Position numbers and translations under genes: made by a program
Part shown: piece by piece, positions 1 to 64,000 of the stretch
Layout: every line of letters begins with the position of its first letter
How positions within the stretch are numbered: position 1 is the stretch's first letter
DNA from: Ceratodon purpureus
Taxonomy: Eukaryota > Streptophyta > Bryopsida > Pseudoditrichales > Ditrichaceae
DNA: 64,000 nucleotides
Direction: 5' to 3'
NCBI GenBank assembly: GCA_014871385.1
Contig: CM026426.1
Span: forward strand, 2,057,852 to 2,121,851
The notes under the pieces: model-generated
The model's input: the letters and a program-made list of their open reading frames with translations, nothing else
What the model was told of the DNA's origin: nothing
The model's database searches: none

Positions 1-609
1 AGCACGACCTGCTTCTAGACCCTGAGAGTGCCGTAGTGCCAACTCCGGATGTCTTCTCTTAAACCACTTCACCCATCCTTGACCCGGGATTCCATTTGTG
101 AATGGAGTGCTACGAAACTGCGTAATTTCCGCAACCCTGAGGCGGCACTGCGTTATGGTCACAGGGTGCCCTATGACCTGCATTCTCAAAATCCAATCCA
201 CCAACAGGCCCTCTTCGCTTGCAGAGAGTACCCCCGGCCTTCCACGGTGTTTTCCGATTGATCGTCCCATCAGATGATCCCGGAGGCTTGAAGCTGGGAT
301 CCTGTGCACACGAGCAGCTGCACGTATTGGGGTACCGTTGTCGATGTCTGCAATTGCTGCCCATAAAGACTCTGCAGTCCAATTGCCGTTCCTCAACATC
401 CTGTCTGTTCTGGCCGCTCCTCTGCCTTCAGACTGTTGAGCGGGATCACGTCTCTGCGACTGCCCGCCTTGCCAATGCTCACCTCCCCCATCCCTTGACG
501 ACTGAACCCCTACTGGATGCTGTTGATGCTGAGGCCCGGGCGCATTGACATAGCTAGCACTGGAGATCCGTCGAAACGCTGACACGCCCGCCTGCAGCCC
601 CTGAGACAT
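1..609 (-). CDS. CENPB/pogo-type HTH DNA-binding protein, partial
   Basis: The minus-strand frame is open from an ATG at 609-607 to the window edge (203 codons, C-terminus missing). After a Gln/Gly-rich leader of about 65 residues comes a psq-type helix-turn-helix (IRAAARVHRIPASSLRDHL, roughly residues 90-108). A CENPB-type second HTH follows, ending GQGWVKWFKRRHPELALR near residue 195. This paired arrangement is the DNA-binding half of pogo/Tigger/Jerky transposases and of domesticated CENP-B-like proteins, so DNA binding in the nucleus is expected. A DDE endonuclease domain would lie beyond position 1 and cannot be seen. No break is visible in this part. An in-frame TGA lies 5' of the ATG, which supports this start unless there is an upstream intron. 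It could be an active transposase, a relic or a host gene. Confidence 0.8.
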   Translation of the reverse strand, partial: MSQGLQAGVSAFRRISSASYVNAPGPQHQQHPVGVQSSRDGGGEHWQGGQSQRRDPAQQSEGRGAARTDRMLRNGNWTAESLWAAIADIDNGTPIRAAARVHRIPASSLRDHLMGRSIGKHRGRPGVLSASEEGLLVDWILRMQVIGHPVTITQCRLRVAEITQFRSTPFTNGIPGQGWVKWFKRRHPELALRHSQGLEAGRA

Positions 610-2039
610 CCAAAAACAAACCAAAGTCAGTCCATATAAACGTGTTTGCAGCTTAGCATATAAATTTGCAAGTCAAATCCTTGTCTCAGGGCCAGCAAGT
701 TTGCAACAAAGCGTTGCCGGCGAATGCAAGTCTGACTACATGAGCTGGTCGGTAAAGTCTTTGTTCTACTTCCACTCGGTGAGCTTCGACATGTGAATGC
801 ATAAACCAATCTTATGACTAAATCGTTGGTAACAAGGCTAAAGTTATAATTACCATTGTCTTGATAAGATGAGAGACATTCAAATTCACAAACTTCTCAC
901 ACAACGGCCTGTCTATGTAAATAGTAATTGTGGGGCATTTGACTGGAATCTGGTCGGTGATGTTTAGATATCCAAACTCTACTTCCTTGTAAGTGGACTG
1001 TTCAATGGAAGTCTACGTAACTAACATACAAGAACCTCCTTTTCGAATCACAGAAACTCTCTTCATACCAATAGTGACCTTGTTCTTGCAAACGGTCGAT
1101 GTTCTAATCAAATGGTTCGCATTCAATGTACTGGCACTGCAACGATCACAATCTCTACAAGCTGTTCACATATCTACGCCCTAGACAAACCTTACCTTGA
1201 GATAACAAGCACACTTTCACAAAAACTGTTTCTCAAAAGAAACAAAAATCCATCGGACTAGTCTACTAAATTAACAAACGGATCAGAAGCGGCAACCTGC
1301 TGTTGAAGCCTGGTTTAGTTTAATTTAGTTTTATAATTTAGTTTAATAGACTATATATGTATGAAGATTATGTATTCCTACTTACAATCCTAAAAAGTAA
1401 ATTCAAAGAAGTAAAAATTGAAAAAAAGAAACTGAACTGCTTCAGACCCCAAGAAGATGGACTGGGGTGCCCAAGCACATGGACTGGGACCCCAGGCCCT
1501 TGGACTGGGGACCCCCAGCCCTTGGACTGGGGTTGTTACTCTAAAAAACTTGAACTCACATACAATGATTGAAAACAAGAGGTTTGGAATTTAGTTTAAT
1601 AGGCTATATATGTATGAAGATTATGTATTCCTACTTACAATCCTAAAAGAACACTCTTTATGAGCATCTGAAACTTTAGGTGGAGGCCCTCGATAAGATT
1701 TGTACAAGTATCAGCAGTTATCGGCAAGTTCAAAAAAATAGCACCGAAACCTCCTCTCTGTTCTGGTCAATTTCCGTGTACACGTCCAAGAAACCAATAC
1801 ACCAAAATCCGCAATCCAGAACTCATGAAATTGTAACTACGACGGACACAATTGTAACTACGACGCCATAAAACCAATAACCTGAGTGACTGACGTTACT
1901 AGTCTCATATATCAACCACATCAAGACTCCAATACACAAACTCCCTCAATGAAACATAAGCTTCACACACCAAATAAATCAACTGGCCAGACAGCACACC
2001 CGGGAGAAATCATGACTTAACCAAAATACAATCTACCAG
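610..2039. other. Stretch without a recognisable gene
   Basis: Only short chance reading frames are present. The segment contains one local duplication and a short GC-rich tandem repeat, listed separately. Part of it, next to 609, may be promoter or 5' leader of the CENPB-type gene. Confidence 0.5.
1336..1649. repeat. 61-bp direct duplication flanking a GGACTGGG tandem repeat
   Basis: A 61-bp AT-rich segment (1336-1396, beginning ATTTAGTTTAATAG) recurs at 1589-1649 with almost no change. Between the copies, about 1455-1540, a GC-rich unit of roughly 25-27 bp built on TGGACTGGGG/CCCCAG is repeated three to four times. The arrangement looks like a local tandem duplication around a minisatellite. 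No coding role is seen. Confidence 0.8.
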
Positions 2040-2516
2040 TCACCCACAGGCATTGACTGCAATTCTACAGCTTGAAATTTGAAAATAAATCATCAATTCA
2101 TGAAAAAAAACTCGCATTATGCACCGGACAATAACACTGCTCACCTGATCACTCCCGAAGCTCAGTCGATCACTCCCGAAGCTCAGTTGATCACTCCCGA
2201 AGTTCATTCCTTCACTGCGACCAGCAGGCAAGTTTACGTCACTGTCACTTCGACTGTCGATGCCCACCTCCTCACCAGCTCCGTCATGGTCATCCTCCGA
2301 ACAGCCCAAGTCCTCCACGATTAGCTCATGCTGATCTGATTCGTCCTCCGTGAATTGCATCCAACTAGCCGTAGGTCTCCAAAATGTCGCCATTGAAGCA
2401 GAATCCAAACGTACTCGATCTAGGCTAGTGCAGCAAGTTCCCGGCCACACAGATGCATTCCATCGTTGCCAGAAACCGCCCTTTAATCTCACAAAACCGC
2501 CTACTATCATCGGCAA
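2040..2516 (-). CDS. Unrecognised acidic open reading frame
   Basis: This minus-strand frame of 158 codons has no ATG at its head (it opens with TTG), so it may be an internal exon or a gene remnant. The first 60 residues contain Trp-rich stretches (VWPGT, FWRPTASWMQF). An Asp/Glu-rich segment follows (about residues 65-95), then three copies of a short FGSDQLS-like repeat encoded by the 18-bp repeats at 2148-2206. I recognise no domain. It may be the C-terminal part of a transposon protein, or chance. The high coding density and acidic composition are the only support. Confidence 0.25.
   Translation of the reverse strand: MPMIVGGFVRLKGGFWQRWNASVWPGTCCTSLDRVRLDSASMATFWRPTASWMQFTEDESDQHELIVEDLGCSEDDHDGAGEEVGIDSRSDSDVNLPAGRSEGMNFGSDQLSFGSDRLSFGSDQVSSVIVRCIMRVFFHELMIYFQISSCRIAVNACG
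2148..2206. repeat. 18-bp tandem repeat (GATCACTCCCGAAGCTCA)
   Basis: Three near-identical 18-19-bp units built on GATCACTCCCGAAG lie head to tail. They fall inside the acidic minus-strand frame and encode its repeated FGSDQLS-like residues. Confidence 0.8.
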
Positions 2517-4439
2517 TGCTATTCACGTCACAAGCATTGTCCACTCCAATTCCTCTCACGATGTGCACTTATGAGCACACAATTTCGCATCCTAGATTGG
2601 CAAAACCGTCATGCATTGGAAGCTTTACCACTTTGAGCCTGCTGAAATAGCCCCCACCATGACTGTAATTTGGTGTGCTGTAGTGGTTCTACACACGTCC
2701 TGTGCACTTGGAAATCATGTGGCCTGAGTTTGCGAAAATCGTGCACATGTTGCCGTCACTGCAACTCTGTTTTTGGAAAAAGCGTTCCCTGTGTGTTCTC
2801 TTCCCGTGCTTCTTCACGTTCCAGGCGGGTTTGGGTCGTCTGCCGCATGGGATTCATGCCCGGACATGGGCACGGCTTTGAGAGACGCACGGTTTTAGCA
2901 CCGTGTACCTTACAAATTATGGATCATGTGCTTCCACTTCCATTCCCATTGTAATATACTTTTGATGTGTCAATGTTTCTCTCTTTGTAATTCTTTCTCT
3001 AAGCATATCACCTGGAAGTGACTATTCCACTCTGCAATTGGATTTTGGCAATCAACCTTCCAATTACGCTATGTAGCATCTCCAATCTTCATATTTTTAC
3101 TTCTCTTGTAAATACACGTGTCGGGAGAGCATGTTTCCTTGTATTTCCATAATATTTTTCTTCTTATTGCCGGTTTATGGCAGTGAGTATTTTTTCTTCC
3201 AATTTATCCAAAGCAAGCCGTTGTCTGCATCCTCTGCCTTGTAGTTCATGTTCCGGAGAAATGGAATTGTATGTTGTTACTAACAATCGGCCTTTTAGAC
3301 CTTGTTTCAAAAAATTACAACAATCAAACCTTGGTCGTCCGACAGGTACAGTTTTATACCATATCTTTATGTTTTAATGCGTCTTTAACCAAATTTCGTA
3401 TAGAAACTTATTAATAGGGTTTTCATTGGGTACCGTTATCTCCAGTTGTTATTTGTGAGTGAAGGAGAAATTTCATAAAGGATTTTGTGTACTGAAATAG
3501 AATTCATCTCATTGTATGCTTGAATACATGGTATACTTAATCATCAACACCAAGGGCAATCTCTAAGTGTAAGTAATTGAAGAACAACATGTGCAATCAA
3601 AACTCTCTAGGACATTGTTTCTAATTCAATATCTCTCACATGAAATGCCACAAAGTGTAATTGTTCTCCTCAACAACATATACGACTAGATCTGCATGAT
3701 AAGTCAATCTTCCAAACTAAGTCTTATTGTCATATTCCCATCCGCGCTTTGAACACATGTAAGTTACAAAAACACAAGTTATTTGAGCAAAAAATTGCAA
3801 TTTGACATCTACTTTTAAATTATAATCATTGTTTTTGCGATAACGTTAATTTCAACTTTCAGTCCTTAAATAGTGTGTCTAAAAGTACAAATGGTCAATC
3901 ACTCTCAAGTTTTGTAGATATTGTATTTTGCAATTGTTACATTCTCTGACGAAGTGCAAAATACTCGCCAAAAGTCCATTATTTCTTGTCATTTACTGAT
4001 TGCCAATATTAGTAGCATTTGTAGAATTAATAGATATCCGTGTCTCTTATCTATAATGCCAAATAGGCTACCGCTTTTAGACATACGTAGAATCTGTGTC
4101 AAGGACAACAGAATTTGGTTGCGAGATTAAGAGCGTGAATTCTAATATAGTTTCTCTAGAATCCCTTGTCCGTGTACACTCCACCATGGTAATTGACTAT
4201 CATACGGATTAGTAGAAGTGGAGAAACACCTGTTGAGGAATGGACGCGCTCAAGAGTGTAGGACCTAGAAAGGACCATCCAAATCTAATTTGTCCGATGT
4301 ATAGTAGAAAGCGGATTACTCTGCCCGATTATTGTCTCATTCAAAAAGTAATCAGGACCGAGACATTGGACTACAAATGTGTAGTTAAATACAAGACATG
4401 TACCAAGAAGTGCGTACATTCACAGACAGAGAGGAAGAA
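2517..4439. other. No gene seen
   Basis: AT-rich sequence with only short unsupported frames on either strand. No repeat, RNA gene or transposon terminus was recognised. Its right end may hold the unrecognised 5' part of the CACTA element that begins to be readable at about 4440. Confidence 0.5.
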
Positions 4440-6008
4440 CTGAACGATATTGCTAAGTAGGTAATGGAAACAGTAGACAACATCATTGGAGTAAATTGAT
4501 ACAAAGATGGTGCTCTAGGAATAGATTGGAATGAAATACCATGTTTTCCAGATGGTGATCCATGCAAAAGTCAAGCAGAAGCACATGATGACGCCTAGGA
4601 CATAGTACTTGGAAAGATGAAGATCACAGACAAAGTCAAGAGACAGAAATGGAGCCAAAACCATTCACAACAAGAGGAAGCTGGGAATGCCAAAGAAGCA
4701 AACATACGCAATGGTGGTTCCAAGGTTTGAGCTCAAGATCAAGTATTGATGGATGATGATCGAGTTGCAATAGAAGAGGATAGAATTCACGACTTAAAGG
4801 CATTAGAACACGCAATGTGCATGCTTTACTCTAGTGCAAAGCATACCAAAATTGCAGCCACGTCATGATCGAGAACTTGGTCGCCACTCACCCTAGCATC
4901 ACCAAAAAAGTAGCTTGTGACATGTTGGCTACTTTTAAGTGCCTCCTCCTAGTAAATAATTGCATACCTTTCTCCATGTATCAAGCGAAGACACTCACGC
5001 GGCATCTAGGATTGGACTTCCGGATTATCAAAGGCTGCCCAAGTGACTGCATTTTATTTGATAAAGATGGTACAAGGAACCTACATCATTGTCCAATTTG
5101 CGGTCCACCTAGGTATAAGGGCATGTTGCATAAGACAACGCCTCCGAAATTGCTTTGATATTTCCCAATTATTCATAGGTTACAATGGCTTTACAAAATT
5201 ATAGTATTGTCTAGGCTAATGCGTTGGTATAGTGAGAACCAAAGCTATGATGGCAAAGTTTGATTTCTTGCAAATTTGATAGCATAGAAACGTCTAGATA
5301 CAATGGATCCTAAATCATGTAACAAAAAGGGTTTTGAATCAGTGGTGCACGATGTAACAAAAAGGGTTTTGACATGTGCACGAGTCTCTAGTGATGGAAT
5401 CTGTCTATTTAAGCTTTATAAGTCCGCTTGGTCCGCGTGGCCAATGCTAGTAATTTTTTTCTGAATTTACCTCCCTAGCTCATAACAATTTCTTTTCCAC
5501 TATACTTACTTTATTGATTCTTGGAAGATCTCAAGTTCCATGGAAATATTTTGTCCTGGCTACTAGTAGATGAATTGGAGGTATTATGGAATGGGGTGCT
5601 TGCTTTTGATGTTTTGGTTGTTGATGGAAATCATTATTTTCTTTTACAAGCGGTTGTGCTCTATACGGCTCACGACTTTCCAGGATATTGTACAGTGTCC
5701 GAGGCATCACATCAAGGCTATGCACCTTGACCTTTGTTTGCGGATCAAATAAAGGGCAAATACGCTTATGAGTATAGGAAAATCACCTACTAAGATGTGC
5801 GACGTTGGATGAAACCAAAACACCCTATCTGGTCTCTACAATACAACAAGATGTTTGATGGAAAATTCGAGAAGAGATTGGCGCCCATTCCAAAGACTCC
5901 TTCACAGCAAAGAGAGGCTTAAAAGCTTTACCAAGCCTACCTCGCAAGACCAAAGCATTGCCTTATAGCATCGACAGCAAGCAGTGCCATGAGGACCAGT
6001 ATCAATGT

Positions 6009-6402
6009 AAGGTGGAACCACCTATTGGCGAACAGCATCCCATAACCGAACCCTATAAATGGCAGCATTCACAAGCAATGCATCACCTATTTCTGAACAA
6101 GCAAGATTCCATTTCTAAAACAAATCCAACACAAGGCACTCATTGATTGGCACAAGTCACCAAAAGGTGAGTTGTCTTTGTGCACGCTTTTAGAAGGGGT
6201 CTATGTACACATATAGGTGTCTAGTCATACAAAACTCTGAAAATTCATAACTTATTCATATAGAATGAGAAAAATATAATTTCACTTCCATTCTCATATC
6301 CTAGTATTTGCTGATCTGTGGAAAAAAAATTCACATCATGCACAGCTTTGCATCAAGGATATTTCCTTAAGTGTTCGGAAATAGGTGGTTCCACCTTAGA
6401 TT
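6009..6402. repeat. Short inverted repeat inside the CACTA relic
   Basis: About 28 bp around 6009-6036 (TAAGGTGGAACCACCTATT) reappears inverted at about 6371-6402, and a shorter related piece (CACCTATTTCTGAACA) lies near 6085-6100. The segment falls in the unreadable gap of the transposase and may be a small foldback insertion. Confidence 0.55.
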
Positions 6403-7136
6403 GCACTTCCCCATTTGGAGGATAGAAGGTAGACATGGGCAAAGCTGAGGCTTCAACAAATTGGAGACGTTGAAGAGGTATGATTGTATTAGTGTCATTG
6501 TCTACATCATCTTTGTGTAGGAAACAACAAGTTCTAGAAATTAGGTGTTGATTGAATTGGAGAAGATTACTTCCTCCCAATCCTTCGAATGTGCATGGAA
6601 TCAAAAGAGGAAGTATTTTTTTTAAATTACTTTATTGGGAAGTAAGTGTCCACTGATAACCCATCCTCTTCTAACTTGGAATTGTAAATACCATGTTTAT
6701 AATTATGCATCAATAATATGTTTGAATTTATACTCATTGCGATTTATATTTGAAAAAATTGCAAGAACGGTCTAAGTTAGTATTGTTCATATGTGTTTTT
6801 CAGCATTTGGAGATTTGTGATTCTCTAGATATTATGCACTGTGAAAAAAACTTTACCAAAAACTTACTGAAGACCATATGTGATTTTTAAAGGAAAGTAT
6901 AGTGTGAAGGTGCAAAGGGACATGCAAAGGAAAGCATACGACCGCACCTCTGGATGGTTAAGGATACAAAAAATGCGTCGACAATGTTCAAGCCAAGAGC
7001 AAATTATGTGTTGACACCTCAAGAGTTCAACACCTCCTGCTGCAAACTAAAAAATTTGAGAGTACCCTCTAGTTATTGTTCCGAGGTAGGTCCACATTAG
7101 AAACAAAACATTTAGTGCTTTCGAATCCCATGACTA

Positions 7137-7145
7137 CCATATTCA
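7137..7145. repeat. 9-bp target-site duplication, left copy, MULE A
   Basis: CCATATTCA immediately precedes the left terminus of MULE A. The identical 9-mer follows the right terminus at 27310-27318. Nine bp is the standard Mutator-superfamily duplication length. Confidence 0.9.
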
Positions 7146-7188
7146 GCGTCGCACTAAGGACCCCCCCTTGAACTCCCCAATTTCGAAA
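7146..7188 (+). repeat. Left terminal inverted repeat of MULE A
   Basis: The terminus pairs with the inverted right end. Both have 15 diverged bases, then ACCCCCCC at the same distance from the end, then AACTCCC(C)AATTT and CGAAA. Just inside, each end has a GC-rich hairpin (here GCCGCC..GGCGGC). Similarity fades further in. Confidence 0.75.
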
Positions 7189-7815
7189 CCATGGGCAGGG
7201 TATTGCCGCCCGCAAAAAGGCGGCGTCGTGGTCCCCGCCTCCAATCCAGGGTCCACCCTGTCCCAACCAAGGCAACCCGCAATAGCTCCAGCCTGTCTAT
7301 TCTAGCTCGTTCTGTAGTAGCGATGGATGACGTCCATTTGGAGAGGATGAACATTTGTCGCCCTTGTACTGCAATACCTGTGTCCGTCGAACTAATCCTG
7401 TTCTGCCTAAAATTTCGGATCTTAGAATTCAAAATACAGTTCAACAGAAGAGGTTATTCCGGAAATAGACCCTACAGAGCAAAAGGGACGCTGCCGTTTT
7501 GTCGTGCTGTATTGGGCCTGCAGTTATTGGTAGTTGTGCTTGCAGTAGGACGGCTATAGGGTGTAGGTGTAGTGTTTAGGGTCAGTCATTGCGGTTTAGG
7601 GTTAGAGCCGCATCTTCAAGACGTCCTGCATAAAGGGCCTTAGGGATTCTGTACTGCAGTATTGCTAATATCTCTGGACTTAGGGAATTTGTGTTGTTGA
7701 ATTGTCGTCTGCTTTAATGCTACCTCCTTAGTTTGCTCATTATCTGGTATTGCGTATGTACTGTATTACATGGTTAGGAAGGTTTAGGGTTTTGGGAAAT
7801 GGTTGGACTGGTTGA

Positions 7816-10800
7816 TCCTTGCACTGGGACTCTGATTGCATTATATTTCCCAGTCAGCAACATGGATGGAAGCAAAGTGTTGTCCCTGGTTGTGATTTTG
7901 GGGCAGCTTTTATTGACCTATCCAGTGATAATGTCACTGATCTCAATAGAGATTCTTTTAGGGTTGGTTCTTTGGAGGTTCCTGTGAATCCCTCACGTCA
8001 TTTCGCATTGCCCACAGTCCAACCTACTTATGTCGATCTCTCTGCTAGTGACAATGATAGTAGTGGACTAAGTCCAAAGGGTGTAGATAGTGGAACTCCC
8101 TTTGAATGGTTTGCGGACGAATTCAGGGGAATTCCAAATTGTGTCTTACAAGAATTGTCTGGAGCTCATACATTCATAGTGAAGGAACATTGTCCTTCTA
8201 ACCATGAGACGCAGACACCAGACAGAAGCAAGAAGGACCAGCCCGCGAAGACAGAAGCTGCTCCCACAACGAAGACAGAAGCTGCTCCCAAGACCAAGAC
8301 GGAAGCTGCTCCCACGACCAAGACAGAAGTTGCGCCCACGACCAAGACAGAATCTGTTCCTATAACACGTGGTCCACGTGGTCCATATCGACGTGCCAAT
8401 GGAGGACCTCGGGGGAAATATGTACGTCGTGGAAGGCCAACGGCAGCACCAATTACGCTTCTTGATGACTGGGACACTGAAGAATTCCCTTATGAAGGAC
8501 CAGAGCGAGAACGCGAGCTTCTGAAGAAGCTAAGGGACATGAAGCAGACTCCACCACCGGGGCCATTCTGTAAGGAAGATGTAGCATGGATTCCGATTCG
8601 AACCCAGAGTGCAGGACAATACTTTCTTCACAAAGTAGCAGTCATTCCTTGGAGCAGGCTGGACGATTTCAGAAACGGCGAAGGCATGGACAAGATGTTC
8701 CCCTGCAGGTTCACAAAAGAGACCCTGAAGAAGAGACCGCTAGGCTCTCTCAAAACTCCTCGGGCAAACAGTGCCTCCAAGGTCATAAAGTGAGTTTTGC
8801 TGAACATGTTGTTTAGGGCATTCTGTTTGTCATTGCAACTGTTCATTGTATATCAAATCTTGTACTGCTTGCAATGCATGAGCTAATTACCGTGTCACTG
8901 GGCTTTTACGTTGGCAGATTCAGCTGCAACTTTGGTCCTGCTGATCACTCCCACATCTACGTAAAAGACCTCAAAGGTCTTCTAATGGCGGAACAACTGA
9001 AGAGGCAGAAGAGAATCGCCACTGTTCTACAGAAGAAGCGGCGAGGGAAGAAGCCGCAAGCAGATTACGATAAGATGTCAACGGAAAGGAAGATAGGCCA
9101 GCAAAAGCAGCGAATGTCGCAGAAGGAAGCTGGGACGTCCATGAAGAAAGGGTGCCAGAGGCACTTCCTAGCCAAGCAGAACTACATGGATAACTCTTTG
9201 TGTCAGCTGGTATACAAGATATCCGAGCATGTGAACAGCAATGGGGACCAATGCCATGGCCTAGCTATTCCTGGTTGCAAACATTCGATGGGAACTTCAC
9301 TGTCTGATTCGAAGAAAAAGGAACTCACCGCCATGTTGGACTGTGGGTTAACACCTACCCAAGTCATGATCCAACACAAGGCGCATGTCATGGAGTTGGC
9401 GCTTGCAAATGCGCCTGTCGGACGTGATACGTTTGTGTTGCCTCATGATGTGAGAAACTTGGCTAACAAACGTGCTGGAGATCTGTGGATGAAGCACAAA
9501 AACGAGATTGTCAGTTTAAGGATGTAGAAGGATGAGAACATCAAGCGCGTATTCTTCTATCAAGAACACAGTTTGATGGACATGAACCAAACAGAGCAGC
9601 AGAACAACCCATTTGGACTTGGATTCCAGACAGAATGGCAGTTTCAGATGATGCTGAAGTTTGGACACGGAGGGGCTCTTGCCATAGACGCCACCTTTGG
9701 AACCAGCCATTCTAGGGTGAGTTACCTCTGTAACTTTGAATATGCATCCATAAATGTTGCAAACTCTTTTCCTAGGTTTAGGGCAGCATCCATGTCTTAC
9801 AGAGCTCCAGTCCATGTCTTGCAGTATTCAAAGTTTGTTCTGTTACGTCATGGTGGCATTCCTAGTCTTTGAACATGTCCCAACACAACCGTTTCAATCT
9901 ACCTGACTGTTTTGTCTTCTCTTTATTGGTAGTATCCTCTCTACACGTTAATGGTCTTTGATGAGTGGCGAAGTGGAATACCTGTGGCGTATTTTTTCAC
10001 TTCATCTGCAAAGGAAGAGCACTTGAAGCCAATTCTGCAGGCGTTGAAGGAGAAGCTGAAGAAGGCAAAGCCCGACTGGGAGCCTTCTTCCATCATTACA
10101 GACAATGCACAAGCTGAAATAAACGTTTTAGAGTAAGTTCTTGCGAATTTCACAAATGTATTATGCGTCATTCATGTAACACAATGTTGGTGGTGTTTAT
10201 GCTTCTTCTAATGTTATATCTTTGCTGTCTTGCAGAAAGTTATGGCCAAAGTCAAAGATCCTCCTCTGCTTTTGGCATGTGAAGAAAGCGTGGGCCGAGA
10301 ATGCCAGGACAAAAATATCTCGCATAGAAGACAGGGCAAAGACATTGAAAGAAGTGGGGGACGTGATGTACGGAAAGGGTTATGTTCACGGCATGGATCC
10401 TGTGGAGACGGCAGGTCTGGAGCTAGACAAAATCAGAGCCAGACGTCCTTCTGCTGAGCGTTTTATGAAGTATATAGACAAACACTGGAGGAAGAAGATT
10501 GGTATGTGGTGTATTGCAAATCGCAATATTCCGCATGTAGGACAGAACACTAATGCGGCAATTGAGTCATTCCATGCTAATCTTAAGCGGATCTTGTACC
10601 TTGAGAAACAGCGATTTATGGGGCGGAGGATGGACTGGACAGCAGATGACATGCAGCGCGTGGTAACAGCACACTACTGGTACTTCAAGGCGTTGAAGGA
10701 GTACGGATTTATTCGTAATAGAAAACAAGAGATTCTTATTTGTAGTGCAATCTTGGCAGCACAGGAGATCCCGGATGATTATGTGCATTTCAATACAGAG

Positions 10801-11461
10801 GGCAAAGATATCGCGTTGGTTGTATCAATTAACAATTATCCCCAGGTGTGGACGGTATATGGGCCTGATTCTGAATGGGCCCAGTGTGATTGCTTCCTAG
10901 GGGAGCAGAGCACAATGTGTAAGCACGTGATGAAGTGTTTTCCAGATGAAGCATCCCTACATTGAACCAGGCCTGATTCTCCGAGAGGCTGGAACAAGGC
11001 ACGGTGTTGAGAGGACAATTCCTCTATCCCAATGCTTTGAATCCATGCCTAGGGAGGAAGACGATTCAGAGGATTCTTCATGGACGAGTGATAGTAATTG
11101 TGCTTCATCGGTGGTCTTGCCATGCGATGGTACTACGAAGAATCCGATTATACTTGGAAATGAAGAAACAAAAAAAGAATTTCCAATTCAATTTCAGGGA
11201 CCTATAACTCAAGATAGCCCTGAGGTGGTCTTCAAGGAGTTACTATGCACTGCAAAGACTCACAGTGAAATCCATCTTCACTTAGTGGCAGATTTGAAGC
11301 ACATCAGGGGTAAGTATCGAAAAATGATAGCTCAGGGGGTGGTCCGCCCAGACCTAAATGATACCCCCCGATCCTTTCCTCTCCGGGAGGGCGATTGGTC
11401 TTTTAAGCGCAAGCCAGGTCGGCTGGAGACCTCCAAGGCAAGAAAACGGTGCAAGACATAG
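7816..11461 (+). pseudogene. MULE A transposase (MURA-like, DDE plus SWIM finger)
   Basis: Supported exons are to 8789, 8918-9716, 9933-10132 and 10236-11461, all with GT-AG ends. The first carries RGPRGPYRRANGGPRG-type AT-hook sequence and a Lys/Thr/Glu repeat. The second has a basic Cys-containing region (KKGCQRHF) and ends with the first catalytic Asp (AIDATFG). The 200-nt exon 3 supplies the second Asp (IITDNAQAEIN). Exon 4 has CFWHVKKAW, the Glu region NAAIESFHANL and a SWIM finger (CDC..CKH). The protein would cut and paste the element in the nucleus. There is an in-frame TAG at 9525-9527 and a one-base frameshift near 10944, just after the SWIM finger. The start codon is uncertain because the frame has no upstream ATG, so a 5' exon nearer the TIR is likely; a telo-box (TTAGGGTTT) lies at about 7786. 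Its homologue in MULE D shares all four downstream exon boundaries. Confidence 0.9.
8248..8362 (+). repeat. Coding 30-bp tandem repeat in MULE A transposase
   Basis: About four to five units encode KTEAAPTT-like decapeptides in the linker before the AT-hook-like Arg/Gly/Pro region. This is probably a flexible, fast-evolving spacer. Confidence 0.85.
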
Positions 11462-11865
11462 TAATATACATCTAGAAGTATGTAGTGCATCTGGTTGCAC
11501 AGTTATTTGATACTAGGATAATGCATTGCAAATTTAAAATAAATTGCAATATAGGTGGAAGAATGAAACACATTAGTTTGCAAGAGTAAGGTTGGTTGGT
11601 TGGCATGGTGGAAGCCTATATTTGTTGACCTACGGTGTAGGTAGCCTTCCTGTGCATTCAAGATTAAAATGTTTGTTATCTGCACTTGTATTGTCACTGA
11701 TTTCATGAAATATATACGCATTCTGCAAAACAAGAAATCCGATATTGAAAAGGTTCATATTTTATTACTTGTCTCTATGAAAAGAATAGAAGGTATTTTC
11801 AAACAAGGGACTGTAATACACGTACTACAACGATTATAGGAATCTCTCTTAACTTCTAGGATACA
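11462..11865. other. Convergent 3' region of MULE A
   Basis: An AT-rich spacer separates the tail-to-tail ends of the transposase (+) and the 129-aa protein gene (-). It should hold both polyadenylation regions (AATAAA-like strings are present). No further gene is seen. Confidence 0.5.
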
Positions 11866-12255
11866 TCAACAGTTGTGAGTACATGATACCATGGAAGGGC
11901 AGCCACATACAATGCTCCTGGTCTCACGTACTGGTTTCTTCCACCTAGAGTGTCCTTTCAAAAGGGACACGTAACTACTGCTAGGTTTTACTCCCTTAAA
12001 CTGTTCAGTTTTTGGAAAGAGAACGACCTTCTTGGCTTCTGAAGCTTTGGAATGGACACCTACAGACACTGCCCTTTTTCGCTTCAAAAGGGGGGGCCCG
12101 GATGACAAGGCTTGAAGACGTCCTCCATGATCGAGCCCGCGCATAACAGTACGAAGGGAAGACGGTACTCCTTCTGATGTTTTTGGCGCTGGTGCCTGCA
12201 CCACATCAGCCATGGTTGCTAAGAACTCCAGTACCTCTGCCTCCAGTCTTTGCAT
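11866..12255 (-). CDS. 129-aa conserved MULE accessory protein (copy in A)
   Basis: This is an intronless frame. I chose the ATG at 12255, although the frame is open further upstream, because the homologue in MULE D begins at the same residue. Both are exactly 129 codons plus stop. The N-terminus is an amphipathic helix (LEAEVLEFLATMADVV), then a variable Ser/Pro stretch. A conserved C-terminal half follows: LLKRKR (possible nuclear signal), KKVVLFP, EQFKGV, YVSLLKGHSRWKK and a terminal Cys/His cluster, CGC..VSCTH, which may bind metal. I recognise no database family. It lies tail-to-tail with the transposase and on the strand of the Ulp1 genes, like mudrB-type helpers. Unlike its neighbours in A it has no stop or frameshift. 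The role is unknown; a helper in integration or DNA binding is a guess. Confidence 0.85.
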   Translation of the reverse strand: MQRLEAEVLEFLATMADVVQAPAPKTSEGVPSSLRTVMRGLDHGGRLQALSSGPPLLKRKRAVSVGVHSKASEAKKVVLFPKTEQFKGVKPSSSYVSLLKGHSRWKKPVRETRSIVCGCPSMVSCTHNC

Positions 12256-12365
12256 CTGGAGGTTAGCTTCTGGAAGCGAAAGCATTACAAAGGACGATGA
12301 AAGCTTAGAATATGGCACTACTGATGGAGTAGAGAAGAGAGACTTAGGAATGTGACAAACTTACT

Positions 12366-12373
12366 CTTATATA
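12366..12373 (-). promoter_or_regulatory. TATA box of the 129-aa gene in MULE A
   Basis: TATATAAG lies on the minus strand with its first T exactly 118 nt upstream of the ATG. The D copy has the same octamer at the same 118-nt spacing, which argues for a selected core promoter. Confidence 0.8.
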
Positions 12374-12638
12374 CAACCAGTAGGCCTTGGGATGTTTACC
12401 GAGTCCACGTCCTCCTTGTGACACATTGCGATGACGTCACAAACCCTAAACATCTATAAAATATAATACTGCATTGCCACACCAAAGCACAGATGTACAG
12501 TATACTGGCAACTATATTAAAAATATAGGATTCTTTATCTACAATGTACCTCACTGAAATGAAATAGGATCCAATAATCTATACGAAATTGTGATTTTCT
12601 CCACCTTTATAATTTCGTACATCATCTGTCATGTTTTG

Positions 12639-15600
12639 TCATCCTATGTATATTAATTCTTCTTTTTCTACTTTTGGACCGCTCTTCTCTTTGATTCTTC
12701 CAGACCGTCTTCTCGGAGAATTTCTGTCATAACTACCTTGTTCTTGGCTCTTAGTGTCTCTAACACTTTGATCATCGAACCCTACTGTCACCTTGCACGT
12801 CCATGTCTCCACTGCACCATTAAGAATAGCATTTGCCACAGCAGTCCGCAAGTCATCTTTCATCTCAAGTACCTCCTTCATTCCAAAGGTGTTTGACAAC
12901 TGCAAAAGGTGATTGAAATGTGTTAGTCCTTACAACTTCATCAGATTTCATTGTAAGGGACCGTAACATGTCCTAGATGTGCTGCCATAACAAGAATTGC
13001 AAGACAAATATGAATTAAGGGACAAAGAAATGATAAACATGGCCTCACCTCCACGCCCCAATCCATAAACTTATCGTCTTCGATAAAAGTTAAGTACAGG
13101 ACTATATAACACATTACAAAATATCCGCAGGACCAGTCATCTTCTTGTTGGGGAGCTCGCACTCTTATCAAAGACTTTAAGTCAGTTGCATTGACCCACA
13201 TGGGAGACCCTTCCTCATGTCCAAGCGCCATGCACCATAGTTTTCCAAGCGCTTTGTGAAGCTCAGCTGTGCCATGGAAGGAGTCTCTGCCATTAGAATC
13301 AAACTTCAGGAAAAACTGCTCTGAGAGCACCGCCAAGCTCCAGTGCTGTCCTTGCACAATTGGGACCATGATTTTGGAACCTTCAAGGTGCCTAAATCCC
13401 GAACTCATGACATAAAAACTTTGTAATGCATTGGCATCGCTTGTATTGCATATAAGATTATGCAATCCAGTTGCTAACAGAGAGTTGCAGAGGAGCACGT
13501 CGGGAGGCATGCAGTCTTGGAAAATAGCGCAGAAAAAGTCCATTACCGGGGAACTGACCTTGCCATGACTGGAGTCAATGTTCTGCATGTCCGGATGGGG
13601 TAAAGTATTGTGCTGCCTCCTCGGAAGACAAATGTTAGAAACCCTCTTCCAGCTGGGCCTGCCTCTTCTGCTATGCGTTCCAAGGACAACTTATAAACAC
13701 TGCAGAAAAGACACGGAGGAATGATAATGAGTACAAGGCAAGGTTTAAACATTACATCTATTTTGCAGTTCAGTGACAACCAAATACAGGAGTCGTTTTC
13801 GCTTTTGTAGGGAGGGAACGGTATGAAATCACTGGTGGTGCAGCACTGATGGGCGGCTGCGTTCCAACCAGCAAGACCTCCAAGTCTTTGGGATCATGCA
13901 TTTTGAGAGCTGGTGGTGCACTTGCCGTCTTGGAAGGTGCTTGTGCACCTTTCGATGGAAAAGCAACTCTCAACCAGTGTGGTGTAAGACGCGAGGGAGG
14001 TGTTGATGGAGAAGATGCGGTAGGACCTGCCTGTGGAGGTGTCGGGCAGACACTTGCCAATGGAAAGGCATTCCGAAAAGTCATTGTTGATGCAGTAGCT
14101 CCAGACTTTACCATCTGACGTGTGAATTGAGATGGTTCTGCTAGGTCTTGAGCTGGATAACCTTCCTCCTCCGGCCCAAACTTCAGTGGCCGCATTGGGG
14201 AAACAACAGAAGTTCCACATGATGGCCCTATTAGCAGTGCTAGATGAGCTGGAGTTTCTTTGAACCACCCCAGTCCACGCTGTATTACAGGTGGAGTCGG
14301 GTTCTTAATATGTTCGTAAAGAAGCCGCCTCTCTCTCTCCCCTCCATCAGCCTCAAGAGACACCTCAACGTTTGTCCAGTCAATTTGGAAAGATTGAGAG
14401 CTAATCAACTGCGAACAGAAGGGAATGTCTAGATGAGTCAGATCAATGGGTGCTGGTGCTCCCGTGTATCCCAATCAATGTAGGGTCAACTCCAACTCCT
14501 TCTTCCGAAGGTCCATCAACGATTGGACAGCCTTGTCAACGTACTGGTTTAGGGAAGGTGGTGGATAGGGGACATTATCCAGGCCAAGCATGCCCCATCC
14601 TACGTCAACATCTTCACGCACATACAGAATTTTTGACGTCACCTAGCAGAACAATCACGGAAATATAGAAATTAGTTATATTTGTACTCTGCAGTAGAGA
14701 GCCGCTTTGATAGCACATCCAAGTACAAGTACATTACATTCTTCAAGGAGGATGTCTTACCTCATCACAGTGTTGGCGAAGTGCAGTTGGATCCGCTGGT
14801 CCAGAAGACCACCACATCGCTGCAAGTTCGTCGCCATAACCTTTAGTTCGATGCATGTCGAGTACAGCACGACGAGCTACCCGGGACAAGAATCCTTCTA
14901 TTTTCTGCAGAACTGCTTCTTGGTTCCACCCCTCGTAAGCCATTAATGCAACCATATCGTTTGAGCATCTACTTAATGGCTCGCAGAACCCTACTTTGAT
15001 ACATGGAAACAAGGACCATCCAATGTCAACTATGTCCTGCACACAGGACGACAGTCTCTGAGATTCTGTCTCCTGTTTTGCGATGCAAAGGAGCTTCTCT
15101 CTAGTCATCCCATTCAGGGGATGTGCAAGAGGACAAGAACGACCCGAGGATAGGCGCGTGTACAACTTCAGGGCTCGGATTATATGAGGGCACTCAAGCT
15201 CCAGGGTCGTAGACTCTGTTCCCGACTCCTTCTGCAAAACAGACATTATCCTTTCAAGTTCATCTGCAGTATGTTCCCAGGGTCTTTCAGGCAGCCCCTT
15301 CACCACTTCTCTAGTAAGGATCCTGAAAAGAGGAGACCATCCCCAAGTCTTATCCTCCAATCTCACTTTCTCCTTGTTTTCAAAGATCTGTAGCTCCTTA
15401 CGTATATAGGCGCTGCGCTTCTCTTGTAGAGCAACCTCCGCATTGAGCTTCTAGGAGACGTAGCCTGCCTTCTCTACGAGGTACCTCAGATACAATCCCA
15501 ATTTTGCAAGCCAGTAGACCTCCCCTTACTGTCTTTGACGTCAATATACGGATTCCACGGCTTAACAGACATCATAACGAATTGGACAACGTCTGCGTGG

Positions 15601-17732
15601 TGTTCTCCGTCCTTCCCAGCACCCTGTAGTGCAACACAACAGCGTTATAAAACTTCAAGTCAGTACACTCTGTGTGTCACATGACAGTATGAACACCACA
15701 GAGGTAGGAAACAATGGTGCTGCTTGCCAAGTATGCGCATTCAGATGCACTCAGCTCTTTAGAGTCCTCTTCTGCAGTACAAGAGGTTCAGGATATTACC
15801 TGAGCCTCCCGCCATGCCACCCAGGGTCCGATGGATTCAAGAATCTTTCCTTCAAGTTCGCCCTTGTGTTCCAGTTCTTCCAGTGCCCTCATGCAGGTAT
15901 CAGGGTCATGTAGAACATTTCTCTCCACTATTATTCGTTTTGGTGATTCATGGAGTAGATAATAGAGGCCTGCCATGCTTTGAGGAACTGGGGGTGGTCC
16001 TAGGTTGTATTCAGAATCCACAGTGAGGGATGCTGCATATCTCTTCGCTCTCTCTATTACCTCCTCCTTTGTGATGTTGTCATCGATGTGGTGCGGATTC
16101 TCATTGTTCAATGGTACTGCATCACCGCCTGTGGTTTCACTCTCTACCCTCTGGACCACATTAGTAATCACCTCGTTTACAAAGCCCATTTCATCAGAGG
16201 TTGCACTACCATCGTTGTGCAGTGGTCTGTGTCCTGCAGGTTCTGATCTATAAAACTGCGACACGTAATCAACGTCCATGGAAGCAGTAGGATCCATCGT
16301 CGCATTGGCTTTGGTAGGCGGCATTACCTTGATTTTCTTGATTTCCCTTTTCTCCTCTGAAGCCGCTTTCCTCTTCACTTCAGGTGTGATGGCAATGGCT
16401 GCATCCTCCTTATTCCTTGACCTCAGATTCGCAGTTCGAGTGTCTTGTTTCTTCTTCACACCTCCAACACTCTCGCCTAGGTTTATGCTCTGATTCTGTG
16501 CTGCACCTGCTGCCTTGACTACTCCCTTAGACGGGTTGGAAGAAACCTCTGCTCCCTCCTTGAAAGTGACCTTCTTCTTGGTACAGTTTACCTTGCTTTC
16601 TCCCCCCGACTGCTTCAAAGGTACCTGTGCTCCTCCCTTGTTCTTGACGTTCTTCTTCGTTGAGTTTGTCTTGCTATCTCTGGCCGAGTGCTTGGAAGGT
16701 ACCTGTGCTCCATCCTTGTCCTTGACCTTCTTTTTGATTAAGTTGAGAGGATTAATCAAAAGTCTGGTCGACTCCTCTGGACCTGTGTCTGTTTTGTCCT
16801 GCATCTGCGTTCCCGACTCTGATGTATGCAGATTCCAAGGACGTTTCCCCTCATCTTCAGGGAACTTAAGCCCAGCTTCTGAGAGAATGTCTTTCACAAC
16901 TCCTTGTTCGCTCAGAAGAAAGGTAGGGTACATCTTCAGGACGCCAGTACCCACATCATTCCACCCATTGCACTGATCCTTGTACCTATGGTAAGAGAGT
17001 GTATTCTTGTCGGTGAAATCATAATGACAGTACTTGCACCAATAGTAATAGCGTTTTTCTAGACTCAGATTATGCCAGTAATGATATCGGCACTCATAAT
17101 GTGCCTCAATTACAAGGTCCTTGTACTCCTTCTCGGTGTAAAGACATGCACATGGAACTCTGCCTTGCTTTAGTTCTGCTCGATAAACAGGCTCCCCTTT
17201 TGTAGTAGTAACACCCTACATTGTACATAACGTCACAATGCGTCAGTTCATTTTGCAGAGTCGGGGGGAACAAGAAATATAGATGGAAATGGACAATGGA
17301 GTGGAAATCGTGAATTAATACCTCCAGCCTTCCCTGACCTCCTCCAGTCACCAAGTCCTTCCATTTCTCGAATCCCAACTCCTGAATGAAGCGCTTGTCT
17401 TCATTCACAATTAATTTCTCCTCTCCAGCGATTACTATACGTCCTGCTGTGATTCCAACATCAAATAAAGATAATGATGGCTTACTTGAATCCAGAGCAG
17501 GTTCACCCATTCGTTTTTTGACCTTAACCGTATGCTTTCCATTCAGGTCCTCGAAGTCAGAGTCGCCACTTGTAGCAGACTCTTCCTGAAATTCTGTGGA
17601 ACCCTTCTCAAGTATCCTCCCACGCAACCCAAGTAATGGCTCAACAGCTGCCTCAATAGTCTCGTCCTTTCCAGCCATTCGCTGCGTTCTTGCACGTGTA
17701 TTTCTAACAGCACTATCTAAAACCCAATGCAT
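12639..17732 (-). pseudogene. Ulp1-family cysteine protease gene a of MULE A (C2H2-Ulp1)
   Basis: Exons read on the minus strand are 17732-17322, 17215-15800, 15623-14761, 14642-about 13790, 13699-13049 and 12899-12639. The product has an N-terminal region, then a C2H2-like finger (YWCKYCHYDF..LSYHRYKDQC), a Lys-rich low-complexity linker with PMAGLYYL-type motif before GPWVAW, and a helical middle domain (WGWSPLF..CPHIIRALKLY). The C48/Ulp1 catalytic domain follows: His in GQHWSLAVL, Asp in KFDSNGRD, Gln and Cys in PQQEDDWSCGYF. Such proteases remove SUMO or ubiquitin-like tags. The catalytic residues are intact, but exon 3 has a frameshift and a TAG, exon 4 a TGA, and exon 5 a one-base deletion near 13600, so the gene is dead as read. 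It is roughly 45% identical to gene b in the middle domain. Confidence 0.85.
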
Positions 17733-18439
17733 TTTAGGGTTCCATTCCTTTGTACACTTGCATCAATCCTCAACCCCACTGCAACTCTTTCAAATCCTAT
17801 CAGAGAATAATACTTGCAGTCCCTTGAAAACCCCGAAATGAGCAGAAATAAAAAAAACCCAATATAGAGAAAACCCATCAAAGATGTAGCCTCCAGCAGC
17901 AAGCAAACCCTAGATTCGCTTACCTGAATCAACCATAGATGCAGCCCTCGCACGTCCCATCACAAATAACTACGCCCTCGTCCTCCTCCTCAGACCTCAC
18001 TCCCTTCGACTCAGGTACCGTGCAGCAACCCTGAAAACGTTTGCGAATTTTTGGAAGTGAACATACTCCCATCACTCAACCAGGACACCCTACCCTCTCT
18101 CAGTCGCAAACCAGGACTTCATTATGGCGCCACGGCCCGCGTGAGGAAGGCACGAGGAGCGCAGTACACCGCACAAGACTGTAGAAAGGCCGCACCAGCA
18201 GGACAACAACGAAGCAGCACACACTCAACTAAACCCCAGAAAGAAGAAAGGACGAACTTGATGCCTACTGAGATTATTTTGACGTGGGTGCTGAAACCTC
18301 GACGTTCGTGGGAGGATAATGAGCCCTACAATAGTAGTCCTAATAAGTTCATGATATAGTTTTCAAATTGATTAAATTTCATGTCATTCATTACTCCTGA
18401 AACTTTTGTATGGTTTCCCTGATCTGATCCAAATGTCAC
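17733..18439. other. 5' region of Ulp1 gene a
   Basis: This holds the presumed promoter and leader of gene a, with a TAGGGTTT-like telo-box string just upstream of the ATG. The frames present are short and unsupported. At its left-hand end the sequence becomes AT-rich and merges into the satellite array. Confidence 0.45.
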
Positions 18440-20020
18440 TCCTTTACATCATAGTCTAAAGCAAAACTATTGATGTTACCGCAAAACTTTAATCATGTTG
18501 CCCATTTTTCATAGCTTTTGAATGAAACCATAAGCTCAAAATTTTCCCCCTTTTTTTTTTTAAATAAGATACTATTTGCTTAGATTTATTTATTTTTGTC
18601 CCTTCGTTATTTTAAATTAATACTTCTGTCCTTTATTTCTTTTTGAATTTTACTCCATTATTAATGGCTTCTTGATTAATTGACCATTTTTCATTGATTT
18701 TGAATCGAACTATAAGCTATTAATTTCCCTTTTTTAAAATTAAATTAACCTATTCTTTTCTTTGATTATTTAATTTGTTATTTCCATTTTTTATTTTATA
18801 TCAATACTTCTCTCCTCTATTTCCCATTGAATTTTACTCCATTATTTATGTCTTCTTGATTAATTGACCATTTTTCAATGATTTTCAATCGAACTATAAG
18901 CTATTAATTTCCGCAATTTTTATGAAATTAGTCTATTCATTCCTTAGATTTTTTAATTTGTTTTTTACATTTTTTTTTTATATCAATAATTCTTTCGTCT
19001 ATTTCCTTTTGAATTTTACTCCATTATTAATGTCTTCTTATTAAGTTGCCCATTTTTCTTCGTTTTCTAATGGAACTCTGAGCTCAAAAATTTATTTTAT
19101 TTTATTTCATTTACAACACCTTTCAATCATATCCTCGTTATTGTTTTTCCTTTATCATTTTATATCAATATTTCTTTCCTTTATTACCTCTTGATTTTAT
19201 TCCAATCTTTATGTCTTCTTCATAAGTTGCCCATTTTTCCATTGTTTTCCAATGGAACTATGAGCTCTACCCTTATCATTTTCAATTTTCTATAATTTAC
19301 GTACCTTTGTTTTTGTTTTCATATTTTTTTCCCTTTATAATTGATTTTCACTACTTCTCTCTTTTATTTGGTTTTGAATTTAATTCCACTCCTTATGTCT
19401 TCTACAGTACTTCCCCCTCGTCATTGCTTTTAAACAAAGCTCCTCTGTTTTTCTAAATATCTTACTCTTCCCCTTAATTTTTACAGCTTTTTCTGTCTTT
19501 TTAATGTACTTTTTATATTCATCTCTTTTGTTTTGTTTTTAATTTAATATAATTACTTATATCATCTCTACGATTTCCTAATATTTCTTGGAATCTTAAT
19601 ACCTCTACCATTTTGTATTTTTCCTCAATCTATTATGAACATCCCGTTTTTAAAAAGGTTTTTGTCCCCATTAACTTCTGTCTAATTACTTCTGTCCTTT
19701 AATTTGGTTTTAATCTGCTCTAAATATTCATGTCTTCTTTATTATTTTCAACTTTTTATATTTTATTTTATTTTGGTTTCTCATAGTTTTTATTTTTATT
19801 TTTTATATTTCGATCTATTTTCTTACCTTCTTATCTATTTGGTTTTGTCAATTTCTTATTGATTTTCGATGATTCTTTTCCATCTTTTTTTCCTTCCATT
19901 TTGAATTTATTTTAAATATTCTTATGATTTTGCATAACATGGCGTTCCAAATTTAAGTGACCATCTTATTTCATTATTGTGTTTAATTTTTTCTTTCTAA
20001 TTTAAATTTCATCTTCGTAT
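18440..20020. repeat. ~181-bp AT-rich satellite array inside MULE A
   Basis: A recurring block (CATTTTTC..TTTTGAATCGAACTATAAGCT) appears near 18505, 18688, 18868, 19047 and 19230, giving spacings of about 183, 180, 179 and 183 bp. A second landmark of the unit (CTTCT..TTTTGAATTTTACTCCATTATT.ATGTCTTCTT) appears near 18622, 18807, 18987, 19171 and 19352, with a degenerate copy near 19686. So at least five to six monomers lie head to tail, decaying toward 20 kb. There is no coding potential. The array lies between the two Ulp1 genes. Confidence 0.85.
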
Positions 20021-20423
20021 GATCTAGTTCTCATACTTCCCTTTTCATTCTATTTTCTTCATTTTTATAAATATTTACTCAATACTCTAGTTGTAGTGTA
20101 ATATCGATAGTGTAGTTTTGTTGTATTTCGGTTTATTTACACTACTATTCATTCTCTTGTTCTTGTATCTGCTTTAGTCTTTAAAATTTGTTCCATGTTT
20201 TTTAAGACATGGGTTATCCAATGAATAGCCATATATCTTTTATCCAACAATTGAGAATACAGGTGCAATGATCTGTACTGCCTGCATGGAAAGGAACGTG
20301 TACATGCCTTGTATATTGAAACTGTCTTTTCAGATCATCTTGAAGTCATTTTAGGAGTTTTAAAACATATATTCTATATACCATAGACTGAAGGCAATGT
20401 CCTAGACATAGAAATAGTAGAAG

Positions 20424-23400
20424 TCACGGGGCCCCATCGCTACCAACCAAGGTACTGCAGCGGTATGTCCTTGAATGCCCTGCCTTCAAAATCTCAACTA
20501 CCGCTTCCTTCAAGTCCTTCTTCACCGTATGTATCCCTTCGAAGTCAAAGGCGTCTGACATCTACCATAAACCAAATCAAACAGCAAAACCGTAGTAAGA
20601 ACATCAAAGACAAGACAAGCAGTACAAATGCGAAATTATTGGAAAAAGACAATATGCAAGACAAAACACATTACAACATTTTACTTACATCTCCTAACCA
20701 GTTCGTCTTACTCGTGTCTTGTCGAAAATTTTCATACATGAGCATGTAGCACATAACATAAAACCCGCAAGACCATGTATCGGTCTGTTGTGGACACTTC
20801 ACGTGTACCCAGGAGTTGATATCATTGGCTCTCTTCCAAGCAGCAGAACCCTTTTGTTTTAGCGTCCCAATACACCACAACTTTGCCAAAGCCTCATGTA
20901 CCTTTTGAGGGGCATGGAAGTTGTTGTTCTGGACATACCCTGAGTCGAACTTGAGAAACCCATCCTCGCATAATATTGCTAGACTCCAATGTTCATAGTC
21001 ACAAATAGGAACCAACAGTGTAGTCCACGTATGGGATTCGAAAGCAAAATGAGCTTCATAAAATTCCATCAAAGAAGAGAAACTGGTGGTCTTGTTCAGT
21101 AACTCCCTTAGAGAAATCGCAAATTCAGAAGTGCACACGTAGATGTTGGAAGAAAGAGAGGCTTGAAACCAATAACAAAAGAAATCCATCACTCCCGCGC
21201 TGACTTTGACCTCATCGAGATCTAAAGAAAGCATGTCAGGATGGATTCAGAGTTCTGTTCTGCCACTTTCAAAAGAAAACTGCACGTACCCCTCATGTGC
21301 TCGTACTCCTTCATCTTGAATCATCGAAGCCATCATATCTTGCAAACTACAGAAATGAAAAGAATTGCGTTCAATTACACCATGTTACTTGGACACAACA
21401 ACATCTTCCTTCCAACGATTGTTCTGAATTAACATTACAAACTACTCTATCCATTTTGGCCTCATGCAGCGATCTACATTAAGGTGGTCAAAATTAACCT
21501 CATCTCTAGGAAATTATAGAGGTACAAGGTAATGTGTTTTTATACCTGGTTTTTTCCTGAGTCTGAGACGTAGAAGGTGCCCCATGATGGTTGACTTCGT
21601 GCACATTGTCTTGCAGAGGATGTACAGAACTTCGAGGCCGCTCTATCAGACTCCATCTATTCTCTTCGATTGGTTGTCTTCCTTCCACTGTATCGCACTG
21701 TTCCGTTTGTCTTTCAATGTCCCCAGGAGATTTGGCCACCACATCTGGCTCTAAATCTGCACCTTGTCTTGCACTGTTGTACCCCAACTTTTTGTATGCG
21801 CTTAGGAGCTCCCGGTTACGTACTTCTTGTAATGCATGCGCAGTCGATTCAGAGGAGTTACCTTCCCCTTCTAGGCTGAAAGCCGCCACGCCAATGTCGA
21901 CGTCCTCACGAATGGCAACCACGGCCATATAAACCTGGAGGACATTACAATGTAAATGTAGACCTTATCAGATACATAGATATGGAGTAGCAATCTTAGA
22001 CATTTGTTACTTCTCTCAGAGTGCACGCAATTAACTGCAATGATACAGGATCAGAATAATAAGCAAACACCAAAGAAGGAATCTTCCTTACCTCAGCACA
22101 TAAGGCAGGAGTTATTTCTTCGTGCACATCAGAATCTGCAAGCCACATCTTCTCCAACACCGTCGTGTACCTCCTTGTCCTATGGATATCCGCAATGGCT
22201 CGGATTGCTACACGACCCAGGAATGATTCTACCTTCGCAATCACTTCTTCCTTCTTACAGCCTTGAAATCCTATCAAGGCATTTAAATCATTCCAACAAT
22301 TGGAAATAGGTTCTACATTTGATACAGAAATGCATGGAAACAGCGTCCATCCCATCTTTCCTACGAGTTCAGCACAGAAAGACAGTCTTTGGGACTCAGC
22401 TTTGTCCTCCACTGAATTGAGCAATCTCCGCCTTGTCATGCCTTGGATTGGATGCGCAATAGGGGCATGCTGGGTCGGAGAAAGTCGAGCATAAATCTTC
22501 AAAGCCCGAACTATATGGGGACAATCAACCTCCAGGGTCTTCTTTTCATTGCCTAAGTTGTTGTCAATGCAGGCAAGTAGGTCAGTCAGTTCCTCCCTAC
22601 TGTGCTTCCATGGTCTTGATGACGCACCGATAGGTAATGTGCTTTTCAGTGCTTGAAATAGGGGTGACCATCCCCAGACCTTGTCTTCCAACTCCAAAAG
22701 CTCCTTAGAATCGAAGTTGGACATGGCAATCCTTATCACTGTTTCCTTTGCAGCTTTTAACGCAGTGGACGCCCTTCTCTCATATTCACCCTGATCCTTC
22801 AAGTAAACCAAGTACCTCTCGAGTTTTAGAATCTCCTGTTGTCTTCCTTGTTCATCCGGGACGCTTAAGTACGGGTTCCACGGGGTTGTAGCCAGGTAGA
22901 CAAACTCTTCCCTGTTTTCTAAGTCCTTTTTGTCCTGTAGTTCATTCATACATCCAGTTCTTCATCAAATAAATAACAAAAGGAATGAGCAATGGGATTT
23001 TATATTCACATACGACATAATAAATTTTCCAACTGAAAATGCACTGAAAGATCAACCAACAACACAATGATAAATGGGAAATAAACTTACCGTATGGGCC
23101 CGTCTCCAGTAAATCCATGGCCCTGTAGCCGCCATGAGTCTATGGCCGAGCTCCCCATTCACTTCCATTTCGTTTAGCTTTGCTATGCACCGTTCTGGAA
23201 TGTCAAGCAGGTCTTTCTGAATGATTGCTTCAGGGGACTCTTTTAAAATATAGTATAAACCGGGGACCTTCATAACAGGTGGAGGTGATCCTATCTCCGG
23301 AACATCCTTCATCGTGAATCTCTCTGCCTGTTTCTGTGCTGCAGCTAGCACCTCTTCGCGAGTACTTTGTGTTGCACTGCTAGAACCCTGTATTGCAGTA

Positions 23401-24693
23401 CAACCTTCATTTAGAACCCTTCTTCGTGGTGGCGTAGGTGTCGTGTCTTCGTCTTCACTTAACTCTAGTGGCTTGGAAACTTCTTGCCCAGAATGATGGA
23501 TATGAATGTCCCGTGATCTAAGTGCGTACCTTGATGTACTGCTACTTTGTCCTGCGTTAGTTTTCTCTACTATCTTTGCAGTTTTATCCGACGCAAATCT
23601 TCGCAGTCTCTTGAAAGAACTTGGTCTAGGCTGATCATCAGAAAATGTTTGGCACTCTAAACCGGGCAATGCATGGCTCTCTTCAATGTCTTGTGTAGCT
23701 TCTTCAGAGCCAGGGGTAATTTGGCTTATGGGGGTGTTAGGTTCCTGTAACAATCTGCAAACACTCCCTGCTCCTGATGCGATGTCTATCACCATGTTCT
23801 CGGCCCCGCCTACTGCTCCATATTCGTGTCCTGCTTCCACATCCAATCGTACAGCCTCCTTACGAGTTGTCTCCTAGTATAAAGTAGTGCTTGTCTTCGG
23901 AGCCCAAGGCCTATGTCCTTCAGGTGCAGGGAAAACAAGTCCTGCTTCTTTTAGGATCTTCGTATAAATCTTTCCATCACTAGGACAGAATGTGGGATAC
24001 ATTTTCAAGATTTGTACAGGTCCGCTCTGCATGTCCTTCCACGCCTGGCATTGGTCCGTGTGTCGATGCCAAGACAAACTATTCTTATTTGAAAATATCT
24101 GATGGCAAAACCGACACCAATACCAGCGTCTCTTATCTGGGTGGTAGAAATGAAAACGATAGTCATAGTGAGCCTCAATGATAAGGTCCTTGTACTCCCT
24201 TTCCGTGTAAAGACACACGCATTGGTTTCGGCCTTCCTTTAATGTGCACCTGTGAACTGCCTCGCCTCCAACCTATACACCCTGAATCACACCTACTGGG
24301 CCATTTAGGGCGATGTCCAGCCACCTCTCTCTTCCCAACTCCGTCATGAGCCGTTGGTCTGCGTTGATGTTCAAATTCTTTCCCAACAGATTCTCGGCTA
24401 ATGGCCCTGCGGTTATCCCCTCACCATTATAATAAAGTCCACCTTGTACACCTCTGGATCCCGTTTTCTTCAGTCCTAGTCGAACAGACTTTTCTCCCGG
24501 GACTAGATTACCTAGTCTTTGTGTACCACTAACGTCTGTCTCGAAATTCGCAGCCACTGAAGTAAGAGCCGCCTCTGAACTACCGTCGCCTTGTCCAAGG
24601 AGTGCATATGGTGGCGCGGCATCTTCAACAACGCCTTCCATACCTACGATCAGATTGTGTCGGCGGTGGCTATCCCATAAACCTAGCAATTCC
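20424..24693 (-). pseudogene. Ulp1-family cysteine protease gene b of MULE A (C2H2-Ulp1)
   Basis: Exons on the minus strand are about 24693-23091, 22934-22092, 21934-21546, 21346-20689 and 20561-20424. They join in one frame of about 1,209 codons to a final TGA. Only three in-frame stops break it (TAG at 24275-24273, TAG at 23876-23874, TGA at 21249-21247), with no frameshift. The order matches gene a: N-terminal GITAG region, C2H2-like finger (YWCRFCHQIF..LSWHRHTDQC), a Ser/Arg-rich linker with VPGLYYIL and GPWIYW, a helical domain (WGWSPLF..CPHIVRAL), then Ulp1 with His in EHWSLAIL, Asp in KFDSG, Gln and Cys in PQQTDTWSCGF. Gene a's first intron is absent here. The ATG is probably at 24641, with a possible acceptor at 24694 suggesting an upstream exon. 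The predicted activity, removal of SUMO-like tags, is inferred from the family. Confidence 0.88.
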
Positions 24694-27265
24694 CTGCATT
24701 ACAGAATCAAATTAATAACAATGACTACTAGATTAGAGCGTAATACAATATACTTCTACATTGCATTCAAAATGAAATCTTAGCAGAAATCAAATGAATG
24801 CGACCTGAACATGAAGGAGAGACAGAACATGAATACAAAAGTAAAATATACTTTAAATCATGTCTAGTTTAAAATTGCTTTAAAAATAATTTGAATTCCT
24901 CATTAAGATTAATCGCCATTTCTTGGACTCTGAAGCACTATGACTTTGCACACAATGTACTAATACTTTCTTTCAGATTCTAAGAGGAAATCCTAGATTA
25001 TAGGAACTAGTAAACCAACGCTGCGTTATGCAGGTGGCATTTCATTTTCGCCCAAACAACCATAATATTGATGTGAGATATAAAAATACCTTAGAAACTA
25101 ATGATAAATACGAAGCTTTTAATGATCAATACTGTTCACAGTAGGAGACCATATTGCTCGAAATACATTGGACAAGGCATTGTAAAAACGTACTTGACGC
25201 TCAGCCTGGAGCAACGCAGGCTCCTCTCTAGTAACCTTGCCCACTTCACTGCCTGAATAGAGCACATCCTCAATTAGTACTTCTCCAGTTTCACATTGCT
25301 CCCTAACACTACCCCTAGGAGAAACGCATGCTTCAAAAAGCTTAACACTCCATATCAAAGGATCGAAGAGGTTGTACTGCACTTACGTTCGTTGCAAAGG
25401 CAAGAGGTGCCTCATCCCTTAGACAGCACTTCAGAGCGATCAGCACTCCCTGCGAGGTACTCTAGAAAATATGTGCATTCAGAATTTGGAGGCATTGATC
25501 AATTCAATGAGAAAATAAAGCAGGTTCGACATGGGAGCTACGGTTCCTAAATCCGAGAATAACTATGTAATTCTAGCAGTACGCATTCCGTTAGTCAAAG
25601 TTTTAGATTACAACAACAATTTGAAGTACCTTATTCTTCGTGGCTTTACTCCTTTCATCACTTGAATATGCATGCTTTTTTGATAGACTATGTCCATCTG
25701 CCAATTAACAGTGAGACATATGTTGCACAGATATATCGGCAGAGCAATAGAAGAATTAAATGGTAGCTTTGCCTTTGCTGGTGAGGGACTGAATAAGTTG
25801 CTGTTTCGGGAAGACAAACTCTCTCTTGAAAACAAGATCCAGTTGTTGTAGTTCTGGTTTTTAATTAACACACATGAAGGTGCACATGGTCAGAGGCAAG
25901 GACCAGAACGAGACCAGAAACTCGGAGACAACATGCTGTTTGAGAAGATAGTTTACAGATATGACATTTTGGCTTGTTAACTTACTCGTCAAAACTTGAG
26001 AAGCAGGTCCAGACTCAACAAACAAATGACATTGAGGGCACTGAAAGCTTGAAAGTAACTTCAATCAGTCAAATAACGATTAAAGCATACAAAATCTTTA
26101 CTCACAATTCACAAAAATCTGTACATATTCATTTAGCATACCCATTTAATTCCTTGGCATTCATGGTAGCTACTGCACATTCCGCCACAGCCAAGTGCAT
26201 AGACAGCACACCTAGCTCTTCAGCACCATAAGAACACTATCACTGAGAGGGGAACCCTAAAGCCTGCTCTCATAAATAGAACTACAATCTCAAAAATGAA
26301 GCTCTAAAAACCTCAGAAGGAGAATCAAGGTCTCTACTTCATGCCACAAGAGCAAGACAACATCCTTCTCTGCAAATGTTCCCGAAATAAAACATCACAA
26401 GAAGACGAAATGGTCACAAGTAAACTTACCTTCTTCAAGCGTGAACAGGAAAAAAAAAAAACAGAGAATCCACAAAGGAATATCGTCCTCGGCATTCACG
26501 CACTCCTTCACCCAACTATGTCCTTCAACATGTCAACGAACTCCTCCTATATTCTGGAAGTTCTAATAACAAGCCCTAAACCCTAAAACAACTATCCACC
26601 CTCCAGCCATCGCCGCATTTAACCCATAACCCTCCACATTGTATCACTAAAAACGTACTCCACCATTAGAAAGACAAACATGTGTTCGATTTGGCAGGAC
26701 AAGTAATGCAGAGCAGCACAAACTGATCGCGTCTCCACAAGATGTGCACTGAACGAAGGAGAGATAACCCTGTAGACGACGAAGATATATGTAAATAGGA
26801 CAGAGTCTTCCTAAACATTCACACCCCAGCCCCGACCCAGGCCAGGCTGGCATCCCTAAACCCTAAATTAACATTCCAAACTAATTTAGCCGTAACAGAA
26901 TTTAATCCTTCAAAGCCCACCGCAACATGTAACATCTCACCTGCTTGGCATTACAGACACAATTGGAGTATTCGGCTCTGCACAACAAGTCGCCAATCGC
27001 AGGACAAGATCGTGTAGTATCCCCGGGACGAGAACAACACAGAGGTCAATGCTAACATTGTAGATGACGAAACCAGCTCCAACTCCATCGATGTAGACGA
27101 CGAAGCCAGCTGTAACTCCAACGGTGAAGTAGATGACATCCATAAACCCAGCTCCCGAGACCAAGGCCAGGCTGTCAGATCTCGCGGGTGACCCGTCGTT
27201 GTGTGAAGGGTTGACCAAGACCCTTCCCCGGAGACTTTTCTCCGGGCAGGGGGTATCAGCCCGCC
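24694..27265. other. Leader between Ulp1 gene b and the right TIR of MULE A
   Basis: 2.6 kb without a clear gene. One minus-strand segment (about 25379-25194) is open between an AG acceptor and a GT donor and reads like an exon (YNLFDPLIWSVKLFEACV), but its phase does not match the first known exon of gene b. It could be an upstream exon or a captured host fragment. Telo-box strings (CCCTAAACCCTAAA) occur near 26577 and 26857, as in promoters of the other element genes. Near 27054-27130 a ~33-36-bp unit encoding nothing obvious is repeated about twice. Confidence 0.4.
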
Positions 27266-27309
27266 TTTCGTCAAATTGGGAGTTTGTGGGGGGGTCGCTA
27301 ACGTCCTCC
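27266..27309 (-). repeat. Right terminal inverted repeat of MULE A
   Basis: Read inward from 27309 on the minus strand, this gives ACCCCCCC, AACTCCCAATTT and CGAAA at the same distances as in the left end, followed by a GC hairpin (CCCGGAG..CTCCGGG). The outermost 13-15 bases have diverged. Confidence 0.75.
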
Positions 27310-27318
27310 CCATATTCA
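27310..27318. repeat. 9-bp target-site duplication, right copy, MULE A
   Basis: CCATATTCA is identical to 7137-7145. The CACTA transposase frame resumes directly after it. Confidence 0.9.
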
Positions 27319-27867
27319 AATGCAGATGTTGATTCCTGTAGCGTTGGGTGGACTTTTAAATACCAAAAATAGCATAGCAATTATGAGATCATGTTGTGTC
27401 TTTGGAAGAATTTGCTTCAAAGGGTGGGATCCAGACAAAGTAGAGAGTCTTTAAGAAGACGTCGCCATTACGATATGCCTTATGAACATTGCTTTTCTAC
27501 CTACATTTTTGACGTTATATCCCATCTACCAATGCATCTTGTTGAAGAAGTAATTATTCTAGGTGAACGGTTTTTGATTAATGTCAAATTTTAACACAAT
27601 TTTTGATGAAACAATGAATGGGAAAGGAAATGGCAAGCAAATGGTCTATTGACACGGCTGGTGGAAAACTGGATTGAACAAAGAATTCACTCTGATATCA
27701 AAGATATGACCGTCTCCAATGAACATGACACTGTGTTACTGTCAAATTTACCAATATAAAATGCAAAAGATACTCCAGAATGAAAGCCCACAGAAACCAT
27801 TGGAAAGGAGAAGATGAAGGGAACACTTGCTTTACGACGTATGACAGTTTGAGAATGTCCCAGATAG

Positions 27868-27911
27868 TGTGAGAATGTGAGAATTGTGCATTAATTAATT
27901 AATACACAAAT
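27868..27911. repeat. Imperfect 42-bp palindrome
   Basis: TGTGAGAATTGTG and its near-perfect complement CACAAATCTCACA flank a TTAATTAATTAA core. It can form a hairpin. It lies in the degraded stretch between the DUF4218 and DUF4216 segments and may be a tiny foldback insertion. Confidence 0.6.
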
Positions 27912-28049
27912 CTCACAGCCTCACAATGCCACGTGGACCCCTTTGAGAGGGTGCTACATGGCAATCAAGAACACTTTTTGGTTTACTTCCCCACCCCACC
28001 CACCCTCTTGTACTTTGAAGGGAGGTGAGGAGGGTCAATCCCTATGGGT

Positions 28050-28290
28050 TAATATAATTCCAGGTGACCCCCCTGAGACCGCCCCCTAAAACCCCTCCTA
28101 AGACCCCCCCCCCTCCTAAGACCCCCCCCCCTCCTAAGACCCCCTTCTAAGACAAGACCCCCCTCGAAGACCCGTCTTAAGACCCCCCCCCCCCCCTCGA
28201 AGACCCGTCTTAAGACCCCCCCCCCTCGAAGACCCTCCCAAGACCCCTGTGAACGTCTTGGTCGCGCCACATACCCCCCCACCTTCCCCC
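28050..28290. repeat. C-rich minisatellite (TCCTAAGACCCCCCC / TCGAAGACCC)
   Basis: Runs of 5-13 cytosines alternate with TCCTAAGA and then TCGAAGACCCGTCTTAAGA units, about ten C-runs in 240 bp. The minus strand is G-run rich and could form G-quadruplexes. The long open frame on that strand is an artefact of the repeat. Confidence 0.85.
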
Positions 28291-28920
28291 ACTCCCAGCC
28301 CCTTCATTAATTATTTAATGCATCAGAAATGGAAGTGAGATTTGGGTAGATAGTGGCATTACTTGTTTTGAAGCTAATCAACATTCCACAGGTTTTGGAA
28401 AGGATTATATGGGTGTACTTTGTGATATATTAGTTCTAGACCATGGCGACTTGAAAACGCTTGTTACTGTGTTCTCTTGCCAATGAAAAAAAGGCAAGAT
28501 AATCATGGAAATAGTAATTATGTCAGGGATGGTGATGGATTTTTGGTAGTGAACTTCAAACACCATGTCTCTAAGGCTGTGAATCCTTTTGTCTTTTCTA
28601 GCTAGTGCACCAAAGTGTTTATTGCCCAGGATGATCTTCATCCAGCTGGTCCAGATTGGAAGGTAGTTATAAGAAAGGAAGCCCAAGCATGGAGGAAGAT
28701 GGAGGAAGACAATGACATTTTTATCACCACAAATTTATCGAGCAGTGGCATTGTTCATTGTAGCGGATTGCGCAACCATCCATATGAACCAGATCTTACC
28801 GGAGCAATTGTGTTAAATGACAGTGAGAATGCTTTGGCTCTCGAGAGTTTTGAGAGTCTAGCCTTGACATCGCAGCGTAAAAGAAGACTTGTTCAAGAAG
28901 AAACGTCTTGGTCATCTTAA

Positions 28921-29480
28921 AAGACCTCGAAGAAACCAATGACTTAGTTAACTAGTGGATTGTTTTCACTAGAATACAATTGAATGATTTTATTTTAAAA
29001 GGTGAATGTGCATAGGAAGATCACTTAGATATGAAATTTTTTAATTCATCTTTCTAGTAGTAAATTATGAAGTGTGTGCAATACATTGAGTGTGCTTTGG
29101 TAAATTGTTTATAAATTTTTCACCTTGACATGTCGGCGAAACGAACTGTTTGAGATAATAACATAAGAGTGTGTGGAGAAAATTATACATATTTAAAAAG
29201 GCTTTAATGTTTTTATTTGTCGGATTATTTTTAGGTACATTTGATTCAGAGCAATTGAGGCCAAAGGACAAACATTGGAACGTCAAGAGTCTTGACATGT
29301 TATTCTACTCCATCAGATGTCAGCCTACATGAAAGTTACTTTGATTAAATTAATTGACTGGAACGAATTAAATATATTAGTATGTCGATTGCTATGTTTT
29401 ACACTCAGTAATGAAGATGTACAGAATCTCAATGTTGATTTCCATATCCATTAGAAACCTGGAATTACTCATTGATCATT
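28921..29480. other. Spacer between the CACTA relic and MULE E
   Basis: AT-rich, with no supported gene. It should contain the outer 3' end of the CACTA element, but no terminal repeat was recognised. Confidence 0.45.
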
Positions 29481-32012
29481 GGAGAACCCTAAATGTCATG
29501 TAAGAAAGGATAACGCAAGATGGAGAGCATGGACCGTGGACGGCTGTGGACCCGCATTTCCCTCCCCGGTAACTGCAACCATCGCGTATCAGTGGACCTG
29601 CATTGTGTGACCTGCATTGAACGTTGCGTTACACTAAATACTGACGGCCTTTGTGACACTACGTTCCACAACTAACCGTGCCCCCAAAAAATGACGTCAC
29701 CCCACGTCATCGTCTCCCTTAGCCTCGTAGAAGCGACTAGGGTTTTCCAAGCGTTAGAGTTCGAGTGTTATTGTCTTTTGTGTCCAGAGGTCTGTATTAC
29801 TCCAAATGTGCATGTAATTGATTTACTTCTAGAAACATGTCTGTTTAGGTTACATTACGTATTCTTGGTTGTTGGACGTCGATTAGTCGGTGATACTGGA
29901 TGGAAACAATTAATGTCACCTACATCCAAGATTGTTTTTGTGAAATATGTCATTAGGTTTCGCAATGATGAGTAGAGAGCAAGGGATTTTAGCTTAGGTC
30001 GACGTCGTTTGGCAGAAGGAGAAGCCCAACGGAGGGCTGGATATGGAGAGCGAGTATGGACTCAAAGATTTCTCATACACTGTGAAGTCGATTTCTAGAG
30101 AACTTCTGCCGAAGCCGAGGAAGAAACCACATCCTCTTGATTGCGTTCTTGAAGGTAATACGCTCGCGCCCACTTGTAAAGCCCGAGCAAAGAGAGTTCA
30201 AAATCCGCAGGGGAGGAAACCCCCTTGCACATTCAAGTCTAAAGGACATGGATGTGGGGTGGATGCTATGGATTGGATGTTGGCAGATCCTACGTCGTTG
30301 CCCAAGAAGCGTCCTAGTAAAAAGTCCAAAGTAGATGGTACCATGGAATATCCATCAGACATTACGAACGACGAAGTTACAACCTCTCAAATTCCGGATC
30401 TGAACGAAGTGCCTTCAATTGAGGAGGCTCACACTAGTTCTGTGCCAATGGTGAAAAGGAAGGGGCCACGGAAGAAGAAAGTCAACATCCTTATTTTCAA
30501 CTCTAGTGTCACATTAGAACAACCGGCTGTCAAAGTTGTAAGAAGAAGGGCTCTGAAGGCGAAAGCACCTTCTGCACTGGCCAAAGCAGCTGGTCCATCC
30601 TATAGAGGTGAGATTGCGGGACCTTCACATTCCGACGTGGGTTCTGTTGTAGATGCACTGAAGCCTGCGAAACATCCTCCAAAGAAGTACGCACCAAGAA
30701 AGAAGAAGGCAACACCCGCTTGCGAACATTAGTGTCACGGGCTTGGCCCAGAGATTTTGCGGCGTCAAGAGCAGGAGGCGGTGAACTCTATCCAACCGGA
30801 ATTCAATGCTAGTTTGCCTCAACCGCAGCCCCCGTCTCTGGTTTCTGTTATAAATGACCATTCATGAGTCACTGATGGGCTTGCACCGCTATTGTCTGCT
30901 TTATGTGACCATGCCGACATTTCATGTTGTGAAGCACGTTCAGCCAGACCCCTGTCATCGGAAACGTTGAAGCCGTCCTTGCACGGGAGGTCATTGACAT
31001 CTCTTACTTGGTGGAATAGGCTCCCGAAAAGTAGCGACGTTAAGGCGTCCGCACATGAGGAAAAAAAAAATGACTCTAAAAAGAAGTAGGGGGTCCATTA
31101 AGCAAGGGTGCCTACCTCAGTTCATAGTGAAGACTCTTCTATACGCGCCGCATGTGTTCGAGATATGCATAATACAAGAGAAGCATGTCAACTAGGACGG
31201 CCTTGTTGTGCACGTTGGTATGAAATGTGGAGATCGTAGTGCTTTCTCAGCAGACTTGTCGCCAAAAATTTGCGCATTTGTAGAGGAATATTTGCGCCGC
31301 AAAGACTCTTCAAATCAAATAATGAAGAAGCACCTTGAACTAATGAAGAAATATCAAGCTGGGGGGAGAGATATAACGCAGGTCCTGTTGCTTACAACCA
31401 AGGACATCCGCAATATTTCTGGGAAACTAGCTCTAGAAACTTACATGTTGCATAAGAATGACACACAAAGTGTAAGAATGTGGGTTGAAAGGAATACGGA
31501 TGAGGTATTTTATTATACTGAGTCCAATAAAGAGAAGCCGATTCCTGTCCCGGGTGAACTGAACGCGACGAACATGCTTTTCACTATTGGAATTCAAATA
31601 TAGAGTGACAGCGCCTGATGATGCTGATGCACGGCCAACGTAGAGGTATTTCCGTTGATGTCACGTTTGGCACAAATGAGAAAAAAGTAACATTACAATA
31701 CAACTTTCTAAATACTTTGAAAGTTATGACACTCTTTGAATTTTTTTGAGGTTTTCAAGATCTGCCTTCAATGTACACTCAATCTGTTGGAATGTACACG
31801 CACCACAGTTCCCCCTCTACACTAAATCATGGTTTTCAATGAGTGACATAATGGTGTACATCTTGCTTTTATATTAATTTTTAAATGTGCCAAAGTCAAC
31901 CTCTCCCCGTGGATGAAAGCTCTGAATGCGAGAATGGTTGCTGAAAAATCTAATTGGAAATGGACAGCTTTTATCGTCGACTACGCACAAGAAGAGATAA
32001 ATGCCATTAAGT
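29481..32012 (+). mobile_element. MULE E: truncated relative of MULE D
   Basis: The left end begins GGAGAACCCTAAATGTCATG, matching the terminus of D (GGAGAACGCTATTTCGCATG) at most positions. Like D's TIR it contains an AAAAAATGACGTCA block (about 29690), so roughly 29481-29745 is a related TIR. The transposase follows, collinear with D's. Homology stops after the 200-nt-type DDE exon at about 32012; no right TIR, protease gene or 129-aa gene is present. A 9-bp candidate target copy (TTGATCATT, 29472-29480) has no partner that I found. Confidence 0.75.
30043..32012 (+). pseudogene. MULE E transposase remnant
   Basis: The segment 30043-30732 reads EYGLKDFSYTVKSI and continues with basic AT-hook-like blocks, about 60-70% identical to the same part of D. 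Reading then passes a stop at 30730-30732 and others up to 31200. At 31208-31603 the conserved block KDIRNISGKLALETYMLHK and VRMWVERN appears, then the first catalytic Asp region (GISVDVTFG, about 31650). MVFNE, with a stop where D has Trp, and the second Asp (FIVDYAQEEINAIK) follow to about 32011. The final exon with the Glu region and SWIM finger is gone. The gene is non-functional. Confidence 0.85.
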
Positions 32013-32092
32013 GAGTTCCTACAAACTATAATTTTAAAATTTCTTTATCTTGATTTATAATAAACTTCTCTGTATAATACTTAGACACTACA

Positions 32093-32190
32093 AGTATCCA
32101 TAACCTCGAACGAGTATCCATAACCTCGAACGAGTATCCATAACCTCGAACGAGTATCCATAACCTCGAACGAGTATCCATAACCTCGAA
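32093..32190. repeat. 20-bp tandem repeat, five copies
   Basis: GAGTATCCATAACCTCGAAC is repeated five times with almost no variation, just beyond the truncation point of MULE E. The homogeneity suggests recent expansion. There are no spacers, so it is not CRISPR-like. Confidence 0.9.
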
Positions 32191-32378
32191 CACAAAACCT
32201 GGAACACAAATCTTACAAGTATTTATAACGTAGAACACAGATGTATTTTCTTTAGATTATCCTTGAGTCCGGAGCGGCAGGACCCATGCTGATAAAACTG
32301 TACAATACCATAGTGGTTACCACCAAGTCTGATCTCTAATGCAGAAAAGTTCCAAGGACCTGATAGCAAGTTGATACC

Positions 32379-32387
32379 GACGATAGC
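32379..32387. repeat. 9-bp target-site duplication, left copy, MULE D
   Basis: GACGATAGC immediately precedes the left TIR. The identical 9-mer follows the right TIR at 47524-47532. Confidence 0.95.
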
Positions 32388-32689
32388 GGAGAACGCTATT
32401 TCGCATGTAGGAAAAGTGGGTCCCGCCGCGCCGTCCGACGTGGCATGCCGCGCTGGCCCCCGCGTTTTCCCACGATCCGACGGTTCCGGTAAGTCGCGAG
32501 TGGAGTAAAATCGCGATGTCACGTAACACTGGACTACCGAGACACGCCGTCGACCGAGACGCCGTGACACTGAACACTGCCCACTTCCGAGACACTAGAA
32601 TCGGAAACCTGACCGCGAACTCAAAAAAACATGACGTCATAATTACGTCACAGTCCCCATCGTCTTCTCCATTCCGATTAGGGCTTCCA
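32388..32689 (+). repeat. Left 302-bp TIR of MULE D
   Basis: Starts GGAGAACGCTATTTCGCATG and matches the inverted right end with about seven or eight mismatches. It contains a GC-rich outer third, a cluster of CGAGACAC/GTGACACT motifs (32526-32595) and an AAAAAAACATGACGTCA block. The motif cluster is a candidate transposase-binding region. Confidence 0.95.
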
Positions 32690-33058
32690 GTGTCTCGTTA
32701 GAGCTTTGTCGTTGTGGGTAGAGGGGGAGTATGTGTGCATTCAGGTATCTCAAAGCACTAGGGACATTAGGGTTTAGTAGTGATTGCGTTAGGAATTATG
32801 ACATGTTGTATCATTGAATTGCATTGTACTCTCCGTGTTGAAGCTGTCGCGTCTCGCCGTTTTGGATTCGACTACATCATTCAACAATTAATGTGCAAAT
32901 CGCTCTGGAATTGACCCCTTTCAAAACGCGCAGGCGCAGAGCTTTGAAGGTTTAGGGGTTTCACTTACGAGCATTTCGCGGCATGGAGGTAATTGGTCTT
33001 GGGTTTTGTTGTCGTCTCTTCGTTGTTTCTTCGTTTTCAAGGCGATTGCGCTCGCGGG

Positions 33059-36000
33059 ATGGACTCGTACTGTACTCACCTGTCTAACATTCGCATTGTC
33101 AGCAGGGGCTCCCTGGAGACACCCATCCACGAGCGCTCTATATTCTGGAGCATTCCAAGGTAATTTTTTTTTCGCATAGAAACTCTGTTTATGTCATTTT
33201 AGAGCTTCGTTAGGGTTTACTGAAATTTCTAGTGTGATCGGGAATGCAATGTTGTTTTCCTCGTACAATGTGTTTAGGGTTTACAGCAACTAATCCAGGA
33301 GCTCCTTACGGTTTAGGATTAGGATCTTAATGTGATTTTACATTAGCCACATTTCTACCACTGCAATCTTGCTCGCACTCTTCTAACTACTAAGCTCGAC
33401 AGGGACGACGTCGAAAGCACCGAGCAGGATTGGTACTACCATCCCGTGCTATGCCCACATAGCTGCGGCGCTTGTATTGGGGTCGTCAATAAGTTTCGTT
33501 TCCTTAGTTTCTTCCCTGCTGGTTGTCCGAAGTGTGGGTCATCTACGCAGGTATACAAGGCCGAAGACATGGAGGAGGAACCGGTGACACTGAGAAGCAA
33601 GATTTATGGGATCTGTTACGAAGTCCAGTACCCAAGTAGAAGGCGTGCTAAAGAGCTCCAGGCCGAGTTTGCAACCGCGGCGAAGGGGAAGGTTAAACCA
33701 GGCGGGACGAGAAAGTATTTTGTTTGCATCCATTGTGGTCGCGACTCTTTTAGTAACAAGATGATGCTCAACCGCCACAGATACGTAGAAGGCAGTGACG
33801 GGGCAAAGCATCCGGATGGTTCCCGTGCGTTACTCTTACCCTACCCTGATTTCAAACGTGGGGAGGGTAACAGGGTTGAGGTGTTGGAGAAGGTTACTGT
33901 AGAGGCACAGAAGAAGACTGCATCGGCTGCTGCGAAGTCCGGGAAGGGAGTGGATGCGACAGTGAAGAAGAATACGATGGAGCAACCGGCTATGGGGGAA
34001 AAGTCTCTCAATGCTGTTGGGGATGGAATTTGTGGACGACGGTTGGAAGGGAACAGCGGCACCGGGTACAAGATTACTCCTGCACCTGATATTATCTGCG
34101 GGAAGGTGTGTGAATCGGATGCAGGGGGAGATGGAGGGGGTGATGGGCATAAGAAGCGGAAGACTACACCAACGGGGGCTGCCCCTCCGTTCCGTAGTTG
34201 CCGTAAATCTGTGTCGAAGGGGTCCCCGGAGCATAGAGTCACGGGGTCAGAGGAAGTTCGGGAGCAGTGTCACGAGGACGTTGATGATACGCGAGACACT
34301 CCGGAGGAAGGAGACCAGGATGTCGTCGAGGGAGGTAAGAGGAAAAGGTCTGTGGCTTTTCGGTTAGAGGCTGTACAGAATCTTGTGCCAGCCCAGAATG
34401 CACCCAAACAGGACATACGGGTGACAGGGAAGGATATTCACAGAGGAGTTGATGCCCGGGTGAAGGGCCTACCAGTTGGGAATTGTGATACTAATGCTCA
34501 ACGTCAACTCTCTCCGAGTGAGGACGAGGCGGTGCTGTCACCTACATTACGGGAGGTTTTGCCGGGGAATGGCAACTCCAAGAAGGCTGACCAGAGTTTT
34601 CATGTCGCCTATCGAGAGCCAGGTGGACAGAGCGGGAAGAAGCAGAAGAAGAGTTCGTACGACGCCGACGCTGAGGTAAGCGATAAGCAACGGGCAATAG
34701 ATACTTTAAGAGATAGATTTACTAAAGTTGTTCAAAGTGTTCTTCGAGGGCCCCATAGTGTGTACTACTCTACAAAATGTAGTGGTTTAGGTTGTAATAG
34801 TGACTGTAGCGCCTGTGATTTGCATCATCCCTTTTGTGACACTGGGGACGGCGTAATAGATAGTGTTACATTGCTGGATCACTGTATAGGGGGGTCAGAT
34901 ACCATACAGTGTCACAGTGACGGTGTAGCGGAGGAGGAGAATGCTGTACCTGATACACCATTTCAGAATGTTCCTGTACGGGATACGGAATGTACTCTAG
35001 AAAGAATCAGCGCGGAACATGTCTGGGTTGGTGATATACAGAGTGTGACGGACATTCAAGAGTACTGGGCAAACGGGAAGGGGTCTAGGGATCCATTTGC
35101 CTTTTTCCCGGAAGCGTTTCAGAGGTTCACTCTACGTGCTAAACTTATGAATGACTTAGAGGAGAAAACCGTGACAAAAATATGTAAGGAAGCCGAATCT
35201 CCACAGCGGATTAGGCCCCCTCCAGTGTGTCCACCGGAACCCCGACGACCTGGTCTGTACTACCTACGGGACATAGGGGGGGATGTGACACTGCCCTGGG
35301 TTTGGGAGTGTCACAGTGGTGACGACTTTCTTGAGAAGTGGGAAAAAGCAGTCAGAGACAAAGAGTTCAGGGAGAAGGTGCCTCACTGTACGAATTGGTG
35401 GAGTCGCAAGAAGGTAAGCTGCACGTATCAGTGACATTGATTTCATTGTTTTTTTAATATGCTTCGAAATAAGACTCCCTAGATATTGATGCACTCTAAT
35501 ATATAGATAAATGGTACAGGGGGACAAGAAGAGTCCACTGGCGAAAGACGTCGTTGAGGAAGTCACGAAAGCCATAGACGCGCTTGTTGAAAGCGTGGAA
35601 GATGGGACTCCATATGCAGATCTCCACGCACTGAAGCTGTACATACAGTGGACGATTGATTATGGCAAATACGAGGAAGCGTTGACGAAGTATAAGGAGG
35701 ACTTGCGTGCGGCTGAGGCGAATCGAGAGGCAGCGGCGGTAACGGAATTCAGATGTACGAACGGGAGACTGTTTGAAGAAGTCCGGTGGGATTGGTCCCC
35801 CATATGGCAGGTATTAGCAGAGGAGGAGGGAATTTTGTCTACTCTCCCGACCCTACCGTGGCGTCACGATGGTGAGAGTCTTGAACCTATACTACGTCTG
35901 TCAGTACAGTAAACATTCGTAGAATATCAGAGTATTTTTTGGCGTGCGTCTTTGACTGAAAATTATATTCTGTGGCTGGAACAGGAGAGGAAGCCGCTCA

Positions 36001-38727
36001 TGTGCGCCGAATACTATGCGGTGATAGATTAGAGGCGTTGACACCCCCTCCGCTAATTTATATTTTCCGTGTACTCTTCAAATGCCATTATGGGGAATTC
36101 AGAGTACTCTCTTGTCCGAGGTACGGACTGACGAGGGAGGTAATATCCGAGGAGTGCCATAGGGGTATAAATATTCAACGAGCGTTGTCTACATTCATAG
36201 CGGAAGGTCCTTATCAGTACTCACGGATAGGGTTTGTTCTGGGAGAGACATACCGCTTACAGATTCTACAGGATGTGGATAAGATAAATGGTGGTGACGG
36301 CGAGGAGATGATTCAGGAGGTACTGCTGTGGGTGCGGAGAGTGCGGGTTAGGGCATTGCAGGACCTAGCCTTGTCTCATGCTACGGTATTTACGGGAGCG
36401 TGGACAGCAGTGACTCATGAGTTCTGGCCAGAGATCGCTCATACGTGGGATCAGGTCTTGCGAAGGAGGGAAGAACGTGATGTCCGTTACGCGATAGGCG
36501 CAGATAATCCTACGCAGGATTCCCGTGTTATTACTTTGCGTAAGGAGATTCAGGAGAGAATTACAGAAGTAGGAGACACCATCATTCAAGAGGATAAAGC
36601 ACTCTGGGAGCTGTGCAGTAGAGAGTTCGCGCCTCCGGAGTCCCAACGTCCTAGTGTCACGAACTCTGTTGCAGGATTGTTTCAGGACCCAGACAGTGAG
36701 GAAGAGAAACCAGTACCTGCGGAAGTTATACGAGATTCATCGAATGGAGAGAACGTGAAGGAGGACAGTCGTGACACCGGGGAGGAAGTCCAGGCTGTCG
36801 TTTCCGTACTTCCGCAAGCGCTAACTCTGTCACACTGTGACACTGCTGTTCACACGGATGACATTGCAGCAGATCATGGTCCCCCGGAACTAAATTCCAA
36901 TTCATTCCCTGCTGCGGAGAATACTACAGGCGCGCGTCCTGAAAGTGGATCCGTATCTCCCATTCCTGGAGACAGTGAAGATAAATGCGAAGTGGAAGGG
37001 GCCGAGGATAATATAAAGACTGACGTTACAATGGAGCCGGAGAACGTGGACGCGGATACTGGCTTCAGCGTTGTCAAAGGTGTCAGCAGCGGACTTCCAC
37101 ATGATTGTAAGGAATCTTATGCTCCAGTGTTAGCGGTAACATCTCCAGAATCCATCGTCGTCAGCCACCGGGATTGTGAGGCAGTTCCAAATGTGTTCCC
37201 AGAGATTACGCGCATAATGGACGACCCAGTGACGTCTCCTCGAGGAGCCCCTTTAATCACACTCAGCCAGTTCCATAATACCGCACACGGCGGTGAGGAC
37301 ATGGTTGAGGAACACTCACTGGGTTTTTCACAGGATCTAAGTTTCGTGCAGTGGATGAAGGCGCCTACAGACGTGGCGGTTCAGACTCCTTATAAAGGAG
37401 TATCCATTGTGACTGGTCAAGTTGGTGCGGAAGTGGATGTCTCTGACCGTCTGGGGATTCAGGAGGATGGGCCTCCAAAGGACTCAGCGTGCAGAAATCT
37501 ACATGCTACATTCAAAGAAGAGAAACAGTTGGAAGCAACGGCGGAGCAGTTAGTGGATCTCTCTCAGCGTCACGACATGCAATGTAAGCAGCATACTGCA
37601 AGAGTACTTTCGAGTCAAAAAGACCTCGACTATGCAATGGCAGCTGCGCCGTGGCCAGGTGGTGGCATTGTTAGAGTGGAGGATGTGAGTATTATGTCTC
37701 TGCCCCAAGCCTATAACTACTTACATATAGATGACTTCTTGCAGAGTCTCCCAGGACGGAAAGGACGTAGGGATGGTGCAGAGGAGGTGGTGTTCTACAA
37801 CGAGAAACAGAAGGAATTGGAGGTTCGGTTCGCAGCTATCAGATCACTAAAGCGCGCGCGAGATAGACTTGGGAACGACATGGTAGATTTTGTGATGTCG
37901 AGGCTCTATTTTCAGTACCCAGCTAGAGATAGACATGAAGTACTGGTGGTTTTATCCCGCATCAGTTCCGTTTCGAGGCCTTCTGTGTTTACTGACGACG
38001 CCTTACAGAAGTGGGCTTCCATTTTTTAGCACCCCCTCCACCAGTGAAGGTGCACCAGGTGAAGGAAGTCCTTGTCCCGTGGGTGACTAGAGACCACTGG
38101 TCTCTCTTGGTGTTTTTGATTGACCGTGTGTACCACTTGGACTCCCGTATCGGTAACCACAATCCAAAGGGTAAGGACTCTATGTTTGTAAAGTGGATAT
38201 GTCATGCGTGGCAGCATATGAGAGGGGTAGAACCGTATGACGTGCCTGTAGTGACACTGGATGTCATTCGGCAGAAAGGGAAATACGAATGCGGCCACCA
38301 TACCCTGCATAATGCAGTACTGTATTTGAAGGTAAATTTCACTTCCTTAACCATGCTATACACTGGTTTTGTTCTTGTGACCGTATGTATTATTTTTTGA
38401 ATAATTGTGCATTATTCAGGTACCCATAGGATTAGGGTGGTGACACCGATTACATGGCTGATGGTATGTTCATTGTTTTCGTGCTTGGTTGGATTTGGAT
38501 TGCAGTTCCGGGCTAGGCGGTCCGGTAGCAGGGAGGAGTTGCTGAAAATGGCTCTGATGAAGGAGTATAAACCGAAGGATATGAACACAGAAGTGCTTTG
38601 CCTCTTATCCCGAGAACTGGACTTTGAACGGCGTGACACTAGGTATCGGGCCCCTTTTTCTGTTCCCAAGGACAAGAAGATGGTGCACAGTGATGGAGAA
38701 GTGGACGACACACAGCTACTCTTGTAG
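33059..38727 (+). CDS. Ulp1-family protease gene of MULE D (zinc finger-Ulp1)
   Basis: The ATG at 33059 begins MDSYCTHLSNIRIV. Exons are 33059-33159, 33403-35413, 35520-35895 and 35985-38331 with matching phases; the last exon(s) to 38727 cannot be placed with certainty. After a Cys-rich head (LCPHSCGACIG..CPKCG) comes a C2H2-like finger (YFVCIHCGRDSF..LNRHRY). A long charged linker ends in RRPGLYYL, followed by a helical domain (WDWSPIWQVL) and an acidic insert. The C48 domain has His in RDHWSLLVF, Asp in YHLDSR, Gln and Cys in RQKGKYECGHH. The total is about 1,650 residues, longer than the A copies mainly in the linkers. Between DALQKWASIF and the Ulp1 core the frame shifts by one base at a T6 run near 38025, which may be a real mutation or a homopolymer error. 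The expected role is removing SUMO or ubiquitin-like tags in the nucleus. Confidence 0.88.
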
Positions 38728-39794
38728 GGAGTGGTCTATTTTAGAGATAGAGGTCTCCTACATTAATCTTCGTATGTATCTTTAGGTCGTTTTTGACTTC
38801 TTCCCTGTACCGCAGTCTGAAATCGGAAACTGAATGGCAGATATTTCTTTAAGTTACTGTCACTATGACTTTGTAAACATATGTTTCTCTAAATCTGTTC
38901 CGTTCCCATACATATTCCTTTATTTGTGAGTGCATGAGCTGCATTTATAATAAACCTGAAACTCTCAAGTGACACTTATCCTATACTGGCAACACTCAAT
39001 GTGAAGTTAGCGACACTACTGATAAGAACTCAAAAGAAAGCCAGATTTGCGGTATATTGGAGACACTCAGGGGGAGTTTATGACAGTGATGGTGAGAACC
39101 ATATACAGAACCAGGAATGCGTAATACTGGTGACACTAACCGAAAATTTCGTGACACTAACGGTGGTAAGGGAACAGTAAGCCGAGACTAAGGAATACTA
39201 GAGACACTCACGGGGAAGATAGTGACATTGACGATAACAAGCATATAAAGAGTCGTGACTGTGAGAAATTGATGCGACTCACTGGTTTATCTGTCGGGAT
39301 ACACGTGTGGCACTGATTATGCCTAATTCGAATTTAAGCATCTATGTTTAAAAAAAAATTTGTTAAAGACCATCTGGACATGTATGTCCCAGAGTGCACG
39401 AAAGATTAATTTTATATTGTTACATTTTTGGAGATGTCTTTACTTATATTTAGTACCGTTATTTGATATTTATATCACTGTTGAAATCATTTACGATACA
39501 ACTCCAAATTATAAATTTATGTGGTTCATTATCGCAAAATTATATGTTTAATAAATAATAAATTACAATTACATTTCAAGAAAATAAAAAAATTAGAGAA
39601 CCACGAGGGGACACGTTCAATTATATATCATGTTGCTCTAGTCGATGAACATTTTCTCCCAATAATAACATTAATATCGTCCAGTTCTTATTGCGTGAGC
39701 ATTATATGATTTAGGGTTCAAAGTTTTAAAAGTCACGAAGTTCCCGCAGGAGAGGAACGTGGACCGCTCTCATATAATGGTTCCCCAAGGTCTG
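38728..39794. other. Noncoding spacer with a cluster of GACACT motifs
   Basis: This is the 3' flank of the protease gene and upstream region of the 129-aa gene. Between about 38960 and 39330 the motif (G)GTGACACT/GAGACACT occurs roughly ten times at irregular spacing. No coding frame is supported. Confidence 0.6.
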
Positions 39795-39802
39795 TATATA
39801 AG
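39795..39802 (+). promoter_or_regulatory. TATA box of the 129-aa gene in MULE D
   Basis: TATATAAG starts exactly 118 nt before the ATG at 39913, the same octamer and spacing as in the MULE A copy. Confidence 0.85.
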
Positions 39803-39912
39803 GGAGTACTTCTTTGCTTAAACCCTCTCTTCCAGTCAGTCCTTGGGACTCTCATTTCTTATGCCGTGGTCCAAGTGAGGACTATTATACTTTCTCTGAG
39901 TCGATTTTTGGT

Positions 39913-40302
39913 ATGGAAGCGCTAGAATCAGAAGTGTTGGAGTTTCTAGCAAACATGGCCGACTTTGTGGATATAGCTGTCCCGGGAGTGCGTCCATCCA
40001 GTCCGTCTTCCAGTGTCGTACTTGTTCATGCGCATAATGATCGAGTATATCCTCTACTTGTGACTATACGATCTGCCCAGCTGAAGCGTAAGAGGAACCT
40101 TCCTGTGGAAGTTAAATCCAGGGATCTGGATAGGAAGCAGGTCGTTCTCTTCCCCGGCAGAGAACATTTCAAGGGAGTACAGTGTAACAATACATACGTG
40201 TCACTATTGCAAGGGCAGTCGAAGTGGAAGAAATCGGCATCTGACACAAAGGGCATGAAATGTGGTTGTAGCTCCGTAGTATCTTGTACTCACAGTAGTT
40301 GA
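39913..40302 (+). CDS. 129-aa conserved MULE accessory protein (copy in D)
   Basis: An intronless frame of 129 codons plus stop, the same length as the MULE A homologue and roughly 40% identical. Shared features are the N-terminal helix (LESEVLEFLANMADFV), QLKRKR, KQVVLFP, EHFKGV, TYVSLLQGQSKWKK and the C-terminal CGC..VSCTH cluster. The middle 35 residues are variable. Identity is concentrated in the two ends, as expected for selection on a protein. The frame is intact. I chose the ATG at 39913, although the frame is open further upstream, because it is the residue where similarity to the A copy begins. It lies on the protease strand, tail-to-tail with the transposase. The family is unrecognised; a DNA- or transposase-binding helper is only a suggestion from its position and basic, Cys-containing character. 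Confidence 0.88.
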   Translation: MEALESEVLEFLANMADFVDIAVPGVRPSSPSSSVVLVHAHNDRVYPLLVTIRSAQLKRKRNLPVEVKSRDLDRKQVVLFPGREHFKGVQCNNTYVSLLQGQSKWKKSASDTKGMKCGCSSVVSCTHSS

Positions 40303-41737
40303 TAAGTTTGAATTTTATGAAATTACATATATGTTACTTAGAAGGACATTCGTGTATGCTCTTCAAATAACTAATATTGGGACGACAATAGCAGCAATAT
40401 AGTATCAACCTTGATATGATCTTGTTTATTGCAACGCACTTATATGTCTTAACATCATAGGAGGATACATGTGCCTCTAATTCAGTGACACTAGTCCAGG
40501 TGTGTTACACTGTGACTTTGTGACATTCAGAAGTATGGATTTTACCAGCATGGTTGTCAATGAAATATTGGTTTATAATATTGGTATACTATAAATATTG
40601 GTCTTTCAATATGAATTTCGTATATGCACAAAATGGAGGTCGAGTGGTGCTAAATCAGTGTCACCGACTGTTCTATTCAAGAAGAGATAGTTATTGACAC
40701 AGAGCTGACAAGTATAAAAAAAGTGTTCAGTGTCACATATGTTACAGACCACTCTTCTAGTGTTACGATTTATTCGACTAGTGTCACCTACTTTTTAACG
40801 TTCAGAAGGCATCAGATTTTATGCATACGTCGACCGTTTCTGTTGCTTATACACGACCCTCTGTATTATTTTATAATACTCATTAACCATGTTGTTGTGT
40901 CCTTTTCATATCCCTTAAATTATACTGGATTAATAAATATACTTTTTCTCATTATTAATTCCTACTCTTTCATAATATATGTGATTGAATATTCATTCAC
41001 CACGTTGTCGTAACCTTTTGATTTCTCTTAAATTATTTTATGTAACTATCATGTTTACATTTTTCGTTTAGTGGTTAACCATTATATTCATTTTACTAAG
41101 TTACACCCGATCACTTCCCATTTTTTTTTAATTTTTTTTTATTTTTTTTTTCCATTCATATCTATTTTCATATTCATCTCTTTAATCTTATTTGTTGTTT
41201 ATTCATTATTTTATTTTATTTTAATTCTCTCAAAACGCATGTACTCTCTCATTGGTTTATCTTATTCTATAAATTTAAAATTTATGACACACAGTTTCTT
41301 TCAAGTCTTCATATGTACATATTATATTTTTATTTTTTTAAACAACCACATTGTTTGCCCTTGTTTTATGGTATTCTGAATATTTGTGCCCTCTTGTTGA
41401 GGGTTTTAAGTTTAATTTTAAGATAGTGGACGTACTCTTCTACGGTGGCACACATTTAGATACTATGTGAAGATGGCATTATAATTATCCACTTGCTAAT
41501 AGTAATGTTTAGTCCACAGTAGGTTGTGCGTATTGTGTACTCTCTATGATGTAGATTATATAATTTAAGCTTGAATTTTGAAGGTGCTAGTGGAAACTCA
41601 GTAAGGAAACTACGTCGTCACTATGTGCTCAGTAACATATAGATTACCAGAAAGTCAAAAGTATGTCAAAACGTATTAATGAATTACCCCAGCGGTAGTA
41701 TAGTACTCTTGTTGTGCGAACATCGTCGTGACACTGG
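40303..41737. other. AT-rich spacer in MULE D
   Basis: A 3' flank containing several GTGACACT copies (40485-40787), then very T-rich sequence (about 40800-41350). A ~50-bp block (CATTAACCATGTTGTTGTGTCC) recurs imperfectly about 113 bp downstream. The T-rich frames on the plus strand are low-complexity and not credible genes. Confidence 0.5.
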
Positions 41738-42143
41738 ATGCTCAAAATTGACCATTATAAATATGTAAGTACACCGACAAATTACGGTAAGCAGAAAATC
41801 AATTCCGAACGGAGCGCACCAACTTCCAAACAACCTCGCAGTGCAACCACAGAGAAGCTCAGATTGACAAACATGGTGGCATACACAGATTTACAGAAAT
41901 GGCGATCCGGGAAAGGACTATCTACTGATGGTGTACATGATATGGCGTAAGTAGTTGAAAATGAAATATAAGTTTGTATTCTTCGAAGTGTCCAGTGTCA
42001 CAAAAATATAACGGATAATAGTGTCACGCTGTCGCTACAGGAACAGAGCACATTCCGTTAAATACTATGCTTCGGCTTTATCTCGGAAGGAGAAGCTGTC
42101 GGACAGCAAAATCTACCGATTCACACCCTACTTCGCACTGTAG
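41738..42143 (+). CDS. Possible two-exon 103-aa protein in MULE D
   Basis: Exon 1 (41738-41946) ends in a GTAAGT donor and exon 2 (42041-42143) follows a GCTACAG acceptor. Joined, they give one frame of 103 codons ending in TAG. The product is basic (KQKINSERS, SRKEKLSDSK), with an aromatic C-terminus (YRFTPYFAL). I recognise no domain and see no counterpart at the same place in MULE A. It could be a real accessory gene, a captured fragment or chance; good splice signals are the main support. Confidence 0.35.
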
Positions 42144-42625
42144 TTGCTTACATTGTCCTCTTCCTCGTCGCCTATACCACTATAATACTGTTCCATAACC
42201 CATGCCGAATTGCCAAAGTCCTCTGCGGACGAACTCCGACGCGACTCCATCTCCGCCTCCCTCTTGTGAAATTCTTCTCCGTCGCGGAAATGATGTCCGA
42301 CGATCTCAGCAACACATGCTCCATCCCGATAGCGCACACTGTGCTGGTCACCTTCTCGCGGAACACAAACAGTATGAGGTGGTTGGGGAAAGTCGCCCAG
42401 TGACATCGGGGCAAAAGCAGCACGGCCTCCGCAGTCATTGCGGACACACCTCCAGAATACCAAAGCAAACATCAATGTACATCCCAGAATCACACATTCC
42501 AGAGAACCCATCTCCACAATCAGACCGAAACGAAACATTTTCTGGACACTCTCCACTTGAATCGCTAAGTACACGAGTTTTCGAAAGACATTGAACAACG
42601 AAGACCCGGCATTAAGTACCTTCAC
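42128..42625 (-). CDS. Possible small membrane protein in MULE D
   Basis: This open frame of 165 codons has internal ATGs. A hydrophobic stretch (VILGCTLMFALVFW) could span a membrane and is followed by a polar, acidic C-terminal region. It lies just downstream of the transposase on the same strand and overlaps the last bases of the possible plus-strand gene. No domain is recognised. It may instead be extended 3' sequence of the transposase transcript. Confidence 0.3.
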   Translation of the reverse strand: MKVLNAGSSLFNVFRKLVYLAIQVESVQKMFRFGLIVEMGSLECVILGCTLMFALVFWRCVRNDCGGRAAFAPMSLGDFPQPPHTVCVPREGDQHSVRYRDGACVAEIVGHHFRDGEEFHKREAEMESRRSSSAEDFGNSAWVMEQYYSGIGDEEEDNVSNYSAK

Positions 42626-42723
42626 ATACTCGTGATAACAGAATATTCTACGAAGACTGCGTATGAAGATTTAGAGTTAGTAGAAAAGATCCGCCACCAT
42701 AGTGAAGTTACAGTTGTACCTGG

Positions 42724-45700
42724 TCAAAGTCGACGGGCACAGGAGGGACCAGAACGCTCGAGGAAATCCTTCCTTCGGGCTAGCTTAAATCCCATGCCAT
42801 CATCTACTGGGAAAAAAACGGGTTCTCCTTGCATAGGATGTAATGTTCCATCCCGCCTCTCTGCCTTAATTCTTCGTAAGCGCCCCAGAGTCAAATTGAA
42901 CTCAGCCACCAAATGCTCCATCATTACGGAATCTCCGTTAACCTCCTCCGACAGTAGTAAAATTTGCTGTGACAACATGTCCGGCAGGTCCTCTACCGTC
43001 CGCCATCTTGGTGTAATATTTGGTGTCACAGGTACGCCTGCAGAGTCACCACACGGTGTGAATGCTCCCACTGGTTCAGCATTGTTTTGACGACGAGGTG
43101 TCAGTAGCTGCTTCAGTCCACCATTGATGTTTCCAGCCATCCTGCCACAGTACCTCGCAATTGTTCCTTTTGCGAGGTCCGGATTCATCATGGTCAAAAC
43201 CTTCACGTGGTGCTTGCACATGTTACCCTTTTGTGCCCAGACACAGTTACAAACCGCCCACTTTGAATCAGGGTTGTGAACTGTGTAACGCATATGACGA
43301 TGCGTTGTCGAGGTGACCAAAGCAAATCCGCCGGTTTCCTCTAGTAGAGTGACATCACTGTCTGGAATTTAACGTGCCTTCAAAATCGACTCTACGGTGA
43401 TGTCTTGCAACTTTTTGTTGTCAATGAATCCACTCTCCTTTCTGAGATCCTTGTACCAGTAATGGTCAAGAACGTCCTCTGTCAAGGCAGTGATGCACCA
43501 ATCCACTCGCCTGCCAGTCATTCTACTACGCTCAGACCTTAGTATGGACTTGGCGAATCCATGGTAACCCTCAATAGCAGCATTAGTATCCTGTCCGCAG
43601 TATTTTAAATTTCGGAAGCCTACAACCCACATATGTGCCTTTTCGATCCAATACTCCTTCATGTAGTCCCAGAACTCCACCTCCTGAGGGTATTTCTTCT
43701 CTAATTCTTCAATACGCGATTTTGCCCAGTGTTGCCCCTCTTCTCCCGGGCGTGAACTTCTGTCGTACATCATTAGCCCCAGTTCCTTCATAATAGCTGC
43801 TCGTCTACCTAAGTCTGATATCTTATAGCACCCATTCTTCTGCCAAGCTCTTCGCACATGCCATAGGCAAAGGAAAATCGCGGTATCCGGCCACGTGTCA
43901 CTGCAAACAGTGTCACAGTAGGTTGTCGAAGATCAGTAATCATCCAATACCTGGGATAATGGGATAAAAGTAGAGTGCACTGAAGAGAGAACGTATTCGC
44001 ATATTTGTGATAGAGACTCTAGTGTCACAGAATCGTAGTTGACGTCCGTGACACTAAAGTGTGTACCGTGACCTTTGTATACATATTGTGACACTGTAAT
44101 TATAGATCAGAGTACATAGCATCGGTTGTAACATTCCATTTCACGTAGAAACAGTAAGTGGAACGTACTTTATCGCATTGATTTCACCTTGTGCACAGTC
44201 TACTATAAAAGCAGCCGGTTTCCAATCTGGTTTCTCCTCAATCATCCTTGCGTTCAGTGCCTTCATCCAGGGACTTAGGTTAACTTCTGCACATTTAGAG
44301 GTGAGAATGAAAGCCACGGGAACCCCATTGTGCCACTCGTCAAACACCATGAGTGTATAGAGTGGAAACTGCCACACAGAAAGAAGAAAACCACTTGGGC
44401 GATTAAGCGTAGTCTTTTCGCAGTAATATCTGTGTATGAATGAAATAGATTTAACTGATTCCTACGATGATTGTTGCGCATGGTAGGCACGGTAATAATA
44501 GAATTAGAGTCAAGCTTAACCACAACAAAGAAAGCTAGTTAAGTAAATACATACCTTCTTCTCATTAGTTCCAAACGTTGCATCTACTGAGATCCCCCCT
44601 CGGTGGCCATGTTCTAACATCATTTTACGTTGCCATTCGGTCTGGATTCCGATTGTGAAAGGCATGTTGGACCCTGTCAATTCCCCTGGAACAGGTACAG
44701 GTTTCTCTTTGTTCGATTCTGTGTAGTAAAATACCTTCTCGGGGTTTCGTTCTACCCACATCCGGACACTCTGTGCATCGTTTTTATGCAGCATATATGT
44801 TTCCTGCGCCAATTTACTAGATATATTGCGAATGTCCTTGGTAGTGAGGAATAAGTCTCTAGTGATGTCTTTCCCCTCAGCCTTGTACTTCTTAAGTAGC
44901 TCAAGATGCTTCTTCATTATCTGATTTGACGAATCCCCGCGGCGTAGACAGGCTTCAACGAATGATCTGATCTCGGGAGAGAGATGAGCTGAGAAGGCGC
45001 TTCGATCCCCGTATTTCATTCCACCGTGAACAACTAAACCGTCACGGTTAATATGTTTCTCCTGTATAATGCAAATTTCAGAAATGTGGGGTAAATACAG
45101 AAGCTTCTTTACAGTGAACTGTGCCTGGCAGCCCCGTTTAATGGAATTCCCCCATTTCTTTTTCGAGTCTCTCTTGATCTTAGGCCGGGGCAGGGGTTTA
45201 GGCACATGTGGAGGGGGATTGTCTTGTACCTCGTCCCGTGTATTGTTGCTGGGGTCGTCGACTTCTCCTAAATCCTCATTGACAGCCTCCCGTCCATCAC
45301 GTACCAAGGAGTCCGTCATCTCTTCGCGTAGGGCGTCTGCAGTGTCACAAAGAACAGACAATATAGGGGGGAGTCCGTAATTGAGAGTACCTTGTGTCTC
45401 AGCGAAACCGTCCTTTGAGTGGGTCATACACCCTTCGGAATCCTCTGGAAGTATTGGTGTGTGCACCGTACCTACCGGATTGATCGTCGTAACAGGTCCT
45501 CCCTCGACGTGACACTGGGTGTTAACAGCGTGCGTCACAGGAGACGGCTTCTTCTTCCTTGCACTGGGTTTCTGTGCCGCCTTTCGAGAGGTTGGTGCGG
45601 CGTTCTTCAAAGAACTAGCCAGTGGATCACCGCTTCCATGATTAAGGCAGGGATGGGGAGGGGGATGATCTTCAACCATGCCCGCAATGTCACATAACCC

Positions 45701-46915
45701 GGAAATAGATGGATGTTGCACTGCGCCTTCATGATGACATGTGGTCTGCAGAACTTGAACATCAGTTCCCTGCAGAAGCTCTAGAAAGCCCTTTTTCTTC
45801 CTAGGAGCTCTCTTCTTAGGTGGTGCGACGTCCGTTATGCAACCTGTATCAGACAGAAGTGCACCGTGAACATTCACTTCTGAAGCCATCGGCGGATCTT
45901 GCGTGACGACAGCGACAGCCTTCGCCCTTGATACTCGTCTTCTAGGTTTTGAGGTAGTTGTTCCCGGAGCAGTGACACTGGACACTTCGGAACCGGCACC
46001 TGCTGCCTTCTTACGGTTTGATCTCTTCTTCGCGACTGCAGGAGGGGGATTGGAGACATGTACCTCGCGTGGGAGCTCGTTGAGGTCCGGAATCCCAGTT
46101 GCACACGCACCGGTGGAGGTGGCGTCACATGGCACTGCAACAGTATTCTGTCCTTTCCCCTTTCTACCACGTCGCTTCTTCGGTGAGGGAATGGGATCCT
46201 GAACCATCCAATCCATGGCATCGGTGACAGTGGCAGCTGTTTTCGCCTTGAATTTCCGAGGAGGTTTTCTTCCTCCATCAGCCTTTGTCCGTTTCGCTCT
46301 AGCTTTCCGAGTCGGGGCCAAAATGTTGCCTTCTGGAACGCTGTCAGGAACCCTAGGTTTTTTCTTAGACTTCGGAAGTAAATCCTCCGATATAGGCTTA
46401 ACAATATGTGAGAAATCCTTCGGGCCGTACTCACATCTGAACCTGCGCATGCAACAGTACTCACTAAACACCTTATGTCTACAGACGTGAGAAATGGAAG
46501 TTCTAGACAATACACTGTGACAGTAAGATACAAACCTCGTGAATTCCATGGCAGTCTTGTGCCCATCTCGCCTTTGATTGGGCTTACGATTCTCTTTGTT
46601 TGCGCGGAATTTGCACTGTGCACCTTCTCGCCCGCACTGCATTCCGTCTATGAAGTCCTCAACCCTATCAGATGGAATAAAACATTGCTGTACTACATGA
46701 GATTTCTTGTGCTCACTACGTGGAGGACGGTATTCCAGCTCCCAACTCAGATCGCGTGGTCCGAAGATACCATCGGGAGGATTCTGCACGCGATCCAGGA
46801 TTGCCTGTAGTTGTAGTTTATGCCCCTCCATAGCATCGAGATCTACATCCGACCGAGTACCGTCGAACTCCATGGACACTGGGAACTCCGCACTGGCGCC
46901 CTCCATGCCACCCAT
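42724..46915 (-). CDS. MULE D transposase (MURA-like, DDE plus SWIM finger)
   Basis: Exons are 46915-46536, 46442-44555, 44368-44169 and 43900-42724; I chose the ATG at 46915. The order is a N-terminal domain shared with MULE A's transposase (RVEDFIDGMQ), several AT-hook-like basic blocks (KPRRRVSRAK, PKKRAPRKKKG) and a conserved block KDIRNISSKLAQETYMLHK. The catalytic Asp in GISVDATFG follows, then Asp in FIVDCAQGE, CLWHVRRAW, the Glu region NAAIEGYHG and a SWIM finger (CNC..CKHH). The second-last exon is 200 nt, the same as in A. The first intron (46443-46535) is 93 nt and open, so its retention would keep the frame. One in-frame TAA lies at 43371-43369 between the Glu region and the SWIM finger, where MULE A encodes Glu; the rest is intact. 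Confidence 0.92.
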
Positions 46916-47221
46916 TGGCCGTTGCTTGCAGGCCAAACAACCAGTACCGAAACCTATCTAAGTAGACAGCCCCATAAGGTGAAATTGTCGTGTGACCTAG
47001 AAGTGAAACCCTACAGCGATGTCTATGAAATCTCAACGGCATTGCAACTTCCGAAACCCATGCACGACATCGACAACAATGCACGTCCACAAGAAAACGC
47101 ATTCAGAACCCATTACAACGATTAGCAAATAGTACGATGTCTACATTGAAGATCGCGAAACCCCTCAAACGGTGATCCGCCAGGAGAAGGCAGAATACGA
47201 GAACACTGGAACCCTAATCCG

Positions 47222-47523
47222 TGGAAGCCCTAATCGGAATGGAGAAGACGATGGGGACTGTGACGTAATTATGACGTCATGTTTTTTTGAGTTCGCAGTC
47301 AGGTTTCCGATTCCAGTGTCTCGGAAGTGGGCAGTGTTCAGTGTCACGGCGTCTCGGTCGACGGGGTGTCTCGGTAGTCGAGTGTTACGTGACATCGCGA
47401 TTTTACTCCACTCGCGACTTACCGGAACCGTCGGATCGTGGGAAAACGCGGGGGCCAGCGCGGCATGCCACGTCGGACGGCGCGACGGGGCCCACCTTTC
47501 CTACATGCGAAATAGCGTTCTCC
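47222..47523 (-). repeat. Right 302-bp TIR of MULE D
   Basis: Inverted copy of 32388-32689, with about seven or eight differences. Just inside it a short TIR-like piece (GGATTAGGGTTCCA) is repeated. The transposase promoter should lie in or just inside this repeat. Confidence 0.95.
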
Positions 47524-47532
47524 GACGATAGC
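47524..47532. repeat. 9-bp target-site duplication, right copy, MULE D
   Basis: GACGATAGC is identical to 32379-32387. Confidence 0.95.
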
Positions 47533-48377
47533 AAGTTGCAACTGTCCCGCACTTCGCGGGGCTCTTCTGAATCACCGACAACGGCATTCGCGATAATTAT
47601 TTTCAACCGGATGAAGGTGTCTGTAAACCACCTGTAAGATAGCGGCACCGGACTCGAGGCATGGTATAGACTCGGCACCGAAACATTCAGAATAAACCTC
47701 GTAGCAAGCACCGTTATTTCTGCCAAATACAAATTATGTCTAGAATTTTAGCCGACAGTTTAGAAAGCAGTCTCGGCGTGTAACGAACCTATCTAGTTTT
47801 GGTACCGAGCCCTATAGATTCTGCAACTGTACAACCTGTGAACTATCAAACGAACATTATCTTGAAGGCATTGAGTTGTGGATCGTGACAAAGCAAGTTG
47901 TGGGTCGTGACTAACTAGATACCGCAGAACTCCAGTACTACCAACCAATACTACCAACCAAGCTACAACCTAGATTTGACAATACTCCTTATTCACTGGA
48001 CGATAGAAGAAATAAGTCACTGTGTAGGCTACTCTTTCGGTAACGAGCCCTTAGGAATCTGCAAACCTAGTACCTCAGACAAATCAAAGTGACTCACAAT
48101 GAAGGAAATCTGCAACCGAACTTCACTAAGCAAATTCCCAAACTGTGCCTCGCCAAGCGAGCCCCTTGGCAACCGAGCCCCTTGGCATTCGAGTCCTTAA
48201 CAGAAATTGGGTAGTAGCAATACTAGGGTTTACCTCCATCTGAAAGCTCTCGGCCTGATTGTCCATGTCGACGTCCTCTCCTAGTCCCACAGCGACCTCA
48301 CTCAAATGATTGTGCTCCGTACTCATTGCTTGCTGTGTCTGCGCAGTAAGGAGAGCGAAGGATTAGCGGGTCTAAGT
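47533..48377. other. Flank of MULE D without a clear gene
   Basis: No counterpart of MULE E was found here, so E does not continue on the far side of the D insertion. One minus-strand frame (48326-48126, acidic) may be a degraded continuation of the small gene to its right, after stops. Confidence 0.4.
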
Positions 48378-48882
48378 AGCCATCAAATCACTGCTAATGG
48401 AAGCACATAGGAGGCAGTTGGAATCGAGCACCTGCTGCCCCGCCTGGTCCGACGTGGATGCACTTGTGGTTGAGGTCCTTGGCTGGTTGGTCCTCTTGGG
48501 TGATCCCTGAACCAGAAGCTCAATGAGAAGATAGAGAATGAATTAGAAATTAATGAGAAGATAGAGAATGTGCTCGTTCGGGAGCCGTAGTACGAACCCT
48601 AGACGAAGAGGGCATCATAAGTTTAACTAACTATCAATCATTGCAATTTAAACAAAAAATTAACAATTAAACTGTAGCTACTGTGAAAACAACTAGAATG
48701 TAACTTACATTAGTTGAGTCTTTGTTGACTGGGGTACTCTCTTCAAGTACTAGAAATAAATTGACAGGCTTAACAACTGCTTCATCAAAAGGTGCTCCAT
48801 CTTGCACAGGACAACTACTTGATGACTTGCTAGATGTATCCTTGCCCTTCCCCATTCTAGGCCGCAAGTTATATGGAGTCAC
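48378..48882 (-). CDS. Unknown two-exon protein with YNLRPR motif
   Basis: The minus-strand frame begins near 48882 (upstream in-frame sequence is basic, RRKRFESK) and passes TPYNLRPRMGKGK and a Ser-rich region. A GTAAGT donor is at 48708. After the acceptor at 48507 it continues as GSPKRTNQPRTSTTSASTS to a stop near 48378. Splice phase is consistent. The product is basic at the N-terminus and low in complexity, with no known domain. It is arranged divergently from transposase F (start 49368), with about 480 bp between them, so it may be part of that element. The start codon is not established. Confidence 0.3.
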
Positions 48883-49367
48883 TATGTTTTCTTTACTCTC
48901 AAACCTCTTTCTCCTCTCAATGCGTCTCTGAATCTAAGCAGTCCTACTAAGCTCTCTCTTCACTTTAGTACTCGATCAGGTGATCATGTCTATCTAAATT
49001 GTGAAATGAAGAACCTATCATTTATAATGTCTATGGGTGCATGGTTTAGATTTAAGTAGATCTGAGACCTTTATTCTCCGTTAAATTAAGCCGCTGCCAC
49101 ATTAGCCGTAGATGTGACTGTCCTTACTGGACATTCTATTTCAAATTTTAATATTACGGCGCAACAATCTAATCTCAAATATTGTGGTCGTCCTTTAAAT
49201 ACATCAACTGGCTTTTCCCTTTCATTGTTATTATTAAATGCTTACTATATAATCATATAGAACAGCATGTAAACATTCATTCATTGAGGAGATCTCCTTT
49301 CATTACAAAATCTATTCTCCAGTACTTATACCTTAGCCTTCTAAGTATCTCGTCCTCCTCATTCACA

Positions 49368-52300
49368 ATGGAAGACTACAATAGCATTCCAAGCGTTCTC
49401 TGTAGGAATAGTCAACCAGGATTAGAGGGAGTTGATGTTTTTTCGATTGATAGTCTTTCAAGTCCCTTTGATGGCATTGACGAGGCGGCCATTCCGAAGA
49501 TGAAGACTGTCAATCTAGCAGAAGGATTAATCACTGCCGTTGATCCAATCATGCCTACTGACACTCAACCTACCTCAAAGGAGGCAAATGTTGCAATCCT
49601 AACCATGGAAATTCCTCCCACTCGGAATCACGCCTAGTCTAGGGTAGAGGTCATTAAACCAGGCACTTACTCTAGAGCATTTCAAGGGGCACTCTACGTC
49701 CAAAGAGACGAAAGTTAAACACTCTTGGTTGCAGTGCAGTTGATAGTACATCCGATGACCACCGTTTTAATCATAATGGTCGAGATAAGACCAACGAGCT
49801 CGTCAAGCACATTCGTTGTATTTGACAATAATGCATGTATTCAATTTGATATTAATTCCATGCCTATAATTATATAACTATTATTGTGAAAGAAAGTAAT
49901 TGCGAGAATTAGTTGTAGCCGTCATTACTTTGATATGATTTGCTACTCAAAATCTACGCCGGTTATGCTTAGTTGGTGTCTGCAAGTTTTTATATATTTA
50001 ATATACATAGCCGTCATAGTAGCCATGCTTGCTTTCTACGACACTGTATATGGAAAGACATAACAACTTTTTATTGTGTTGGATGTGAACACTAAAATAC
50101 TTTTACATTCCTGACAATTAATTTAATCACATAGCTTCCTTAGTTTTGAATGTATATATACACATCAAATTCACAATGAAGTTCCTTTCCACATTCATAC
50201 TCTGTCCTACGCTAGTGCTTTGTGGATTGGAAAACAGTGGCCCTTGTTTGCAGTGACCTTCATTCCATGCCAGTGTTGTTTCCATTAGCAGAGGATGGTC
50301 ATGCTACTATTACTTGTATTACACTTAGTCTTTGTTTTCTCTTTCAAGAGAACACTATATTTGTTGAGGAAGAAGTTTTTGACAATCAAACTGGTGTCCT
50401 TTCCCATGTTGTAGGTTTGACAAGAGAAGAGAATGATGTAGGTACATTCTAGTTGCTGAAGCTAGTGAAGTATCGTGTATATGGAGTCAAAGAGTTTGTG
50501 CTAGACGGATCTACAGAAATTCTAACTCCTAGAGTGTTGTCAACTATAAGCATTGAGAGACCAGTGTTGTCTAGGGTCAAAATTGAGCCCGGTCTTGAAA
50601 CAATTTATGAGTTGAGTGATGATTCAGACAGTGAGGTTGAAGTTATTTGATCAGAGAGTAAAGTACAACCTGAGCAGGCTCCACAAGTACATTGCAAGGA
50701 AACTCCCCCTATTGTTGACGAGTCTTCAGCTCCTAGTCAGTCCACAGTTGGGGCATGTCCAGTTGTAAGTACCAACCATTCATTGATGCGTCTTGGAGCT
50801 CGTCAACTGTCCAAAAATGTCTTGTCTCGCATAAACTTTGAGGCCATCAAACTCCAGCATGTGGATCACCTTCCCACTCGTTGTGACCGGGATATTATCT
50901 TTGAATTTCCATCTTTAGGTGACCATGGCCACAACACAAAGGTCAAGCATCTTCGTGGAATGGATAGAAGGTACGATGGACATGCATGGTCTCGTACAAT
51001 CACATCTAATATTCAGAATGATCTAAATCTTCTATTTCGTACATTGTCATGCTTGGACCACCTACGTTGGAGCAACAGTAACTGTGAATATCTTCAGCTA
51101 GACCACACGACTTCCACTGTCAATGAGACAGAGTGGGACGGATTGCTCGAGAAGGTGTTTGTGGTAGGGTCAAAGCCTCCCACTAGATCGACGCTGGTTT
51201 GCAAATCTTGTAACATCCCTCCTACTTGTGTTCTGTCTGCCCTTCCAAGATTTATTATGTTACTGCGACACCTCACATGACGAGGGCTTGTGTGCACCTC
51301 GCATCTCATGACCATCCGGTCAAGTCTGGTGAACATTGAGACTTCATCGAACTGACAGACAACTTGATTGAGGAGCAAGTCGAACGCACTCCATCTGCCC
51401 CTCGCTCGGCTATTGTGCTTGAAACTACAAAGGAAGTGTTGGGGCCACTCCTGCTTGCTCAAGAAGGACAGCCTTGGAAGATCTTGGAACTGGACGAGCT
51501 GCATGGTATTCTTGATAGATGTAAGCACCTCACTTCCCCCAACATCCGTAACGCACTCACTACGTATAAAACCTATCGTCGCTTTGGGGTCATGGACAGT
51601 ATTACCAAGTTACGCGGTGCAAGCAATTGGAAGTTTGTGCAGCACAATAAGTTTCCAGGGCAAGGGGCGGATACGGACAAGGTCTATATCTTTAAGATGT
51701 TTGAAGTTGGACCGGGAAGCGGAGTCGACCAAGTGAAATGAATGCAAATTGGTGGTGAGTTGGAAAACTCTTGGATTATGTTTGACCATGTTAGGCGTGT
51801 CAGGCCATGGTCAACAATGGCTTGCCATGTGTAAGATTCGACATATTGCCGAGTCATGACAGTCGCAACATGCGACATACAGTCTAAAGACACCGCGTCC
51901 CAGGCAGTTGTATGGAACAATCTCAACGCCCTCATGGCTGACCATGGAGTGGACAATGTCAATTTCAAAGGCTTCATGGCCGCCGGTGCCCAAGCCAATA
52001 AGAATGATGTTTGAAAAATTTACGGAAGTGGAGATGCATCTGTACTAATGAAGGACAAAGAAAGAACATGTTTTTCCCATTGGACGTAGTATTCGAGAAA
52101 CGTACCAAGGCTGATATCCGTCAGGACCTGCAATCTCTGCATCGCCAACAATACAAGAATGCAAAATCCATGGCGGAGGCCGAGACGAAGTATCTTGGGA
52201 TTCGAGCTTGGTGGATGTCAGCTGGTGCAGCAACTGAACAAGGGTTTTCTTGACTAGAGCTGTGGCTGGCCTTCTGGCATTTTTGCTATCGCCAATGGGG

Positions 52301-53769
52301 TGGATTCATGGAATTGGTAAGTCTGAAACTCAGTCTAAATTTCCTCTCGCTTTCTTTCTATATAGTTTATCCATTGTAATTCCTCCATCATTCTAATATG
52401 AGCCTGTTTTCAATTTGTAGGATCTCAATGAAGACGAACTAGCGGAAATGCCGTCCTGTAACCTTGCTAAAACCATACATAACAAGTGGAAGCAGCAATC
52501 TGGCGATAGAGGTAGCGACCTCTATGTGGCAACAGTGGATGACTTTGTCCGTGCTTTCATGCTGTGCTCAAGATATTACCAATTCCTCAAGGAAGCAAAC
52601 CCTGGTAGAGGACCGTCGAAGGAAGAATTGAAGCTGAGGAGTGCTCAAAGGTCAGCCGCAAGGACAGGAAATTCCAAACCACTTCATGAGGCCATCTTGA
52701 AAATGCCTGGCGATGACGAGTGGTGCACCCGGACTCCCCATCTGGAAGGGGAGGAGGTGTTTGTTTCTCTGAAGCAGAAACCGAATACTGCTTTTGTGGA
52801 CGAATGTAAATCTCATAGGTCAAACAAGATCAATATATCCCAACCACGCAACCAAACCAAATCAGCCCGAATCAACGACTCTCCACCTCCTCTGACAACT
52901 CCTGACTCTATATCAAGTACAGATGACGAGCAACTACAACTTCTAAGGAATGATGCTCCGTAGCACCTCAATATATACCACGTCACCACAGTTGAGGAGA
53001 CAGCATGCAACCCTGCTCATTGGCACATTGCACGTTTGCCTAAGACTTCTGCAAAGGCTTGCTTTGCTCTGCAAGCAATCACTAAGAAGAAGTGCGTTGC
53101 TCGGATTGTACAAGACGGGAAGAGCACCGCTGCACCTACCTACTCGGACCTCATGAAGAACTATTGGAAGTATAGGAACGACCCTATGGACTTCTTCTTT
53201 GGCAACGACGATATTGAGAGATGCGTCAAGGGCACAAAGAGGAAGTGGGTTCTCTTGCTAGATCCACAGGCAATGGGTGGGCATCTAGAAGGCCACCCAT
53301 TGCCTGTGGATCTAGCAAGCTACTCGACTCCTGCAATTCTGGATGAACATCCCACCCGACGTTAAGGGAAGTTGATTCGGCGCAACAAGAGCGCTCTGTA
53401 AACAAAGCACGCCAATAACTTTGCCTCAGCCCTATCATTGAAGGGCTTAGTGCGCAAATTGTACATGCTTCCAGCCCTTGCCTTAGGATGCATTGTCTCA
53501 TTGGATTCAAGCACGCCCCAAAGGTACAACAATATTTCTTGACCATTTCGCAGCTGCCGGCATGCAGTTGTCCTAACTTCAAAGAGATGGCTTTTAAAGC
53601 TATTGGAAAACAGGGTCAGTGGGCAAATTGTAAACATCTGTACTTTTTGTTTACTGTAGTATGTGGTTTGGACTCAGAATCAGACACGTTCATTCATGCT
53701 GCAAGTTTTAGCTTCAACAAAGTAAAGCGAGTTTTACAAGGTGGTTTACTGAAGTACCTTGAGCCTTAG
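49368..53769 (+). pseudogene. Divergent MULE-like transposase relic F with SWIM finger
   Basis: Plus-strand segments read in order as follows: a leader (49368-49637); an acidic N-terminal region (ENDVGTF..LVKYRVYGVKEFVLDG, 50222-50647); a domain ending in a Cys motif (CKSCNIPPTCV, about 51200); and a core with EQVERTP, RRFGVMDSITKLRG and FPGQG. The first catalytic Asp is in DSTYCRVMT (about 51835). The second position reads FMAAGAQAN, Gly (51985-51987) where an Asp is expected. Later come KERTCFSHW, a zinc-binding-like stretch (AKACFALQAITKKKC) and a SWIM finger, CSCPNF..CKHLYF (about 53560-53646). The layout is that of a MULE-type DDE transposase, but the family is not one I can name. Several stops and frame changes plus the lost Asp mean it is inactive. 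Confidence 0.65.
53254..53319. repeat. Perfect 27-bp-arm palindrome inside relic F
   Basis: CTTGCTAGATCCACAGGCAA continues to 53280 and its exact complement occupies 53293-53319, with a 12-base loop. It interrupts the transposase frame between KRKWV and STPAILD. Perfect arms in otherwise decayed sequence mark it as a recent addition. Confidence 0.9.
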
Positions 53770-54702
53770 AGTTTTCTATTTCTTCAGAGGGACATAAAGA
53801 TGGAGGGTTTGTTATAATCATGATGTAATGAGACTAAAAGGGCCACTACAAGATATTTGACTCACCACATGTGTTTCACTATTCCAAAATTGCTTGACCC
53901 TTTTAAAGTACTTATAATTATAATTATGTTGAAGTTGTTTGTTTTTAATTTAACTCAGTACGTTTTTTAATTACTGATACAATAACTCTCATTTTCTTAT
54001 AATAATAATACCCATTCACCAAAACAGAAAATTGTGTAATATAACTAATACACTTATGCATCAATACAATAAATTTCATTTCAAAGTATATTTTTTATTA
54101 TTAAATTTACCACATTTACCAATTTTTCACTGATATATTTTTATTGTTTTCAGTATTAAAGCCCGTACTTGTCCACGGTCAAAGTCCTAAATGTACTAAG
54201 ATTAAAAGGAAATTTCAAAATATCAATGACGGTTAGTCCAAAAATACCTTAAACTTTCATTTTCATTGAAAAATCTCTATACTTACCGCTCATCGCTCAC
54301 CGCTCTATGCTCGCAAAATAGCTTCACTCCATCCATCTTCAACTACGAGTTGTCTACCTCCTCCTATCTTCAGCTTACACACTGCCACATGCAATAAAAA
54401 GTTTTGTTCATCCATCCAATATCTGTAGCTACCTTACAATTTTACACCATGCATGTTTGTTTTATTACTTCTCCATCCTATTCATATCCTTAATAAAAGT
54501 AGTAGGATATCCTTTAGTGAGAGCATTAGATGTAATCAACGGTTTGAAGGAAGTCCGGCAAGAAGCTTAAGGGTAGAGGGTGATTGTTGATTTTCCTCTT
54601 GGATTTGATGTCTTTGTATGGTATTTTGAAGAACAAAAGTCGCTTGATGTTGTTGTCACATGACATGAAGCCATTCCAAGCTACTTGCGTGACATCAGCC
54701 AG
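53770..54702. other. AT-rich spacer, possible host coding fragment at the end
   Basis: Mostly AT-rich and featureless. From about 54586 to the LTR element a plus-strand frame reads DFPLGFDVFVWYFEEQKS and HEAIPSYLRDISQ with one stop. It resembles coding sequence of an unknown gene into which the retrotransposon inserted. Confidence 0.35.
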
Positions 54703-54745
54703 AACGTCACTATGGTCAAAAAGGCCAAGTATGAGGTTGTGTGTG

Positions 54746-55418
54746 TGTTATCCGGGGTCTTCACATCGAGATTTAACCGAAGACTAGGAGCTCGGTCATA
54801 GGTCAGCAAGGGAAGAGAGCAGGGCGGGAGACCGTGCTACGTGGATAGCCAGCTAGCGAAGAGGGGCATGTTTAGGTGTGTTGTCCCCACGAGGCAATGG
54901 CCCAGCGTAAAGAAAGTAACGACCTTGGAGCAGAGTTTGTGATTATTGGGAGAGATAGACAGTTCTATTTGGAGAGGGGTTTGGAGTGCTTAGTCTTTTA
55001 TTTCTTAGTTTAAGAAAGAAAGAGGTTTAGGGTGTCTCAGACATCCAAGGGCAGAACAGAGTTGGCCGTGAGAGTATCCTTAGCTTGAGTTAGGGTCTAG
55101 AAGGGAAACACAATCAAGCAAGCACAAGGTTGAGAGAGTACAGAGGGGAAGTGAAGCAGGTGGTAGTAAAGTGCAAGATTGTTTCATTAGTCGCCCAAGG
55201 AAGTTTGAGCGATACAAAAGAGGCTTGGTCTCGCCGCAGCCGAAGAACCCTACCTTTAGTCTAAGACGGTACCTAAGCATAGGGAAAATTAAAGGGAGTC
55301 CCTATGTCCTAACTGCCGAGTTTATATGCTACTCTAGTCGTCCTAGGAATCCGGTAGTAGTTGTAGTTGTCGCATTTGCTACCGTTTACGACTGAAGTTG
55401 AGCAAGGAAGGTTCCGCA
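54746..55418. repeat. Left LTR (3' LTR in element orientation)
   Basis: Begins TGTTATCCGGGG and ends near GGTTCCGCA. It is nearly identical to 62848-63523. The 42 bp before it (54703-54745) also recur beside the right LTR. Confidence 0.85.
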
Positions 55419-55472
55419 TTAACATTTTGTCGTTTTCTTCTACTTGCAATCTGTCCCTAGGTTGCTGGAGAC

Positions 55473-57659
55473 CTAAGTCCTTGTTCTTTGGTGCGCAGGT
55501 CGACTATTAGGTCGATTACTTTTCCGCAGCTGTTGCGTCTGTCGCGGAGGAACTTGGTTGCCATACAGGGCACCTATAGCAGCAGCCACACCCCGTTGAA
55601 ATAAATTGTGGTTAGATCGAGACGTAGCTGATTGCTGATAAACATTGTAGACAGTCTTCCCTAATATTTTGTTACATGCGGGACACTGGACTTGGTCGGC
55701 CTCGGGGGTAGTGTATTGTGAGGCCAAATTGGGGTTTTCCTGGAAGTACTTCTTTACTGAGGCAATTGCTATACCCAACTCCTCTACTGCATCACTGTTG
55801 TCATTGGCTTCCATCTCCAGATCATATACTTCCTCGAACCGTTTTAGCGCATCCTTATTAATTTTAAAAGGTTTGACTCGTGGAATTATCATGGGTTGGC
55901 TTAGTAGGGCAGGGAGTCTTGGTGATGGATGAGGAGTCTCCTCGGTGTCGGTGAGAAGATTGGAGATGTCCACGCATTCAGCAAGATTGGCAAAGACTGC
56001 GGTTACTTTGACTGACCGGGATGGCCTTGGCTCCGCTGAGGCAGCCCACGGCATCTCCGCATATGTTGGTGGAGGTGAGAGGTGTACTCCTTTGTCTTTG
56101 TTTGTCTCCATGGTGGTTTGTGTTGCTTTGTTGTTCTGCAACTCCATATCCATGGCCTGTGGGTTGTGGTCTAATTGCTCGAGGTCAAGCGTAGCCATGG
56201 CGTCGTCGATGTAGATGTCCAAAAACTCCTGTGGAGGTTCCTCGGTGGTCGGAGGTTGGCTTCGCAGGAGTTGGTAGGCATTGGTTGCAATGGTATGGGC
56301 AATTGTATGCACCCAGCCTACCTTGATGGCTTTGAAGGCCTCTTGAATATGCTCAATTGCCTCTCGCTCCTGCTGCAATCGTGCTGCTTCCTCCTGTGTT
56401 GGCTGCTTGGCGGCAACGGTGTTTTTTTCTGTGACGAGCTTCTTGCACCTGGTAAGATACTCGCCATTCAATTATTCCAACTTGTTTACCTTCTCTTGCA
56501 TCTAGCCTTTTTCCTTTGCCATCAAATCCACCTGCTCGTGTGCATTGGCAAGTTCTAATTCCTGGTTGGTAATCTGGTGGCGTAGGTTCGTCAATGTGGA
56601 ATTGGCCTCATCTTGGTGATGTTGTAACTCGGCCCTTGTGGATTCTAAAATCCTGCCGGCCTTGGCTTGTGCGGCTTGGATTTTGTGAGCAGCGTTACGC
56701 TTGAAGCGTTCCTCGGCGTCTCGGTAAGTGGTTGCCAATTCCTCGCGTTCCTGTTTGATTGTGTGTGTGTGAACTGTAGCACTGCTGCCATTGTCTCTAC
56801 GAGGATTGTCGTTTGTGTGTGAAGCTTTGTTTTCCGCGGGCCCCAAGCTAGATCCTTGGCAATGCCCCCCCCCCCCCTCCGACATCGGCTCCAACACCCG
56901 TTGGCGCTTGAGGCTTGGTAGTGGTGGGCGTCCCTGGCAGGTGGTTGCATAGTCTCGCACTCAATGTCCAAAAACGAACCCATGGCGGGTGGTCGGTTGT
57001 TACGCCGGTAGAACGCCAAAAAATAGGCAATGTAGGCGGATAGAAATGGGCCACTCGGGCTTTACTAGTCCGGGCGTTGATGGTGTCCCCGAAGCTACAC
57101 ATAGAAGTTCCCGTCCACAAGGAAGCCCCAGTTGTTTTTCTCCACTTTGTCAGCCATGAACATCAGGGAGAGATACTCTCGTAGAATTGCGTTACAATTG
57201 TTCTTGAAAAAGACTTGGCTCATAATGCGGCGGATGCAAGAAAACCAAGGCTCGGGTAGAACCTTAGCTAATGTGAAGACATCGTAGCGACCATTCTATC
57301 GAAGGGGAATGTGGTGCACCAAGTCCTTGATGTCTAGACGGGGGTAGATGCAGTCCGTGCACCACTCGGTAGTGCCCGTGCCGTCCGAGCCGAAGAAGGC
57401 GTGTAGATACTGGCTGGATGACTGCACGAGGACGCCGTTAGGCACGCCCAAGGGATAAACTTCGTCTTTGCTGCGCGTCTACATTGATTGAACGAATTCA
57501 TTGCAGTGCCTGAGCTTAGTTTCTTCCTTTATGAACGTCCAATACTTCACCAATCCTGTCTTTGTCGTCCAATTTGTCTCTGCGCGTCGCTTCCACTCCA
57601 GGATCATTCTGGGGATGTGGAAGGGGGGTGGGAGTTTCCTCGATTCTGAGGCGGCCATG
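55473..57659 (-). pseudogene. Extra open region between pol and 3' LTR of the gypsy element
   Basis: The region carries coding-like sequence of no known retroviral type. Its largest open part (56471-55473, about 330 codons) has a Gln/Glu/Ala-rich coiled-coil character at the start, a Pro/Ser-rich middle, and a CPACNKI zinc-knuckle-like motif near the end. Some plant Ty3/gypsy lineages carry such an additional gene in this position. It is broken a few times. The function is unknown. Confidence 0.55.
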
Positions 57660-58377
57660 GCGTTCTGGCAGAATGCAACCAGTAGTTACAACGGAGAGTC
57701 GAGGAGCAAGGGCAGGGGAGGAAGAGATTTGGCGAGGTTGAAGCGAGGGTGCATGTACAATGGAGAGGGAGTTGGAAGGGAGGAGAGGACGAGTTTTGAT
57801 GACAAAGAAGGAGGAGACGAAGTGGATGGGTGGAGTTCTACAACTACTGTTGTAGAGAACAAGCAGGAAAGAAGGAGGGGGAAGAAGGGGGGTATGGTGA
57901 GGGCGCAGGGAGCCAGAGATGAGTCTCTTGGCGGCTTGGAGGAGATGGAGAGCTGCTGAGCATGATAGGCAAAGGTAGTATATGTAGCCGACCATGATGA
58001 GACTTGGACGTCTGCGAGGATGGTCATATCTAGGCGGCAGGTAATTCAAGTAGGAGCTATTGTGCTGTCTGTGAAATCCCTGGTCTGTAGAGGATAGGGG
58101 GTGGCCTCGATTAGATGGATGGTGATTTCTGGCTGGGATATCCTAGGCTACGTTTGAGTTTGTTGTCATTGTTGTCATGATGATCGTCTGAGTTGTCCAA
58201 TTGCCTGATGTGGTGATGAGTAGGGTCCCTCATCTGAACACTATTTCCAAGGCTGTCTAATTGTTTGGGCTGGTTGTCTGGAGTATCCAATGTGGAAGGT
58301 AGTTCACCAAGGCTAGCCAAATTGGTAACTTGATTGTCTTTGGTGGCCAAGTTTCTGCAAATATCACCAAGACTTAG

Positions 58378-61291
58378 TGTAGAGGCCGGGTGGGAAAGAA
58401 TTATATGATAACCTTTCAGTTTGGCAGCATTGACAATAGTAGTTTAAGGGTATTAGTGTGTATGGTTAACCAAGAGGATAGTATTGTTAGGTAAGACAAG
58501 TTGGACCCTGTAAGGACTATGCTAGATTGATTCAAACTTTGTTTTTCTTAGTTCCGGATCCTTGAGACACTATAACACAAGTTTGCCCTCTTGAAAAAGC
58601 CCTGGAGGATGGGATGCTTGAAAGTTTGTTAGCGCTTAGCTGCTGATTGTGAGCGATTTATAGGAGGGCCGATTCCCTTAATTCCTCCAAATAATGGATA
58701 TCATGTAGTCGAGCAGCCAATACTCTCTGTGGAGTATAATCCTAAGGTTGGACAGTTTGGAATGAGAGGCGATATATTTGTTAGGGAGAAATGATTGAGT
58801 ACCACAGACCAACTCAAATGGGCTAGCTTGGGTAGCAGTTTTGGTTGCCACTCTGTAGGCCCATAAGGCGGCTAGAAGACACTCATCCCAACCGGTTTTG
58901 TTGGCTTGGATGAGTTGTTGTAGCATATTAATTAGTGTCTAATTAGTAGATTTGGGGCCATCATGGAGTTGCTCAAGGATGGTCCGTTGCTGATCCTCTA
59001 GGACGCAAATCCGAGTTTCCCCGTCCAGTCTACGGCGGTATAGGTGTCCTTGGACCACAATGCATGGGAGAGTACAGCAAACAAAACTAATTTTTTGGAT
59101 GCCCGTACAGTTTGGACGGAGTGTCCCTGCTGTCAAATACTGGATGTATAGATGGCGCCAGTGGTCGGATCAGGCGTCATAGTGGCAGCTTGGATTGAAG
59201 GGTCACTAAAGGAGTTGTCAATGCCGTCCTCAATAGCCATGGTGTCTTGAAAAAGGTAATATACAACAATATGCCGTCTGTCAGGTACGTAGACGGCTTC
59301 AAAGCTGTACTCCAAAAGGATCATGAATCACCGAGCTACCCTTCCACTGACCAAGGGTTGGTTTACTAAAAAGGACAACAGCTATAGTGATCAACGATAA
59401 ATTTGAATTTGTTGCCTAGTAGATAGTGTCTAAATTTTTTGACGGCATAGATCATCGCAAGGGCTTCACATTCTGTGGTCGAGTAATTCTTTTCCGCGGT
59501 ATTGAAAAGTCTACTTGCATATGCTACTGGTTGGTCATGTATGCCTGTTAAATTTTGGTCCAACATGACGCCCACGGCAATCTTTGGGTAGTCAGTGTGA
59601 CATGGAATGGTTTAGTCTGGATAGTCCACGGCGATCAATATGGGCGCATCTGAATATGCCTCTTTAATTTTATCAAGAGCGTGTTGAGCAGTGCAGGTCC
59701 AGTCTTGGAAGTAATTGTACCGTGCATGGTTTAAATCCGTAATGGGAGCCGTGATGTGTGCAAAATTAGCAACATAGATTTCGTTGAACTGAGCCAATCC
59801 GAGAAGCCGTTGTACGCCCTTTTGACTGACCGGGGGTGTTATGTTTACAATATCTTGGGATTTACAAGATCCGGAAGCTTGCCCTGCTTGCATACAATAT
59901 ATGCTAAGATAATACCGGCAAAAGAGAGGGACATGCATTTGTCAGCATTGAGGCTGACCACGTTAGCACGGCAGGCATCAAAGATTTGTTTCAGATGGGC
60001 TACGTGGTCTTCCATGGTGCCAAGACTGTGCCATCATCGAGGTAGATGCGGAAGAACTTCTTTAAATAGGGTAGAAAATATGAGTTCCATGACTCTTTGA
60101 AAGGTCATCGATGCATTCTTTGCACCAAACGGCATCCGCTCAAACTGATAAGGTCCTCATTTGGTAGAGAATGCAGTCTTATTTTTATCTTGGTCGGCCA
60201 TGACGACCTGATAATATCTCGAGATGCAATCTAAAAAAGAGTATATTTCATGGTTGGCTACTTCATCGATAATTTCTTCCATGTACAATAGCGGGTAGTG
60301 ATCTTTACGGGTGGTAGTGTTGAGTTTACGAAAATCCACGCAGATCTAGAGGGTGCCATTTTTCTTGGGTATAATAACCATCGGTAACAGCCATGGTGCC
60401 GAAGCAATGGGAGATATGAACTTGGCGTATCTGCTTTGACACGGGCAACTTAATTAGGGTTCATGCGGTATCGTCTTTGTTGGACTGGATGAGTATTTGG
60501 TACCAAATCAATGGTATGTTTTGTTATCGTGCGGGGTATACCTTTCAAGTCTTCATGGCCCCAAGCAAAGATATCATGGTATTCATGGAATAGCTTGATG
60601 GCGGCCTGTTTAATCTCCCCTGGTGCTTCAGCATTGATTTTGATATACTTTTGGTCCGAGGACGTACCTAAGTTAACCAGTTCGACCTTGTCTTTGGCGC
60701 CATGAGACCACCCGTTGAGTGTGTGGTTTTTTAATGCTTGGGTGGCAGGGGGAGCTTGCACGATCACTGGTTCTTGAATTTTGTTTGTGAAATGCAAAGG
60801 TGTGTCAAATTTTTTGGGTTCGGCCATTAGGCTAGCCAAGTGTATCTCAGCGAGGGGGACGAGATCAAGGTTAGCTTGGAGTACTAGAGATGAAACAAGC
60901 CCTACAGCCAACTAGTGCCGGCATGATGTCGGATTTAATCAGCTTTGGCACAGGTGGCACAGCTGTCCACGGGAACCACTATGGTTTTTCCATGTCTATG
61001 TATGCGGATTTGGTTACGGGCCCGGTCATGAATGGCGTTCATGTCTCTGAGCCATGGTCGTCCCAGAATCACGGGAGAATTGCTTTGTTCTAGCATTTCA
61101 ATGATGACAAATGTAGCTGGTGTGGTGACGCCATGTGTTGTGATGGCTACTAAAGACAATTTCCTTAATGGCGTCACTAGAGCGTCATTGTCCATCCGCA
61201 GAATGAATTGTGCAGCTTTTAATTGAGGCAATTTCAAATCCTGCCATAGCTGGTTACTCATAAGGTTGACCCATGATCTGCCATCGACCAA
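58378..61291 (-). pseudogene. gypsy pol region (protease, RT, RNase H, integrase remnant)
   Basis: Recognisable parts are a retropepsin-like segment ending VILGRPWLRD (about 61100), reverse transcriptase (DFRKLNTTTRKDHYPL, about 60330-60280) and RNase H (AYASRLFNTAEKNYSTTE, about 59520). An integrase remnant (WAYRVATKTATQASPFELV, about 58830) follows. It is heavily broken and was not assembled further. Confidence 0.85.
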
Positions 61292-61559
61292 TACATTCGA
61301 AAGTTTGAACTGTCATACTTGTATTTGTATGACCGTGGCGTCTGGGTCTAGCGTGGTGGAACAGACTTCAACTACTATGGCGTTCTTGGGCAGACAATGT
61401 AAGGTGGCTTGATGGATATAGTTGTGCAGTTCCGAACTCAGCTGTAGTAAGGCCGATAAAGTGATGGTAATATTGGTGTTGTCAATGATATGTTGTATAT
61501 TGCAAAACAACGGAGATTCTAATTCCTCTTGCAAATTTTTGCGAATTTGGTATAGGCGC

Positions 61560-62713
61560 TCCTAGTGATTTGGAGGAAGTGATTTTTTAAATTCGTCGAC
61601 GTGATCATCGGTTTGAGCTTGGGCGACAGTTTTGGCTCTGGTGGATTTTGCGGCCATGGTGATAGATGTCACCTTGGTCCGTGCCTCATGGACTTATGAG
61701 ATCGATACTCCGCCCCTCCGCTGTGGTTGTGATGATTCCGGTTGTTTCCAAGTGGACGTGTTGGAATTTGCTGCTGTTGCGGCCCATCGTTGTCACAACA
61801 CAAGGCACTGGCCATCGCGATGATTCAAGGATCCACACTCCACCAGGCATCATTTCGAGTCGGCTGGAAAGCGCCAACACCAATCTTGTCAACTTGCATG
61901 GCTGCGGTGGACGGCCGAGGTCGTCTAGGTTCCTTGGAACGAGTGATGGTATTGGCAAACCAACACCTATTGCCGTGTATTTTTCCGCAGTGGCCACAAA
62001 CCGCTAAGGCAACTCAGGCGTCCGAGCGTAAAATTGGTAACGGTAAGAGGGGGGCCTGGTTTTTGTGGAGGGCTCCTTACTCACAACTGATGTCGTTGGC
62101 GGCGTCCAGGATGTCATGTAATGTTTTGACTCCACGGATGACTATGCATTGCTAGATCCAGGATAGAAGGCCCTTTTTGAAGCACTCACACAAATAGTCT
62201 TCCTCTAGTTTATGGTTTAGTTTGTCCGTCACTTGTTTGAAGCGGTCATAGAACTTATTGACGGATTTGTCTTTGCCTTGTGCAATATTCTCGAGAGCTC
62301 TCAATATCTTTGAACTGGTTTTGAGTTTCCGCAATTTGTATAAGAAGCTAGTCTCTATGTCTTCCCAGCTGCATAATGGGTGATCTATTTCAAAATCAAT
62401 TACCAGTTAATATGGTTGGCTTGTAACGTGGTCAGAAAGATATTTTGTAGTTCAGTAGGGTTGGTGACGCCATTGGTTCGCGCAATGGCTTTAAAACGTC
62501 CCACATGCGAGTCCGGGTCACCAAACTTGTTGAATATTGTGCATTCAACATTTCTGATTTGGCGTTAGTGGCATCCTGTTCAGAAGCTAAGACAGTCATC
62601 TCTTGTCTCAGCCATTGTGGGAACTCTTTAGTGCCTTCAAGGTCCTCCTCGACAGTAGCTTCATCTCCTTTATTGTTTCGAAGGGCCTCGACGGCTATTT
62701 TTCTAGGAGGCAT
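61560..62713 (-). pseudogene. gypsy gag region
   Basis: Begins MPPRKIAVEALRNNKGD, followed by a capsid-type helical region (FYDRFKQVTDKLNHKL, about 62250). The position just inside the right LTR and its primer-binding region (TGGTGGCCATGCTGG on the minus strand, about 62758-62772) support gag. It is broken. Confidence 0.75.
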
Positions 62714-62776
62714 GGTATAACTATGGTGTGAGTTTGTCCCTTAGTTAAATTCCATCCCCAGCATGGCCACCAAAAT

Positions 62777-63523
62777 GTTATCCATGGTCTTTACATGGAG
62801 ATTTAACGTCACTATGGTCAAAAAGCCCAAGTATGAGGTTGTGTGTGTGTTATCCGGGGTCTTCACATTGAGATTTAACCGAAGACTAGGAGCTCGGTCA
62901 TAGGTCAGCAAGGGAAGAGAGCAGGGCGGGAGACCATGCTACGTGGATAGCCAGCTAGTGAAGAGGGGCATGTTTAGGTGTGTTGTCCCCGCGAGGCAAT
63001 GGCCCAGCGTAAAGAAAGTAACGACCTTGGAGCAGAGTTTGTGATTATTGGGAGAGATAGACAGTTCTATTTGGAGAGGGGTTTGGAGTGCTTAGTCTTT
63101 TATTTCTTAGTTTAAGAAAGAAAGAGGTTTAGGGTGTCTCAGACATCCAAGGGCAGAACAGAGTTGGCCGTGAGAGTATCCTTAGCTTGAGTTAGGGTCT
63201 AGAAGGGAAACACAATCAAGCAAGCACAAGGTTGAGAGAGTACAGAGGGGAAGTGAAGCAGGTGGTAGTAAAGTGCAAGATTGTTTCATTAGTCGCCCAA
63301 GGAAGTTTGAGCGATACAAAAGAGGCTTGGTCTCGCCGCAGCCGAAGAACCCTACCTTTAGTCTAAGACGGTACCTAAGCATAGGGAAAATTAAAGGGAG
63401 TCCCTATGTCCTAACTGCCGAGTTTATATGCTACTCTAGTCGTCCTAGGAATCCGGTAGTAGTTGTAGTTGTCGCATTTGCTACCGTTTACGACTGAAGT
63501 TGAGCGAGGAAGGTTCTGAAGCA
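62777..63523. repeat. Right LTR (5' LTR in element orientation), with a partly duplicated end
   Basis: The main LTR copy is 62848-63523. In front of it lie a second partial copy of the LTR terminus (62777-62805) and then 42 bp (62806-62847) that match the sequence flanking the left LTR. The right LTR is therefore a composite. Confidence 0.8.
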
Positions 63524-64000
63524 AGAGTGTGTCTTGGGATTAATTAGTACCTTGGACTAATTGATCGCATCTTGTTTTTTTCATATTGTTGTTTAGATTA
63601 TATTGTACATAATTAGGTCAGAAAGTTGAATTAGCATGACAAGTAGGATCAAATTGACGGGTTTGCGTCTACCATTCATCTTTTGCTGATTAGCATTGGT
63701 TTTTAGGCGTTAGCTTCCGCAACATTTGACAAGCGCAACATATTGATAGCTGATGTCACATATGTATGCAGTTCTTACATTTTGCAAATTTGGTTGTAAG
63801 GCAAGTGTGCACCATTAATTAGACAAGAGAAGCCAATAGATATCAAAGCATCATATAGTAGTTTTCCTCTAAGGACAGCAAAGGGTGCGACTAGCATTGA
63901 TCTTTAGATCGATAGACGCATGTAACCTATTGATCCTAGGATGCAGGAACCACCCTCGTTCATGTGCACAAAAGAAAATTTTGAGTTCACTGCAAGGAAA
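63524..64000. other. Right flank, no gene seen
   Basis: Sequence beyond the LTR element. No coding frame, repeat or RNA gene was recognised, and no continuation of the reading frame interrupted at the left side was found. Confidence 0.4.

Follow-up and report, generated by a model that had tools for sequence, protein, structure and literature searches.

A Mutator-like transposon lineage in the moss Ceratodon purpureus pairs its transposase with a finger-Ulp1 protease and carries a private repeated motif

The 64,000-nt stretch of Ceratodon purpureus DNA analysed here (the window) contains, at 32388-47523, a transposon of the Mutator superfamily (MULE) of about 15 kb, element B, which appears to be one copy of a large MULE lineage in this moss. 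The core of this lineage is a convergent gene pair, a transposase (putatively of the DDE/SWIM type) and an Ulp1 protein, in which an Ulp1-fold, presumably SUMO-protease, enzyme would lie behind a zinc-finger-like N-terminus; a third, small gene is optional. We propose, with a probability of about 45%, that these elements are a bryophyte counterpart of the Arabidopsis VANDAL and KAONASHI (KIU) elements, in which silencing is countered by a protein of the element, possibly the zinc-finger protease, that is guided by a motif. The element would tag itself with a private 9-bp word, and an element-encoded DNA-binding protein, most likely the finger-Ulp1 protein, would read this word and remove SUMO, or a different ubiquitin-like modifier, from the silencing factors at the motif. 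The element would then escape silencing as VANC proteins free Arabidopsis VANDALs, the transposase would cut at the terminal inverted repeats (TIRs), and the small gene, encoding a mostly disordered protein, would be an accessory swapped between elements.

The limits of element B are exact, as the preliminary description had placed them: its 302-nt TIRs differ at 7 positions and GACGATAGC flanks both of them (Table 1). A sister copy (G000:C6:79726307-79741516) shares these ends and is flanked by a perfect 9-bp duplication of its own, which demonstrates that the whole unit is mobile. Both features of MULEs, a 9-bp target-site duplication (TSD; perfect in two copies) and long TIRs, are found, supporting the MULE identity; an Rfam search gave 0 matches. 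The gene layout was also borne out, with the finger-Ulp1 gene and the 129-aa ORF on the forward strand, the MULE transposase converging from the reverse strand and the small gene between them. The element is complete in structure but not in coding capacity, the window copy having an in-frame stop in the transposase and a frame break in the Ulp1 gene.

Table 1. Features of element B, element A and related DNA in the window
Feature	Position	Strand	Remarks
Element A, ~20.1 kb	7159..27296	.	Degenerate TIRs; motif GCAGTACA 10 times inside, 0 in rest of window
Element A transposase	7816..11461	+	Broken frames
Element A small gene	11869..12255	-	
Element A first C2HC-Ulp1 gene	12639..17762	-	
Element A second, tandem C2HC-Ulp1 gene	20671..24698	-	Catalytic domain 40% identical
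Fragment, second B-family transposase	29653..31603	+	3 copies of AGTGTCAC
Left TSD, GACGATAGC	32379..32387	.	Same 9 bp as 47524-47532
Left TIR of element B, 302 nt	32388..32689	+	7 mismatches with right TIR
Motif AGTGTCAC, 29 copies over element B	32564..47347	both	One per TIR
Finger-Ulp1 gene, overall	~33347-38727	+	Four exons, ends approximate
Finger exon	33347..35413	+	C-X2-C-X13-H, long polar linker, GLYYL motif, GT donor at end; by eye, approximate ends
Ulp1-gene exon 2	35511..35870	+	Ends approximate
Ulp1-gene exon 3	35985..38333	+	Helical region and Ulp1 catalytic domain (H-D-Q-C); frame broken before catalytic part
Ulp1-gene tail exon	38418..38727	+	Conserved; in 24/24 B-lineage elements examined
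Exchangeable small-gene cassette	39392..40866	+	Same block inverted in L018, L019, L022, L024, L050, L051, 82-90%
Small gene, 129 aa (ORF)	39913..40302	+	Intact; N-terminal helix, C-terminal CxCx5CxH
Transposase gene, MULE-type	46936-42131	-	Several exons; convergent with Ulp1 gene
Transposase exon 1	44555..46936	-	Long N-terminal region and first catalytic Asp (spotted by eye)
Transposase exon with MULE domain	44144..44430	-	PF10551 E 0.003, under cut-off
Transposase exon	43372..43932	-	
In-frame stop, window copy	43371-43369	-	Same codon a stop in 0/23 relatives
Transposase exon with CxC...CxH	42727..43368	-	SWIM-type motif, by eye
Region of last transposase exon	42131..42670	-	
Right TIR of element B	47222..47523	-	302 nt
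Right TSD, GACGATAGC	47524..47532	.	Perfect 9-bp match to left TSD

The MULE domain of the element B transposase scores 18.4 bits against PF10551 (cut-off 27.6), and that of element A, a second MULE in the window, scores above the cut-off at 42.8 bits. The CxC...CxH of a later exon we take to be a SWIM-type motif. Over the 121-residue stretch compared, none of 23 relatives shares the stop of the window copy and three have other stops. The Ulp1 reading frame is lost immediately upstream of the catalytic part, and sisters L045-L048 are unbroken; among 11 scorable relatives a single frame was found in 10, the eleventh (L064) being a stray match. We had considered an intron near 38,000 and rejected it, since the sisters are open in one frame there: the window copy has a frame break.

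Identification of the second gene as an Ulp1 protease is supported by fold and catalytic residues. His, Asp, Gln and Cys, whose roles in these domains we presume, are invariant and in order in all six aligned domains (A1, A2 and B-type), which were also aligned with SENP5. The predicted structure of the element A domain (pLDDT 66) has yeast Ulp1 as its best match in the PDB (E 3e-6, TM 0.47), and all 17 matches at E <=1e-3 are SUMO proteases, SENPs included. Exons of A and B score 16.6-18.6 bits against PF02902, under the curated cut-off of 20.7, and homologue P0017 has PF02902 annotated in the database. The "C2H2" label given to the N-terminus proved loose: a finger-like N-terminus is there, but by eye it reads C-X2-C-X12-H-X5-C (C2HC) in both A paralogues, and in B it is C-X2-C-X13-H with no canonical fourth ligand (zf-C2H2_11 E 0.019, under cut-off).

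Genome-wide, a transposase lies within 12 kb of 100 of the 150 Ulp1 matches, and all 100 neighbour pairs are convergent. The small gene follows the same company, at least 122 of 131 matches lying within 15 kb of these transposases or Ulp1 genes and 80 of those near both. The preliminary description had named, as what would speak against it, a protease or 129-aa gene found mostly outside MULEs or with other transposases; this is not what we observe, and for 58 more distant MULE transposases the matches listed give a single Ulp1 and no small gene within 12 kb. A life of the small gene outside MULEs was rejected: nine of the 131 are without a partner within 15 kb among the matches listed, seven of these being ordinary-type copies (55-59%), and even partnerless L029 adjoins a transposase-exon fragment.

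MULEs capture genes, and the Ulp1 and small genes could in principle be captured cargo without function. Stops in many copies, the frequent lack of the small gene, and dN above dS for this gene in all three pairs printed from the close B clade, where changes are few, go in that direction. However, over the wider set median dN/dS is well below 1 for all three genes (transposase 0.06-0.15, Ulp1 0.22-0.24, small gene 0.37), the catalytic residues and the CxCx5CxH residues of the small protein are conserved, the Ulp1 gene keeps to these transposases as counted above, and the tandem Ulp1 duplication of element A is retained in 44 of 57 A-type loci. Cargo was already disfavoured and we consider it very improbable.

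The claim of a dedicated three-gene working set, on the other hand, is not supported. No small gene was detected in 58 of 100 B-lineage transposase-Ulp1 pairs, nor in 15 of 48 A-lineage pairs among the matches listed, and in the B-lineage pairs without a match it is absent from all three gaps that could be read. It can point either way and, between subfamilies, is far younger than the genes beside it, so that it behaves as a shared accessory cassette. Judging from these sequences, it is optional and spread laterally between already diverged elements. The trees of the three genes are congruent (Mantel r 0.87 for 21 elements, 0.64 for 12 non-redundant ones, p 1e-4), which we judge to reflect joint inheritance among relatives and to be compatible with lateral spread at depth. 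The small proteins of elements A and B are 46% identical (E 2e-35); the predicted structure (pLDDT 52) has residues 2-16 as its sole helix. A search of 5.77 billion proteins gave only nine homologues. Compared with 31 Ceratodon copies, five of them match one copy at 93% identity or more and the other four at 64-76%, and thus no second species is shown to have the protein. The trio does recur in element A, with all three homologues arranged and oriented relative to one another as in B, but A is not simply the trio, having a second, tandem Ulp1 gene; reading its ends gave no target-site duplication.

The B lineage is also marked by a private motif. YAGTGTCAC occurs 29 times in element B, three times in the B-like fragment and nowhere in the remaining 46.8 kb of the window. 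For AGTGTCAC, 32 copies are observed in the window against 2.67 expected (at most 6 in any of 100 shuffles), every one of them in B-family DNA; each of 24 B-lineage elements examined has more of it than expected, and Y precedes it in 273 of 293 sites. Furthermore, between sister pairs motif sites are identical more often (37/51) than flanking 8-mers (1074/2319, p 1e-4) or GC-matched 8-mers (1502/2990, p 1e-3), with no excess in one of the five pairs (L052/L058, 5/10 sites).

Who reads this word is where the transposase is a serious rival to the finger-Ulp1 protein. The dispersed motif may be a transposase-binding site, its internal copies arising from rearrangement or serving as decoys, and Ulp1 may aid transposition, for instance by de-SUMOylating the transposase or repair factors, instead of opposing silencing; we regard this as a real possibility. 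Indeed, GTGACACT occurs once at position 177 of the TIR in both arms. An unrelated MULE of the same genome (L001, L002, L004, L005) has its own private motif, TATGATGGGTATT, clustered beside its ends, a placement that suggests a transposase site, and no Ulp1 lies within 27 kb of it among the matches listed; a private motif alone therefore does not point to the protease. A role of Ulp1 and OTU domains in transposition has also been suggested in the available part of PMC2836005. Against a transposase site, 27 of the 29 copies fall outside the TIRs and are scattered along all 15 kb on both strands (13+/16-), not near the ends, and sisters conserve their noncoding copies. We rejected the small protein as the required reader, because three elements read without its gene retain the motif at 9-12 copies each.

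The motif could also be a host transcription-factor site gathered for expression in a chosen tissue. Its clusters flank the small gene and sit in a transposase intron, and TGTCNN is an auxin-response core. But the words differ by lineage (YAGTGTCAC in B, GCAGTACA in A), 14 of the 29 sites in element B are in coding DNA, and the neighbouring 46.8 kb has none, making such an origin improbable.

Long TIRs, a 9-bp duplication and two outer genes transcribed inward are found in maize MuDR, whose second gene is mudrB and whose length is about 5 kb. Element B resembles it in these three traits and differs in having Ulp1 in place of mudrB, a third gene and 15 kb. The nearer likeness is to VANDAL and KIU, as far as the available parts of PMC5735166, PMC13317346 and PMC10398659 describe them: MULEs with several genes including a transposase, an Ulp1-domain protein in KIU, and multiple internal copies of a short private motif. 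VANC21 has YAGTATTAY and VANC6 AGTTGTCC/AC (available text of PMC5735166), and Ulp1 is present in some VANC genes (available text of PMC13317346). Unlike these elements, which the same sources call non-TIR, element B has 302-nt TIRs. Scanned one by one at Pfam E up to 0.1, the exons of A and B (all but the B tail exon; A 13773-14474 and 12642-12929; A2 21509-21964, 23055-23873 and 24276-24698) gave no DUF1985 or DUF287, unlike VANDAL/KIU. The finger-Ulp1 fusion, the moss host and the two Ulp1 genes of element A also set this lineage apart, as does a motif that in B is not in tandem repeats and that, unlike VANC motifs, also occurs in coding DNA; the optional third gene may be a further difference. 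DNA transposons encoding an Ulp1 C48 domain, as here, include Mutators of hydra, lancelet, Arabidopsis, maize, rice and melon, and Ginger1 with Ulp1 or OTU (available part of PMC2836005); B would differ in keeping its finger-Ulp1 as a gene of its own that converges on the transposase, and in having a small gene open to exchange and a private motif.

According to the available part of a review (PMC13317346), non-TIR MULEs captured Ulp1 at roughly the time when monocots and eudicots separated, and what it does there is described as unknown. With a moss lineage whose Ulp1 partner evolves under purifying selection and whose private motif is conserved, both age and function can be tested outside angiosperms. 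More broadly, these elements might be a moss radiation whose SUMO proteases, guided by their fingers, each recognise a word private to the lineage along the element that encodes them, with words that diverge (YAGTGTCAC, GCAGTACA and a secondary CAATGTCAC) and an accessory gene that is traded, so that sequence-specific self-tagging of MULEs against silencing would not be a eudicot invention; we hold this as doubtful. The small gene itself shows clearly how an accessory gene can move between transposons. The survey also raises the question of why these elements have built up on the 110-Mb contig, which holds 30% of the bases and 93 of the 131 small-gene matches.

Element B, a MULE with a transposase, a finger-Ulp1 gene and a 129-aa small gene, ends in terminal inverted repeats (TIRs) matched over 302 nt with 7 mismatches, and has GACGATAGC at both flanks. 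A sister copy of 15,210 bp (G000:C6:79726307-79741516) shares these ends, at 97-98% in the portions read, and is flanked by a perfect target duplication of its own, GCCTATTAC; element B is thus mobile as a whole unit. A 20-bp tandem repeat array (32090-32211) lies immediately beyond its left end.

Features of the two MULEs of the window, elements A and B
Feature	Position	Strand	Remark
Element A	7159-27296		~20 kb; degenerate ends
First C2HC-Ulp1 gene, element A	12639-17762		
Second C2HC-Ulp1 gene, element A	20671-24698		tandem, diverged
Element B	32388-47523		
Finger-Ulp1 gene, element B	~33347 to 38727	+	
129-aa ORF, element B	between Ulp1 gene and transposase	+	
MULE transposase, element B	46936 to 42131	-	

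In the Ulp1 gene of element B, a finger-like exon is followed by a long linker, a helical region and the Ulp1 catalytic domain; a conserved tail exon comes last. Pfam scores for PF02902 (Ulp1) fall slightly under the cut-off. All four catalytic residues, H, D, Q and C, are shared by 6 of 6 domains in the alignment (B type, and A1 and A2, the first and second tandem Ulp1 genes of element A). A model of the element A catalytic domain (pLDDT 66) finds 17 matches in the PDB with E no higher than 1e-3, every one a SUMO protease, with yeast Ulp1 at the top (E 3e-6, TM-score 0.47). The database entry for P0017 (Ceratodon KC19_1G277000), 59% identical to the element A protease, reads hypothetical protein / Ubiquitin-like protease family gene. 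The small protein, predicted to be disordered except for a helix at 2-16, has 26 invariant columns across 19 aligned sequences, a C-terminal CxCx5CxH among them; outside this alignment, the copies L024 and P0007 each lack one of the CxCx5CxH cysteines.

The window copy of element B is damaged. An in-frame stop (43371-43369) interrupts its transposase; 0 of 23 relatives share a stop at this codon, and 3 of the 23 have other stops within the compared stretch. The Ulp1 frame of the window copy is broken directly ahead of the catalytic part. Across this break position one frame is kept in 10 of 11 scorable relatives, including the close sisters L045-L048, the eleventh being a stray match. The small gene is intact.

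Searches of the whole genome gave 138 matches to the small gene, 131 of which were used. For the transposase 150 of 783 candidates were scored, and for the element B Ulp1 150 of 327, so that the co-occurrence counts are lower bounds. At least 100 of the 150 scored Ulp1 matches have a transposase match within 12 kb, and the pairs are convergent in 100 of 100 cases. When both partners lie within 20 kb of a small gene (n=46), the gene sits between them in 45 cases, co-oriented with Ulp1 in 21 and flipped in 24; the exception has its nearest transposase 17 kb off, on the Ulp1 side. The A lineage (the genome-wide relatives of element A) is represented by 61 transposases: 33 are accompanied by both partners, always with the small gene in the middle, 15 by Ulp1 alone, 3 by the small gene alone and 10 by neither partner. 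With both lineages pooled, 122 of 131 small genes are found within 15 kb of a transposase or Ulp1 match (80 near both, 30 near just Ulp1, 12 near just a transposase). A control set of 58 more distant MULE transposases had no small gene and one Ulp1 within 12 kb, among the matches listed. The window is located on contig C6 (110.5 Mb), a putative sex chromosome; 60-71% of the matches listed for the element family are on C6, vs 30% of bases, and other MULE transposases show no such enrichment (22/58).

The preliminary description had taken the three genes for a working set; sequence comparison indicates that the small gene is an optional part, exchanged between elements. It was undetected within 12 kb in 58 of 100 transposase-Ulp1 pairs of the B lineage (the relatives of element B), and a profile search of the three readable gaps of L065-L067 found no small gene (best E 2.1). 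The transposase tree places L065-L067 among trio elements. Between element B and loci L050/L051, where the small gene is flipped, its synonymous difference is 0.11-0.14, vs 0.86-1.40 for transposase and Ulp1. A block of ~1.5 kb around it, noncoding DNA included, recurs in inverted orientation in L050/L051 at 82-86% identity; the adjoining intergenic DNA of B and L050/L051 has no match except a second copy of ~150-170 bp of the block. In deeper subfamilies the small-gene synonymous difference is ~0.4-1.4, with neighbour genes mostly past the range of the method. A constantly low rate in the small gene was rejected as the cause of its small divergence, because in close relatives this rate is ~1/3 to 2x that of the neighbour genes. 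From the low divergence, the shared inverted block and the rate comparison, we conclude that the small gene spread among already diverged elements. Its median dN/dS of 0.37 (958 pairs, not independent) points to selection. Speaking against selection, in the close B clade (window 39913-40302 and sisters) dN exceeds dS in 3 of 3 pairs printed, with few changes; selection may here be relaxed or positive, the changes being too few to tell.

The B lineage has a private word, AGTGTCAC. Its 32 copies in the window compare with 2.67 expected and with at most 6 in any of 100 shuffles; 29 lie in B, 3 in a fragment of the B family (29.6-31.6 kb) and none in the other 46.8 kb. Other MULE loci totalling 26 kb (L001-L008, L008 being of the A lineage) do not contain it, and 24 of 24 B-lineage elements exceed expectation (5-29 copies vs 0.2-0.8); the three elements read without the small gene keep it. 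A pyrimidine precedes the word in 273 of 293 sites (YAGTGTCAC). A different word outscores it in clade L060-L064 and in certain short loci, and a secondary word, CAATGTCAC, is elevated in some clades. Within B, TIRs carry 3.3 copies of AGTGTCAC per kb, noncoding DNA 2.8 and coding DNA 1.4. Comparison of sister copies in five independent pairs found 37 of 51 sites identical, vs 46% of flanking (p 1e-4) and 50% of GC-matched (p 1e-3) comparison 8-mers; sister pair L052/L058 has no surplus motif conservation.

One observation speaks against an exclusive tie between private words and Ulp1: an unrelated MULE with no Ulp1 within 27 kb, among the matches listed, has a word of its own. That word, however, adjoins the element ends and points inward, as would be expected of transposase sites. 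At loci L001, L002, L004 and L005 of this MULE, TATGATGGGTATT occurs 7-8 times in ~500 bp adjoining one end, and at L001 also twice, reversed, at the opposite end.

In Arabidopsis, according to an excerpt of PMC5735166, VANC21 binds YAGTATTAY, VANC6 targets contain AGTTGTCC/AC, and each motif recurs within noncoding DNA of the respective element, where methylation is lost; Ulp1 is present in some VANC genes (PMC13317346, excerpt). The moss element resembles VANDAL/VANC in its MULE transposase, its Ulp1-carrying protein, with a finger that is possibly DNA-binding, and its private repeated word. It is not a VANDAL, since its TIRs are long and the scanned exons showed neither DUF1985 nor DUF287. 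By analogy, we think that it may function in a VANDAL-like manner. At L053 (950-1131) the word has grown into a tandem array, like that described for VANC targets. The element is not described in the titles and abstract openings, covering few subscription papers, of literature on moss, Ceratodon or bryophyte MULEs with Ulp1 and on MULE with C48/SUMO.

The ends of element A align with a score of 53 (maximum 43 in 30 shuffles). A-type catalytic-domain matches occur as same-strand pairs: of 57 that reach 45% identity or more, 44 are accompanied by another match (32-43% identical) upstream, spaced by 6.6-8.0 kb in 39 of 44. Element A is thus ~20 kb long and has a tandem pair of Ulp1 genes. The word of element A, GCAGTACA, occurs 0 times in the rest of the window and 10 times inside the element.
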